A stretch of DNA of 64,000 bases, taken from NCBI GenBank assembly GCA_019054805.1, contig JAHQIY010000003.1, positions 2,914,001-2,978,000 on the forward strand. The letters run 5' to 3'. The DNA is from Brachionus manjavacas (Eukaryota; Rotifera; Eurotatoria; Ploima; Brachionidae). Position numbers and translations under genes: made by a program. The notes beneath the pieces are model-generated. The model had not been told where the DNA came from, did no database searches, and saw only the letters and a program-made list of their open reading frames with translations. Shown in pieces: positions 1 through 64,000 of this stretch (positions within the stretch are counted from its first letter, which is position 1; each line of letters begins with the position of its first letter).

Positions 1-468
1 CAATGATAGGAAAAAATTTAAGAGAAACTTATAATTTTTTATTTTTTATTTTTAAGAAAATAAATAGATTTAAAAAAATTTTTAATTCAATTTTTTTGGG
101 GTAACAAAATTATAATTAGAAAATAGAAATTATTGAATAAAAAAATAGAAGATAACAAATTAGATAATTGAATTGTATCATTAATTAGTTATATATTTTT
201 ATATTAATTTTGAATTTATTTTTGAAGAAAACAATTTTTGAATTCTCCCTTTTGCAATATTAACTTCAATTCAGTTTAAATCACTTACATATTTAGTATC
301 AGACAACAAAATTATTTTAAGTTCATGGGTGTTTAATTTTTGATAAAAAATTACTCCCATATAACTATACAAAAAATAATTCAAAATCACAAAATAGGTA
401 AATTATTTTGACTAAACCCCGCGGTTAAAAAGATAGCAAAAAAATCTGGAGTTATAATATAATATATG
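1..468. other. AT-rich intergenic DNA
   Basis: I see no coding signal or repeat structure here. It is the left flank of the hAT-derived element. Confidence 0.5.
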
Positions 469-476
469 GGTATGAG

Positions 477-1267
477 CATACAATTAGACTCGAAAAAAAC
501 TTGTACTCGCCTAACTCGGAAAATTCGAGTTTATACTCGTACCCGTACTCGGCAAACTCGTAAAACTCGAGTTAAAAATTGTGAATTTCACTAGTCAAAA
601 TTTTTTTTGTTATATTTTTTAATAATTTTTATTATAGTTTATTAGTAAATTAAAATTTAATATCAAATCTATTTGAAAATATCTAATTTTAATAATTTTT
701 TTTATTTCGCTTTGTTTTCCAATAAAGCCATATTTACAAATAAACCTTTCTATGAAAGCCGCCGACGCTGGAATTGAGAAAAGAATTAAAGCAACTTGTC
801 TTAGTCTTGGAAATCTTTCAAAATACTCACTCCAAAACGACTTAGAACACTTTTCAGTAACAGTTTGGTCTTCAATAAAATTTAAAAAATCGATTCTTTC
901 TTTTTTAATCTCTTCTTGCAAACTAAATCTCGCAACTTCTTCATGAGACTCATAATTTTTTGACTTTGTTAGCAAAGCCATTAATGATCTGTTTTCGTTT
1001 CTGGCAGATGATGTAGAAACTTTGATTGAAAAAATTTTGATTCGTGTTAATGTTGATTTATTAACTATAATAAAAATTATTAAAAAATATAACAAAAAAA
1101 ATTTTGACTAGTGAAATTCTTAATGTTTAACTCGAGTTTTTAGACTTTTTCGAGTTTTTACACGAGTAAATACTCGAGTTTTACGAGTTTGCCGAGTACG
1201 GGTACGAGTATTAATTCGAATTTTCCGAGTTCGGCGAGTTCGAGTTTTTTTCGAGTCTAATTGTATG
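477..1267. mobile_element. hAT-derived deletion element with long TIRs and 8-bp TSD
   Basis: The element is 791 bp. It is bounded by the perfect 8-bp direct repeat GGTATGAG (469-476 and 1268-1275), the hAT target-site length. Both ends begin CATACAATTAGACTCG when read inward, and the inverted repeats run for about 165 bp. Their outer part is packed with ACTCG/CGAGT motifs, which look like subterminal transposase-binding arrays. The only coding remnant is the C-terminal dimerisation region of a hAT transposase on the minus strand. This is therefore an internally deleted, non-autonomous copy. The perfect duplication suggests a fairly recent insertion. Confidence 0.85.
619..1095 (-). pseudogene. 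hAT transposase C-terminal dimerisation fragment
   Basis: The reading frame is 158 codons. Residues about 85-125 contain FWSEYFERFPRLRQVALILF followed by SIPASAAFIER, the classic hAT C-terminal dimerisation signature. The catalytic RNase H-like core and zinc finger are absent, and both ends of the ORF run into the inverted repeats. It cannot encode an active transposase. The related region of the longer hAT at 20.3-24.1 kb (FWRKYKEKFPKLLKLAIFVL) is similar but clearly divergent, so the two are different subfamilies. Confidence 0.8.
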
Positions 1268-1364
1268 GGTATGAGAGTCTAAGTCTATTCACAGCCTTTA
1301 ACTCAAGATTGTAAGTTGTTTTTTACGGCTATAATCTTGAATATTATAATAGTAGGAATATTAA

Positions 1365-2350
1365 TTTTTATTATTATTATAAGTTAATCTTCAACGGGTT
1401 TTAAACCGCGGAGCTAGGTACCTCAAGTTTAAAAGTGTTAGTTTGATTTGAAATCATCATATCTATTTTTAAATGCGTTCACTGTTGGTGCACTCGTAAC
1501 TTCTGGTGGTAGCTCATTTCATAGGGGTACTGTTCTATTGGAAAAGAAGTTGTCTCTCGGTGAGCAGTTTTTAACAAATTGCCTGTATAGTCTCTTCCGT
1601 GATAATCTGGTTGAGCCAGCAGGTCCCATGTTTTCAGATGCAGGTACATTGGCTATTGGATGATACCAACATACTTGATTAAAGTTGTTTTTGAATTTGT
1701 AGAGTTGGATGATGTCCCCTCTTTCCCTCCTTTCTTCTAATGTCGTCAGGTTAAGTGATGCTAATCTTTCTTGATATGATTTGTTTCTTAGTTGCGGAAC
1801 ACTCTTAGTAGCTCTTCTTTGGACCTTTTCGAGGAGCTTAATGTCTTGTTTTTTATGAGGGTTCCATGCTGGAGCAGCATACTCGAGTAATTGGCGAATA
1901 TGTGATGTGTATAAAATTTTGAATGTTTGCACATTCCATTTAGTAAACGATCTTTTGAGTCTACCCAAGACATTATTTGCTTTTAAAGTGACATTCTTAA
2001 TGTGATCGTCCCATTTGAGATTATCTTTCAGTATTATGCCGAGATCTCTTTCAGTCGATGTGTTTGTGAGGACATATGTGTTCTGTTTCGAATTATCATC
2101 TGCTTCAAACGTGTACTCACGGTTTCGATGGATCTTAGAATTTCCAAAATGCATGACCTTACATTTGTCGAAGTTAAATTTCATTTTCCAATTCACAGTC
2201 CATTTAAGTAACTCGTTCAAGTCTTTTTGGAGCTTTTCTTGGTCTGAAACGTTCCTTATGATAGCCATTAGCTTGCTATCGTCCGCAAAAAGCTTACAAA
2301 GATGCTTTAAACCATCAGGAAGGTCATTTTAAACCATCAGGAAGGTCATT
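1365..2350 (-). mobile_element. 5'-truncated CR1/L2-like non-LTR retrotransposon
   Basis: On the minus strand the catalytic FADD motif of reverse transcriptase (about 2285-2300) leads into an open frame (1519-2268). That frame covers the conserved thumb and C-terminal region, including a YAAPAWNP motif, VQRRATK and a TLEERRERGDIIQLYK block. Upstream of FADD only the DLPDGLK segment remains. A 22-bp tandem duplication (2307-2328 and 2329-2350) breaks the frame at the 5' edge. Downstream, the minus strand carries a GC-rich stem (about 1395-1413) and an ATAATAAT tail (about 1365-1383), which I take as the element's 3' end. It is dead because most of the RT domain and the endonuclease are missing. 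Confidence 0.85.
2307..2350. repeat. 22-bp tandem duplication in retrotransposon
   Basis: Two exact adjacent copies of a 22-bp unit (2307-2328, 2329-2350) lie just upstream of the reverse transcriptase FADD codons. The length is not a multiple of three, so the duplication shifts the reading frame. Confidence 0.9.
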
Positions 2351-2986
2351 AATGCTTTCCTTTCGGATTAAGCTTTGGAAGCAATGACAGTAAATTTTAC
2401 CTTCTTTAATAATATTTGTTATTCAACCTAATAAACTTTGAAAAAATTAAATCAGCAGGGCTTAGACAATTAAAATTTCCATAAAGTATAAAAAGTTATA
2501 GAACTAAATCATGTTTTTTTTTACTTTTTTTTCGAAGCTTATCTTATTTTTAATTGTGCTCATGAATAATGAATTATTTTGTCAAACTGCAAACAAATTT
2601 AAGCTTTTTTTTTAATAAAAAATTATTTTTTTATTGTTTTATGTTCAATTTTACGCCAAAAATATATTTGTAATTTAATTTTTCTCTTTTTGATTTAAAA
2701 AAAAATCGAAATTATCAAAAATTTCGATGCACATCACTTATTTTAAGATGAAAATTATTAGAAAGAGAAACATAGTGATCAAAGGCTCGACCTGTATTTC
2801 ACAAATGTATACAAATGTTATCTTGCTTATACTTTTCAAAAGATTTAATTGAAGCTAAAAAAATTTGGTAAATTTTTTTATTTGAGCCAAGTAATTGTTA
2901 CAAAGAAAAAAGTGTACCAATTTGATTCGGAATATAAACTATTCTAAAATTTTTTATTATTTCAAAGATAAAAAAAATTCTAAATG
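2351..2986. other. Intergenic AT-rich stretch
   Basis: No gene is visible here. The right end holds the probable polyadenylation signal of the transporter gene (AATAAA on the minus strand near 2953-2958). Confidence 0.5.
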
Positions 2987-4699
2987 CTAATTATTTGCCA
3001 GACTAGGTAGCTCGACTTCATCTCCAACCTTCTTTTTAATAAAATACTTGTACAAAATAAATGAATCATCTATATTTTGCTTTAGTCCTCCAGTGGCAAT
3101 GCTAATAATCAAGCCGGACAAAACGGTGACCAGAGTTCCCATAGGCGTATACCACATATAAGAAATTGAATAAAACTTATTAAAACCACTTAAATCACTT
3201 GTAACCAGAGTTTGATTACGGCTCAAAAAATCAAAATCACAAAATTCTGTTGTGACATTTAACTTTGGATAGTATGGCTTGGTAATGTAGGCGCCAAAAC
3301 TAATCCACAGTCCGAAAATAAAGCCAATCATGCAGCCACACGCAGCCCCGATAGAATTAGTGGTTTTGAACATGCATCCGAGAACAAATAGGCCCAGAAT
3401 TGGCGAATTCAGTGCTCCATTCAGACTTCCTGACACTTGGGAAAGATTACTCCCAAATGCTGAAATCATGAACGCGAACAAAGTACTCACTGTGCCGCTG
3501 GCCACCACCAAAAGTTTAGTAGTGGTCAATTTTTTAGATTCGCTCAGATTCTTAAAGTAAGAAAACGGCTTGAAATAGTCTTCCCAGAGCACTGATGAAA
3601 TGCTATTCAGACACGAAGATGCCGAGCTCAATGAACTACTAAAAACACATGACAGGAAAAAACCTGCAGCTCCTTGGACATTCTTAAAGCTCGTAATGAC
3701 AAAAAAGCCTACCAATTGGTTCGGATTGTCGATTTGTTGTGAAGCTAGAGGATCACAGCCGGCAAAATTTGCGTACAAAATCAGCCCGGCAAAGCAGCAA
3801 AGAGACAGCATTATGAACACACCGGGAACATTTAGGAGAAGGGCCTGTTGAGCGAGCTTTTTGGTGCGTGTGGCCTGGAAGCGCTGCAGTGACTGCTGAT
3901 CTGTTGAGTATGAATAAGAGAATGAGAGAAGAAAGCCAAAAAAAAGCGACCAAAATGTCTGACGCTTGAATGGGTCCGGATCAAAGTCGAACACATTGAA
4001 GCGACCTCCTGACGAATTTATTTGAAAAAAATTGCCAAAGCCGCCAATGTCATAGATGCCCTTGATGAACACCAACACAAGAAAGCCTGCCATTATAATT
4101 ACTTGGAAAAAATCTGTCCAAATTACTCCCTTGATGCCACCTACTGCCGTGTACAAAGTTGCTATCACTCCCACCAGGGCTATTGAGTAGTTGTTGCTGA
4201 AATTGGTGAAAAGACTGAGTGAAACTGCCGGTCCGAATATGAAAATGGACGAAGAAATGGAAGTTTTGATCAAATAGCAGACAGTGCCGATGTATTTGAC
4301 ATATTTGGAGCCGAATCTGAGCTGCAAGTACTGGAAAACTGTGAATATGCGGAGATGGGCAAAAAATGGACCGGTTGTGAAGGCGCCAATCACTGGAGCA
4401 AAGATTCCCGAAAAGGCCGTGACCCAGTACTGGAGGCCGTACTGGTAGACTTCGGCTGGCACGCCGAGTATTCCTGTAGTTGAGAAAAAAGAGGCCAAAA
4501 GCGAAAATGCGACCGGCACCGACTTCATAGACGAGCTGGCAGTGAAATAGTCGGCCACACTTGCTTTCAAAATTACCTTGTCTTTTGAGAAATAGTTTTT
4601 AATCTTTTGTTTTAGGCCATGATAAAAACCGATTAGTATTGATATGCCGAACACCAAAATCAGCACCAAATAGTCAACTATGCCAAGTTCATACTTCAT
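2987..4699 (-). CDS. SLC5-family sodium-coupled solute symporter (SMCT/SMVT-like)
   Basis: This is an intact, intronless 570-codon gene. It has about 13 hydrophobic segments, matching the size and topology of SLC5 transporters. The diagnostic segments are QYLQLRFG in TM3, GGIKGVIWTDFFQ in TM6 (the SLC5 signature), a Ser-rich FSSSLSSASSCLNSISS stretch corresponding to the Na2-site helix, and GSLNGALNSPILGLFVLG. These resemble the SLC5A5/6/8/12 branch, which moves iodide, vitamins or monocarboxylates with Na+ across the plasma membrane. The substrate cannot be read from sequence. The start is the ATG at 4697-4699, followed by a short extracellular N-terminus. A poly(A) signal lies about 30 bp past the stop. 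The gene is visibly GC-richer than its surroundings. Confidence 0.93.
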   Translation of the reverse strand: MKYELGIVDYLVLILVFGISILIGFYHGLKQKIKNYFSKDKVILKASVADYFTASSSMKSVPVAFSLLASFFSTTGILGVPAEVYQYGLQYWVTAFSGIFAPVIGAFTTGPFFAHLRIFTVFQYLQLRFGSKYVKYIGTVCYLIKTSISSSIFIFGPAVSLSLFTNFSNNYSIALVGVIATLYTAVGGIKGVIWTDFFQVIIMAGFLVLVFIKGIYDIGGFGNFFQINSSGGRFNVFDFDPDPFKRQTFWSLFFGFLLSFSYSYSTDQQSLQRFQATRTKKLAQQALLLNVPGVFIMLSLCCFAGLILYANFAGCDPLASQQIDNPNQLVGFFVITSFKNVQGAAGFFLSCVFSSSLSSASSCLNSISSVLWEDYFKPFSYFKNLSESKKLTTTKLLVVASGTVSTLFAFMISAFGSNLSQVSGSLNGALNSPILGLFVLGCMFKTTNSIGAACGCMIGFIFGLWISFGAYITKPYYPKLNVTTEFCDFDFLSRNQTLVTSDLSGFNKFYSISYMWYTPMGTLVTVLSGLIISIATGGLKQNIDDSFILYKYFIKKKVGDEVELPSLANN

Positions 4700-5868
4700 T
4701 TTGAATTTTAAAAATAAAATTTAAAATTCAAAAATTTTATATTTATATAACTGATCGTATTGTAACTTATCTATTTGAATTTAGCATTTAAATTTTTTTC
4801 AAAAATCTTAGAGTAAATAAAAACATTAGCTGAATTTTTTTATCATAAGAAACTTAATTATATTTCATGATTAAAATTTTTAATATAGACCAAAATTTCT
4901 AAAGCATTCAAAAACTCCAGGCAAATCACATAACTTGCACTTAGAATGTTATGTAAAGAAAAATTATTCCAAGCTTAAAAAAATTAGTTACATAACTTGA
5001 ATAAATGTAAACAAAAGAAAACAATCAAAAATTAGATAACAACGGTAATTGTCTTTTATTAGTTGAGTTGAAATTTAATTAATATTTTTTGAAAAATTTG
5101 AGCTCATATTTTTACTCTCTCTCTCTCTCTTTCGCAATGTTGCTTCATTTTCTAAATGCTAAAGTTATGCAAAAATTAATGGATTCTATAAGATGAACAA
5201 AAAAATCTTAAGTCTACGCTAAATTGTTTAAAACTCTTAAATAAAACAACTTAATATTTTAGCCAAAAATGATTATTTGTTTTTTGAATTGAATAAAACC
5301 AAAAAAGTGTTTAATTTTGGAAATTTGTCTAGCAATAAAAATTTTAATTATTTTTTAACAACTTTAGAGCCCAATAAAAATAAATTTGAAAGCCCTAATA
5401 GCCAAAAAAAATATCTTTATTTTCAACTTGAATTATTTAACAAAAATAGAAAAATTTAAATTTAAAAATAATCGAATAAGTCTTTTCAATTAGACTTATT
5501 TTGGAATTTCTATTTAACGTGTGTCTATTTTTATTTAGTCAAAAATCAAATTCTAAAAATTTAATTAGTTCTAGACAAAAAAGTTTAAAATTTTTATGAA
5601 TTAAATTTGAAAAAAAAATAGAATTAAAAACATCTAATTGCCACCAACTAGAACCAAATTGTCTAAATTTTTAAATGGCTTCGTAATATTTTTTCTTTAT
5701 TTTTTGCATTTATTGAATTATTTTAAATTATGAACAAGAACGGAATTGCTATAATTAAAATCGATTTATTTTAATTTGACCTTTTTATTGATTGACAATT
5801 AGTCATTTGATTCTAAATCAAAATTAATAAATAATTTCAACAAAAAAACATATTTTTATGTTGTATAA
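4700..5868. other. Intergenic, includes a (CT)n microsatellite
   Basis: AT-rich DNA upstream of the transporter, so presumably holding its promoter. A CT dinucleotide run lies at about 5116-5132. The open frame at 5277-5459 is Asn/Lys/Phe-rich and looks like a composition artefact. Confidence 0.5.
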
Positions 5869-6384
5869 AGCTTAGGAGTATCCAAAATCTATGATGTTTT
5901 GGGAACAAGGCAAAAAAGGTAAAGAGATAGAAAAATTGAAAGGATGGTCAATTTGAATTTACAAAGTACTGAACACTTAGATTTGATGAACAAGTCGAGC
6001 AAAGTTCATTATCATGCAAAGTTCTCATATTTTTGGTATCTGATGTCGGTCTTTGGGTAATCACTTTGGACAATTAAGACCTAAATGGTTGTCAGCATAA
6101 ATGTTTTTTATGGTATTTCCTTTAGGAACTACATACACCAATAGGGCTGTTGTTTTGATGAACACACATATCATCTGTTTAGGCTCAAATTGATTTGATT
6201 GACAGCAGTTTGAGGACTTTGACTGAACCTTGTGGGTCATATTAAGATCTTATGGCCTGCCCCATAACAAATTTAACTTGATAAAACTCATCTATTCTAA
6301 ATTCAAGTGTAGCGTGATTCTGAAAAAATGACAATCAGAGAGTGAAAGGTTGCTGGTTGTCATTTGGTAGCCGTAGGTGGCTGG

Positions 6385-6415
<31 letters not shown>
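5869..6415 (+). mobile_element. Probable retrotransposon 3' untranslated region with AAATA tail
   Basis: This stretch is GC-richer than its surroundings and has no long ORF. It ends in a short stem-loop AGCCGTAGGTGGCT (about 6369-6382) followed immediately by about eight copies of AAAT (about 6384-6413). A hairpin plus microsatellite tail is the layout of the other non-LTR 3' ends in this window. I infer a truncated insertion; its left boundary is unclear. Confidence 0.45.
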
Positions 6416-6635
6416 GATTTTCTTTAAATATTATTTATTTAATAAATTGGTAAAAAAACAGGGATCGTTCTTTTCTTTCTCAATAGCTAAGCTTCTTTGA
6501 ATTAAGAAAACCATCAGACTTGCTTGATCTGATGCGTATGCGAATCGCATGTTTCGCGTCTCCTGTGCACGCGGATCAAAGCTAACTTACTTTAGTGAGA
6601 TGAATGTAATATAATGTAATTTTGGATTCACTACA

Positions 6636-7205
6636 TTACAAGAGAGCTTCAAAGTGTGTACAAGAAATTAGACAAGGATGCGTCCTCTCAAAGCCTAATA
6701 CTGATTGACTATGTCATGAAGAAAACAACTGTCAGTTCGAGAGGTATACAATTGGGATTAACAGCAAAGCTAGAGCAAGAGTTGGCGAATAACGCTAACC
6801 CAACCGGACTCGAAATAAATGGAGCCAAAACGAAAGTTAAGTGCATCAAAATTGGATACCCCGATCACCGTCTATGGTACACAAATTAAGTGTGTAAGCA
6901 AATTCTCATACAGTACAGCGATAAGAACACACAGAGACATTAAGAATAGACTTGCTAAAGCAAAGAGTGCCTTTGCTAGACTCCGACCAGCATAGAAATC
7001 AACCAGCTACAGCAAGGAACAAAACTTAAACTGTACAACAGTTTAGTAAAAGCAACACTGATGTTCTGCAGCGAATGATGGGGGATGTGTGAAGCTGACA
7101 GGAAAAGCCTGAACACCTTCCACCCTGGAAGCCTGCGGAGGATCCTCGGGATGCATTGGCCTGAAACATTGTCAAATGATGACCTTTACACAAGAACAAA
7201 AATAG
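6636..7205 (+). mobile_element. RTE-like retrotransposon fragment (RT C-terminus), decayed
   Basis: Translated in pieces, this gives the C-terminal half of an RTE-clade reverse transcriptase. It begins with a VYKKLDKDASSQS start and LGLEINGAKTK-type text. It continues with RDIKNRLAKAKSAFARLRP, then KLKLYNSLVKATLMF, and ends SLRRILGMHWPETLSNDDL. Stops and frameshifts interrupt it (for example near 6888, 6996 and 7070). It is GC-richer than its flanks, suggesting it is less equilibrated than the host DNA. The downstream edge abuts the GACATGTC foldback element at 7226. Confidence 0.75.
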
Positions 7206-7225
7206 TGAATTAAGAATAAAAAATA

Positions 7226-8600
7226 GTGACGAGAATTAATGACATGTCGTTAAATATCGAACACTGGTTTTCAAAATGATATAATGACATGTCACTAATT
7301 TCGAAAATAGCCTAGAATTGACAGTTTTTCGAAATTTTGTTTCGGCATTAGTGACATGTCAGTAAGCTTGATTATGCTTTCTTAATTAATTTAATAAAAT
7401 GAGTAAAGAGAGTTGATGAAAAATTTATTTTAATAAAAATATTCTTGAAAAAATTACAAAGTACAAATTGTAATAATTGATTAGACCTCAAACCTTTAGA
7501 CCAAGAATCTCCAAAAATCCAATTGCAACATTTGTCACAGTTTTGTTGGCCGAATTAGTTTTATGTGAATTTTTAAAAATTTAACAATTTTATTTCTTTG
7601 TTCATTATCTTTTAACTTTTTTTTTTCTCTTTACAAGATGATAAATCTTGACATATGAAAAACAAATGAAGATTTTAAATTGAGTTAATGCATTATAATG
7701 TATTATAATTTACTGAAAGATTGAATAATCATTTAAAATGAAAATAAAAATTAAAGTCTAAATTATTTCTATCACTTATTTGAATTTTTCTCAGGACTTG
7801 GATAAAACAGAAAAAACGAACCTCTTTTTAAAGGCGGTTAATTTATCAGTGGAAAAAAAGTGGTTTCTAACAACAAAAAAAACATTTTTTAAAAATCGAC
7901 ATTTATATAAAATATAAATAGTCTTCACTTCATTTAATCCTCAATCTTCGACTTAAAGGTTAATCTTAGTTTTTCCCCGCTTATTTGTTGCTTTAAATTT
8001 GAATACAAAACAATTTCTTTTAATATACGAAAAATAGCTAAGAGAGTTTCATTACTCAAAGTCTATTTAAGTAAAAAATAAACAATTTAAATTAAAAAAA
8101 AATATTTTTTATATTTTATCTTATTTAACATTATTTTTATATTTTTTTTATTTAATTTATATATTTTTATTCTGAAGGAAGCAGATTTACTAGTAAATAA
8201 AATAATTAAAAAGACGATTTACGTTTTCTTGAAAAAAGGCTTTTGGTGTCTGTTGTCTAAATTTTCCTTTTTGAAAGTTTTTGATTTTATTCATTAATTT
8301 TTATCTTTTAATTTGGATAATTTCAATTCAACATATTAGACTCGCTAATAAGATGACTTTCAAAAATAAGCTCAATTTAAAAAAAAATAAAAGTAAAAGG
8401 CATTTAGCTTCGATTAAGTTCACTTTTTATTAAAAAAAAATATTTATTGCTTTATTTTACACTAAATTTTGAGATAACGACATGTCACTAATGTCGAAAC
8501 AGAATTTCGAAAAACTGTTAATTCTAGGCTATTTTCGAAATTAGTGACATGTCATTATATCATTTTGAAAACCACTGTTCGATATTTAACGACATGTCAC
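7226..8600. mobile_element. 1.4-kb foldback element with GACATGTC-containing TIRs, TA flanks
   Basis: Inverted repeats of about 135-145 bp (7226-7368 and 8467-8600) frame about 1.1 kb of AT-rich DNA with no ORF. Each arm carries three copies of the palindrome GACATGTC or a one-base variant, usually as GTGACATGTC. The element starts GTGAC, ends GTCAC and is flanked by TA on both sides, consistent with a TA target as in Tc1/mariner-like elements. The left arm has a roughly 13-bp insertion relative to the right near its tip. No transposase remains, so it is non-autonomous. Confidence 0.75.
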
Positions 8601-11600
8601 TATATATACTAATAAAAATCAAAATTGAGATTATAGGTTATTCTAGATTTTTGTGATAAATTCCCACTCTTTGTTTCTTTTCACTTTGAATTAATTCACA
8701 TAAGTAACTTGACTACCGATAACTTAACATGTTTTAATATTCAAATCACGCATGGTCAAGATATAGCTTCTTATTTATTTTATTTTTTATTTTTCCTGAT
8801 CATTTTAGTCATCTGAATCAAATTGAAGAATGGAATTGGTTTCATAATTTGCTCGGTAGCTGAGAAAATTAAATAAATCAAATTTTTTTTTATTTTTTTG
8901 TAAATATGAAAATCAAAAAATATAATTTTAAATTTTATTTTAAATCATCTCAAAAAAACTCAATCAAAATTAATTTTTTTTATAAAAATTGTTGTAGTTA
9001 GGGTTACTTGCCTATCAGAATTCATTGTAATTAGAAAAACAAAGGTTTGCGTTTTAAACTCTTTTTTATAACTATAAAGCTTTCCCAAAAACTTTAAAAA
9101 AAAAATCTTCTTTTATAGACATACTTAAGTATTAAATCTCTAAGCCACAAATTAAAGTAATTAATAAAATATAAATAATAACTGGGGAATCATAACTAAG
9201 AAGTTTAAAGTTAGCTACGAACTAACCAGTTCATTTAGCTGCTAACAACACAAATTTTTATTAAAATTAAAAATTTTTTACTTTAAAGCTTTATTAGAAA
9301 AGTAATTATTTTTAAAAACAACACAAACTTAAATTTAAAGAATTAAATAAGATTTTTCAATGAAAAAAGTGATAACCTAGATTAGTAATCAATTGTTATG
9401 TTTAATTTTTGTAAAATTTGATTTGAAAAATAAAAACAAAAATTTTTCAAACAAAATTTTACAAAAACTTAAATTTGGCTTTAAAACTAATAAATTGAGC
9501 AAAATAATTTTTATCAGTTGAAAGATTTATAAAATGACAATTGATATTGACAAGTATTTTTGTGCAAGCGTTTCTAGTGCTGGAAACTTTGACTTGTTTA
9601 ATAGATTTTTTTATATTGTTCCAATTCATTTTTTGAATTTTACTTTATCATAATTCTCTTCTTCTCTTATTTTACTTTAATTTAGAAACTTAAAAATTTT
9701 TGTCGTTTTGTAGGCGATTTAAGAGACTAACTTCAGAATCGGTACTTACTGTACTCAGTTGTCTTAATTTTTTGGTAGTTGATTTGAGCTAGATGGAACA
9801 GTATTTTCTTTACTAAGAGTATTTTCTTCTTCCAGCAAAGGTTTATATTTTTCCATTCATGGAATAATCGAATTTAAATCTGAAATTTCTAACCATTCAT
9901 TTTTAAGTAAATGATCCAAAAAAGAAGATTAAGAAAATACCGTCTTGATCTGGATGCTCAATTCATTAAAATAATTTTTAATTCATTTCCTGGAAAAAAT
10001 GCTTTGACATTAGTTGATAATTAAGAAAAAATTTTTGTGATCTTCCTTTCCTGAATAATTTCTCTATATAAATGAAAAAATAGGAAAATTTATTTAATTA
10101 ATTTGTAAAACTGGAGAAAAAATTGACTTTGTGTTCTCGGAACATTGAGTCTGATGACGATGATCTCAATCTTCCAAATTCAAATTGAACGACTAAATTG
10201 TTAGCTAACCTAAAGAAAATTTTTTAATTTTAAATTAGCTTCTTTATTTTTAATGGGAACACATAGTCTCTTCAAATGAAAAAATTAAAACTGTAAGCTA
10301 GGTTACAAATCCGCGTAAAATTTTACAGGATTATAGGTAAATTTATATATCCCGAATTGGGATATCATTCAAACTTTATAAAATGCGGAAATCACAGAAA
10401 AAAGTATAGGAATAGAATGGTCATACTGCACCCAATCCAAAAATACAAAAAACTCTAAAAAATAATGCAGCGATCTACAATTTCTTCAAATTTTAAACAG
10501 TTTTTTCTACAAAACCAGAAATGGATGAGTTGAACATTCAGTAATTGGTGGTGTCACAAATTTTATAAACATTTAAAATAACACAAAATCATTCTATACT
10601 GTTATTATTCTAATTATATCGAATGCCGCATTTAGAGTTCATAAAAATGAATTTTCTTCGAAATATATAATATTAATAATTAATAATCAACATATATTTT
10701 TAGATACAAAATACTACCACAAATTTAGGAAAAAGTAAAGAAGTGTTTTGAAAAAACTTGAAAGCGCAACTTTTATCATTAAATTATGGATAATTGGATA
10801 CATCAACAAGTCTAACAGAGTTTAAAGGAATATCTTAGGTGAGGAGAAATGTATGAGTTACATGAAGCACCTTAAAAAGGTGAAAAAAAGAAACCTAATT
10901 GATAAAATAATTTTAAAAAATAAAGAATTAAATAATTAAAAAAATTTTACTATTTTTATCATTTCAGAAAAAGGCTAAATATAACATTGAAAAATAAGAT
11001 ATAAAAAAAAAACAATTACATAAAAAATTCAAAGTTAAGCGGGGTAGGTAATATTTTGCGATTTGAAATTTGATCACCTAATACTATTTTGGTTCACCTT
11101 ACGTGAACAAAAAAATTAGGTGAACTAATAGTTAAGAAAAACTGAGAAAAGGAATTGCCGGCAATACAGGTTTCACGGGAGGGTTTCAGATTTAAACAAT
11201 AAAGATTTAATAAAAGACTTTATTGGAACACAAAGTCCGAATCCAAAAATAAAAAAACAAAATTATAAAATAACTATTAAACTTAATAAACTTAAAAAGA
11301 ATTAATGATTAACTAAGAAAAACTCCATTAATAAAAACAGTTATTTTATTTGATAAACTAAAATGTGTATGCAAAACAAATTTCCAATTGTGCAATACAA
11401 TCTTCTTCTTGTCCACGTAAAGACGTCTATAAAAATAAATGTCCATTTAATAATTATAATTTTATTAATATTATTATTAAATATTTTAATTATTAATGAA
11501 AAAATCTATAAAAAATTTTGCCTTTAACTTTTTTTAATCTTGTTTTTGGAAAATATATCTTATTATTAAATATGGCCTATACTTTCTTTATTACTAATTT

Positions 11601-12348
11601 AACTTCAATTGTATAAATTTACTTAAATTTTAGCGTATAAAGCGATTTTTAAACACTTTCTCAATGTAAAAAAACTTAAAAACTTTTTATTGTCCGAAAA
11701 AAAAATTTAATTAAAATTGACTCCTAAATACTCACCTCATTTTTCATTCTTTTTGGTCTCTATCTTTATCGAGCGATTGCTTGAGTGTCCATTCTTTCAA
11801 CAAACCTCCTATTGAATTCAGTTTGCAAATCAAATATTTTATAATTTGGAAAAAAAAAATTATTTTATAATTCTGGAAATAATTATTATGCCAAAAAAGT
11901 TTTTTTTATGGCAAGTTATTTTTAAAGCATGATGCATCTTTAAAAAGTAAATATATTTGAGTGATAAAAAAAGTAAATAAATATTAATGGTACAAAAACA
12001 ATTTCTAGCTCATAAATTTTTTATATTTTTTTCGATATTCCTAGAAATGCAAGTAATAGTAGATTAAAATTAGCATTTCAAATTCAAAAATGTTCAAAAA
12101 CATTTTTATTTCAAATTTCAGATGTGCATCTTTTTTTTCCCAAAAGAAAATATTTAGTATTTAAAAAAGTAAAAAATTTTACATTTGTAATTAATTGTAA
12201 TTGTCATATTAATATTTAAAAATCATTTTAAATAGTTTTATTAATTTAAGATAAGAGTTTTTTTATTTTTTTATTTATTTCAAAATATAAATGACAAAAA
12301 TTTTATTTAATAATTTTATTAAATCAAAAATTCTGAACTTAAAGTTTT
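8601..12348. other. 3.7 kb of AT-rich intergenic DNA
   Basis: I see no gene, RNA or clear repeat. Slightly GC-richer patches occur near 9717-9790, 10310-10400 and 11035-11215, but none yields a readable protein. Confidence 0.45.
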
Positions 12349-12879
12349 TTACTGATTGAAAATTTTGTATAAATGTTCAACTTCATTTGAAATAGCTTTT
12401 ATTTCTTGTTCTAATTTTTTAATTTTATTCAAGGAATCAAATATAGCATCTAACTTTATCTGGGCAGCTTTGGAATAATCTTCATATTTTACTCTCATTA
12501 TTTCAAGAACTTTGGTTTGAAATTGATTCAACTGGTCATTGAAACACTCTTGAAACTGTTCATGTATATTTTGATCCTTTTCTCGTTTTTTATTTAGCCT
12601 TTGAATAATTTCACTCAACGCTTCAGAAAATTGAGCTGAATTAACATTTTCATATTTGGACTTGAGCTCAGATCCTGATAGCTCTGACTGGTAACTTGAC
12701 AAAGAAGGCAGCGGTAAATTTCTTACTTGACCAAAGTTTGATGATTCTTTTGGAACACAATTTTCATTTGGATCAGGGTTTATATTAGCTATTGAATCCG
12801 TGCAGCTTTTTGGCATCTCCGAGATTTTATTACTTAGAAAATTAGAGATATTTTTAGTCAAATCTTGGTTATCAACCAT
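12349..12879 (-). CDS. Coiled-coil protein resembling SYCE2 (synaptonemal complex central element)
   Basis: This intact, intronless 176-codon ORF has a clear start (ATG at 12877-12879) and AATAAA signals just past the stop. The first roughly 85 residues are polar, Ser/Asn/Pro-rich and probably disordered. From about residue 90 to the end it is one continuous predicted coiled coil (EIIQRLNKKREKDQNIHEQF through KKLEQEIKAISNEVEHLYKI). The length, the INK.R.KD-type start of the helix and the L-E-E-VE-LYK ending resemble vertebrate SYCE2. That protein binds TEX12 and builds the central element joining homologous chromosomes in meiosis. I recognise this from recalled family pattern only; any short coiled-coil protein is the alternative. 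Confidence 0.62.
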   Translation of the reverse strand: MVDNQDLTKNISNFLSNKISEMPKSCTDSIANINPDPNENCVPKESSNFGQVRNLPLPSLSSYQSELSGSELKSKYENVNSAQFSEALSEIIQRLNKKREKDQNIHEQFQECFNDQLNQFQTKVLEIMRVKYEDYSKAAQIKLDAIFDSLNKIKKLEQEIKAISNEVEHLYKIFNQ

Positions 12880-13905
12880 TTTCGTTTTAAATTTAAAATT
12901 TTCTAATTTTTTTAAATACTAAGACCGTAAAGCACATGTTTCCTCTCATAGTAATTTAGTGATTAGAAAATGTTGAAAATAATTCACCCAGTGCGTCCCT
13001 GATCTTTCCCCGGTATGAGATATATTCGAAAATTTCTTAATTTATTTAACAAAATCTTAAGAAAATTAAAAAAATTTTCGATTTATGAATTTTCACAACA
13101 ATACATATTTAACCATTATTGCAAAATTAAACAAAAACTCCAATTAAAGACAAAAATCAGCATAAATTTTAATTTAAAAAAATTCCAAAAGTTTTAATTT
13201 TTTTTTTGACAAATAATTTCAAAATTTTTTTTAATTATTCAGTATTTAAATTTTATTTAAAGAAATTACATGAAAATTATTAATGAGTATTAAAATTATT
13301 TTTGAATATAAATTAAACATTTTAATTCTATAAAGTAAAAAAAATTATTTACTAATGAATGCTTTTTTTGAGTTAATAAATAAAATTATACCTAAAATGA
13401 GTTTTTGTCTGTTTTATTAAACTATAAATATTGAACATTCAATTTTGAATCAAAAATAGAAATGAAAAATTTTATTTAATCATTGAGATTTTAATCAATT
13501 AAAATATGATTTTGAAAACATGATCATGAACTTCAATTTGTCATTTTAGAAATTATTAATTTTGAAAAAAAAAGGTCCATTTATTTCATCAGCTAATAAC
13601 TTTTACTTTTACTTCATATTTTCTTTCAGTAAAAGAAATTGTTGTAAAAAATTATTCATTCATATCCTAATTATTTTTTCCCACTGCTAATTTATTTTTA
13701 TCAATGCTAAGTAATTTTATTTAATAAATGTTATTTATAAATGATATCGATGTTTAGGAAATGAAATTCAAATTTCATTTAAAAAATTACAGGTATACAA
13801 AAATTTAATTAGATTTTTTTATGTTACTGTCTGTGTTTTTACCTTTCTGGTAAATAATTTGATAGTGAAAATAAATTCTTCTAAAAAAATACCGATTAAA
13901 CGTAA
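12880..13905. other. Intergenic, upstream of SYCE2-like gene and tRNA
   Basis: A less AT-rich patch (about 12920-13018) may belong to the promoter of the minus-strand gene. I tested it against the snRNAs I know and it did not match. The rest is featureless, and the ORF at 13015-13197 is composition noise. Confidence 0.45.
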
Positions 13906-13925
13906 GTCTCTATGGCGCAATCGGC

Positions 13926-13962
<37 letters not shown>

Positions 13963-13979
13963 GAATCCACCTAGGGACG
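13906..13979 (+). tRNA. tRNA-Asn (anticodon GTT)
   Basis: A full cloverleaf can be folded by eye. The acceptor stem GTCTCTA pairs with TAGGGAC (one G-T pair) and the discriminator base is G. The D-arm contains GGCGCAATCGGCTAGCGC. The anticodon stem TTCGG/CCGAA encloses the loop CTGTTAA with anticodon GTT at 13940-13942. The T-arm GGTGG/CCACC encloses TTCGAAT. There is no intron and no encoded CCA. A run of nine or ten T follows from 13982, the usual RNA polymerase III terminator. The internal A and B boxes are intact, so the gene should be functional. Confidence 0.97.
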
Positions 13980-13980
13980 A

Positions 13981-13991
13981 ATTTTTTTTTA
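13981..13991 (+). terminator. Pol III T-run terminator of tRNA-Asn
   Basis: An uninterrupted T run begins three bases after the tRNA 3' end. Confidence 0.85.
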
Positions 13992-15570
13992 GTTATTAAA
14001 AATGTATATTCAACTTTAAGTTTGAATAAAGGGCATAAATAAATGTTTAAAAAAATAGACTCGCCAACTTTGTGATCATTTGATCACCTTTTTTATCCTA
14101 ATAAACTTTTAGTTAATTATGAGCAACCAATTTGGTCAGAATTTTGAACTTTTCAAAGAAAAATAAAAATGATTTTCTAACTTAATTAAAGTTAGGCTCT
14201 TCTTTATTTTTTTATTTAGAATTATCATTAACACTTAAAATTATCTCTATAGATCTTAACTATTTAAATATATAGTTGAATTGATTAATTGATCAAAAAA
14301 TTTACAAAAACATTATTGGGTCACAAAATTGACTAAATCCAAAAGAAAAATTAATAAAATTAAGAAATTAATTAAAAGCAACTGTTTATTTTAAAAAAAT
14401 AGAATGCAAAAACAATTTAAATGTTCTTTTTTCTGACCCGCTGAGTCAAATAATTGTTTTAAGCAAAATCTAAAGTTCATCTTTTTATTGTAAAATTTTA
14501 TAAAAAAAAAAACAAAACTTTAAATTAATCAAGACTGACTGACTTCAAATTAATCACTTTAAAACCAATCTCAACGGTCTCGAGCTCACTTCCACTTCTA
14601 GTTCGGACTTAAGATCTTAAAAAAATATTAACAAAAGATGGACTAATGGACAACTTTTTGTTTCATTCAATTCTAAAATTATTATTTTTTGATTATTTTT
14701 ATGCTAAGTTTGTCTTCTATTCATTTATTCAAATTTTTACTTTTTCAATTTTTTGATTTTTTTTAAAAGTTTAACTTTAAAATTCCTGTTTCGCTATATT
14801 AAATGCAATATAAAATGAAAATTTCTAAATTTCTCAGAAAGAATTTATAAAAATTTAATAATATTTAAGAAATTAGCCTTATTATTTTTGCTGAACCATA
14901 TTTCCTAAACAAGGGCTACGGCCCGAACCCTTCTATTTCATCTCAGATTTTGTCAAAATAATTTCCTCATTTTACCGTAAGCCTTTGTGTGATCATGTGA
15001 TAACTTTTGATTCTTAGGTTTTAGTGGACGCAAAAGCGACCATAGACCCGATGATAAAATCTTGTGATGCATTCACAAAAATGCGTTTTTCATGTTTTGA
15101 CGCGGCGTTAATATTAAAAAAACCTGCAATAATGCTGGGTCAAAAACCTAAAGTGCTTAGTTGATCCCGGCATTGAATATTGAAAACTAAAAATTAAATT
15201 ACAGGCAAAAAAATCAAGTTTTTTAATTATGATGCGGCGTTAAAATTAGGATAAAAAAAACTAAAAAAATAAAATAAAATAATTAAAAATAGTTTTTTAT
15301 TTAAAAAAATTCGATTTTAAATTATGAGGCAGATGTAGAATTAAAAGTTTGAAAAAAGTTTGCGATTAAAAAGCATTTATTGAAATAAATTTTTTTAATT
15401 TCATTAGAAATAGATAAAAATTTAGGATAATAAATTAAGAATTTTTTTCAGTCGTTTAAATTTTTTTTTCTGCTCTTGGTTCCACGGCTGAAAAAAAGGT
15501 CCCCTTACTTTTTTCCTTTCTACAGCTTTTTCAGCTGTAATTGAAGATGGTATTGAAAAATTTTGGTTCT
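13992..15570. other. Intergenic with a GC-richer unexplained patch
   Basis: Mostly AT-rich. Between about 14910 and 15260 the sequence is visibly less AT-rich. It contains two copies of a GCGGCGTTAA motif (about 15107 and 15236) separated by about 130 bp. No readable protein was found on either strand. Confidence 0.45.
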
Positions 15571-15755
15571 CTTGATGCAAAATAGTGCAACATTCAAAGT
15601 TGCATCAAATATCAAGGTTTGCTAAATTTGCAGAGTTTAGCAGAAATTAAATTTCAATAGAATCGAGCGTATTACATTTTGCAGAGATCTTGCACAACTT
15701 TAGCAGGCTTTTACAGTTGATGCAACTTTGAATGTTGCCCCATCCTGCATTCACA
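15571..15755. repeat. Foldback element A
   Basis: The arm containing GCAACATTCAAAGTTGCATCAA (about 15587-15608) recurs as its reverse complement at about 15717-15738. Weaker pairing extends outward to roughly 15571 and 15755. It is MITE-like with no ORF, and the target duplication is not clear. Confidence 0.6.
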
Positions 15756-15844
15756 GAATTTTAAACTTTTAAAACATTTTGTTCTGTTCTTTTGTACTGG
15801 ACTTCACAAGACCTAACTTTTTTACCATGTGTCTAAAAATTGCT

Positions 15845-16012
15845 CTGCAAAGTGTATCAGCTGATACAGACTTTGTGCCACCAAGATTTAGTCTCTGCAA
15901 AAACTCTGAAATTTAATTTTAATTAGTTTTAATAATTTTCTAATACATTTAGTGCTTTTCAGGCTTGCAGAGACTAAATTTAGGTAATAAAAAGTTTGTA
16001 TCAGTTGATCCA
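15845..16012. repeat. Foldback element B
   Basis: Imperfect inverted repeats of about 50 bp (roughly 15845-15900 and 15960-16012) share TGATACA-ACTTT and TTTAGTCTCTGCAA. They lie only about 100 bp downstream of foldback A and may be the same composite insertion. The ORF at 15965-16183 is probably an artefact of this repeat. Confidence 0.55.
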
Positions 16013-16202
16013 TTTTACAGAACAATTCCTAGACTCATGGTAAACAAGTTATTCAATTTTAAAAACATTTTTTTTGTTCTTTGTTCCAAAATTTACAATG
16101 CCGAAATATACTTGGTATTATTTATGTTGTGGGAAAAACTTAACCAAATCATGGTTCAAAGAGACGCATCTAATTTTAATTAATTTTCTCTTTTTATTTC
16201 CA

Positions 16203-16245
16203 TTCTGAATTCAAAATGAGCTTTAGCTCGGTAAAAATAAATGGA
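16203..16245 (+). mobile_element. Degenerate retrotransposon 3'-end module
   Basis: A diverged copy of the TTCTGAAGGAGC-x-AGCTCGGTA module followed by AAATAAAT. It resembles the better copies at 40193, 41308, 47099 and 50375. Confidence 0.45.
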
Positions 16246-17136
16246 TAATTTATTTATTTTAAAATATTGACGGACTAAATCTAGAGTTCTCAAGAATGGC
16301 TTAATGACTACTTTTTAGTCCCTCATGTTTTGAATATAAAGTTCAAATTTAATTTTCAGCAATTAATAAATTTAAAAAAATATATTTTTTTCTTTAAAGA
16401 AAATAAGATTTGAATAAAATAAAATGAAAAAAATATAAATTTTTTTTAATTTTAAGTATAATTGTTTCATTTTATTTAATTTGTTCTGAATCCATTATAA
16501 ATGAATTTTTTTTGTTATTAAAGAGTAGTCCAATTTCTATATTATTTTTGTCTTTTAAATATTTTACAGGCGGAAAAAAAAAGTTAAATATTTTTTTGCA
16601 AAAATCAAATATTGAAGAGTATTTAATTTTTAGTACGGATAATATTTTGAATTATTTTTTTCTAAATAAAATAAAAATTTGTAGATAAGAAACTTTAATA
16701 TCGGATTTGATCATCAACTTCAATTTGATTTTAAAAATTACAAATTTTTAATATTTTTTATTATATTTAAAAAATAAATTATCAAGAATCTAAATAAGCT
16801 TTGGCTAATTAAATTTTGGTTTTGAAACCAATAATCTAAAATCAGGTTAGTAAAAGTAAAAAAAACTTATTTTACAGGTAAATCAATTAATTAATTAAAT
16901 TCAATGAGGATACAAAAATTCGATAGGCTCATTTGCTTTCTAAACCAAAAATATTCCAAGGTTTCTTTAATTTTGAATATCAGCAAAAATCCTGATGGTC
17001 TTAATCGGTTTAGATAGCCTATTTGCTGCATATTTAAGATAAAAAATATCTTGATAATTTCAAACAAAATTTTTTTAAAAACAGTATTTAAATATTGCAT
17101 AACCAATTAAGTAAAACTAACTAAATTGGAATAATT
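16246..17136. other. Region upstream of the BMP-like gene
   Basis: AT-rich. Possible splice acceptors (TTTTACAG near 16562-16569 and 16871-16878) could join an upstream exon to the ligand gene, but I see no convincing exon. The minus-strand ORF 16891-17106 does not look like a protein. Confidence 0.4.
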
Positions 17137-17655
17137 ATGAAACTGATAAGTTTAGTTGTTTTAATTAAAATAATTGACGTTCTTGGCACAGACTACTCCA
17201 ATCTTACTGATATTGAAATATCAGCACAAAGTCGGTCGAAGCGCTCGGCCGTCTTTTACTCGAACCGCTTCACGCCTTCGAGTTGTCATAAAGTTGACTT
17301 TTACGTCAATTTTTATGAGCTTGGCTGGGACAAATGGATAATTTATCCAAAAGTTTTTAATGCGCATATTTGCGCTGGAGGCTGCGGACTACCCAAAATA
17401 ATGTCTTTTATGAACAACAGGCGCAAAAATAGAAAGCGATTGAGACATTTGCCAAAGTCTCTTGTAACCAGGCTGACAAATCATGCCCAAATTATGAGCA
17501 TTTTGGAATACAGGTATCCAAATGTAAATCAACAAATGACAAAGTGTGTGCCAACTCGACTAAAGCCTTTGACTGTAATTTATTTAAATGAAATTGGTAG
17601 AATTATGACCAAGCAATATCAAGACATGGTTGTAGATGAATGTGGATGCAGATAG
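17137..17655 (+). CDS. BMP/TGF-beta superfamily ligand with minimal propeptide
   Basis: The 172-codon ORF starts with a hydrophobic signal peptide (residues 1-17). A propeptide of only about 16 residues follows, then a furin site (SRSKRS, about 32-37) and a cystine-knot domain. The knot shows NFYELGWDKWIIYP, the AHICAGGCGLP core, a CVPT motif and the ending QDMVVDECGCR, all typical of the BMP branch. Only six knot cysteines are present: the usual CCVPT is KCVPT, so the cysteine forming the interchain disulfide is replaced by Lys. GDF9, BMP15 and GDF3 lack the same residue. A basic insert (NNRRKNRKRLR) could bind heparan sulfate. AATAAA follows the stop. An upstream exon carrying a normal propeptide cannot be excluded, but the ATG plus signal peptide is good. 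Confidence 0.88.
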   Translation: MKLISLVVLIKIIDVLGTDYSNLTDIEISAQSRSKRSAVFYSNRFTPSSCHKVDFYVNFYELGWDKWIIYPKVFNAHICAGGCGLPKIMSFMNNRRKNRKRLRHLPKSLVTRLTNHAQIMSILEYRYPNVNQQMTKCVPTRLKPLTVIYLNEIGRIMTKQYQDMVVDECGCR

Positions 17656-17797
17656 AAATTAAGTGTTTGTTTTTCTTAAAGATTATTTTTTTTTTGAAAT
17701 AAATTTTTAATATACAAATTTTTATATTTTTTTCAAAAATTAGACTTTTATTTAACAAAAATGAATTTGAATAAAATAATTTTTTTTTGAAGAAATT

Positions 17798-17953
17798 TTA
17801 ATTATCATTTTTCTTTTCTTCTGTTATCTTTGGTCTACTAACTTTCATTCCAACATCCAATTTCTCAGAAATGTTTTTAAGATATGTAGGCTTTAACTTC
17901 TTCAAGTTTTGCAGGTTGTACATTTTTTTGACAACCAAGCGTTTGATTTTACT
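17798..17953 (-). CDS. Possible terminal exon of an unknown gene
   Basis: About 50 sense codons run to a stop at 17798-17800 with an acceptor-like AG just upstream. The peptide is Lys-rich (for example KKLKPTYLKNISEKLDVGMK). It lies tail-to-tail with the BMP-like gene about 140 bp away. I found no further exon and do not recognise it; it may be chance. Confidence 0.22.
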   Translation of the reverse strand, partial: SKIKRLVVKKMYNLQNLKKLKPTYLKNISEKLDVGMKVSRPKITEEKKNDN

Positions 17954-19095
17954 TTAATGATCATGATATAATACTAAAAATTTTAAATTAATAATTAACT
18001 ATTCAAAATTTCTCGGCTCCGCAAAATTGCTCCCAACTTCACTATCCCCTAAGTTAAGTTAAGGTGGTTAGTGGTGTTAAAGAGTTAGCTAACTTTTTTC
18101 ATAATTTCATTTTTATAAAATAATTTAATTAATTAAAATTTTTATAAAAAAGAAATAATTTTCGATCATGATCATTAAATATTGAAACATCTTTTTTAAA
18201 GAATGATTTCGCTGAGTCTATGAATGGAAATTATTTTTTTTTCTTCACCATTCGGTAATTAATCATTCTAAATAATACATTTACCAAATAAAGTATTATT
18301 GAATACAAGATTTAGAATAAAAGATTTAGGCTGGTCGTAATCTTGAAAGATTAGTTTAAAATTTTTAAAAGTTTTAATCTTGCTCTATATTTTTTGGAAA
18401 ATTAAGAGCATGATTAAAACCTTTGTCAATTTTCCTATTATTTATACAATTAAAAAAATTGACCAATATTTTATTTGAGCTTTTTGTTATAATTTAAAAA
18501 AAAAGAAAGAAAAGGTAATAAAAATTTACCATTAAATTATTATTGCATTTCTTGGTTTATTAATTACAGAACATTTTAATTCAGGAAAAATTTTTGTTTC
18601 AATAAATAATTAGAGTAACTACTCATTGACACTTGGTCATTTGAATACAGTATGTTGCAAAAATTTAGAAATTAATTATTTTATTTATCTAAAATTGTTT
18701 ATTTACTGAATTTAATGAAAAATTAAAATTAAAATAAAAAATAAATTTCTCAGGTGTTTTGTGAAAAAGTTGAATTGCCTTAGATAAAGTTTTAAACTTC
18801 ACCAAGATAATGATTTTGTAGTAGTTTTATCGTTGTTGCTTTTAAAGGCTTATTACACCTTACTCAAAATTGGAGGGGTATTTTAAGACCCAAGTTGTTT
18901 TTTACTTATTCTTTATTAATGAGTGTTCTTAGATTAAATGCAACTAAAGCAATTTTTCTAGCTAATATATAAACCACTAAAATATTCTAAATTAAACCGC
19001 ACTACATTTAATAAAAAATTTAGTAATGCAAAAAATTTTATTTAAAAGAAATTATGGATAAAAATATTTTTTATTTTTTTCCCTACAGAGCCAAT
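17954..19095. other. Intergenic AT-rich DNA
   Basis: Nothing supported. A slightly GC-richer patch lies at about 18010-18075. A probable poly(A) signal for the lectin gene lies at about 19068-19080 on the minus strand. Confidence 0.45.
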
Positions 19096-19978
19096 TTAAT
19101 TTATCTCGCACACATAACCATAGGAGTTTTTATTTTCAACATACGTCAAGCAATATCCGTCAAATATAAGAATATATGTGATTGTATCATTTAAATCAGG
19201 CTTCACTATTCAAAAAATAATTGATTAGTCCCAAATTTTATAAATTTTAGTTCAATCTATCTCTTTTTTATTTATTATATAATCTGTCAATTAAAATGAC
19301 CATTTCAAGAATTAATAACTAGTTCTAATAAAAAAGTTTTTTTTTTTTAATTTTTAAATCCAAATTTTTTTTTAAATTAGTCTTTTAATTTCTGGTCAAT
19401 CGATATTTGATTAAGACAGGTTATTAAATAAGAACAGAGTAGATTTGATTTTTTTTTTACCATCGCAATAAAAAAGATCTCGAACTAAAATATCATTATT
19501 GTAAATCCATGTATAATTATAAGGTGGTTCAATTATACTACCGACCTAGTTTAAAATTTTAATAAAAAATGGGCAACATTTTCAAAAATAATTTACTATA
19601 AACTTGAAATTTTGAACCGAAAACTGGGTCTTGATCATGTTCATTTCCATAATATTTCTAATGGTGATTAGATTGGCAGACTCTTGCTGGCAGTCACTCT
19701 GAGCATCATTGTAATCAGCATGAATGGTTTTCAAAGTCTTGTAACATCGGTTTGTAACTCGATTCGAGCTATTGAAGACACCATATCCATATCCTGTTTT
19801 GTAGCCTGTTGGGCATGGTACACAACTTTGATTGCTAGCTGACCAGTAACTTTGAGAATCATTAATAAAAAGTGAAAAGCTAAAGTCTGTAAAGTTCTTA
19901 CACTTGTTCGCCATCATCAGGATCCGAGTCAAAATTTCTACACTGACAAGTATTGGAAATGCATTTAAGAGGCCTTGC
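19096..19978 (-). CDS. C-type lectin-like domain protein (three exons seen, 5' end incomplete)
   Basis: Minus-strand exons are 19597 to about 19978, 19461-19545 and 19096-19205. Introns of 51 bp (19546-19596) and 255 bp (19206-19460) have GT/AG ends and agree in phase (0, then 1). The joined domain reads CYKTL...ADYNDAQSDCQQESANLITI, then FKFIVG, YTWIYN, LFYC, and ends GYCLTYVENKNSYGYVCEIN with the stop. These match the CTLD framework cysteines and the WIGL-equivalent position (here KFIVG). The canonical EPN/QPD and WND sugar-binding motifs are not visible, so carbohydrate binding is doubtful. Upstream, a Cys-rich peptide (CISNTCQCRNFDSDPDDGEQ) would join in frame only if one base near 19906 were removed. 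It is therefore a slightly broken gene, or an unrecognised exon boundary is present. Confidence 0.72.
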
Positions 19979-20298
19979 TATAAGTAAATTATTATAATAT
20001 TTAATTTAATATTTTTAATTGTCAACTTTTTTATAAAACACTGTATATTTAATATTTGGAGAATTATCTAAAAATAAATCAAAAAAAATTTTAACCGACA
20101 TAACCTACAGACTCTAAAATAAATCTTGGAAAATTTAATATTTTAAAAATTATTAAAAAAAATTTAATTTTCAAAAATGTTCAAAATATTTTAAATTAAA
20201 TTTAATTTACTTTAAGGTGTTTCAACCTTTTTTTCACAATTTTAAAAATAAATCTTTAAAATTTAAAATTAAATTTTACAATGAAATTAACTTACACA

Positions 20299-20475
20299 CA
20301 GACACTTGTACCCATCTTTTCTCAGGTTTTTGGTGGGTATGGGTAAAACCCACCGAACCAATACCCACACCCAAAACCTGAATTTTTCGGGTAGCCATAC
20401 CCATACCCATACCCAAATACCCGAAATTTTCGGGTAACAATACCTATACCAACACATATAATCTGAAATTTTCGC
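20299..20475. repeat. Left TIR of hAT with CCCATAC array
   Basis: About 175 bp, inverted relative to 23955-24128. Includes three consecutive CCATAC units near 20396-20414 and palindromic CCCGAAATTTTCGGG near 20421-20435. Confidence 0.85.
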
Positions 20476-20757
20476 ATTATCTACTTAAACATACCTCAGA
20501 AACTTAAAATTAACGAGTTATAATACTTAAAATTGTCCCTTTTATATTAATAAAATTTTTAAAATAATAAAAAAAAAAGAGAATTTTGCAGTCAAATTTT
20601 ATCATATTCGATTACAAAAATCATAAATTTTAATTTTTAAATAATTTTAAATCCTTAAATAAGCAATCTATGTTCTAAATACTAGTTGAAATAAAATATA
20701 AAAGACAAAAATTAGCAAATTTATATATTAGAAAATAAGTATAGATCATTTTGAGGA

Positions 20758-23700
20758 ATGAATTTTAATAGTGTAACTGTTGAAGTCCTTGAGCACCAAG
20801 TCGATGACCTACCAGATGGTGTTAAGAAAAAGTTCCTAAAACAAAAAATGAACATAAAAACTTCATCAATAGAGTCTAGTAAAATTAAAGATGGAAAAAT
20901 AGTTAAAGAGGTGGCTAAAATAATTAAAACCAGTCTTTAATTGTTTTTTAAATATTTTTCTTTCTAGTTTGAATTGGGTGAAGTAATTGATGCTAAGGTT
21001 ACATTTTATTCAAAACCTTACTTGTTAAAATGCCAAATATTGGAGTTTCTTAATACTCAACAACAAATAACCAAACCCTGCTCAGAGGTACAAAAAAGAG
21101 CTAATAATGCCAGCAAAAGGAGACCAATTTCTATGATTTTGGAATCGCAAATAAACTCTAGTTTAAGCTCAAAAAAAGCAAATAATTCCGGACAGACACC
21201 GAATCTAAGAGAAAGAAGTAAAAAAACTTTAGTAGTACATGAGACAACTTCTGAGGAAGATGAAGAAATTGATAATGCCCAAAAAACTAAAAATTCTGAA
21301 CCGTGTTCCAGTTCCAGAATTATATCTGAACCAATAGATCCAGATTCATTGAATGCGGATAAGTACTATGCCAACATAAATTCGAAAAAAACACCTCACT
21401 TGTTTAATTACTCAAATGATGTCGTGGGTATTGACTTGGACGAAAATGAAGACGACGATGATGATCCAACAGTTCAGAAACTGATTCAAATGTCTACTCA
21501 AAATTCTTTTCCCAAAAAAACCTTTTATATAGGTAATATAAAAAAAGGTAAAATCGCCTATAACGCATTTTTTTAAATGTCCGAGGAAATTTACAACTAT
21601 GCCTGAAGACAAAAATCTAAAATTCCAGTGTAAAATATGCGAAAAAGACTTTTATGCGCCGTTCACACAAATAACAAATTTAAATAAGCACTTAAAAACG
21701 CATGAAACATTAATTGATTGGTTCACGCGTTACAAAAATATTGATAAAAAAGCAAATATTACTGAAATATCAGACGAAATGCTTAATTTTATTAAATGGC
21801 TAGTCACATCATACCAAAGTTTTGAGCAACTTAAACGTCCGTTTTTTTGTAGGATTGTCAACCCGGAATTAAAAATACCAAACTATCGGGAGTTAAGAGA
21901 AAAAATATTACCTGAGATATTAAACAAATTACATAAATCGATTGAAAATAAACTCAATATGGCTATTTCGATTTTTCTTATTATTGATATTTGGACTAGT
22001 GAGAGTCGATCAGATTTTATTGCATGTGGAGCTATAGTTACAAATTATTTACTCGAAAGAGAATTTATGATTATTGGTATAATACGAATGCCAGGTACAC
22101 ATAACGCTGAGAACATAAAATTAGCTCTAGAATCCATGATTAATAAATATAAATTTGACAAGAAAAAACTTAATGGTATAAAATCATTTAACATTTATTT
22201 TAAAAAAAATTAAATTTTTTAAAATCGATTTTTAGGGATTACATGCGATGAAGGGAGTTCTTTGATTCGGCTATTTAAACAGATTTTGTTTGACGAAGAC
22301 AAAAATTTATCTGAAAAGAATGAAATAATGAGTAAAAGTTTTAATAGAATTTAAATTTAAATAATTTAATTAATAATAGTTATTCCTCAAAAGGCTTATA
22401 TACTTACGTAATCGAAAGGGACGATAGTTTGTCTGATGAATTAGACTTGGAATATCCAATTTCCTCAACTGAGGCCAATTTAGAAAATAATAAAGATATA
22501 GATCATAGTCAAAATATTGTCACTAGCGAAGAGCTTCCGGGTATATTTACAATTGATTCTGAGGTAACTGAATCAATAAAAGATATTGAAAGCTTAAGAT
22601 TTAAGCACGTGATTAGCCTTGATGGAAAATTTTCAAATTATATTAGGCAAATAGCTCAAAATATAAATATAACTGAAAGTGTAGAGTACGCTGAAGATAA
22701 AGGTGAACCATTTATGGATTTTAATATTGAAATAGGTGACAATGTTATTCCTAGATATTCATGTGCTTGTCATAAGCTCAACATAGCCGTGAGACATGCT
22801 ATTTCAATACATGAACTATCAAAATTACTCAAAGAACTTAATACTTCCAAAAGTCATGTTAGAAATTCTATCAAGCTAAATGACATTTTCAGAGAAAAGA
22901 AATGCCGTTTATGGTTAGAAAATTTGACTCGTTGGTCTTCAGCATTTATGATGCCCGAATCCGTCAAAAGAGCGTACGACAAGGGAGCCTTTGACGAAAA
23001 TAATCTTGAATTAAAATGTCCAGTTCAATTGAAAACCATAGAAACATATATTCAGATTTTAAAACTAGCATACCTTTTCTCAATTGGACTTCAAAACAAT
23101 AATACCTCAATTGTAGGTGTACTTCCGGGTCTTTTTCAAATGCTGTATATCTGGGAAAAAATGGATCTGGAAGATGAAATTCAACAAAGGCTTTGAGCAC
23201 TTTTAATGGTTAGTGTAAGACATAAGTTTGATTTTGAATTAAATTCGCCGATATAAAAAGTAATAAATATAAAGATAATTTTGAAAAATTATTTGTTTGA
23301 ATCATTTTATAATTTTAAGGCTGCTCCTGTGTTGGCTGTTTCGAAAATCAGTCATTGGGCTAATAAAAAATTTTCTAGAAACATATTAAAAGATGCTTTA
23401 GCTTCGCTCAAACTAGTTTTTTTAAAGGTTTACAAAATAAATGAAGATAATAATGAAGAAATTAATGAAACTGATTTAAGTATTCTAAGTACAGATGGCG
23501 AATGTTTTTTTTCTCATATGTTTAAAGACGACGAAGAGAGAAACGAAAATAATAGAGAATCTGAGGTCTTCAAATTAGAAAGTGAGCTAGACCAAGAAAT
23601 TAGAAGCTTTGCTGAGTTACTAGACAAAACAAATTTAAGATCCTTTAATTCAACAAAAAAGTTTTGGAGAAAATATAAAGAAAAGTTTCCAAAACTTCTT

Positions 23701-23877
23701 AAACTGGCTATTTTTGTATTAAATATTGCTCCAACTAGCGCTTTTATTAGGCGCTTCTTTAGTATTTGCGGAATTATATCCAATAAAACAAATGGAAACA
23801 TGAAGGACAATTTATTTATTACAAGTTGCATGGTAAGAGCAAATATTAATATCCTTGAAGAGTTAAATGAATGTTAA
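20758..23877 (+). pseudogene. hAT transposase (multi-exon, two in-frame stops)
   Basis: Exon pieces join in phase: 20758 to about 20906; 20974-21532; 21609-22175; 22236 to about 22337; 22394-23877. Introns are short and AT-rich (for example 22176-22235, 60 bp). Features in order are a C2H2/BED-like finger (CKICEKDF...HLKTH, about 21625-21700) and the first catalytic Asp in IIDIWTSE. These are followed by ITCDEGSS (second acidic block, only after splicing), CACHKLNIAV, and LTRWSSAF. The dimerisation region is FWRKYKEKFPKLLKLAIFVL plus APTSAFIRRFF. The last exon is in one frame but carries TGA at 23194-23196 and a TAA near 23252, so the protein would be truncated before the dimerisation domain. 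Otherwise it is remarkably complete. Confidence 0.82.
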
Positions 23878-23954
23878 TGTCTATTAATATTTTAAATTTT
23901 TACTTTTTGAAAAAAAATATCTTAACAATACATAGTTTTTTTTTAACTTTAGCA

Positions 23955-24128
23955 AAAATTTCAGGTTATATGTGTTGGTATAGGTATTGTTACCCGAAAA
24001 TTTCGGGTATTTGGGTATGGGTATGGGTATGGCTACCCGAAAAATTCAGGTTATGGGTGTGGGTATTGGTTCGGTGGGTTTTACCCATACCCACCCAAAA
24101 CCTGAGAAAAGATGGGTACATGTGTCTG
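23955..24128. repeat. Right TIR of hAT with GGGTATG array
   Basis: Reverse complement of the left arm with a few differences. The GGGTATGGGTATGGGTAT run lies at about 24012-24031. Confidence 0.85.
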
Positions 24129-24780
24129 CTTACTGTTGTAAGTTACACATGAAAATTTTTTAATCAAATTCGAAAATTTATTTAATTTAAATCAAATTTA
24201 AATTAAAGCAACTTTTTCTTCCAATTTTAAATTTAGTTTTTTCGATTAATTTTATTTTCTACAAAATTAAAATAAAATTAAAATAAAATTTACGTGAAGA
24301 TGGCATGCATTGGTCATCGTAATCGCAATATTGATTATGACTTGATCTGGGTACTAAAAAAAATTTTAAAGTTGAAAAGGTATACTATATCAGAGAAAAT
24401 TAATGTAATATTAGAGTAAATTGAATTTAAAAAATAAAATAATTTTTTTTACAAAAAGTACAACAAGGAAAAGGGTCGGAGAAAAAAATTAAAGGATTTT
24501 AATTTTTTAATATTCTCAGCTTCTATCCATGATAAATTCGATTTTTTAATTAAAAATAACACTAGTCTGATCTTTCAAAAATAAAAATTACTAAACATTG
24601 CGAATTTTCATTCGTAATATTTAGTAATATTTACTAATAAAATTTATAAATCTTTAAAAATTAAAAAAATTAAGCTTTTAAAAAATCTTTTTTGGATCTA
24701 TTCTAATAGGAACTTTTTTGCAATTTTTCAATTTATGAAATTAAGTGAAAGTAACACTACAATCTAATAGGAAATCAAAT
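24129..24780. other. Intergenic AT-rich DNA
   Basis: No gene seen. Confidence 0.4.
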
Positions 24781-25290
24781 GAATTTGACTACAGTTGTAA
24801 TTTTAGCTACCGATTGCTGAGATCTGAATTTGCCAAGTTTGTTTTTGAATTCATATGTTGAAGTTGCCAAAATGACAGAGTGTGGTAGCTCATTCCACAT
24901 AGATGCTACTCTGTTGGTTAAAAAGTTTTCTCATGCCCTTGACAAACAGAGTTGCTTCTTGAGTCTGGGTTTAATATGTAAATTCGGCGATAATCAATCA
25001 CTATTTTGAACTATATTTGGATCAGTGAGTGCGTTTAGTTGATCAATACTCTGTTTTTAGACAATTTTTGAAATGTTGAATTGCATCACCTCTTCTTTTT
25101 CTACTTTCAAGCGTGGACTTGCCGATTTTTGCTAATCTAGATAGATAGTTGAGATTCCTGAGACTAGGCACTAGTTTGGTATCTCTACGTAGAAATTTTT
25201 TTAGTCTGGAAAATTCTTTCATTTGCAGAGGATTCCACGCTGGCAAAGAAGAAAAAAAGTTTATTGATTTATTGATCTCCAAGTGGGTAA
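24781..25290 (-). mobile_element. CR1-like reverse transcriptase C-terminal fragment
   Basis: The minus-strand frame (25043-25282) contains PAWNPLQMKEFSRLKKFLRR, TKLVPSLRNLNYLSRLAKI and ESRKRRGDAIQHFK. This is the same block seen in the 1.5-2.3 kb element but strongly diverged. Past the stop, scattered similarity (VKGMRKLFNQQSS, then VE.ATTLCH) continues to about 24.8 kb with interruptions. It is a 5'-truncated, dead copy. Confidence 0.75.
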
Positions 25291-25576
25291 TCCTTCATCA
25301 TGAATTAGCTTCTCCATGATCTTATCTATTATCGAGATTTAGGATTGAAGATTAAGGCGCCCAGCACTTTTCTGGTGCAACTTTTTGTGTTCTTTCAAGC
25401 ACAATTTGAAGCTAAGGTCTGGGACTTTTCCTTCGATATGCACAACCGTTCAAATGCCAAATTTACGGAATTTCGTATACGGACCACCGGAAAATAATAA
25501 TCCAATTACTTTTTTAAAATTTATATAGCAGACTGAATAAAACATTTAAAAAGCCTTGTTTTGGTAAAGTTACAAT

Positions 25577-25658
25577 CAGAGCTGTTTAAAAGTCACAAAA
25601 AAAAGTTCAAGTCCGGACTTTGACTTGACTTGAGACATGTGACTTTTAAACAACTCTG
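25577..25658. mobile_element. 82-bp hAT MITE (miniature inverted-repeat element)
   Basis: Ends are CAGAGCTGTTTAAAAGTCAC and, on the other strand, CAGAGTTGTTTAAAAGTCAC. Flanking 8-mers GTTACAAT (25569-25576) and GTTACAAC (25659-25666) match 7 of 8. The interior is made of GACTT/AAGTC repeats. The CAGAG tips and the 8-bp duplication indicate hAT mobilisation. Confidence 0.82.
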
Positions 25659-25666
25659 GTTACAAC

Positions 25667-26651
25667 TCCATGGGTCTCTAATGAGTTTGAAAGACTATTA
25701 TCTGAAATAGTTTGCTATTTGTCAGAATGTGTTCATGGATTCACTATCCTCGTATCAGAGACCAGCTATTTGATTACTTTTTCCAAATGTTGAGTGACAA
25801 TAAATTAGAAATAATAGAATAGCTTTATCTGAAGAGAAATTTTTGAAACAATTATACGAGGAGGAAAATTTAAGAACTCAAAAATAATTAAACAGCAAAA
25901 GACTGAAGAAAAACAAAAGCGAAGCATCATCAGCTTAGAAATTTTTGTCGACGTGGAAAATACAGTTTTCCTAATTTATTATTTTTAAATTTTTTTTCTT
26001 ACCAAGCCAAAGCTATTTCAGAAAAAAAAAATCAAAATTAGTTAATTAGCTAACTTTTTATACGCTTGGATTTTTTTAATAATAAAAAAGAAATTATTTT
26101 GATTAAAATTAATAATCAACTTTTTTTTAAATTAAAATTTTTAATTGATTATTCATAAGACGATTTTATATATTTTCAAATGAAAATTTAAATATTAACA
26201 TGATGAGTTAATATCAATCCTAAAAAAATAACCTTAAAAAATTAAAAAACTAATTTACACTTAAATAATCATTAAATCGGTGGTTTTAATTTAAAATAAC
26301 TTAATCCAGATTGCTAAAAAGTTAACACTAAATGATACAATTTAAAATTATTTTTTGCTATCTCAAGAGTTAGATAAAATCATGTTAGAAAAGATTTAAT
26401 AAAAGTTTTTTAATTTGAAACTTAAACAATATTTTAATCTTTTGTTTAAATTTTAAATTGCTGTTATTAATGGGTTATTTAATACCCTAAAAATCGAGCA
26501 GGTTTAAAGACTCCTGTATTTTATAAAATCACTTAAAGCAATTATATTTTGTTTTATTACAAAAGAATCGTTCCTGGATTTCCAATTTTATAATTAAGTT
26601 AAAGATTAATCCAATTTACCCCAATTGAATGGAAAAAAAATAATGTCTTAC
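25667..26651. other. Region downstream of the EB-module gene
   Basis: No separate gene seen. It may hold the last exon of the minus-strand EB-module gene: an acceptor CCAG near 26558 would complete a TGA stop and is followed closely by AATAAA. Confidence 0.35.
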
Positions 26652-29600
26652 AGCAAGCTGAAAAATCCGAATCATAGTATCTATTCGAATCGCATCTGAA
26701 AAAAAAGTAAGAGTGTATTTTATTTTTTATTTGGTAAAAGCTTTACTGGCAACTGTTCGATATACAAAACAAGAAAGCATAGTCCTAATTAAAAAAAATA
26801 TTAATATTTTTTGATAATTGAGTTAGTTACTTGACAAGACTCATTTGAACCATCTGAAGTAGGTATACAATCGTTGGTGTAAGCTAATTTTTCCTCTAGG
26901 AAAAAAAACAAAATTTTGACTTTTATTTTTATCAAAATTTACCACAACGAAAATTGGAAATATTCTTTTAAAAAAAAAAAATTAAAATAATTGTAAGTTA
27001 ATTTTAAAATAAAATAACCCAATATTTGGTAAACGGACAAAGGCAAGTTTGATTTGAGTAACACACTAGACCAAAATAGTCTTGGCACTGTGAAGTTTCA
27101 TTGCATGAATCTCGGAAAGTTTTTCGATCTAGACATTGCTCAGATGCTGAGTCATAGTATTTTGTTGAGGGACACCTTTACAATAGATACTCTTTAATGA
27201 AATTTTAGATCGTAAAAATAAATTAAACAGTAAAAAGACAACAAAAATTCTACGATTAGAGTTTTAATTTAGGATTAGAGTATTCTGATGTGAAGAGTTA
27301 TAAACGACTTAAGAAAAAATCTTCTAGTCAAAAAATAGTACATGCTCAAGATCAAGGTGTTCCAAGTTTAATTCTGAAAGAATTCAAAGAAAAATATTCA
27401 TCGAGACACGGCTCTTAAAAACTCAAGAAATCTTAAAAGGGTTGATGGGTTCAGTAGAGTCTATGTTAACAAAGAGAGAGTTCGATAAGTGTTTGAGAGA
27501 GGAGGTAAAGAAAAAGAATGCCAACATTCAAAGAGATGGTATCGTTATAGAAGGGAGGCTTAATTACATCTTTATAGATGGTAAAAAGTAAATAGTAGAG
27601 AATTTTATTAAACAAGTCCACTTGAACAATGTGGATCGACTATTTTAAATTCGTGTACTATGAATGGTTATACCAATGTTGGGGGAAATGATTGTGCATC
27701 AGAACAATGATCTGATGCACCTTATGGAATAGAAGAATTACGTTGTTTTTATGCAAATCCAACATCAATTTGCAACAAATGGGATGAGTTTAACCCTTTC
27801 GTTAGTGAGCTTAAAGTTCATGAGTGAGGAGACATGGTTCAATGCAACACTATTAGTAATTTAACGAATTACAATATGTATCGTAGAGATATGAATGAAC
27901 CCGATTTGCAAACAGGTGGTGGAGTGGTTATTTATGTCAGAAATTATTTAATATCTTATGAAATAGACTGTTTTCCAGTAAAATCCGAACAAATGTAGTG
28001 GCAAACATAAACTTCTAAAAGGATGTATTTATCGTCCACCAATAAGACAATATCGAAGTGTCAGTATTGGAAAGGAAACAATCGATATTAATAATCCTAT
28101 CAAGTCAGAAAAATTGTTGATTGAGCGCAAGATATTCCCAAATATGCTGGTTTTTGGAGATTTCAATTATTCCTCAATCAAATGGGAAGCGAAAGGTGGA
28201 TCCCTAGATGGACTCGGATTCAAGGCAAGTGAAGAGTTTCTTGTGGTATTAAACGACTTTTTTTTGCATCAGTTCGTTATTGAGTTATTGAGCCAATTTT
28301 TGGTGAGAAGGTTCTAGATTTGGTCATTGCTGAAGATCCTGACATTTTTTATAATATTGAAATTTAACCACCAATTGGGTACACTGATAAAATGAGACTG
28401 CATTTTAACTTGATGATTGGAATAATTTTGGAAGAAGGAGTCACAGCTAATGCAAAAATGATTAAAAGGCTGAACTACATCGTCGGAAATTATGTTGACA
28501 TTAGAAAAGATTTTATTCCAGTAGACTGGTATGATCTTTTTAATGAAAAAAAATTTTGAAAAATTTTGTGAGCTTTTTCAAAACAAATATAATGAGATAA
28601 TACGTAGATAATAATCCTGATTGGTTTAAAAATCAGACATCAAGTTAGCATGTCAAATTAAGTTCAAGGCTTTTGCCAAATACCAAGGAGCTTCTACAAC
28701 GAACAAACATGAGCTGAAATCTAAATTCAACAAGCAGGCTAGAAAAGTTAAGGCGCTGGTTAAATTAGCTCATATGTGCTATGAAAAGTCAAAAGTCGAT
28801 AAGTGCAAATCGAATCCATATATATTATTCTCGTATGTGAATAGTAAGAAAGACGTTTAGTGTAAAATCAGATCGCTTACTGACAAACTGGGAAACGGCA
28901 ATGACATCGCAAAATGTCTAAATGATCATTTTTTCAGTTCATTTAAAGCAAAGGAGTTTGTAAATAGGGTTCCCTTAGAGAGCTGAAATAGAGTGCATAT
29001 TAAATCCGGATTTAGCTTACAGTCAAGCTGTTATTAATAGAGACTTGACAAAAACAAATCAATAGGTACCGATTGCATTCATCCATATGTACTTAGTGAA
29101 TGTAGTGATGTATTTTGTGAACCGTTATCTTTAATGTTCAAATTATCGTACGAGTCCAGTATGATGCTAGCATGTTGGAAAAGAGCAAATGTTACTCCAG
29201 TCTACAAAAAGAAAGGTAGTAAAACAAATCCAGAAATCTACCGCCCAATATCGCTATTATCGGTTCTAATTAAAAAAAATTGAAAAGCAAATAGGATATT
29301 TAATGAAGGTATTTATTGGAACACAATTTACTGTCGGTGCATCAGAATCTGTATAACTAGCTTGCTAGAAACTCTAGATATCATTGCTGAGGCATTGAAT
29401 AGAGGATTCAGTGCTGTGGTAGTATTCTTAGATTTTGCGAAGGCATTTGATTTCGTCTCGCATAAGTTACTTAAGATCAAGTTAAAGAGTTATGGATTTA
29501 CGGGTAAGCTTTTGGGGTGGCTAGAAAATTTTCTTCAAGATAAAAAACAGAGAGTAGTGATAGGTCAGTATGAATCTGATTGGGTTGATGTGCTAAGTGG

Positions 29601-32600
29601 CGTTCCACAAGGTTCAATCCTTGGTCCTTTACTTTTTTTGATCTTCAAAAAAGATTTTCCCAGAGATAGTAAGTCATTTTTGAAAGCTGTTTACGGATGA
29701 CAGTAAATTGATTAGTGTCTTTAGAAATACTGTTGATCAAATGCTAATTCAAGATGACATTGACAAGATGTTTGAGTGAAAACTTCCTATCAAACCGAGT
29801 AGTGAACAAATGGAATGTGCTGCCACGCCAGTTGCAAGTTCGATTAACTAGTTCAAAAACAGACTGTATAATTTTGGTAGAAATAATAAAAAATGAAAAG
29901 TCTACAATAGCGGGACTACTTTAGTCTTCTTGCTTTGTCATTTTGGATTAACTAAATTGGCCGTAGAATATAAACTACTATTATTATCATTATTATTACT
30001 TTTAAAAATAAAAAATTAATTCAATTTATAATTATAATAATAATATAATCATTGTTATAATCATTTAAAATAGAACTGAACTACGAAACGGTAAGACTTG
30101 AAAAAATAATTTCAGTCCATTTCCAGAATAAAATGATAGATTAAAGAATTTAGATTTAAATATTGTCGAAATTTTTTTAAAAATACTTTCTAAACCCTAT
30201 TTTCTTTTTATTTTTTTTATTAACTTCCTCTATTTCTTCAACTATTTTCAGATTACCTGCATGTCCATGAATTGGTAGTAAACGGAATAGCCAGACAAAC
30301 TAGTGAATAGGGAAAGTAATCCGCACATTGGGAGTTATTCATTGTAACTGTTTCATAAATGCAACTATCTCCATATAGAAGTTTAGGAACTTAATAAAAA
30401 AAATAAAAATTTAAAATTAAATATATTTAAATTATTTACCACATTCAATTGAATTCCAGTATTTATCCTCACTATTGCATCTTAGTCAATTTTTCTCTAT
30501 TAAAATTTTTTTTTTTAAAGAAAAACAAAATTTACAGGCAAACTGAATAATTACAAAGCAAATTTTTACTCTGTAAACATGGCTCTTGACCCACTGAAGA
30601 ATCACAGCTTTCTCCAAATGACAATTTTATAGCTTTAAGTTTATTTGAAAAATTTGATAGCAATTTATTTCATTTTAAATTTTACAGCATCTTGATCCAT
30701 TCTTTTATTTAAATTAAATCAAAACTTAAAACAAGATTTAACTTCAAAATTACCCAGTAATCACTTGACGGACATCTTTGATTTCAAAATAAAAATTATT
30801 TTTAATATTTTTTTTTTTTCTAATAATACTCGCAAGATGATAAACATTCTAGTCCAAGATAGTCTTGACATTCAAATGTTTGGTTACAATTTGAATTAAA
30901 CTCAAGTTTAGGCACTTGGTAAAAAATATAAAAAACCAGCAACAACAATAAAAATTAATACTGCAAATTGAGGCTGTAGAGTTCCAAAATTTATCAGGAT
31001 CACAACTAAATTTTAAGATTAAAAAAATTTATTTTTGCTCAGAAAAAAGTTATTACAGACACATTAGATTATTTGTATCACATGATAAAAGCCTTGTGGT
31101 ATCACATTGAATATCTTGAATGCAAGATGACCCATTCATAAATTTTAAAACTTAAAATAAAAAAAAATTATTTATTAGATAAACAATTCTAAGTTATGAA
31201 AAAATTTTATAAATCAAAAATTCCGTGAAAGACATTCAAAAAAAGGTTTTTTAAAAATTGTTTTGTATTTTTATCTTTTTAAAAAATTTTAGCTATAGTT
31301 ACCACAAATTTCGTAGTTCCAAAAATGAGTCTCGGGACATCTAAGGAAAAATTATCAAAAAATGCTGAAGAGATTGAATAATTTTACAAGCATTGGTTTA
31401 GTGTATCATTACATGTCAAATGCAAAGTTGAATCACATTCATCAGTTGAATTACAAAACAGACCATAGCTGGTAAAGTACTCTGAATAATTTAAATAATT
31501 TTTTTTTTTGAATGTTAAGAACCAAGAACTTACTACAATTTATTCCATCATGATATTGCTCTAAAGGACACTCGCACAAATCACTAATGCAACTTAGACC
31601 TTGGTTCTCATTGCATGGAGAATTATTATTACAACTTTCATTTAGATTTTTTTTGTTTTCTTCAAAAAGAAAGATGAAAAATAAAAAAAATTGGTTTCTT
31701 TAATTCTACGGCATTTGGTTCCATCCCAATAGAAGTCCGAACAACAGAGACATTTTTTTGAGCCATGAACTGAAAGACATTGCAGCCCCAAATCAAAGCG
31801 ACACTGATTATCATTTTCACAATCGGTGCCGTTTAAAAATTTCTGAGTGCAATTGTCATGAACATTAGACCAATATCTGGTGTAGTCGCAATCACACTTA
31901 TAGACTGTATCACCATTAAGAACGCAATTTAAAAGTTTAGTTTCATCGCAGCCTAATTCAATTGAGCAAGAATCCAAATAGGAACCTTTGGTAACACAAT
32001 TGTTACCATTCCAAAATTTTGGATACACACAAGTGCATATGGATTCTTTGCACTCTAAATTGGAGTTTATTTTGCATTGAGAGGCATCAGTGCATCCAAA
32101 TTGATTATAATCAATCTTTAATTCTATTTCGAGTTAATTGAGTAATAATTTAAAATAAAAAATAGCAAGATTTAGTACGAGAACACTTTTTAACAAACTA
32201 ATTGATAATATTTGGGTATTGTACCATTCGTGGACAATCGTCAATGGAAATTGATAATGCATGATTCATGGACAATTTTTCGACTGTGATAATTAATAAA
32301 TTTATATTATCATTAATATTATTTATTTCAAATATAAAACGTCAAGGCGATGCAAAAAAAAAGTTTAAAAATTAAAAAATAGATTAAATTATAATAATAA
32401 AAGCCAATTTTAGTATTATTGAAAGTAAATAATCAATTAATTGTCTAAACCCTTTTAAAAATTCAGTGTTAAGTATAAAACTTGTTTGACAATCGAACAA
32501 TAATATTGTTTATTAATAATCAATAGATAAATCAATTTAAATTGACAATTGTCCAAGGTTGGCACAAGACCCTAAATTTTTTACTAAATTTAATAAAATG

Positions 32601-35600
32601 AAACATTGAAATACCTAACCATCGGAAGATTTTTCAAAAGAAAAAATTGTGATAAATTAAATTATTAACGTTTGTTTACTTTTTGTAAAATTTAAATTTT
32701 TAATATAAATAATAAAATAAAAAAAAATCTTTGTGGGATAAAGATTCTAACTTTGCCAATTAACTCTGGATTAGACATTATAAATTAGTTATTTGACTTT
32801 TTTTTGAATTTTCAAAATGCCTGTTCCATTTTTGTAACTCTTTAAACAGTGCCAAAAACGTCTCATTGATTTATTCGAAGGCCCTGAATCTAAAAACTTT
32901 TCTCTTGATTCTGCTAATAGCTCATCAATTTGCTTATTTTTAAAATTGTCTAACTGTTGTGAAGAACTACTAGATGTAAGCAAATTCAACTCAGATAGAA
33001 ACAGATCCATTTTACTAAAAGAGATGAAACTGCCTTTATATTTTTTAAATTTTCTTTAATTTTAAATTGACCTTTAAAACCTTATAAATCATGACACTAA
33101 TCCAACGTTTAGTAGTTTTAGTTGATTTATAGGGTTTCACAGGTGTTAGACTTCGCATTTCAAGCCAAAAATTAGAAACTCAGATAGCACTTTAGTTTTG
33201 AATTTCTGAAAATTAAAAAGAAAAAGTTTATCATTTTCCAAGCATTGTAAAATTGACAGTGACAAAGACAAAGACACAGCTGAAGTAATTGACGAAAATG
33301 ATGATAAAAAAATTGAACCCAAAAAACTTATTTTAAGACAAAAATTTTTAGATATGATAAAACAATAGCCTTTAGAACCTTAAGTTTCTCTTTCAATAAT
33401 TTCATTATAAGGTTCCTTTTTTTGGCAAATATGTTTTTTTTTGAAAAGAATACTTTAAAAAATAGTTGGTTAATTCTATTCAAACAGGTCTAGCCTTCGT
33501 GACACCAGAATAAAAAAAGATATATCTACTTAATTAATAGGGGAAAAACTCCAAATTGATTTAAAAATTGAAATTTCATTTAAATCAATTGAAGTAACAT
33601 GTGAAGAACAATTTATGGTTTAAATGCAAAAAAAAAACCCTAAGCTAATTTATAGTTCTATGAATAAAAGAGAGAATTTAACGATAGTAAAAGCGCACTC
33701 AAAATACAAGAACAATTAATTATGGACCGAAATGGTATTGCCAATCATTTAAACGAGTACTTAAAGTTGGTTTTTACGAAGGAAAATCCTTCAGAAGAAC
33801 AAGAGTTGCCACCTCGAACCGACAAAACATTCCAGTTAAACCCTTTTACAATTTGCTACCCGTTGAATATCGCAAAATATATAAATAAGCTAAATGAAAA
33901 CATATCGCCTGGACTGGACTAAATCTTCAGGTCAGTACTCAAAAATTGTTCAGCTTCATTATCCGTACCATTATCTAAATTTTTCACTAAATCATTTGCT
34001 GGGGTGTTCTTCCGAACCGCAAATGTGCCACCTTTGCATAAGAGTAGCTCAAAGGTAGAGGTTACCAATAATAGGCCAGTTTCTCTGACATCTATTGTTG
34101 GTAAAATAATGGAAAGAATTGTGAGAGATGAACTTTTAGTTTTTATAGTTGTAAATAAATTAATAAGCGAAAAACAGCATGGGTTTATGCCAAACAAATC
34201 ATGCAACACTAATTGTGAGATGTAAAAAGGTAACTAAATTGATGTTTTGTATACTGATTTTTCCAAAGCCTTTGTAAAGTATCACATAAAAAAATATTAG
34301 CCAAGTTAAAAGCTTACGGTAATATTTGATTTATGAGATGATTTTATCCACTCAAGTTGGTGAGCCTCTTGAGTGGATAAAATCATTTCAAATAGGCAGA
34401 AAACAGAAAATTGTCATTTGTAACATATCGTCAGAGATGGTTGAAGTTACATGTGAAGTTCTTCAAAGGTCGGTTCTCGGACCTATCCAATTTGTTTTGT
34501 ATATAAACGATATGTTAGATAATATTCGAAGTCAATGCCTGGGCTATGCAGATGATCTTTAATTATTGGAGTCATAAATAACAAAGCAGAGCAGATGTCA
34601 AAGGAATGATTGTATGAAAAATACTTTATTTAATGGAAAATACTTTATTGAATGAAGGAAAAAATGTTACGTTAATAGAAACACTGTTTAAAAAAATCTG
34701 GGTGTATTTGTATCTGATGACTTCAAATGGAATAAGCAATGCGGAAGCAGCGAAAGCAAATAGGGTTCTTAGACAAATCAAGAACCCATTTGTATCCCTA
34801 GATCAGGCTATGCTGAAACTTTTATTCACTTGTCTCGTAAGACCATATCTTGAAGAGTATGTGGAGTCCTGCAACAAAGTCCGACATATTAATTTTGGAA
34901 AGGGTGCAAAGAAGGGCAACAAAATTACTCAAATCGTTGAGGAACGTTTCACATGAAGATAGACTAAATACCTTGTGACTTACAAGTCTAAAAAGTCGTA
35001 GAACTAGAGGAGACCTCATTCAAATGTACAAAATAATCAATGGCTTTGAGAAAATTTTTCAATTCAGTTAAAAGTTTTGGCACTAAATTTAAGAAGTGAG
35101 AATAATATGAGGCTTACAAGAGAATTGACCAAACGCGGCTCATACAGCTACAATTTCGTTACAAATCGAGTAGTGTCAAAACATGTCACAGGACAGTGTC
35201 AGTTCTAAATCAATCAACAGTTTCAAATCAAGGATAGACAATGAATTGCTTGGCAATGGACAAAAAAAGAGAAGAAAGACTGTCAAAGCCGTCCAGGGGC
35301 TAAATGCCGACGAGCGTTAGCATAGCATAGCTATACTACAGTCTCAATACTCCCACTTCTACTACTATCAAATCAATTTAATAAAAAGTTATCAATAGGA
35401 TAAAAAATACTCTCATAATAAAAAATCTTGTTAAATTAATTTTTGCATTTACCACAATAGTTTTTTTGCGAATCCCAATATCTTTCAATTGAACAAAGAC
35501 ACCTATTGATTCCGGTTTCATCATACATGCAAGCCAGACCATAGCCACATTCGTCTTCTTTTTCAAAAGTACATTGAGAAAAGAATGCTAGTTGTCTCAC

Positions 35601-36712
35601 TTAAATAAAATGATGAGCTGAATTAAATTTTCATTATAAAAATTTTATTAGAATGTGAAAATTACAAATTTCTATTTTGAATTTTAAAAAATATTTTAAA
35701 ATTGACCTTAAAGACAACGATGGTATTTTTGATACAGTCTTTTCTAAATACAATTAAAGTGCTTTTCAATAATTATTAATTTTTTAGACTAATTCAATTA
35801 ATAGATAAAAAATTAAACAAAATTTCCACATAAAAATTTTTGGAAATCAAAAATTTAAGTTTAAACGAAATTTTGCCCAAAATCGTTCATATGATAATTC
35901 TACTAATGCTCGGATTTGTGATTTTCCAAAATTTTATACAAAAATTAATAAGCATTATAAGTAAAAAAAAATTGCCATTACTTCATAGAAAAGTTTCCTT
36001 GCAAGTACCTTTGATCAAATTTAAAAACAAAAAGGATATTGTTTCAAAGGATAACCAAATAATAACAATTTTTGTGTAAAATGTAGTGAAATTTTTTAAT
36101 ATTTTTAAACATTCATTTAAATTAAAAAAAATTTTACCACATGTTGTTTTAAAATACATTCCACTTGGGCATTTACATCTATTTTCAGAACATACTAAAT
36201 ACTCATCAGGTGAGCATTCATCAGTAAATTTGCAAGAATCATCATATTGTTTAAAAACTTAAAAAAAAATTTTAAATCAATCAATTAATTAATCAATAGA
36301 CATACTTGAAGTGTTTATCCATAAAAATATGCCGAATCCGATAGCGATCAATGAAAGAAAAGCTACCAAATTTACAATGACAATTGATGCTTTAGGTCCA
36401 AGCAAAAATAATTTTCTAAAGACACTGATTTTTTTCGGTTGCTGAGAAACAATGTCATACTTAAAAGAATTAATTAATTTATTGAATTGTGCTTCTTTTA
36501 GAAGAAGTAAATTTAAAAAAGAATTTTGAAAATAAAGAAAAAAATGTTAGTTAATATTTGTATAAAAATTTAGAATTAAAAAAGAATTAATAAAGATGCT
36601 GTTTAAAACATATAAGATTAATTACTTGAAAGATATTGGTTTTTTTTTTGGTATTTTCGGAAAGCTTCAATACAGCTTCAAAAAATTTGCCTTTAATCTT
36701 GGCATCTGTCAT
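26652..36712 (-). CDS. Type II membrane protein with about 13 EB/EGF-like cysteine modules (at least 21 exons)
   Basis: Exons (minus strand, 5' to 3'): 36626-36712, 36306-36459, 36138-36257, 35453-35599, 31710-32123, 31534-31659, 31388-31481, 31303-31340, 31057-31150, 30962-31005, 30830-30914, 30754-30775, 30686-30701, 30536-30632, 30440-30480, 30257-30389, 27019-27175, 26943-26964, 26831-26895, 26747-26784, 26652-26695. All have GT/AG borders and every phase agrees, giving about 679 codons. The N-terminus (MTDAKIKGKFFEAVLKLSEN) has no signal peptide. Exon 2 holds one TM helix (IVIVNLVAFLSLIAIGFGIF), so the modules should face outward. Each module reads roughly C-x6-C-x7-C-x8-C-x-C-x5-YW-x5-C, like Pfam EB. 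The function is unknown; adhesion or recognition is a guess. The 3' end is unresolved. Confidence 0.8.
26943..26964 (-). CDS. EB-module gene, 22-nt microexon
   Basis: Flanked by AG and GTAAAT. It encodes NISNFRC plus one base. It occupies the same place in its module as the 16-nt microexon: after ...KYW, phase 0 in and phase 1 out. Confidence 0.68.
27250..29985 (+). mobile_element. CR1-like non-LTR retrotransposon, decayed, within a host intron
   Basis: Order on the plus strand: ORF-like text from about 27420 (EVKKKNANIQRDGIVIEGRL); endonuclease pieces GGGVVIYVRNYL (about 27920) and NMLVFGDFNYSSIKWE (about 28140); then reverse transcriptase. RT motifs are VVVFLDFAKAFD, YGFTGKLLGWLENFL and SGVPQGSILGPLLF (29362-29640), followed by a frameshifted TDDSK-like site. 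The 3' end carries GGCCGTAGAATATAAACTAC followed by a degenerate TTATTA tail (to about 29998). Many stops and frameshifts are present, so it is inactive. It lies in the intron between 27175 and 30257 of the EB-module gene, in the opposite orientation. Confidence 0.82.
30686..30701 (-). CDS. EB-module gene, 16-nt microexon
   Basis: AATGGATCAAGATGCT lies between AG and GTAAAA on the minus strand and encodes NGSRC. It supplies the last cysteine of a module whose previous exon ends in ...DYW (phase 0) and whose next exon needs one leading base. Without it the flanking exons are out of phase. Confidence 0.65.
31710..32123 (-). CDS. EB-module gene, 414-nt exon with three uninterrupted modules
   Basis: Contains three consecutive cysteine modules without an intron: GCTDASQCKINSNLECKE..., SCSIELGCDETKLLNC... 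and DCENDNQCRFDLGLQCLS.... Flanking introns are both phase 1. Neighbouring modules of the same gene are split by one or two introns. Confidence 0.85.
32214..32572. repeat. 359-bp MITE-like inverted-repeat element
   Basis: The left end GGGTATTGTACCATTCGTGG and the right end read inward, GGGTCTTGTGCCAACCTTGG, align over about 42 bp at roughly 75% identity. Both include GGACAAT-GTCAAT. No ORF. It lies in an intron of the EB-module gene. Its superfamily is uncertain and no clean target duplication was seen. Confidence 0.5.
32789..33010 (-). CDS. Small hypothetical ORF in intron
   Basis: The ORF is 73 codons, Ser/Leu-rich at the start and basic at the end (FWHCLKSYKNGTGILKIQKK). Its amino-acid balance is more protein-like than the AT-rich noise ORFs nearby. 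I do not recognise it; it may be a transposon fragment. Confidence 0.25.
   Translation of the reverse strand: MDLFLSELNLLTSSSSSQQLDNFKNKQIDELLAESREKFLDSGPSNKSMRRFWHCLKSYKNGTGILKIQKKVK
33715..35370 (+). mobile_element. Decayed CR1-like retrotransposon (RT) in a host intron
   Basis: Successive plus-strand pieces cover most of a reverse transcriptase. They are a pre-RT region with LNEYLKLVFTKENPS and NKLNENISPGLD, then NNRPVSLTSIVGKIMERIV with KQHGFMPNKSC. A block TDFSKAF (frameshifted, about 34255) and EPLEWIKSFQIGRKQKIV with LGPIQFVLYINDML and YADDL (to 34560) follow. The C-terminal RRTRGDLIQMYKIINGFEK lies near 35000. The 3' end has AAGCCGTCCAGGGGCTAAATG and a CTACTACTATC tail (35286-35370). 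At least five frame breaks. It sits antisense in the intron between 32123 and 35453 of the EB-module gene. Confidence 0.8.
36306..36459 (-). CDS. EB-module gene, transmembrane exon
   Basis: This exon gives YDIVSQQPKKISVFRKLFLL and then the hydrophobic helix ending GIFLWINTS. Basic residues precede the helix, supporting a cytoplasmic N-terminus. The exon enters in phase 0 and leaves in phase 1. Confidence 0.8.
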
Positions 36713-38122
36713 TTTTCAAATTTTTATTTTAAAGTAATAAATTTTTTATCTCGAAAAATGAAGTGTATTTATCCTAAAATCTAAAGTTCAGCATTTGTTG
36801 ACTTAAAAAACTTACCTCTTAGTATGAAAAGTAGAGTTTTGTTTTTTAAAATGGGCAATTAAAAAAAAAAGATTATATAAGTAATGTTTATTTAAATCAA
36901 TTAATTAGGGTTTTATTTTAGAGCCACAAATACTCGTGGAATTGTATACAAATTTTTTTATAAGCTGGTAATATCTTTTTGATGTAAAATTTTCTGATAA
37001 ATAAACTTTCAATAAAATTGCTGCTTTTATTATTCCTTTTCTAAAAATAATTTTTAAGCCTTTGAAATTTTTTCCATAAATTTGTTTGCCATAATGGCTT
37101 TTAATTTCAATTACCTAAATGACAACAGAAAGCTTTTTTTCGGAATTCTAAACTTTAGATTGAATCGTTTATTTAGCTTTAATTGTTTTCTTGTAAAATA
37201 AACATTGTATTAAATTTTAAAAACCAAATTTTTCTCTGTAATGTTGTTTTTAGCTCCCAGGCAAAAGGACCTGAATTTTAATTTGAACTTTTTAGTTTTT
37301 TTTTTTAATTTTTGGTTTATTTTTGTTATAAAATTGAAAAAAGGAAAAAGTTAGTCTCGCAGAATTAATATCAAAATACTTGGCATTGACAGATTTGCAT
37401 GATTATTAATAAAAAAATAATAAAGTTCATATTTTCGGACATTGCATAAAAGATATTCATTTCTTACTGAAAAATATGGAAAAATTCATCAATTTTGACC
37501 GAAAACTTAAAAGTCTTTTAGGATTAACTCTATAAATATTAAATTTCTAGTCCAATTTATTAAAGATGACTTAAAAAAAAATGTCCAAAAATTAAAATGA
37601 GTTAAGATACAAGGATCTTTTCAATAGTGTAAATATCTGGCCTGTGCATTCTCTGCCTCGACTTAATTCTGCTTTTTCTTTCCTTAGTATAACATCCGAA
37701 GAGTTCCTAATACTTCCCCAATTAGACTGCAGTTATTTAGTTGATTTGTTAGTTAGTAGTTGTTGCTGCTAAATTTTAATAATTAGAGTGTCAGAGCCCA
37801 TCACTGCTTGTAATCAGCAGCAGCCATTTATGTTGAACTTATCTAAATCTTTGGGTTGATTTGGATATAACTAGACTCTAAAAAAAGAGACTGAAGTTTA
37901 TTTTGTGAACCAAAAAATTTGAATTAGATAAAAAAATAATAATTTAGAATAATGGTGGTTGGTCAAATTTAGATAAATTTCTTCTTTTTTTTTACTTTTT
38001 TTCAGTTTTTGATACTTTTCGATTTTGACAGAGTTAGAAGGAACGAATCTTACTATATTGATGTAAAGCTGCTTTGAAGTTTCAAAGAGAATCAACTAAC
38101 ATTTTTGGGGTTGTAAAGTTTG
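36713..38122. other. Region upstream of the EB-module gene
   Basis: Presumably contains its promoter. No further gene supported; ORFs here are AT-rich noise. A GC-richer patch lies at about 37640-37880. Confidence 0.4.
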
Positions 38123-38123
38123 A

Positions 38124-38388
38124 TTCAATTCGGCTTTTTGCTAATAACTTTTGAATGGAATTAAATAAGCTGGTTCTGCAAAATGTTACAAGCTGTAACA
38201 AGTTTGTTACACATGAGATTTTGGCCTGCAATAACTGTGCAAAGTATTAGCTCACCTTATTCAAATCATTCTTTGCAAGACATTTTGCAGACTCTGTCTT
38301 GAGGTGTAACAAACTTTACAGGTTGTAACATTTGAAGAAGCAATTTATTTAATTCTATTCAAAAATTAATCACAAAATCCGAATTGAA
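38124..38388. repeat. MITE-like foldback element
   Basis: Inverted repeats of about 90 bp at each end share TTCAATTCGG, TTTTGAAT-GAATTAAATAA, AATGTTACAA and GTTTGTTACAC. Identity is about 80% by eye. No ORF. Confidence 0.6.
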
Positions 38389-38699
38389 ACGAGCGAATTG
38401 AAAGGAACTTCACAATCCCACATTTTTAGCCATACACCATTCCGCTTTCTATTCACAGCTTTTTATTTTACATCTTTATTTTCAAGTTGATAGCCCATAG
38501 AAATTGATGCTTCGATTGGGAAAAGGTCACTAGTCATGTCTTGACTATTTAAGACATTGAAGTCGATAATATTTTCAAATAATGAAGATAAAACTAAAAA
38601 AGATCAAAAATTACAAAGTTATTCTTTTTTAAATAGGGCGGTTATTACTGAAAAGTCTAATTCATTGATTATTCTTTCAAACATTATACCGTTTTCATT

Positions 38700-40080
38700 T
38701 TCTCCTACGCAGCAAATTGGCTTTATTCTGGTGTTTAGATCACCACCTTAGATGTAGTTTCTACATTTTTTATTGACTGTTAAAAAATGTAGTCATTATT
38801 TTTTCCTAAATTAAGTTTTATATAAAGGAGTTCGGAATTGAATTCCTCATAAGAAAAATCTTTTTTAAATTCAATTTTTTCTTTAATTAAAATAGCTACT
38901 CCTCCTCCATACTTGTTGCGTGATTTTGTAAAGAACTGATAATTGTGAAAATCAAGATAAAATTTGCCCCGCTCAAATCTATCTTTGATTCATTGAGCAA
39001 AACAATGTCGGGACATTTATGAACTAAAAAATTTCCTAAGAGATGAACCCTAGGTAAGTGAAGACAGTTCCAGTGTGTAATTACTAACCTTTTCTTGGGG
39101 AAAGTTGACTTGATAGATTTTTCATCATTAAATATTTGAGTTTTTGTACAAAATCGCTGTTGTTTTTATCTGAATTGTGTCCAATATTATTGTCTTGAAT
39201 TACATCTTTAGGTTCATTGATTTCCTTATCATTAGCTTCATCTTTTGATTTTTTCGATTCAGATGTTTGTGAATTGTCGGATTCTGAAACGCGCTTGATT
39301 TGCTTACTTGTTTGAACATTGGTAACAAGGTATTTTGATGACTTTATAGATTAGTCTCTTAATTTTTCGAAATTTGAGCATTTATTAGTTCAGAATCATT
39401 ATTAAAATTAACTGATAGAACTGGAGTATGCATACTTTTTTGACTGGACTGTGACGCAAAAAGAGATTCCTCATTTGTTGACTCGTTATTTGGGAACTGT
39501 GGAGTTTTGGTTATCATGTCAAACATGTTTGTTTCTATTTGAGAAAATTCTCCTTCTTCATTTTGAATCGCTAGTTCGCTATAGTCGATTCTCGTTCAAT
39601 CGATATAAGCCTCTCAGCTAAAGAGCATTTCTGGGTCAAATGTCCTTTTTGATTACAGTTTTTGCAAGCTTGGTTCTTAACAGGAATCAACATCAAGCAA
39701 TGTTGTGCCCTTCACCATTAGAAAAAGCCATTTTGTTTTTGTCCAGCAATTGAAATTACGCAATTTAATCCGTATAGAACTGTTGGACCAGTCAAATTTC
39801 TAATTAACTGATTCGATTCTTTCGAGAAGGAAACTTTACTCGTTTCACACCGTTTTTAACTTGACTTTCTTTGTTTTTCTTATGTTTCTGCTGAAATTTG
39901 TTCAACTTTGAGACCATTGATTTTAACAGCATCAAAAAAGTCACGAAGTAATTCCTTGTTGAAATCTTCTAAGAGATAGTGAAACCTAAATACCGAGTAT
40001 CTTCTTGTCTCCGGCAATTTGTTTGCATCTTCAATCTTAAAAAGTTCACCATTAATTTCGATTGAAACGTTGAATTTCAC
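38700..40080 (-). mobile_element. Non-LTR retrotransposon remnant (CCHC ORF plus endonuclease), minus strand
   Basis: Read on the minus strand: an ORF beginning MKFNVSIEINGELFKIEDAN (39880-40080), then a zinc knuckle CKNCNQKGHLTQKC (about 39630-39670). Endonuclease-like text follows: HKCPDIVLLNESKIDL (about 38970-39030) and YGGGVAILIKEKIEFKKDF (about 38860-38920). This order (gag-like protein with CCHC finger, then AP-type endonuclease) is that of jockey-like elements. Frameshifts and stops separate the parts, and the reverse transcriptase is missing from the 3' side. Confidence 0.65.
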
Positions 40081-40192
40081 TTGTGTTAGCGAACGCTAGC
40101 GAACTTTCCAATTGAAATTTACTTTTTAAATCACATGATGACGCTAAAGATTAAGTTTTTAGTTTTTATTTTATTTCCTTTTTTTTATTTAT

Positions 40193-40238
40193 ATTCTGAA
40201 GGAGCATTAGCTCGGTACAGAAAAGACAAATAAATTAA
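40193..40238 (+). mobile_element. Retrotransposon 3'-end module (copy 1)
   Basis: TATTCTGAAGGAGC, ATTAGCTCGGTACAG, then AAAAGACAAATAAATTAAAA, preceded by a T-rich run. The same module follows a reverse transcriptase at 47.1 kb. Confidence 0.65.
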
Positions 40239-40668
40239 AAATTTGTAATTCAAACACAAAAAATTAAGGGAAGAATAAAATATGTTTTCGTATTTGAATA
40301 AAGTAACTACTAATCAATTAGCACAAAATTTTTCTGCGGTTTTCATTTATCAAAATGATTAGCAAATAAGTTTTAGTAGATTTAAATGTTATCATTTTTA
40401 ATAATCAAATTTTTTTATCTAAATAATAGTCCTAGAAATAAGATACGCCCCCTAATGAAAATTATCTAACTAAGAAAGAAAAATCAAAATTTCTTTTTTT
40501 TTTAATATTCTTTTTTTGTGGTGTTTTTTTTAACTTAAATACTTTTTTTTGTTTTAATTTAGTCTTTAATAATTTTCTTAAAATAACTTTGTTTTTCTTT
40601 ATTTAAATTCAATTAATTTCATTTCAATAAATAAATAAATAAATAAAAAGAATCTAAATAAATAAATA

Positions 40669-41098
40669 CAGTGCTGCTACGATACCTTGAATTCACCATA
40701 TTTTACGTAAATAATGGTAAATTCACGATATCTTACCATATTTACCGTAAAATATGGTAATCTAAAAAAGGGTATTTTTCGTAAAATACCCATAATTACT
40801 GTAAAATCAGTGAAAAAAAAAATTTCCAAAATTTCTCGAAAAAAACCGATTTTCATGAAAAAAATTTTATTTTTGAATTTTTGAAAAAGGAAAACAAAAA
40901 AATTTTTTTGACAAAAATTGACGTTTTTTTTTTCACTGAATTTTACAGTAATTATCGGTATTTTACGATAATTATCGTTATTTTACGAAAAATACCCTTT
41001 TTTAGATTACCATATTTTACGGTAAATATGGTAAAATATCGTGAATTTACCATAATTTACGTAAAATATGGTGAATTCAAGGTATCGTAGCAGCACTG
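40669..41098. mobile_element. 430-bp Tc1/mariner-type MITE with TA flanks
   Basis: The ends CAGTGCTGCTACGATACC are inverted and flanked by TA (40667-40668, 41099-41100). The CAGTGCTG tip is like Tc1. The arms are about 150 bp each, so most of the element folds on itself, and they are rich in TTTACGTAAA and TTTTACGATAATTATCG-like palindromes. No transposase; the ORF at 40881-41090 lies inside the arm. Confidence 0.82.
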
Positions 41099-41307
41099 TA
41101 TAAATATCTGATTTTATTTTATTTACGATTTTAATGCACTTTTCTTCAAATTAGAAAATACATTAAATAACACCCAAAAATTAAACCATATCAAATCCGA
41201 TATAAAAGGAACTAATTAAAAAAAAGTAATGTCACATGTAACAATTTATGTCTTCTTAACTTTCATTTTTTTTTTAGTTTATTTACTTTATTTTAATTTT
41301 TTTTATT

Positions 41308-41356
41308 TATTCTGAAGGAGCCCTAGCTCGGTACAGTAAACAAATAAATAAAAAAA
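41308..41356 (+). mobile_element. Retrotransposon 3'-end module (copy 2)
   Basis: TATTCTGAAGGAGC, CCTAGCTCGGTACAG, then TAAACAAATAAATAAAAA. Preceded by about 30 bp of T-rich DNA. Confidence 0.7.
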
Positions 41357-41982
41357 GTGACACAAACTTAAAAAAAAGAACTATTCTGATTAGGATACAT
41401 TAATTAAAAAAAATCAATATCAGTGACATTCATAAATTTTTTTGTTAAATCTTTTATTACAATAAAAATTATGGCTCATTTGAATAGATAAAAAATATTG
41501 AAATTAAAATCATGTGGGTTTTTTTTCTTTGAAGAGCAAAATAACGAAAAAAAGAGAATTAAATAGAAAAAAGTTTGATTCTAACTTTTTATGACATTCT
41601 GTAAGTTAATAAAATTTAATTTTTTCACATCAAATGAATTTTAGTGTTATCGATATTTAATTCTGGTTTTTCCTAGTTTACCTAATTTTGAATTTTATCA
41701 TGTTGTTTTTTTTTTGATAAAACCAGTTCTTTTTTGGGCTTTTTTACTTTAAATTTAAAATTTTATTGAAATAATTGACTTTAAAAAAAAGTTATTAAAC
41801 AGTGGGAAAAATGGAATCAAATTATTTGATTGTGCTAAAATTAATTCTGAAATCTATTTATAAATCAGCTTGTATGAATTTGAAATTATTAAAATTATTT
41901 GAAAAATTTTTTCATAATAAATGAAAATTTATGATGAAATTTTTGATTTTTAAAGTGTTTTATTAAAATTAAATTAAAAATC
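41357..41982. other. Intergenic AT-rich DNA
   Basis: No gene. A poly(A) signal for the RRM-MLLE gene lies near 41960-41966 on the minus strand. Confidence 0.4.
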
Positions 41983-42447
41983 TCAAGATTCGAGAACATA
42001 TTTGTCATAAGCATAATCAACTAACTCATCTAAAATGATATCATCGCTTAGCAAGCCATCAAGTATTTCATCATCATGTTTTGTGTTTTTTATAATTGAC
42101 TCGACAAGCATGCCCGTCAACTTTGGTGCAATGTGTCCATAGCGGCCAAGTGCTATAGGATAAACAGCTTCGGCAATAAGCTCTTTTTTCTCACCGTCCT
42201 TGGTCAACACTTGCTCTTCTTGCTCAAGCTCTATTTCGATTTTTCTATTCAATATTTCTTTTTTGTTCATTTCGACCATTGCCTTGGTAGCTTTTTCCCT
42301 GCTTTCGAATTTAATTAGCGCCGCTTTGCTGTCCTGGCCGCTGTCTGATAATTCGAGTACATTGAATGGCTTGTAGGGAAAAAAACATCCTTGCAGTATT
42401 TCAGTGCTGGTCTGCTTACTTAAATTTTTTACCAATAGAGAAGCCAT
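41983..42447 (-). CDS. Mini poly(A)-binding-like protein: one RRM plus C-terminal MLLE domain
   Basis: An intact, intronless 154-codon ORF. Residues about 4-75 fit an RNA recognition motif: SLLVKNLSKQ (RNP2-like), SKAALIKFESREKATKAM (RNP1 region, with few aromatic residues) and ILNRKIEIEL. After a short acidic linker, residues about 95-150 (YPIALGRYGHIAPKLTGMLV and downstream LLSDDIILDELVDYAYD) resemble the MLLE/PABC peptide-binding domain of PABPC and UBR5, with KLTGMLVE matching the KITGMLLE core. Conventional PABPs have four RRMs and over 600 residues, so this is highly reduced. It could bind PAM2-motif proteins on mRNA; that is inference. It starts 81 bp after the stop of the C2 gene on the same strand. 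Confidence 0.68.
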   Translation of the reverse strand: MASLLVKNLSKQTSTEILQGCFFPYKPFNVLELSDSGQDSKAALIKFESREKATKAMVEMNKKEILNRKIEIELEQEEQVLTKDGEKKELIAEAVYPIALGRYGHIAPKLTGMLVESIIKNTKHDDEILDGLLSDDIILDELVDYAYDKYVLES

Positions 42448-42528
42448 GCTTTTGTTTGGTTAAAAAAAATAAAAAATGAAATAAAAATAATTTATTTAAA
42501 TTTATATAGAAATAAAAGAGAGAAAAAA
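42448..42528 (-). promoter_or_regulatory. 81-bp intercistronic gap between the C2 gene and the RRM-MLLE gene
   Basis: On the minus strand it contains an AATAAA-type signal for the upstream gene. A T-rich tract ending AACAAAAG follows immediately before the downstream ATG, resembling a (trans-)splice acceptor. There is little room for an independent promoter. Confidence 0.4.
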
Positions 42529-43122
42529 TTAATAATTTTTTATTTGAAATGTACATAAAATTGGTTGGTTGGGTTGGTGGAAAATATCGAACCAATTTTG
42601 ACTTGACATCTGTTTAAGCTGGCATTCAGCCGAGTCAAAGTGGATACTCTGATTTTTGATTATTCGCTGTAGGTGATGCTGAGTGTTTAGCTCTAGTTTA
42701 CCGATCACGTCATTTTTTTCCACTTTGTCCCAGTCCATGACCAAGAACACGAACTGAATCCTCGAGCTTATTTGATGTGATAAAACCGAGCCATTTTTGT
42801 CCTCCATTTCACTTGATTCGGGCTCAAAAGAAGCATTGTCCATCGGTTGACTCAACTGAAGAAGGTTGAGAATGTTGAACTCGAATTTTTGATCAAACAT
42901 TGGGTCTCTTGTTTCCATTACAATTTTTGTTTGCTTTTTGTCAACGCGCTGACCGCGGTAAATCATGTAAATTTTGATATAGGAGTTGGGAATTTTTGCA
43001 GAATCCAGAAAATACTTTGGCAATTGAAGACCGATTGCTTTTAATACATGGACGTGAATTGTTTTTGTCTTGTTGTTGTAACTCAGTGATAATTGTATCT
43101 GACCCAAATTGATATCTGAGGA
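42529..43122 (-). CDS. Synaptotagmin-like gene, C2B exon
   Basis: Starts SSDINLGQIQLSLSYNN after the acceptor at 43123-43131. It contains the polybasic strand and the loop DWDKVEKNDVIGKLEL, and ends ILCTFQIKNY. An acidic, Ser-rich insertion (about 25 residues after LLQLSQPMD) enlarges one loop. Confidence 0.8.
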   Translation of the reverse strand, partial: SSDINLGQIQLSLSYNNKTKTIHVHVLKAIGLQLPKYFLDSAKIPNSYIKIYMIYRGQRVDKKQTKIVMETRDPMFDQKFEFNILNLLQLSQPMDNASFEPESSEMEDKNGSVLSHQISSRIQFVFLVMDWDKVEKNDVIGKLELNTQHHLQRIIKNQSIHFDSAECQLKQMSSQNWFDIFHQPNQPILCTFQIKNY

Positions 43123-46100
43123 CTAGAAGGAAAAATTAAACAAACTAGTATAATATAATTTTTTTTAATTAGCAAAAGAAATTTTATCTTAAACTTGATT
43201 TAATTTGATTTCTAGTAAAATTATCCGGAAACTAATAAGAAAAGAGCTTTAAAACAAAACCCAAGAAGTTTTTTAGACAAATTTTAACTTTTAAAACTTA
43301 AATGTGATAAAATTCCGATTTTTCGGATTTTTTTCTTTTAATTTAATTAAAACTTGGGTAAAAGTCAGGGAAAAAAGTCACAGTATGACTTTAATTTTTT
43401 TTTTACAATTATTATTTATATTTTTAAATTTTTGAAACAAGTAAAAGTCTTTTCTTGCACTAGCACTTGCACTTGACTTGTGACTTTTAAGCATATTTGA
43501 TTTAATTTCAAAGTAAAATAAATTTTTTAAAAAATCAAAAAAACATTTAAAAAAAAACTAATAAAAAAACTCGAGAAGATTTTTATAATAATAATACAGT
43601 ATTGATTTGACATGATGTTTTTGGTAATTTTACGTAAATTTACAAAAAGAAAATTTTTAAAAAATTATCGTTTTTTTTAATTTTCGAAGAATTTTGGAAT
43701 ATTTTCAATTTCGTTCAATAAAATGAGTTTTTTTTCTGTTGAGCAATTTTACGTAGAATATTTTTGAAAATTCACATTTTTCTTTGGTAAAAATGGTAGA
43801 AAAAGGTGAAAAAAAGAAAAACTTAAACTTAATAAAAATTTTAATTATCTTCAAAAAAATTGTTTTATCAATTTATTTTTTTGTTTTTAAAAATTTTTTT
43901 AATCATACATTTTTATTTTTATTTGTTTTTTTTTTGTTGCGAGGAAGCTCTATAAATTAATTAGAGTTTGACCAGGCTAAATTTTCGAAAAACTATATAA
44001 ATTACTACTTTTTTACGTAAGTTTACGTAATTTTCCGTAAAAATTACCAAAAACATCATGTCAGATCAATACTGTGATATATCCCTTTTCAATCCTCATC
44101 AGTCGCTCATCAAAACCTTTTGAGCAACAACTCCAAGCACTTTACAAAAATTTTTACTTTTCAATTTTCTTTGATTCATCAATTTTTAAACTATTAAATT
44201 TAATTAATTAATTAATTTTTTTCATAGTATTGTACAATAAAAGATTAAAAGTAACCTTAAAACCTTAGAACTCTATTTTCACCATACAGTTCTGCTAAAT
44301 TAAAGTTGATATTACAAAAATTTCGTTTAAAATCTTATTTTAAGATTGTTTAAGCCTCATTTTTCGTAAATATAAGTAAATATTTAACCTGAAAATGTAA
44401 AATAATGTATAAAAAGTGAATTTTTAGTTTTCTTAACTTGTATTTAGGTTTTTTTTAAATTATGTTCAAAAATTGATTTAAAAACGTTCAAATAATAAAT
44501 ATATCGAAAAAAAAAGATCTTTGAAAAATTGAATTATTAAGGTATTTGGGGAAACATTAGATAAAAATAAATTAAATTTTCGATATTGAAAAAAATTTAA
44601 AAACAGTCTAATTTTCAGGAATTAATTTATTTATTTTTTTATTTAAAAATATTTAAATATAATCCAAAAAATAAATAAATTACTTTTAATACATGATTTC
44701 ACATTTGGCAAGTTTTTTTTCTGCTTGACATTTTTCAAAAACTTATTAGTAAAAAACCAAAAAATAATTGATTTTATTTATAAAAAATCAGTCAAAATAA
44801 AATTCAAATTATCTCTTTTAAAAAATTTTAAATAATTTTATAGATTTTTGTTAGGGGTTAAGGCTTTTATCCTGGTTAAAATCTAAGCCATGTTTTAAGC
44901 GTAATATCGTGATGTTGTAATCAGATTGAAAATTAAAAATAATAAAAAAATTAATAAAAAAATGTTAAGTTTAATTATTTCAATTTAAGAATTTTCTCCA
45001 AAAAATGTAAGAACATCAAAAGAAGCCAAAACAATGACCAAAAAAGCAGTAAAAAACTTCAAAATGGTTTTTAGCAAGAATTGCAAACACCAGCCAACTT
45101 TGCCTATATAAACAATGTTCGAGTGCGGATTAAATATGAAAATCAGGAAATTGTAAACCACCTTGTTGAGTACTTTTGGTCTGTATTTAGTGACAATACC
45201 GTAAACACAACATCTCAAAATTTTTTGTCACGTAGAAACTCATTTTGCAATTTTGATGGAGATTCTATCACTTTTACTATCAATCTTTTCTAAATTAGAG
45301 AAATAAGATGCCACAAATCAACAAGGGGTGACAGAATGTATCAATATCCTCTAGAAAAATGCAATACGAGTTTTTCGCTTGCTCTTTTGCCCATCCTCAA
45401 ACGATCAATAAAAAAAGATAAATATTCCTGTTTTTCTATTCATTTTTGCAGTTCCAGGTGATAATTCTGGAAGTCAAGCAAGTGATGCACATTTTTTTTT
45501 TTAATTTAAAGTCTGGACTTGGATTTTTTTTTAATACTTTGACTTTATTTTGGGGCTTTTAAACAACTCTGCAAAAAAGATAAGGCTTTTGCTGAATATA
45601 CAAGGCTAGACCCAGATAACCCAAGATAACCCGAAAGAAGATCCGAAAGAAACTTTATGTGTCCGAATAACAAACAACCTCAGATGGAACGAACAGAAAA
45701 AAAATTGCCATGAAATATTGCTATGTGAGTAAATAAAATTGAAATCAAAATAATATAAAAAAAATTACGTAAAATTATTTCAATTTTAAAAAATTTACGC
45801 TAAAAAGTAAAAATGAAATTAATTTAAATTTTTTTTTTTAAATCTAATTAAATTTTGAAATAAAATTTTTAATTTTTTAAAGTTCTACTGTATTCCCTTG
45901 TTCCATATTGAACCCTCATAATTCTAAATAAGACATAGACGCAGGCAACAAATACAACCCCGACGGAATACTGTATTTATTAAAAGAAATAATTCATCTA
46001 ATTACGCTTTTCTTCAAAATTTTTCGCAATTGTGCGCGATTTTAAGTTAATAAATTTTTGCCTTTTTCCAAGGCCTTTTAACATTTAACATTATTTAGTG

Positions 46101-48460
46101 TCTAAATTAGCGACGTGTCACTGTAGTTAAAAAAGACTTAAAAATGTTTTTTTTAAATAATTTATTTTTTTTTTTTTTCTAGAACGAGAAAATTACTAAC
46201 ACTAAAAGAATAAATGAAACCGCTTTAGAAAAAAATGTCTCGAAACACCTTTGCTATGAGCTAAAACCATGCATCCATGCATCGATTAAATTTAATTTGA
46301 GAAATTTTCGCGGCATTAGTGATAATCAATTTAAAGAACTGAGACACAAGTTTATAAAAGAGCTTGCGATGTATCATTGGCATTAAGGTTTATTTTTTAA
46401 ATTGATTAAAATGAATCCACCTCATTACTTAACTAACTGGATTAGATCCTTTTTAGATAGTAGGACATTTTAGGTAAATGTGAATAACCACTTGAGCGAC
46501 GAATATCAAATAACTGCAGGTGTTCCTCAAGGCTCAGTAATTAGTTCTCTTTTATTTAGTATATTTATTGATGACATCCCCAAAAGTAACAAAACAAATA
46601 ATGAATACTCTCTGCTTTTCGCAGATGATCTAGTTACATTCTTCATTAATAACAAAGAGGGGAACCTAGAAAATAAGATAAATAAATACACAAACGATTT
46701 AGAACAATGACTCATTAAATGGAAAATGAACATATCAGTTGAAAAGTCGTGTTCAGTAGTCTTCTTAAGGTACAAAAAAGAGAGTGATAATCTAAACTTA
46801 AAAATTTATGGAAACAGAATAGTGGGCCAAAAAGAAATCAAGTTTCTTGGTATTAAATTTGATTCTAAGTTAAAATATGATACTCCTTCCAAAATGTTGC
46901 ATCACGAGGCTTTCAATAAACTTAAACTACTAACAGTCTTGAATCGGCGTTTTGAATTGAGTGAGAGATATGTTGGGACAGGACTGTGTCATTCTGTTCC
47001 ATTGGTTGTACATGTATCACATGTAACTCTCTTTTCAAAATATGTCTTTTTTACTTTATTTAAATTTTATTTTAGCTTATTTTACTTTATTTTTATAATT
47101 TATTCTGAAGGAGCTCTAGCTTGTTACAGAAAACAGATGAATAATAAAAAAAATTCTAAAGAGGAAGATGTACAATAGGCTAGAATGAAAAGGAAAATTG
47201 GTGACAATACAAGTTTAAGTTTTTGTTCTCATTGTCAAAACTAAATGTTTTTGTTAATAAAATTAAAAAATTAAAAAATGTTTTCTTTTTATTTTGTATG
47301 GGTCAAAATAGCTCCATTCTAGTCTCTAAAGTAACCTTTAATATCTTCAACGGATAAGGTTGAGTAGAAATTTATATTTTTTCACAAAAAATTATTAAGA
47401 TAAAAAACTGGGCGCAAAAAATAACCTGCTTCAAAATAAAAAAAAACAAACTTACTTTCGAGTCTACCAAGTCAATTTTCTTTGAGTAAATTTTATTAAT
47501 GGATTTTTGCGTATCAAAATTATCAGCCAAATACAAGTCATCTTTGGTGAACGTGTGAACACAAAGTCCAATAATCTGGTCACGTCCAAAAAGATTTGAA
47601 TTACAGACATTAAACACTAGTCTAAAACGAGGTGCACTCTCCACATAGTTAGCCAAACTGTCAAACAAATCGTTCAAACAATTGAACTCGAAAGTTTCTT
47701 CATAGACCGGATTCGACCGGTTTTTTATCAAACGAGTCTTGGCGCATAGCTTCTGGGCAACATTGGCATAAATGTCCCTATTAGGTTCCAAAAGCTCAAT
47801 CTTAATGTACACATTTAGATCAACATTGGACTGGAGCAAGGATATTGGCAATTTAACATTTTCCAGAGAGACTAGATCGATGGCCAATGATCGCCTATTT
47901 GGCTCTAATTGCAAAGAATAGTTCAAGATCATGTTGGGTGTGTGGTGCTGTGGCAAGTGGTCGTTGGACAATATGGTGGCCAGTGAGTTCAACGATGCAT
48001 ACGAAGCTGACGAGTTTCTTGATGACATGCGCCCAAATCGCTCCAAATCAATCGATTCACTTGGTTCACTTTTACTGAATTTTTTTTTTAAATCTTTTAT
48101 TTTTTGAATAAAATTTGTGGTTAGAGTTGTTTTGGCAAGTTCAGCGCCTGGTCTAAGCCGTGTATGGCTGTCTGAAGAAAAAGCTGATGACTTTTCCTCG
48201 CAAGTTCCGTAGCTTGAACACAAATTTTCTTCGTTCAATTTCGAGCATCGTTCTAAAAAAAAATGTCTCTAATTTAGAATTTTATTTTTTCGCTTCACAA
48301 GGCTTCTTCCGCCTTTTTCTATTCCTAATTGATCTCTCTTAGAAAATTTCAAAATTCCCTTGAATAGAACAACTATTTGTGATATTGTCAAGACATAATG
48401 CACAAAATAAAATAGTATTGCCAAAATTATGATTAGAGATTTTTTAAGAATTTTTTTCAA
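42529..48460 (-). CDS. Synaptotagmin-like protein: TM segment, C2A, C2B
   Basis: Exons on the minus strand: a probable first exon ending near 48295 (start ATG 48458-48460), with a TM helix (KSLIIILAILFYFVHYVLTI) and a basic stretch; 47456-48252, with a Ser-rich linker and the C2A domain; 42529-43122, with C2B. The intron 43123-47455 has a GTAAGT donor and TTCTAG acceptor and joins in phase 0 (VDSK|SSDINLGQ). The link from exon 1 to exon 2 is not certain: frames match, but the only in-phase option I see is a 30-nt intron. C2B keeps loop-3 acidic residues (MDWDKVEKND) and the basic RVDKKQTKI strand. C2A has NSN in place of the two loop-3 Asp, so it is probably Ca2+-independent. The likely role is membrane trafficking or exocytosis. 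Confidence 0.78.
43597..44074. mobile_element. 478-bp MITE, Tc1-like ends, within the synaptotagmin-like intron
   Basis: The ends CAGTATTGAT-TGACATGATG are inverted and continue TTTTTGGTAATTTTACG. TA precedes the left end; the right flank is TG, so the TA duplication has decayed. The interior is AT-rich with TTACGTAA palindromes, recalling the element at 40.7 kb. The family is related but distinct. Confidence 0.75.
45075..45300 (+). mobile_element. Pre-RT fragment of a non-LTR retrotransposon
   Basis: The frame reads NQEIVNHLVEYFWSVFSDNT and NFDGDSITFTINLF, like the linker between endonuclease and reverse transcriptase in CR1/jockey elements. It is likely the upstream part of the insertion ending at 47.16 kb. 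Confidence 0.45.
45301..46379. other. Intronic DNA with a partial hAT-MITE end
   Basis: At about 45507-45567 there is GACTT-repeat DNA ending CTTTTAAACAACTCTG, the right end of the MITE family seen at 25.58 kb, without a recognisable left end. A lone CGACGTGTCACTGTAG near 46110 resembles the GACATGTC element. Confidence 0.4.
46380..47160 (+). mobile_element. Jockey-like retrotransposon 3' half, decayed
   Basis: LTNWIRSFLDSRTF leads into GVPQGSVISSLLFSIFIDDI and YSLLFADDLVTFFI (46480-46710), then WKMNISVEKSCSVVFLRYKK and IKFLGIKFDSKLKYD (46726-46890). After about 47000 a deletion joins the frame to a T-rich run and the TTCTGAAGGAGCTCTAGC module with an AATAATAAAA tail (47099-47155). This copy links that module to an RT-bearing element. 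It lies antisense in the intron of the synaptotagmin-like gene. Confidence 0.8.
47099..47155 (+). mobile_element. Retrotransposon 3'-end module (copy 3, attached to RT)
   Basis: TTATTCTGAAGGAGC, TCTAGCTTGTTACAG, then AAAACAGATGAATAATAAAAA. GAGCT and AGCTT/AGCTC can form a small stem. Confidence 0.75.
47456..48252 (-). CDS. Synaptotagmin-like gene, C2A exon
   Basis: Begins with ERCSKLNEENLCSSYG, followed by a Ser-rich linker. C2A spans from about ILNYSLQLEPNRRSLAIDLV to KIYSKKIDLVDSK. FNVCNSNLFGRDQIIGL corresponds to the Ca2+-binding loop 3 region but lacks its two Asp. Confidence 0.78.
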
Positions 48461-50374
48461 AATTAATTGAAGAAATAAATGGACAGAAAAAAAAATTTAA
48501 GTTAAAATTTTTTTTGCATAAAAATCTTAGATAATTAAAGACTTTTTTATAGAATGATTTTTATCAAATTTTTTAACTATTTCGTAGTTCAGCTATATTT
48601 TTAGTTTAAAACCGAAATCGGAAACTTTTGGTAAAATTCAAATAAAAAATTTAATTTTTTTTTGTGTGAAAATGAATGGTTTTCCCTTTTTTTCAAAAAT
48701 CTGCAAAAAAAAATTCCGAATTTTTAAAAATACATTAAATCTTGACTTAAATTTTTAACTATTTTAATAATTCAAATTTTTTGTCTCAAAAATACATTAA
48801 TTAGATAGTTAGACTATGAATTAGTAAAAAAAAATTATCAAATCATTCCAAATTATTTAAAGATAATTTTTTTATTGAAAAAAAATGCCATTTTAAAATC
48901 AAGCTTATTAACCTTTTAAACTTTAGAAAAATTAACAAATGATTAAAAAAAAATTCATGAATCTCTGAAAATAATTTAGGTGATGAGAAATCGAGCTTAT
49001 GAAGTGTATTTGAAATTAATAAAAAAATTATTCAATTGCATAATTTTTATTATTCTTGATGAAATTTCCTTAATATTATTTTAATAAAAATGGATTTCTT
49101 GTTAAGCTTTTTTTATATAGAAGAGTTTTTGATGATAAAATAAATATCCGAATTTTTATAGCTCTCTATGTAAAGGATTAGAGTAAATATCTGATAAAGA
49201 AATCCAGAAAATTAACTAGAAATAATGAGCACATGTCTGGCATTCGATAGATGAGTACTTGATCAAAATTTAGTAAAGTTGGTATGAAAATCTATTGAAA
49301 TTGTTTCAATAAATTAAAATTTCGCATGCACTCAAACACAAAATGGCAAGATTTTTTTTCTATTTTTCATTTTTCAATAATGAGTTAAAAAAGCCCAAAA
49401 ATAAATGGTTTTAAAATTAAAAAAAAACTCCTTCATAAAATTCAAAATATCTCTTTTTATAAAAATTAAATCATTTGATAGTTTTTCCGGTTTTTTTTTT
49501 TTAATTGCGCTTTTTTATAATTTGTCGAAATTTTGGGGAAAACTAAAAGAGAATTATCTAACAGATTTATAACTTAATAATGTTCAATATGTGTTAATTA
49601 TTTTGTTCGATTTTGTATTCTGATTTTTAAAACTAAAAATAAAGCATTAATCAATGAATTTAATCATTTATTTCTTAAATTTCGAACCAAATCAAACTAT
49701 TCTTCAAATAAAATCTATTAATATTAAAAAAATTATTAGTCTAATTTATGGCGAAGCTTATTTAATTAAAAATTTCAATTTTTGAAATCTCACTAAATAC
49801 TCAATTTTCTTACAGAGTCAATGATGGTTAATAGTCCGAAAAAAGTTTTTTTTCACAGTAAACGGTATAAATTTTAAATACGCTTCCTTTTTAGAAGAAA
49901 TCTTCACAAATGATATTCCTTAATAATACAAATTGTTCCTATCATTCCTTAAACATTAAATTCAAAAAATTTTTATATTTAATTTAATTATCCAGAGCTA
50001 TTTTACATCATAGAAAGATAAACTTTTAATGAAAATCAATTAAATTCGTGTTAAATAGTGAAAATAGTTTCTACACAATTATAAATTATTAACAAGGGAT
50101 AAAAATTAATTCAATAAAAAAATGTGAAATAATTGAATAAAAAATAATCTAAATATATATTCTAAGAAGTTTTATTGTTTGTGCTGAAAATTTATGAAGC
50201 CCATAAAGTATTGATTTGTTTTCAAAAAACTTCCATTAATTTTGATAACTGATTGTTAAAATTAAACTATTATTTTGTTTAATCATAGAATTTTTCTTTT
50301 TAAATTAAAGTATATTTATTTTTTTTAACAAATGTCAAATGCAATAAATTATTAACTTTATTTTTTTTTATAAT
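48461..50374. other. AT-rich noncoding DNA upstream of the synaptotagmin-like gene
   Basis: No gene or repeat recognised. Confidence 0.4.
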
Positions 50375-50421
50375 TTATTCTGAAGGAGCTCTAGCTCGAT
50401 ACTAAAAAAAAATAAATAAAA
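50375..50421 (+). mobile_element. Retrotransposon 3'-end module (copy 4)
   Basis: TTATTCTGAAGGAGC, TCTAGCTCGATAC, then TAAAAAAAAATAAATAAA. An orphan copy with no RT upstream. Confidence 0.68.
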
Positions 50422-53400
50422 TTTCACTTTAATTTTGTTTCAATAAAAATAAATATTTTAATCAAAAAGAAGGAATTAAATTGACAATAGTCTTAAAAAA
50501 GTAGCCGATAAAGCAGCTTTTTCCACAGTTTAAATAAATATATCAATAGATAAATAATGTTAGAATAAATCGGTAAATCGATATTTATCTTTATTTTTAA
50601 AGTTTAAGTCAGACAAGATTCAAATCAATTCCCATCGTTTTTTTTATTTTTTAATTTGTAAAAAACTGTTTAAAAAATCAATTTTTAATTAATCCATTCA
50701 TTCATTTATTTCTTTTTTAAAAGTAAAAAATTTCTCTAAAAATTTTTTCAAAATAAAACATTTTAAAATTTAATTTCATGAAAATATAATAAAAAAAAAT
50801 TTTTTTTAAAGACTTGATTTTTCAAATTTCCCCGATATTATAATTAAATTTTTTGGTATTTTTTTCCCAGTAAATTACGAAAATTAAAATTTGCTTAGCT
50901 AACATTAAATCCTAACAGTCAGCAATTAATTTACGAAAATTCTTGAAAATAATATCAGGTGAAATTAACTTTAATCTTGTTATTTCTTAAATAGAATTGT
51001 AAATTTTTTGTTTTTAATAAACAAAGTGTAATTTTCCCCGGAGTACAAAATTAAAAAAACTTAAAATTAAAAAAAAATAAAGATAAAAAATATTTAATTT
51101 TTTTTAATCATTTTTTGATTTAAAATTTTGAAATTTTTTTAAATAAATATACCTAGTTTCAAAATCACAAAAAATAACTTACACAAAATTAAACCATTTT
51201 TTTTCAACAAAAATAAAAAAATAAGATCTCTTCCTCAAAAATGTGGCAGTTTTATTTTTACTAAAATCAACTCAAAATTACAGTTATTTTCGAGAATTTT
51301 ATATTTTTTCCTTCAGGATTATACGGATGTGAACTATCGTAATATCTGATCAAATCACCCCAGGGTATTTCCTTCTTTTAAAATAAAAATGTAGATTTAC
51401 AAACCTTTGTAAAAGAAAAAACAATTTTTTCCGTAATTTTTCTATTGAATTAAATATTTCGGATTTTTTTTCTTTTTTAATTGTTATCATAATAAATTTA
51501 TTTATTTATTTTCAGAAGGAATATTCTCGAGCAAACTATTGTTAATCCTGAAAATTATTCAGAGCTAGACAAAATTACACCTGTTTTCTTCATTAATTAA
51601 TCTTTTTGACGTTTGATTTTCGTCTGCCAGATTCATTTGGAACCAATTTTTTTGTTCAAGCCAAATTTAATTCATAAATAGATTTTATGATTTTGAAAAG
51701 AAAATTCATGTTGACATTCTTAATTTGATCATGCTATCTACTAAAGGTCGGATGAAGCATTTTAAAAATGAAAAGAAAGAAGGATAGAAAGGAAAATTTT
51801 CAAAATCTTAAAAAAGGATAAAAAAATAATTAAAGACACATTGAATTTGCTTGTCATTTAAATTGAATTAAATTTAAATGAGATAGTTTAAACTAATTTA
51901 AAAAAATTGAAATTTTCTAATCTTTCTTCTCTTCGAAAGTTAATTTTTTGTTGATGCTTTTATTAAATTTATTAGTTTATAAAATCTTTTTGATCAAACA
52001 GGTCACAATTAAAAATTTTTATTAGATATTTTTTACAGCTAATAAAATTAGAAAGGCTGAACATCGTCACGGAAAAATTAATAAATTAATATTATTATTA
52101 AAATTTTGAAGTCCCATGGAGAAAAAAAAAATTTTCTAATTTTAATTTTACAAAATACATAATTCACCTTTTTTAAAAAAAACCAAAACAAAAAATTCTT
52201 TTTTACAATTTAAGGTTAGAAAAATTAATCAAACTCATCCTGATATTTATTGTAATAAATATAAATTGATTGTAATTTTTTACTCTAAAAACAGACCGCC
52301 TCAAATAATGATAATTTATAAATTTTTGGAATCTAAATTTTTTTAATTTATCAATTTTTCTACTTACAATAATAAATAATAATTTTATATTTTATATACA
52401 TATGAAAACCTTAGAAATCTGCTTTAATTAGGAAGGCTCAAATAGAATATTTTTGACACAAGGATCATGAATGATGAAAAGGCAGTTTTTTTATTTTAGT
52501 GATTGAATTTTTTAAATCTACACTTGAAAATACATTTTCTTAAAAAAAATTTGATTTTTTGTAAATTTTACTTTTTTCTTTATGCTTTCAAAATCAACCT
52601 AAGCTACACTTGAAGGCAAAAAAACGGAAATTTTTTTGTTTGCTGCTTATTTAGTTTAATTAATTCTCCTTGGAGGATTCACTTTAAAATCCTGAAACTA
52701 AGTAAAATTTGTAACAAAATGTTGGTTTAATTTTATTAATTGAATTTTTTTTTTGAGATAAACTTAAAAATTATTGAAATTTGTAAATTGAACATTCAAA
52801 AAAATATTTTTTATTACCTTAACGTGTAGCTTGATGTTTTTGAGAAAAATAAAAAAAATACTTATCATCTTAAATAGCACTAAACAAAGTCAAACGATTT
52901 CTTAAAATTTTTAAGATCAAATAAACACATTGTCATTCAATAAAACCCCAATAAACAATTATTTGGAACAATTAAAAACTAAAATTTCAGAGTCATTTGA
53001 TTTTTGTAATGCTTCAAGCAATATGTTCCTGATTTTGATAGAAAAAAAAATTTTTTTCAGCTAAAATAAAATTTAGAAAATATTAGCAAAAATATGCTAA
53101 ATAAAATTTTTAGCTTTTTGAACTATTAAATTCTTAAAATTCGAAAAATAAAAAAAAGTCGTTTTACCCTTTAGTTGATTCCAGGGTTTATTTCGTATCA
53201 AATTTTAATCAAAATTCAAAATTTTTTTTAAGAATCTCATATGTTCTTCATCTTTTTTTATGTATTAATGTAATAAAGTCCCTAAAGCTTCTTATATTAA
53301 ATTCTTTCCTAATATTACCTTTTCAGATTGAATATTTTTCGACAGACACTTGTTTTGTCTTAATTTATATTCTTTCGATCAATTTCTAAAAATGAAGAAC

Positions 53401-53494
53401 TTTTGAATTAGTAAAAAAATTATTTTAATAAAATTTTTTTTAAATTATTTACAAAAATAATAATTTTTTAGTAAAATCTGAGAGCGATTTTATA
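50422..53494. other. 3 kb of AT-rich noncoding DNA
   Basis: No gene or repeat that I can support. Confidence 0.4.
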
Positions 53495-53890
53495 CAGTGC
53501 TGCTACGATACCTTGAATTCACCATATTTTACGTAAATTATGATAAATTCACGATATTTTACCATATTTACCGTAAAACATGGTAATCTATAAAAGGGTA
53601 TTTTTCGTAAAATAACGATAATTATCGTAAAATACCGATAATTATCGTAAAATACCGATAATTATCGTAAAATACCGACAATTATTGTAAAATTCAGTGA
53701 AAAAAAAATTTCCAAAATTTCTCGAAAAAAACCGATTTTCATGAAAAAAAATTTTTTTTATGAATTTTTGATAAAGGAAAAAAAAAATTTGATTGAATTT
53801 TGTGACAAAAATTGACGTAAATTTCGGTAAATTTTTGTAAAAAAAAGGTAAAAAATGGTAAAAATCCAACAAAAAAGAAAAAAATGTATT
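53495..53890. mobile_element. Truncated copy of the Tc1-like MITE
   Basis: The left end, preceded by TA, matches the 40.67-kb element closely (CAGTGCTGCTACGATACC onward). A 20-bp unit ATAATTATCGTAAAATACCG is repeated about three to four times (about 53628-53690), where the other copy has one. The right inverted repeat is missing. The ORF 53642-53908 is an artefact of this repeat. Confidence 0.78.
53628..53692. repeat. 20-bp tandem repeat inside a MITE arm
   Basis: Successive copies of ATAATTATCGTAAAATACCG, the last diverged (ACAATTATTGTAAAATTC). Confidence 0.8.
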
Positions 53891-54745
53891 TTTTATTTTA
53901 TCATCCATTGTATTTTTTTTTTTAAAACAAATTATGAAAATTAATATTTAAACATTATTTACATTTTGAATTAGGAAATGTCATATTTTTAATTAATTTA
54001 AGTCAGAGGTATGCCTAATAATCAGAAAAAAGCAAACCAAATTACCTTTGCCGAAGAGATTTATTTAAATTTAGAACAAAAATGTTACCTTGTTTTGATG
54101 AAAAACATAAGTCAAATATTAAATGAAATTTCTTTAAATTAATTACTTTTTTCCATCAAAAGACATTTTGAAAGATGACTAACAATTTGTAACAAAAAAT
54201 CTTGTGTTTTGATTAAATAACACTAATTAATCTTGAGATACTAGAATTTCAGAATCTAAAAATATCACAATTTATCAAAAAGAATAATTACACACATATT
54301 GTTGAATTTTTTTTAAAGGAAAAAATGTCTAATTATTTGAAGAAAATAAAATAGCAAGAATTCCTTCAAAAATTTCAATAGTATTTTAACAACATTTTTT
54401 GGAAAAATTTTTTAATTAGTCGAACATTGCGTTTTCTTACATTTATATGAAAAACCTGCTCAGAGAAAATTAAAAATAGTTATTTTTTTCAAAAAGATTA
54501 ACCAAAATTATGAGGACTAGAATGGCGTCAGAGTATCTATATTTTAGATTGGTTTTAAAAATAGATTATTGAATTTTCACTTTAAAAAGCGATATTTCTA
54601 ATTAATAAATTATAAGCAAAAAAATGTTAAAAATTTTAGAACTTTATTTTTAATCCGAAATTGCCAAAAGATATTTGAATTATTTATTTTAGGCTTTAAA
54701 ATTTTTGGACTAGATTTACTTAAATATTAAGTTCACAGTTATCAC
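53891..54745. other. AT-rich noncoding DNA
   Basis: Nothing recognised. Confidence 0.4.
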
Positions 54746-55140
54746 TAGAAAATTTGGAGCTGATTTTTTTTGTTGTTGTTTGAGTTAACTGACCTCAAAG
54801 TAAGAAGAATGAGGGGTGATTTAATTCAGATCTATAAAATCATTAATGGATATGAAAGTTTAAAACTTATTAATGGAATTAACCTTTCTCCAAATCAAGT
54901 ATACAATTTGAGGACACACAAAAAATTGATGGTCAGAGAAGATGCCAAAAATTTTATGCATTGTTATCATTTTCTGACAAATCGTGTGGTGAAAAATTGG
55001 AATAGCCTGTCTGAAGAAATAGTTAATTCTAAAACAAATAATATTTTTAAAACTAAACTGGATATTTGGCTTAAAAAAAATTATTATTTATTGTAAAAGC
55101 TAAACCCTTTTTGGGTTGCAGTATTTTTTACTACTACTTA
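54746..55140 (+). mobile_element. CR1-like retrotransposon C-terminus and 3' end
   Basis: The open frame to 55096 contains LKVRRMRGDLIQIYKIINGY, LRTHKKLMVREDAKNFMHCY and FLTNRVVKNWNSLSEEIVNS, the typical last segment of the RT ORF with its natural stop. The 3' UTR is only about 45 bp: a stem-loop AACCCTTTTTGGGTT (55103-55117) and a TTTTTTACTACTACTTA tail. This is a short, 5'-truncated insertion. Confidence 0.82.
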
Positions 55141-55213
55141 GCTGTTTTTATTTTTATCGAAAAAAATTACAAATAAAATTATTGAACAATTGTTCAGCAT
55201 CTTTAGTTCAAAA

Positions 55214-55443
55214 CAGACTTGTTTATAAGTCACAGTTTTAAGTCTAAGTCACAAAAATTTAAGTCAAAGTTATGACTTGAACTAAATTTTTTATATAATT
55301 AACAATCACAAAAATCATAAAATGCTAAAAAATTAAATTCTATTTCTTTAAGAAATGAATTTATAAATGTGCGTTCACTTAAAAAAAAAATTTAAGTCAT
55401 TGACTTGACTTGACGTAAGACTTGTGACTTAAAAACAAGTCTG
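55214..55443. mobile_element. 230-bp hAT MITE with perfect 8-bp TSD
   Basis: Ends are CAGACTTGTTTATAAGTCAC and, inverted, CAGACTTGTTTTTAAGTCAC. Flanks are GTTCAAAA on both sides (55206-55213, 55444-55451). Subterminal GACTT/AAGTC repeats match the 82-bp element at 25.58 kb, so both belong to one family. Confidence 0.88.
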
Positions 55444-55589
55444 GTTCAAAAAAAAATTAAAAAACTTTATGAACAAAATTATTTAGGATATATTTTTTTG
55501 CTTGATTTTCAAATATTTGGCTTGAAACTGAAAATATTAAAATAATTAAAAAATTAATTTTAATGAGATAGTAGCTATGCATGAATTAC

Positions 55590-56110
55590 AGTTAATCATG
55601 TATTTAATGAACATAGGGCTTCTTATTCCAAAAAGAGACTGTCAAAAATATTTGAGAAAATGTACCTTAAAAAAGCGTATCAACGTTCCTGAGAAAGTTG
55701 CCTGGCGTTGTACTAAATGCACTTAATTTACCTCTATAAAAATCGGTTCTTTTTTTGAAAAATTTAAATTGCCGATCATAACAGTCGAAGTAGTCGATTT
55801 TTGAGCAAAAGAACGCAAACAGGCGGATATTCATGATAATTTAAAGGTTTCATTGTCAATATTGGTCAAAATTTGTCGATACCTTCATCAACTATGTTTT
55901 ATTAATCTAGATAAAGACAACTTTCGTTGTGGTGGTCCCCATAAAAAAGTCAAAATTGATGAGTACGCTAATTAATTTATTTATTAATTAATTTTTTTCC
56001 TAGGTAAAGATATGGTTCACTACACAAAAGCTAAACAAGTAAGGGTTTTATGCATGAAAGATCGAAATACAGGAAAATGTTTATTCCAGATAAATTTTTA
56101 TTATTAATTA
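55590..56110 (+). pseudogene. Merlin (IS1016/ISXO2-like) transposase fragment
   Basis: Plus-strand translation in pieces gives a zinc-ribbon-like start (GLLIPKRDCQKYLRKCTLKK, VAWRCTKCT). SIKIGSFFEKFKLPI follows, then NFRCGGPHKKVKIDEYA around the first catalytic Asp-Glu, and after a gap MVHYTKAKQVRVLCMKDRNT. This order matches Merlin transposases (compare the GG-x-VEIDE block). Stops at about 55725 and 55802 and loss of the C-terminal catalytic residues make it inactive. No inverted repeats were identified. Confidence 0.6.
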
Positions 56111-57340
56111 ATTCATTTATTAATTCGTAATGGTATTAAAATTTTTATTAATTTTAATTTTTGTATTCAAAATGAAATGAAAATTTAGGACCAACGTGTA
56201 ACCTTTGAAGTAAAAAAAAATAATATATTTCAATCACAATTTTGTATATTTTTTGACAGTAAACATTAGGATCAAAAATACATAATCTTTATAAAATTTT
56301 AACTTCAATTTTTTCTTAGAAACTAAAGTTGTAAATAAATTCTTTTCTGTTCATAAAGTTTTTCAATTTTTTGTTTGAAGTTAAGATGCCGAACAATTGT
56401 TCAAAAATTTTATTTGAATTTTTTTCGAAAAAAAATAAAAACAGTTGGTCATAAAGTTTACCTTTAAAAAAATAAATTTTTTCTAAAACGGCCGAAGTTC
56501 ATCAAAAATAAAAACTTTAAAACAGTTAAATGTCAATTTGAAGATTATCAAAACTTGAATACAATAATCAATAGAAATTTAAAATTTTTTTTAATTTCTT
56601 TATTTAACTTATTTATCTTTTTATAATTAATTTTGAATTTTGAATTTTTTAAAGAATTGTGCGACTTCAAAGATATAGCCATGAGCCTTTCATCTGACAA
56701 AAAAAAAGTTCTCCTGGTCTTCCACAGAAAATGCACTAAAAACTGAAACTCAGCAGGGATTTCAAACAATTTAAATAAATAGTGAAAAATAAAAAGAGCA
56801 TAAAAACAAAAAGAGGTAAAAAGAGACAGCTGGTTTATTTTTTGTTAATTATAAGAATAAAATAAATATCATTTCTATTTTTATTCGTATCAATAACATA
56901 ATAAATAATTCGCTGACAATCTTAACTTAAGTCTTGAGAGAAGTGGAAATTTAAATTCAAAGAAATATTTAATTAACACCTTTTTTCAATGTATTCTAAA
57001 AATTATTTTTACTTAAATTAATTTGAAAAAAAAAGGTAAAAAATTTATCAAAAGCCTAAAATACGTTCTTAACAGGTTTTCACTCTATACTATTTCATTA
57101 CCTATAATTTAAATGTTGAAAAAAATGAAAATGTGATAAGCATTATTTTTTTGCTTAATTTAATCATCTTTGCATTAATTATTAAATTTCTTACGAATAA
57201 AAAATTTATAATCGAAAAAATCTATTTAGAAAATTATTGCTGTAATTTTAAATTATAATTTCAGGCAGAGCTAGGCTCGATATAATTCAAACATTTGTCT
57301 TTAATCTCTCTAAAACTCTTTATCTCATTTATTTTTTTTT
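56111..57340. other. AT-rich noncoding DNA
   Basis: Nothing supported; the ORF 56548-56769 looks like noise. Confidence 0.4.
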
Positions 57341-57402
57341 TGGTTTTTTTACATCGCCTTAAAGGCGTTCACTGAAATAAATAATAATAATAATAATACC
57401 TC
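57341..57402 (+). mobile_element. Orphan retrotransposon 3' end (hairpin plus ATA tail)
   Basis: The stem-loop CGCCTTAAAGGCG (57355-57367) is followed by GTTCACTGAA and an AATAATAATAAT tail. A T-rich run precedes it. Same layout as other non-LTR 3' ends here. Confidence 0.55.
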
Positions 57403-58680
57403 GATAAATTGGTCGCTACGACATTAATCTGGAACCAGTATAAACTCTTAAGGGGATTTATGTGCTTATTTGCTGACTTAAAATTATTAAAAAAAAAAGA
57501 TGAATGATCTTGAATTTTAATTTGGAATATTCTAATTATTACTAGATAAAATCTGCATAAGTTCGCTTTTGGCTTCGCTTTTGAATTTAACTCAAAGCCT
57601 AAAAGACCGAAAGTCTTAAAAGCTAAATCAATTTTTTTCCTAAAAAATTCTTGATCAAATTTATTTATGATTCAAAATTTTTTGAATTAATTTAAAATTT
57701 CACCATACCTTAAGCGATTTTTTAAAATACATTAATTAATTTTTAATTAGAGAATTAAAAACTACACTCTCATTGGAATTTGCTTAATCATTTTCTCAAA
57801 AAAAAAAACAAAAAATTACTTCCCAAATATATTAAATCTATTCCTTTGGAGAAATAGTTTTTTTCATTAGATGCCAAAAATATTCAGCTTGACAAATATT
57901 TTCAAAACAAATTTTTTTAAGCACTTTTTTTAATTTTAATTTTGACAACGAAATAAAAATTAAAAAACGAATGAGTAAAAAAATTAAAAATTTTGGAGCC
58001 TTTGGCCAAAAAGGACTTAACTTAAATTAAGTTATAAAAAAGCTAAAAAAAGAATTTGAGCTAATGTTTTCAGAGCACTGTGAATTATGTTAGAACAAAG
58101 GACAAGAATAAAAATTTTAATTTCAAATTATTATTTTTTTTATACTTAAAACTTTGTATCAATCAAATTTGATGTTTTCAAAAACCTTGCAAGACCGCAT
58201 AGCGCTTTATGTAGTTGAAATAGTTTATTCTAACTTTTTAGTACTTTTTAATCTTATTTTGTTATGATGAAAATAAATTCAAATATTTTAAAATTTACTA
58301 AATCGATGGACAAAATTAGTGAAAAACATTACAAGATTTTTGACAAGTCTTAGAAACTTCATGGGTCTTTTTGATTATATTTTTTTTAATGCTGTTTGTT
58401 TATTAATATAATTAAATCCTTTTAAAAATTTAAATTGGATTCAATTAACGCCAATTCTGGCGATGTAAAAAAGAAAAATCAAATTTTTAATTTGAAAAAA
58501 GAAAAATCAAAAATTAAGTGAAGTAAAAAAAATTTTTTTATTTTTTAAGAAATTATCTTCTAATAACTGTTTTTGTTAATTAAAATTTTATTAAAAAAAT
58601 TTTGAAAAATTGTATACTTAAAGAAAAACTTGATTTTTGCATAATTTTTAAATTCGTGAAAAGCAAATTTTGCCAAAGCC
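57403..58680. other. AT-rich noncoding DNA
   Basis: Nothing supported. Confidence 0.4.
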
Positions 58681-58760
58681 TTAGCTTATAAGGCCAAACG
58701 CTTTCAAGCGTTGATGTAGATAGAAATATCTATACTGCAGATACTGCTACTACATAAAAA
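58681..58760 (+). mobile_element. Orphan retrotransposon 3' end (hairpin plus CTACTAC tail)
   Basis: A perfect 7-bp stem AACGCTT-TC-AAGCGTT (58697-58712) is followed about 35 bp later by GATACTGCTACTACATAAAA. It resembles the end of the 33.7-35.4-kb element. No RT upstream. Confidence 0.55.
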
Positions 58761-61440
58761 TTTTGTGAATTAATTCTTGAAAAGTCTAGAAAAATTAAAT
58801 AAAATTTTATATAACTTTTTTTATATTAAATGAGATAAAAAATTCGATTAATTGTTGTTGGATTTTAATTAAACTTTTAATAGTGAAAAAAAGTCTAATT
58901 AACTTCTCGGCTCTTCTATTGTTAAGGCTAAGTACTCAACTTTTAGTTAAAAATTAACTTTATTTGTTCAACTTTTTTTAATAAATTTGAATTAAAGAAA
59001 GATGCTTGAAAATGCATAATCTAAAATTAAAGATTTAATTTTTGTGTTATAAAATCCTTGGTTCCTATTCAGCATTTCACTCAATAATTTATTTCGTTAT
59101 TTTTTTTTGAGAAATTTTTGGAATTTAGATTATTATTCCCTGGATTTTATATTTTACATAATTTAGAAACTTATGTTGCTTGGAGGGTCCAAAAAAAACT
59201 AAAAGCTCCTGCTTCTGCTCCTCATCTTTGGTATGAAAATCAAATTTTTTTTTTAAATTAATAAATAATAATATTTTTTGACTTTTAATTTGATGAAAGA
59301 AAAATTTCGAAAATAATTTAGTAGCAAGAAGACTCAAATATACTATTTGGCAATATTTTTTTTTTTAATTTTTAAATTGTGATGATTTTTTCTAATTTAT
59401 TTAAAGTAGTTTGTTTGTTGTGAAAGGCTGAAATTAAAGTTGTACCTAATCTTTAAAATTGAATTTAAAAAATTTAATGCTTGAATTTTTTCAGTCTCAA
59501 GAAATAATTTATATTTAGTCTTTTTTAAATTTTCTCATATTTGAAACAAAATTATACGGTGAAGAATAGAAAATTTAATTTAAGTGTTTAATTATTAATA
59601 ATATAAATAATCGAAAAATGATGATTAAAATAAATTTCTAATATTTTTTTCACTGAAGAATTTAAGTTTAAAATGAGATTACTTAAAAAAATTAAATGTT
59701 AACTATTGCATGAGGGTAAAAAAATTTCTCACGATTTGATAGATATTTGAAAAAATAACTAATTTTTTTCTTTAAAAAGATTTAAGGATTCCGATTTAAT
59801 TATTTCTTGAATTTTTTTATAAAATTGAGTGCAATTGAAAATTAATCAAATATGCTTTATTAATCATTTATGAGCTGGTTCAATAATTAATTAAAAACAT
59901 ATAAATTATTTCAATAAAAAATAAATTTTTTATTTTTTGTTAGCTGACAGCTTTTAATTTACTCAATTTTTTAAGTCTTAAAGTTTTTTAAGACTAAGTA
60001 AATATTCTCTAAGCATTTACTTTATTTAATTAGTTAAAGTGAAATTCTTTCCTCTGAAGAAAATGAAATAAAATTTGGTAACTATGCTTTATTAATAATT
60101 CTAATTGAAAATGCTAAGCTTTATTTGATACAATCTGATATAACAATTAAACAACTTATTTTATATAAAGTTTTTGTAAAAACTTTGATTAAAAAAAACT
60201 TTTGATAATGATTAAAAAAAAAAATTAAACAATTCTATTTTTTATGACCAGATAATGAAGAGAGAACTTTTTCTCTGCTCAAAAACATTACATTTAATAT
60301 TTTATTAAAAATATTAATTTCATTTTAATAAAAATTATAATTAAAATTTTGGTCACTTGAATTTTCATTTTGTTCAACCACTTTTCAAACTCAGAATTTT
60401 AAAAAAAAAGAAAAATTTTTTTATAAAATCCCTTTTTAATAATCTCAAATTACTAAGTCATAAAACCGGGATTAGAATTTTTAATTTAGTCTTAATCATA
60501 TAAATTTCCAAATAAAATAGTTTCCTACAAAAAAAATTTAAATTGGTTTAAATTGTTTAATTTTAATTAAATTTTTTTTATTAATCATTTAATCAATAAT
60601 TAATAGTGATAAAGTACTAGTGTCTAATAGGAAAATAAAGCTAATAGAAGCAATATTAGTTTCCTTTTTAATTGATGATGTAAACAGTTTAATAAGTATG
60701 GAAAGTACTTAAAAAGAAAATTTATTTGACTTTAAAAATGAAAGAAATAAAATAGGAAATCATTTTTTTCAAAAATAAATCTTTTTTAACTTTTTTTAAT
60801 TTATTTTAGTTTTTGGTCATCAGCTAAAAAATAATTAAAAAGTTTAAATCAACACCATTTTGAGTCCCGAACGAAAAAAAAAGGCTTTTGGAACCGAAAA
60901 TCTATGCATCATTCTAGCATAAACCAAAATCCCTGTATCCCATTATTGTATTTTTTTTAAGACAAATTTAAAATAAACTTTTCCTTGAATTTATTCTATT
61001 TATTTTAATTGTCAAAAATCAAAATGCAAACTTTAATTAGAATTGATTAAAGAATCAATATGAATTGATTTAATTTTTAATAATTAAATAAAAATTTGAA
61101 TAAATCCAAGCCTAAATTTTAATAATTGTTATTAAGGATACTTTTTTTTAAATCGAAAATCTTCTAATTTTATTTTTAAATAACAGTTGGAAAAAAAAAT
61201 TTTACATCTGCTCTTTTTCTGAAAAAATTTTGCTTTTTTCTTTTTCTCAAAAAAGATGGACTAGGGGTTTTGACGCATAAAAAATTAAACCATCGCATAA
61301 TGAATAAAAAGTTAAGATTATTTTATTTTTTTTCTTAATCGTGTATTTTTTTTTATTAAAGCATAACAAATCTTTGTCCAAGGAAATTCGTTCCTCGGCC
61401 TCGACGAGAGAAAAAAGGAAAAGACCTTTCATCAAAACTT
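58761..61440. other. 2.7 kb of AT-rich noncoding DNA
   Basis: Nothing supported; ORFs at 59125-59337 and 61247-61456 are composition noise. Confidence 0.4.
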
Positions 61441-61692
61441 TTCTAAAGGAGCTCAAGTATCAGAAGTGGCTCAAGTATCTGAAATGGCTTAAGTTACTGC
61501 AGTAGAACATCTTGATCAAGTTGATCAAGTTTATGAGGTCTTTCAAAATTCAGAAGCTGTTGAACCGACAAAAAAATGAGGTCGTCAAACTAAAATTAAG
61601 GCTACATTGAACTAAGTAATGCTAAAGAAGCTCAAGTTAAAAAAAAAGGGGTGGTCGACCACCAAAGGCCAAGTCAGCTTTGAATATTGATT
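61441..61692 (+). pseudogene. Broken AT-hook-like repetitive coding fragment
   Basis: The plus-strand frame reads AQVSEVAQVSEMA, stop, VTAVEHLDQVDQVYEVFQNS, EPTKK, stop, then GRQTKIKATLN. After a frameshift GGRPPKAKSALN repeats that last pattern. GR(P)-K-K is AT-hook-like. Two stops and a frameshift in about 250 bp show it is not functional here. The parent gene is unknown. Confidence 0.4.
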
Positions 61693-62119
61693 AAGTTATG
61701 TTTTTTTTATGCAATAGTTTATTTTATAGTTAACTTATTTTATTAAATGCGAGACTAATTTTTAAATACTATAATGACTAAATCTTTATACTTTACTTAA
61801 TTCTTTTGTGTTTATTCGCTAAAAAAATTTTTTTATACTTAAATTTTTTTTTGTGCGTCAAATACATTTTTCCAAAAAAGATTTAAATTGTAAAAAAACG
61901 GGTTATAAAAAATCACAAAGTATCAGCAGTTCTTAAAATTATAAAAGAAATATTCTCTTTGTATCTTTCTACGTGTCTTTATCATTTATCCATAGCATCG
62001 CTTTTTGTTCTACGACTACTATTTATTTGGTTCCATAATTTTTTCCATGAATTTTAATTTTTAAACTTCAGTACTTTTGGAATCTGGCATCTATCCATTC
62101 AAAGTTTATTTATCGATTT
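61693..62119. other. AT-rich noncoding DNA
   Basis: Nothing supported. Confidence 0.35.
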
Positions 62120-62540
62120 AAGGACGGTTTGCACGTATTTTCACATCCAGATATTGATCTTTTTTACACGTCCTAATAAAATAGAGTTCTTGTGTGTTAA
62201 AAATATAAATTTATTTTTTTTTCCAAATTGTCCCATTCCAGAGATAAACGCACTCAAAGTTGGGATACTTAAAAAATACATTTTTTTTGAGCAAGAAAAT
62301 CTCAAGAACGGAACACTCGACAAAATGCATCAAATACAATTATGAAAGAGCATAAAGTCTAGTTTATAGTGCACTATCAAAATTTAATAAAATTTTTGTT
62401 ATGAGTGAGATATTTTTATTCAAAGTTTTTGTTAGTTTTTGTTTTTTTAAACTTAATTTTTTGAAATTCGGTTGGAGATACCCTTAAAAAAAACGTCAAA
62501 GTACAAAAACTAACAAAATACGTGCAAACCGTCCTTTTTA
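62120..62540. repeat. MITE-like element with 20-bp inverted ends
   Basis: GGACGGTTTGCACGTATTTT at about 62123 recurs inverted at about 62514-62533. About 370 bp of AT-rich DNA lies between, without a transposase. Flanks are TTTAA on the left and TTTTTAAA on the right. Confidence 0.6.
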
Positions 62541-63440
62541 AAAAAAAGACCAAGATTTTTTTTTCAAAAACCATCAAATATTAAAGAGAGTAAAATTTGA
62601 AATATCAAAATTCAAATATTTTTTCAGTATCTTTTCAGTATCTTTTCAGTTTTGAGTGAAATTAAACTTTTTGGTGAAAACGAACGAGTTAAATATTTAT
62701 TTGAAAAGTTGAAAAAAAAATTGAAAATTCATACTCAAGGTTTTCAATAAAAAAATAAAATTTTGACAGAATTGGGTTCTTAATGGCTCATTTTGAGTAA
62801 TTTGACTTAAGATTTTAAAAATATTGAAAATTGATTTTTTATATAAAATTCATGAATGATTAAGATCAAGATCAAGCATTCAACTCAGTTTACGATTTAA
62901 AAAGGAATTTTCAATATTTATTTTTCAATTTTTTAAACAATTAAACTCGTTCTATTTCACCAAAAAGTTTAATTTCAAATATTAAAATGCTTGCAATATT
63001 CACCATTTGCAATATTTTGCAATAACAAAAACTTAAACCACTTTACAATCTATATTTTTGTTTATTTAATATAAAAAACAGAAAATTCTTTTAACTAAGC
63101 AATACACTATTATCAAAAGTTTTTGAAAGATTCTTATTTTGTTTATTGACAAACAAAATGAATAAATAATTCATATTAAATAAATATTAAGATTTATTTT
63201 CTGTCTCATTTTTACGGCGACTAAGTTGCAATTTTAAGTGTAATTTGATTTCTTTAGGAAACGAGTGTGTTCATGCACAGCAAATTTTCTATTAATGGGC
63301 TATTTGACTTTAAAAATTAGAGATTATATAAATTTAAACTTTAGTAGCCTTTCAACTGATTTAGACTAGTTTTAATTAACTGGTTTTAACTTTATTTAAA
63401 ATCACATAATATTAATGTATACTATTTAAAAAGATGAACT
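62541..63440. other. AT-rich noncoding DNA
   Basis: Nothing supported. TATCTTTTCAG is repeated three times at about 62627-62650. Confidence 0.35.
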
Positions 63441-63460
63441 TAGTAGATAAAATGTATTAA

Positions 63461-63730
63461 ATGTACTATATAATACAGTTACCTCCTTCTGGATTCAATA
63501 GAACAGCAATCGTTCAACAGAATGCCAAGAATAGTCGCGGAAAAAATAGAGACTATCAATTAATGTTTGAAGACCTGCAGTTAAAGGAAGCAATCGAATA
63601 CATTACTCAACTAGATTCTGTAAATGGCCAAGATGAAAATTTTTACCTCCTAAAAAGGATGCCCTAAAAGATTATTCAAATTGATGCTGAACATGTTCTT
63701 GAGTGGCTCAATAAAAGAAGAAAAAATTGA
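63461..63730 (+). pseudogene. Unidentified coding fragment (exon or transposon relic) with one in-frame stop
   Basis: The frame reads QLPPSGFNRTAIVQQNAKNS, KNRDYQLMFEDLQLKEAIEY and DENFYLLKRMP, then TAA (63665-63667). It continues in the same frame to KIIQIDAEHVLEWLNKRRKN and TGA at 63728-63730. An acceptor-like TACAG precedes LPPSG. Composition is clearly protein-like. I do not recognise the family; a transposon-derived protein is possible. Confidence 0.4.
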
Positions 63731-64000
63731 GTAATGATTTATTTTAGATAGTTTTTTTTCATTTTCTTGTCTATCAAATAATTTCTTTATCTAGTAAAAA
63801 ATATTTTTATAAAGTGTTTTGTATTGTTTTATACTAGTTAATAAAAAAATCTATTTGATTTCATCTTTTTTATCTTTTAAAATAATATCTAGTAAATTAC
63901 ATCTTTTTATCTAATCGAGTTAATCCTATGCCATTTAAAATACGGAAATAAATATTCTCTATGGATATAAAAAGGCATTAAAAGCAATTTGGGTTTTTCA
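63731..64000. other. Right edge, AT-rich
   Basis: No feature seen. TATCTAGTAAA-like words recur, without clear structure. Confidence 0.35.

Follow-up and report, generated by a model that had tools for sequence, protein, structure and literature searches.

The minus strand of the stretch of Brachionus manjavacas DNA analysed here (64,000 nucleotides, below referred to as the window) carries a gene divided into many small exons, for which an earlier note proposed a type II membrane protein with about 13 EB-like cysteine modules. The question raised by this locus is where the gene ends, and what kind of protein it encodes when its full extent is taken into account.

Exon structure and the end of the gene

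When the exons are joined in the DNA, the gene extends from 36712 to 19096 on the minus strand, contains 26 exons, and stays in phase to a TAA stop codon, giving a protein of 873 amino acids. The gene model displays the domain order N-terminal tail, one transmembrane helix, 14 EB modules and a C-type lectin-like domain (CTLD). The earlier note placed the gene at 26652..36712, with 21 exons, about 679 codons and 20 in-phase junctions. Exons 1-21 hold up, since every one of these junctions is GT/AG and in phase, and their 2038 nt correspond to 679.3 codons. The 3' end, on the other hand, had to be moved to 19096.

Exon 1 (36626..36712) encodes the start ATG and residues 1-29 of the putative cytoplasmic tail, and the alignment with a paralogue found on contig 13 of the same genome (C13) begins at residue 4. 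The remaining tail and the transmembrane helix, at about residues 53-76, are encoded by exon 2 (36306..36459). EB modules 1 and 2 have one exon each (exon 3, 36138..36257, and exon 4, 35453..35599), modules 3, 4, and 5 lie without introns in exon 5 (31710..32123), and module 6 is found in exon 6 (31534..31659). Modules 7, 8, and 10 are each split into a first and a second half, encoded by exons 7 and 8 (31388..31481 and 31303..31340), exons 9 and 10 (31057..31150 and 30962..31005), and exons 14 and 15 (30536..30632 and 30440..30480), respectively. Module 9 has its first part in exon 11 (30830..30914) and continues in exon 12 (30754..30775, 22 nt) and in the 16-nt microexon 13 (30686..30701), the shortest exon of the gene; the latter two are of equal length in C13 and in a further paralogue from contig 7 (C7). 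Exon 16 (30257..30389) holds the first part of module 11, exon 17 (27019..27175) its end and the start of module 12, and exon 18 (26943..26964) the end of module 12. The first part, middle and end of module 13 are encoded by exons 19 (26831..26895), 20 (26747..26784), and 21 (26652..26695).

Exon 21 was the last exon recognised in the earlier note. It closes at a splice donor, TGC T/GTAAGA (the slash marks the boundary), in phase 1, which is the phase of the other introns lying between modules. Five further exons, placed from the gene model and from C13, carry the frame to the TAA. The first, middle and remaining parts of module 14 are spread over exon 22 (24294..24353), exon 23 (19902..19977), and exon 24 (19597..19849), while exon 25 (19461..19545) encodes the middle of the CTLD and exon 26 (19096..19205) its end and the stop codon. 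The splice sites first tried at exons 23 and 24 gave stop codons; the donors AGT/GTAAGA and ATA/GTAAAT hold the frame.

Reading through the exon 21 donor leads to a stop after 17 codons, and a terminal exon at this place is thus formally possible. However, it is highly improbable that the gene stops near 26652 and that the CTLD exons constitute a separate downstream gene. The donor matches the between-module introns in phase, module 14 cannot be assembled without exon 22, and C13 carries exons 21 to 26 consecutively and in the same order, separated by introns of only 51-61 bp. An end at 26652 was therefore rejected, and the gene continues through the five additional exons to 19096.

Introns 21 and 22 of the window gene are 2.3 kb and 4.3 kb long, while their counterparts in C13 are 56 and 59 bp. 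Intron 22 contains a hAT-type DNA transposon on the plus strand (20299..24128), outside the gene product. Its terminal inverted repeats are 177 nt and 97% complementary, and it matches Dimer_Tnp_hAT with 22.0 bits (cut-off 21.4). The locus shows how, with exons down to 16 nt and an intronic transposon, the functional end of a gene can be missed at first.

Predicted membrane anchor, EB modules and lectin-like domain

The single transmembrane helix proposed earlier agrees with the only strongly hydrophobic segment of the protein, which has a Kyte-Doolittle mean of 2.66 over residues 55-73, the next best value being 0.92. The segment is preceded by 52 mostly polar residues, and all of the 21 N-glycosylation sequons are located after it. 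Lysine and arginine outnumber the acidic residues in the 15 positions before the helix in the window protein, C13, and C7, but not in C17a, the fourth protein compared. The gene model thus has one internal hydrophobic anchor and a C-terminal CTLD, as in a type II receptor. The type II topology of the earlier note is accordingly well in line with the position of the anchor and of the sequons, while the charge pattern agrees in three of the four proteins, and the protein is probably a type II membrane protein with its C-terminus outside the cell. As secreted C-type lectins with one EGF-like domain are reported from Brachionus (PMC8878817), the segment might instead be a signal peptide in a late position, which would make this an EB-CTLD protein that is secreted or part of the matrix. 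This is improbable given that the segment begins after 52 residues, that the C13 and C7 models also have the long tail, and that no sequon precedes the segment.

About 13 cysteine modules were expected in exons 1-21, and exactly 13 were found, with six cysteines apiece except for a seventh in module 5. The spacing is mostly C-x5-C-x7-C-x4..9-C-x-C-x9..12-C, the first gap being five in 9 of the 13 modules. A module profile matched 15 stretches in the window, whereas 20 first-order Markov resamples of the same sequence contained none; since this profile was built from the window gene itself, the independent evidence is the C13 paralogue. The EB label of the earlier note was borne out when the Pfam EB profile (PF01683) was compared with the full protein (E-value 1.2e-17, 64.2 bits, cut-off 24.3, 10 stretches). 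The cysteines are also conserved in the homologues, with 90 of the 91 window cysteines kept in C13 and 89 of 91 aligned cysteines in C7. A sequence search for a solved-structure relative of the EB module gave none (best E-value 0.46), and an AlphaFold2 model of exon 5 (modules 3-5) is of low confidence (mean pLDDT 62.8, pTM 0.32) and was set aside.

When it comes to the CTLD, the window domain alone obtains 19.0 bits (E-value 0.0024) with Pfam Lectin_C (PF00059), which is under the cut-off of 22.6, and it is thus named C-type lectin-like only. No Lectin_C match is listed when the whole 873-residue protein is scanned with Pfam. The CTLD of C13, identical to that of the window protein in 66 of 137 aligned residues, obtains 29.3 bits and covers positions 4-106 of the 107 in the profile. 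Of six family tails scanned with Lectin_C, those of C17a and C13 are above the cut-off and C17b is below (16.2 bits), while C7, C31, and C3e gave no match. The 34 matches (E-values up to 0.01) listed by a plain Lectin_C search of the genome do not include the CTLDs of the window gene, C13, or C7; such genes are therefore easily overlooked. Among solved CTLD receptors PLA2R is the best match to the window CTLD, with an E-value of 2.9e-5 for the whole chain and no single stretch passing alone. KLRF2 (0.005), DC-SIGN (0.17), CD69 (0.24), and LOX-1 (0.63) match weakly.

The calcium- and sugar-site motifs of C-type lectins are EPN or QPD, and WND. At the canonical sugar-site column the window protein has KPD where C13 has QPN and C7 has EPD, and the window CTLD, in which a WND motif is absent, may thus have lost sugar binding. 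Since the CTLD, which the earlier note missed, lies at the C-terminus, the EB array appears as a stalk and no longer as the business end of the protein.

Paralogues and the gene family

C13 has 26 exons of near-equal lengths, one for one, with the window gene, and the two genes have all 25 intron positions and phases in common. They are identical in 484 of 848 aligned residues (57%). Their synonymous sites are saturated (EB modules pS 0.81 and pN 0.25, CTLD pS 0.77 and pN 0.32), and for the head a dN/dS of 0.24 was calculated. C7 has 20 of the 25 window intron positions. Next to C13 (contig 13, about 874.9-863.4 kb) a rough model gives another gene with a transmembrane head and an EB array, identical to C13 in 245 of 666 aligned residues, with a stop at the expected start of the CTLD.

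Altogether 15 heads were counted in the genome; a same-strand CTLD follows downstream in 11 of them and is lacking in four. As far as several loci with the same domain order are concerned, this supports the earlier suggestion of a possibly lineage-specific receptor or adhesion family. The family has many loci and tandem copies. For the in-house profile searches E-values were calculated with the database size set at 1000. The first CTLD profile used on the genome was built from the window, C13, C17a, C31, and C4, so that matches to these are circular, and the search was repeated with separate groups. The heads fall into at least two subfamilies, and a shared origin of the complete genes is not claimed. 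Head profiles of one subfamily find the other at a best E-value of 0.03 (C7), otherwise at 0.2-0.5 or not at all, and with CTLD profiles the window group and C17 do not recover one another.

The C3d head, read by eye, is followed by a CTLD trace of only 30 residues (E-value 0.02), and no CTLD was assigned to two C17 heads with stop codons (618 and 719 kb). The head count leaves aside six weaker rows over transmembrane positions (four C2 and two C12, 27-30% identity, two with stops). Likewise, headless CTLD matches are outside the count of 11; these are found on C17 at 680, 687, and 689 kb, on C3 at 3.357 Mb, and, as weak matches, on C12, C1, and C11. Positive selection on the CTLD was considered, but the recent C3 copies, of which one pair was looked at, have identical CTLDs and leave nothing to measure.

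Relation to known lectins and possible functions

Vertebrate type II C-type lectin receptors, such as DC-SIGN, the asialoglycoprotein receptor, and NK-cell receptors like CD69, have short or coiled-coil stalks. They share with the window protein an N-terminal tail, one signal-anchor helix and a single C-terminal CTLD, but the window protein has 14 EB modules in place of such a stalk. The mannose receptor/PLA2R/LY75 family consists of type I proteins with many CTLDs as well as ricin-type and fibronectin II domains. These are also membrane CTLD proteins, and the window CTLD finds its best solved-structure matches among them; however, with its one CTLD at the C-terminus and its predicted type II anchor the window protein was not assigned to them, and a mannose-receptor-like architecture differs from that of the window family. 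Selectins, which are type I, likewise join a CTLD to an EGF-like domain and a stalk built from repeats, but their CTLD is N-terminal, making them a mirror image of the window protein. Like the invertebrate EB-array proteins (PF01683), the window protein has tandem EB modules above the Pfam cut-off, to which it adds a terminal CTLD and the putative type II anchor. Searches of the available library for EB together with lectins (C-type or in general) or with rotifers turned up next to nothing. Also comparable are the EGF-CTL proteins of Brachionus and Proales, where a rotifer cysteine-rich module also directly precedes the CTLD. These are described as secreted, with a signal peptide, one EGF-like domain and no transmembrane segment, in contrast to the predicted transmembrane protein with 14 EB modules found here, and the survey in question excluded transmembrane proteins (PMC8878817).

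We consider it very likely that the gene encodes an 873-residue type II membrane protein displaying a CTLD on an EB stalk, most probably a surface recognition or adhesion receptor. About 52 N-terminal residues would then lie in the cytoplasm, and one signal-anchor helix would cross the membrane. The 14 disulphide-rich EB modules would form the stalk, with the CTLD at its far C-terminal end, and if each module is assumed to measure 2.5-3 nm, the array would hold the CTLD at a distance of some tens of nanometres from the membrane. There the CTLD might bind a glycan or protein ligand, while the tail might relay the contact or anchor the protein.

As to the kind of contact, an innate immune or feeding receptor, with a family binding microbial or algal surface glycans, is conceivable, although we do not favour it. 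Invertebrate C-type lectins are usually suggested to serve in the recognition of microbial patterns (PMC8878817), and many loci with tandem copies would fit. The identical CTLDs of the sole recent pair looked at speak against it, since the binding domain of this pair shows no sign of rapid diversification. Somewhat less probable is a structural protein of cell-cell or epidermal adhesion, where the CTLD would bind protein and not act as a sugar sensor. The canonical column of the window CTLD has indeed diverged and the cysteine scaffold is almost wholly kept, but the CTLDs of C13 and C17a are still above the Pfam cut-off, and there is thus no family-wide decay of the domain.

In Brachionus, mate recognition involves a surface glycoprotein with an important N-linked sugar, the male receptor for which was still open in 2009, when a gene of the C-type lectin family was being investigated as a candidate (Snell et al., 2009; PMC2746195). 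Knock-down with dsRNA has also been used in Brachionus (PMC2746195). Mate-recognition genes are present in this genome, a published MMR-B primer being exact at C7:5027191 and having one mismatch at two further C7 places. The exact match places the genome in the Brachionus plicatilis group; the published MAN primer has no match in it when up to 2 mismatches are allowed. A contact receptor in mate recognition, with one family member as the male receptor for the female surface glycoprotein, is nevertheless very doubtful. The MMR-B matches lie at C7:5.018-5.124 Mb, and the nearest complete member (C7:5.50 Mb) is at least about 0.38 Mb away. Some EB matches (C7:5.172-5.184 Mb) come closer, to about 50 kb, but the 10 kb read there contained neither head nor CTLD. 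A later candidate is, moreover, termed mannose-receptor-like in a thesis title (reference 64 of PMC8878817). Equally remote is the wider proposal that rotifer type II stalked lectin receptors give body-surface contact recognition, with one of them being the male MMR-B receptor; lectin surveys would have missed them, as proteins with such an anchor are left out and the divergent CTLD lies many small exons away from it. Judged from the gene models, what the family would contribute to the lectins of Brachionus is a stalked membrane CTLD design with subfamilies and tandem copies.

Exon structure and paralogues of the window gene

The minus strand of the window from 17000 to 37500 was read directly for gene structure. 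The 21 exons proposed in an earlier note for the gene that starts at 36712 (-) reassemble as claimed into 679.3 codons with 20 GT/AG junctions, all in phase, and this reading contains one hydrophobic transmembrane (TM) helix and 13 cysteine modules, where a single helix and about 13 modules had been described. The 3' end was, however, placed too early. Exon 21 ends on a phase-1 donor, and when the reading is continued from there the frame passes through a 60-nt exon (24353-24294, -) and a further exon past a hAT transposon (19977-19902, -) into three last exons encoding a C-type lectin-like domain (CTLD), with the stop at 19096 (-). The full model, predicted from the DNA, has 26 exons and encodes a protein of 873 amino acids. 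This protein has 91 cysteines, and its 21 N-glycosylation sequons all lie at residue 78 or later.

A search of the genome with the CTLD part gave five matches, three of which are the window's own exons, while the other two, from contig 13 and contig 7, show 59% identity across 85 residues and 44% across 72, respectively. These paralogues were modeled with a spliced aligner written for the analysis, which returned the window protein unchanged from the window DNA; it is guided by that protein and so favours agreement, yet the splice sites must exist in the paralogue DNA. In the spliced alignment the contig 13 paralogue has 26 exons of near-identical lengths throughout, including exons of 22 and 16 nt, and all 25 intron positions and phases coincide with those of the window gene. 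The two proteins share 484 of 848 aligned residues, and 90 of the 91 cysteines are retained despite saturated synonymous sites (pS 0.81 vs. pN 0.25 in the part encoding the EB modules). The contig 13 counterparts of the two misleading window introns are 56 and 59 bp. The contig 7 paralogue was initially resolved into 22 exons, and into 24 under a looser gap cost; it has 20 of the 25 window intron positions in common and retains 89 of the 91 cysteines. A module profile derived from the window gene itself found 15 matches in the real window and none in 20 Markov resamples.

Several other features are found in the window. The hAT-type transposon (20299-24128) occupies intron 22 and has 177-nt inverted repeats that are 97% complementary; its plus-strand frames match zf-BED under the cut-off and Dimer_Tnp_hAT just above it. 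Retrotransposon-like remnants lie antisense in two introns, at about 27300-29940 and 33500-35400, and one displays, by eye, a reverse-transcriptase-like GVPQGS motif on the plus strand. On the strand opposite the lectin gene, 1.4 kb past its 3' end, a 172-aa ORF (17137-17655, +) encodes a TGF-beta family ligand (PF00019, 9.2e-26, residues 49-171) with a very short stretch ahead of the domain. The minus strand further contains an unbroken 570-aa ORF for a sodium:solute symporter (2987-4699; SSF, 5.7e-38), two ORFs with C2 domains (42532-43107 and 47375-48238) that are possibly exons of one protein, and a short ORF (41986-42447) with an RNA recognition motif (6.2e-8) and an MLLE match under the cut-off (3.1e-5). 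This last ORF looks like a poly(A)-binding protein in reduced form, or like one exon or a retrocopy of such a gene.

Identity of the domains

The EB label given to the modules in the earlier note is borne out by Pfam, where EB (PF01683) matches the full window protein at 1.2e-17 over 10 stretches. Lectin_C (PF00059) is absent from the Pfam matches listed for the full protein, and the CTLD part searched alone reaches E 0.0024 and 19 bits, under the curated cut-off of 22.6. Among solved structures the best matches to this part are PLA2R (2.9e-5), the avian IgY receptor (8.3e-5), LY75 (1.2e-4), and the mannose receptor (0.002). Two of six family tails scanned lie above the Lectin_C cut-off, the contig 13 homologue with 29.3 bits and a contig 17 relative with 31.1. 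The C17b tail, from another contig 17 member, was supplied as 92 residues and scores 16.2 bits, and the tails from contig 7, contig 31, and the contig 3 member C3e gave no Lectin_C match. The window domain is named "C-type lectin-like" because it is homologous to the contig 13 CTLD, and the putative label rests on this homology. At the aligned column of the canonical sugar motif, the window protein has KPD, the contig 13 protein QPN, and the contig 7 protein EPD.

EB and CTLD genes across the genome

Pfam EB has at least 22 matches in the genome at E up to 0.001 and at least 124 at E up to 1, three of which come from the window gene; at the latter threshold two of 14 control genomes also match, none above the cut-off. 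For Lectin_C, a threshold of E 0.01 gives 34 matches, inspected where they are close to EB matches. Contig 17 revealed a second subfamily with few introns and the same domain order as the window gene: an anchor (WIVYFSIPVMIFLIAFFTGALITM), then EB modules, then a CTLD above the cut-off. A search with its head, the portion that holds the TM helix, gave 10 loci including the TM part, itself among them, after exclusion of six weaker rows at the same TM positions. Together with the heads of the window gene, the contig 13 and contig 7 paralogues, a tandem neighbour on contig 13, and one contig 3 head read by eye, this makes 15.

Eleven of the 15 heads have a CTLD downstream on the same strand. For the window, contig 13, and contig 7 genes the order comes from the gene models, and for contig 17 at 200 kb from direct reading. 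In the other seven (contig 17 at 731 kb and, weakly with E 0.06, at 671 kb; contig 3 at 3.33, 0.577, and 1.29 Mb; contig 4; contig 31) the link is order and strand across up to 21 kb. Of the CTLDs so counted, only that at 199 kb on contig 17 appears among the 34 Lectin_C matches; the match at C7:5498426 precedes the contig 7 head. Among the four heads without a CTLD, two have stop codons, one stops at the expected CTLD start, and one was seen partly.

The contig 13 tandem neighbour (about 874.9-863.4 kb) consists of a TM head and an EB array with a stop at the expected CTLD start, a stalk that lacks its lectin. At C3:3333001-3363000 an EB-CTLD gene has undergone a duplication of about 2.6 kb; the copies are 98.7% identical, lie 14 kb apart, and have identical CTLDs. 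Many Lectin_C matches cluster on one strand at C3:5060550-5075246, perhaps in one or more multi-CTLD (mannose-receptor-like) genes.

The two subfamilies have one design in common. Profiles of the contig 17 CTLDs match those of contig 31 and of the contig 3 members C3a and C3e (E 2e-5 to 1.5e-4) and gave no match to CTLDs of the window group, and the two head profiles show no significant connection to each other. In our view, the two subfamilies probably inherited the whole gene from one ancestor.

Possible working and role of the window protein

The mate-recognition study PMC2746195 puts forward a gene of a C-type lectin family as a potential male receptor. The forward primer for MMR-B, a B. 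manjavacas mate-recognition gene (PMC2746195, Table 1), has one exact match in the genome and two more with one mismatch, and its reversed control none, which supports placing the genome in the Brachionus plicatilis group; a primer that the study lists for a different gene gave no match with up to two mismatches. EB matches at C7:5.172-5.184 Mb lie about 50 kb from one of the MMR-B primer matches, with neither head nor CTLD within the 10 kb read. The rotifer lectin survey, in the portions consulted, required a signal peptide (galectins excepted), left out proteins with transmembrane regions, and describes secreted C-type lectins carrying a single EGF-like domain; it mentions one membrane C-type lectin linked to male mate recognition and cites for it a thesis with "mannose receptor-like" in the title (PMC8878817). 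Among the papers listed by searches of an open-access library, none has a title on a combined EB and C-type lectin architecture, which is no proof of novelty since subscription papers and preprints fall outside those searches.

Type II insertion would place the EB array, followed by the CTLD, on the outer side of the membrane. As 12 of the 14 EB modules have 40-49 residues (the other two 55 and 59), the array can be expected to behave like a rod or a tether. Between the window gene and its contig 13 and contig 7 paralogues the cysteines are kept almost entirely and other positions vary more freely, a pattern that would fit a stalk in which the fold is more important than the surface. Some 20-30 residues ahead of the membrane helix, a tail motif [FY][QE]Y-x-[IV] is seen by eye in the window, contig 13, contig 7, C17a, C17b (both contig 17), and contig 13 neighbour proteins, as FQYDI, FEYQV, or YQYDV, and as FEYKV on contig 17; it was not seen by eye in the C3e tail. 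An adaptor might dock at this motif. Any ligand would most naturally bind to the CTLD at the far end of the stalk, and the protein may serve immune or feeding recognition, adhesion, or mate recognition.
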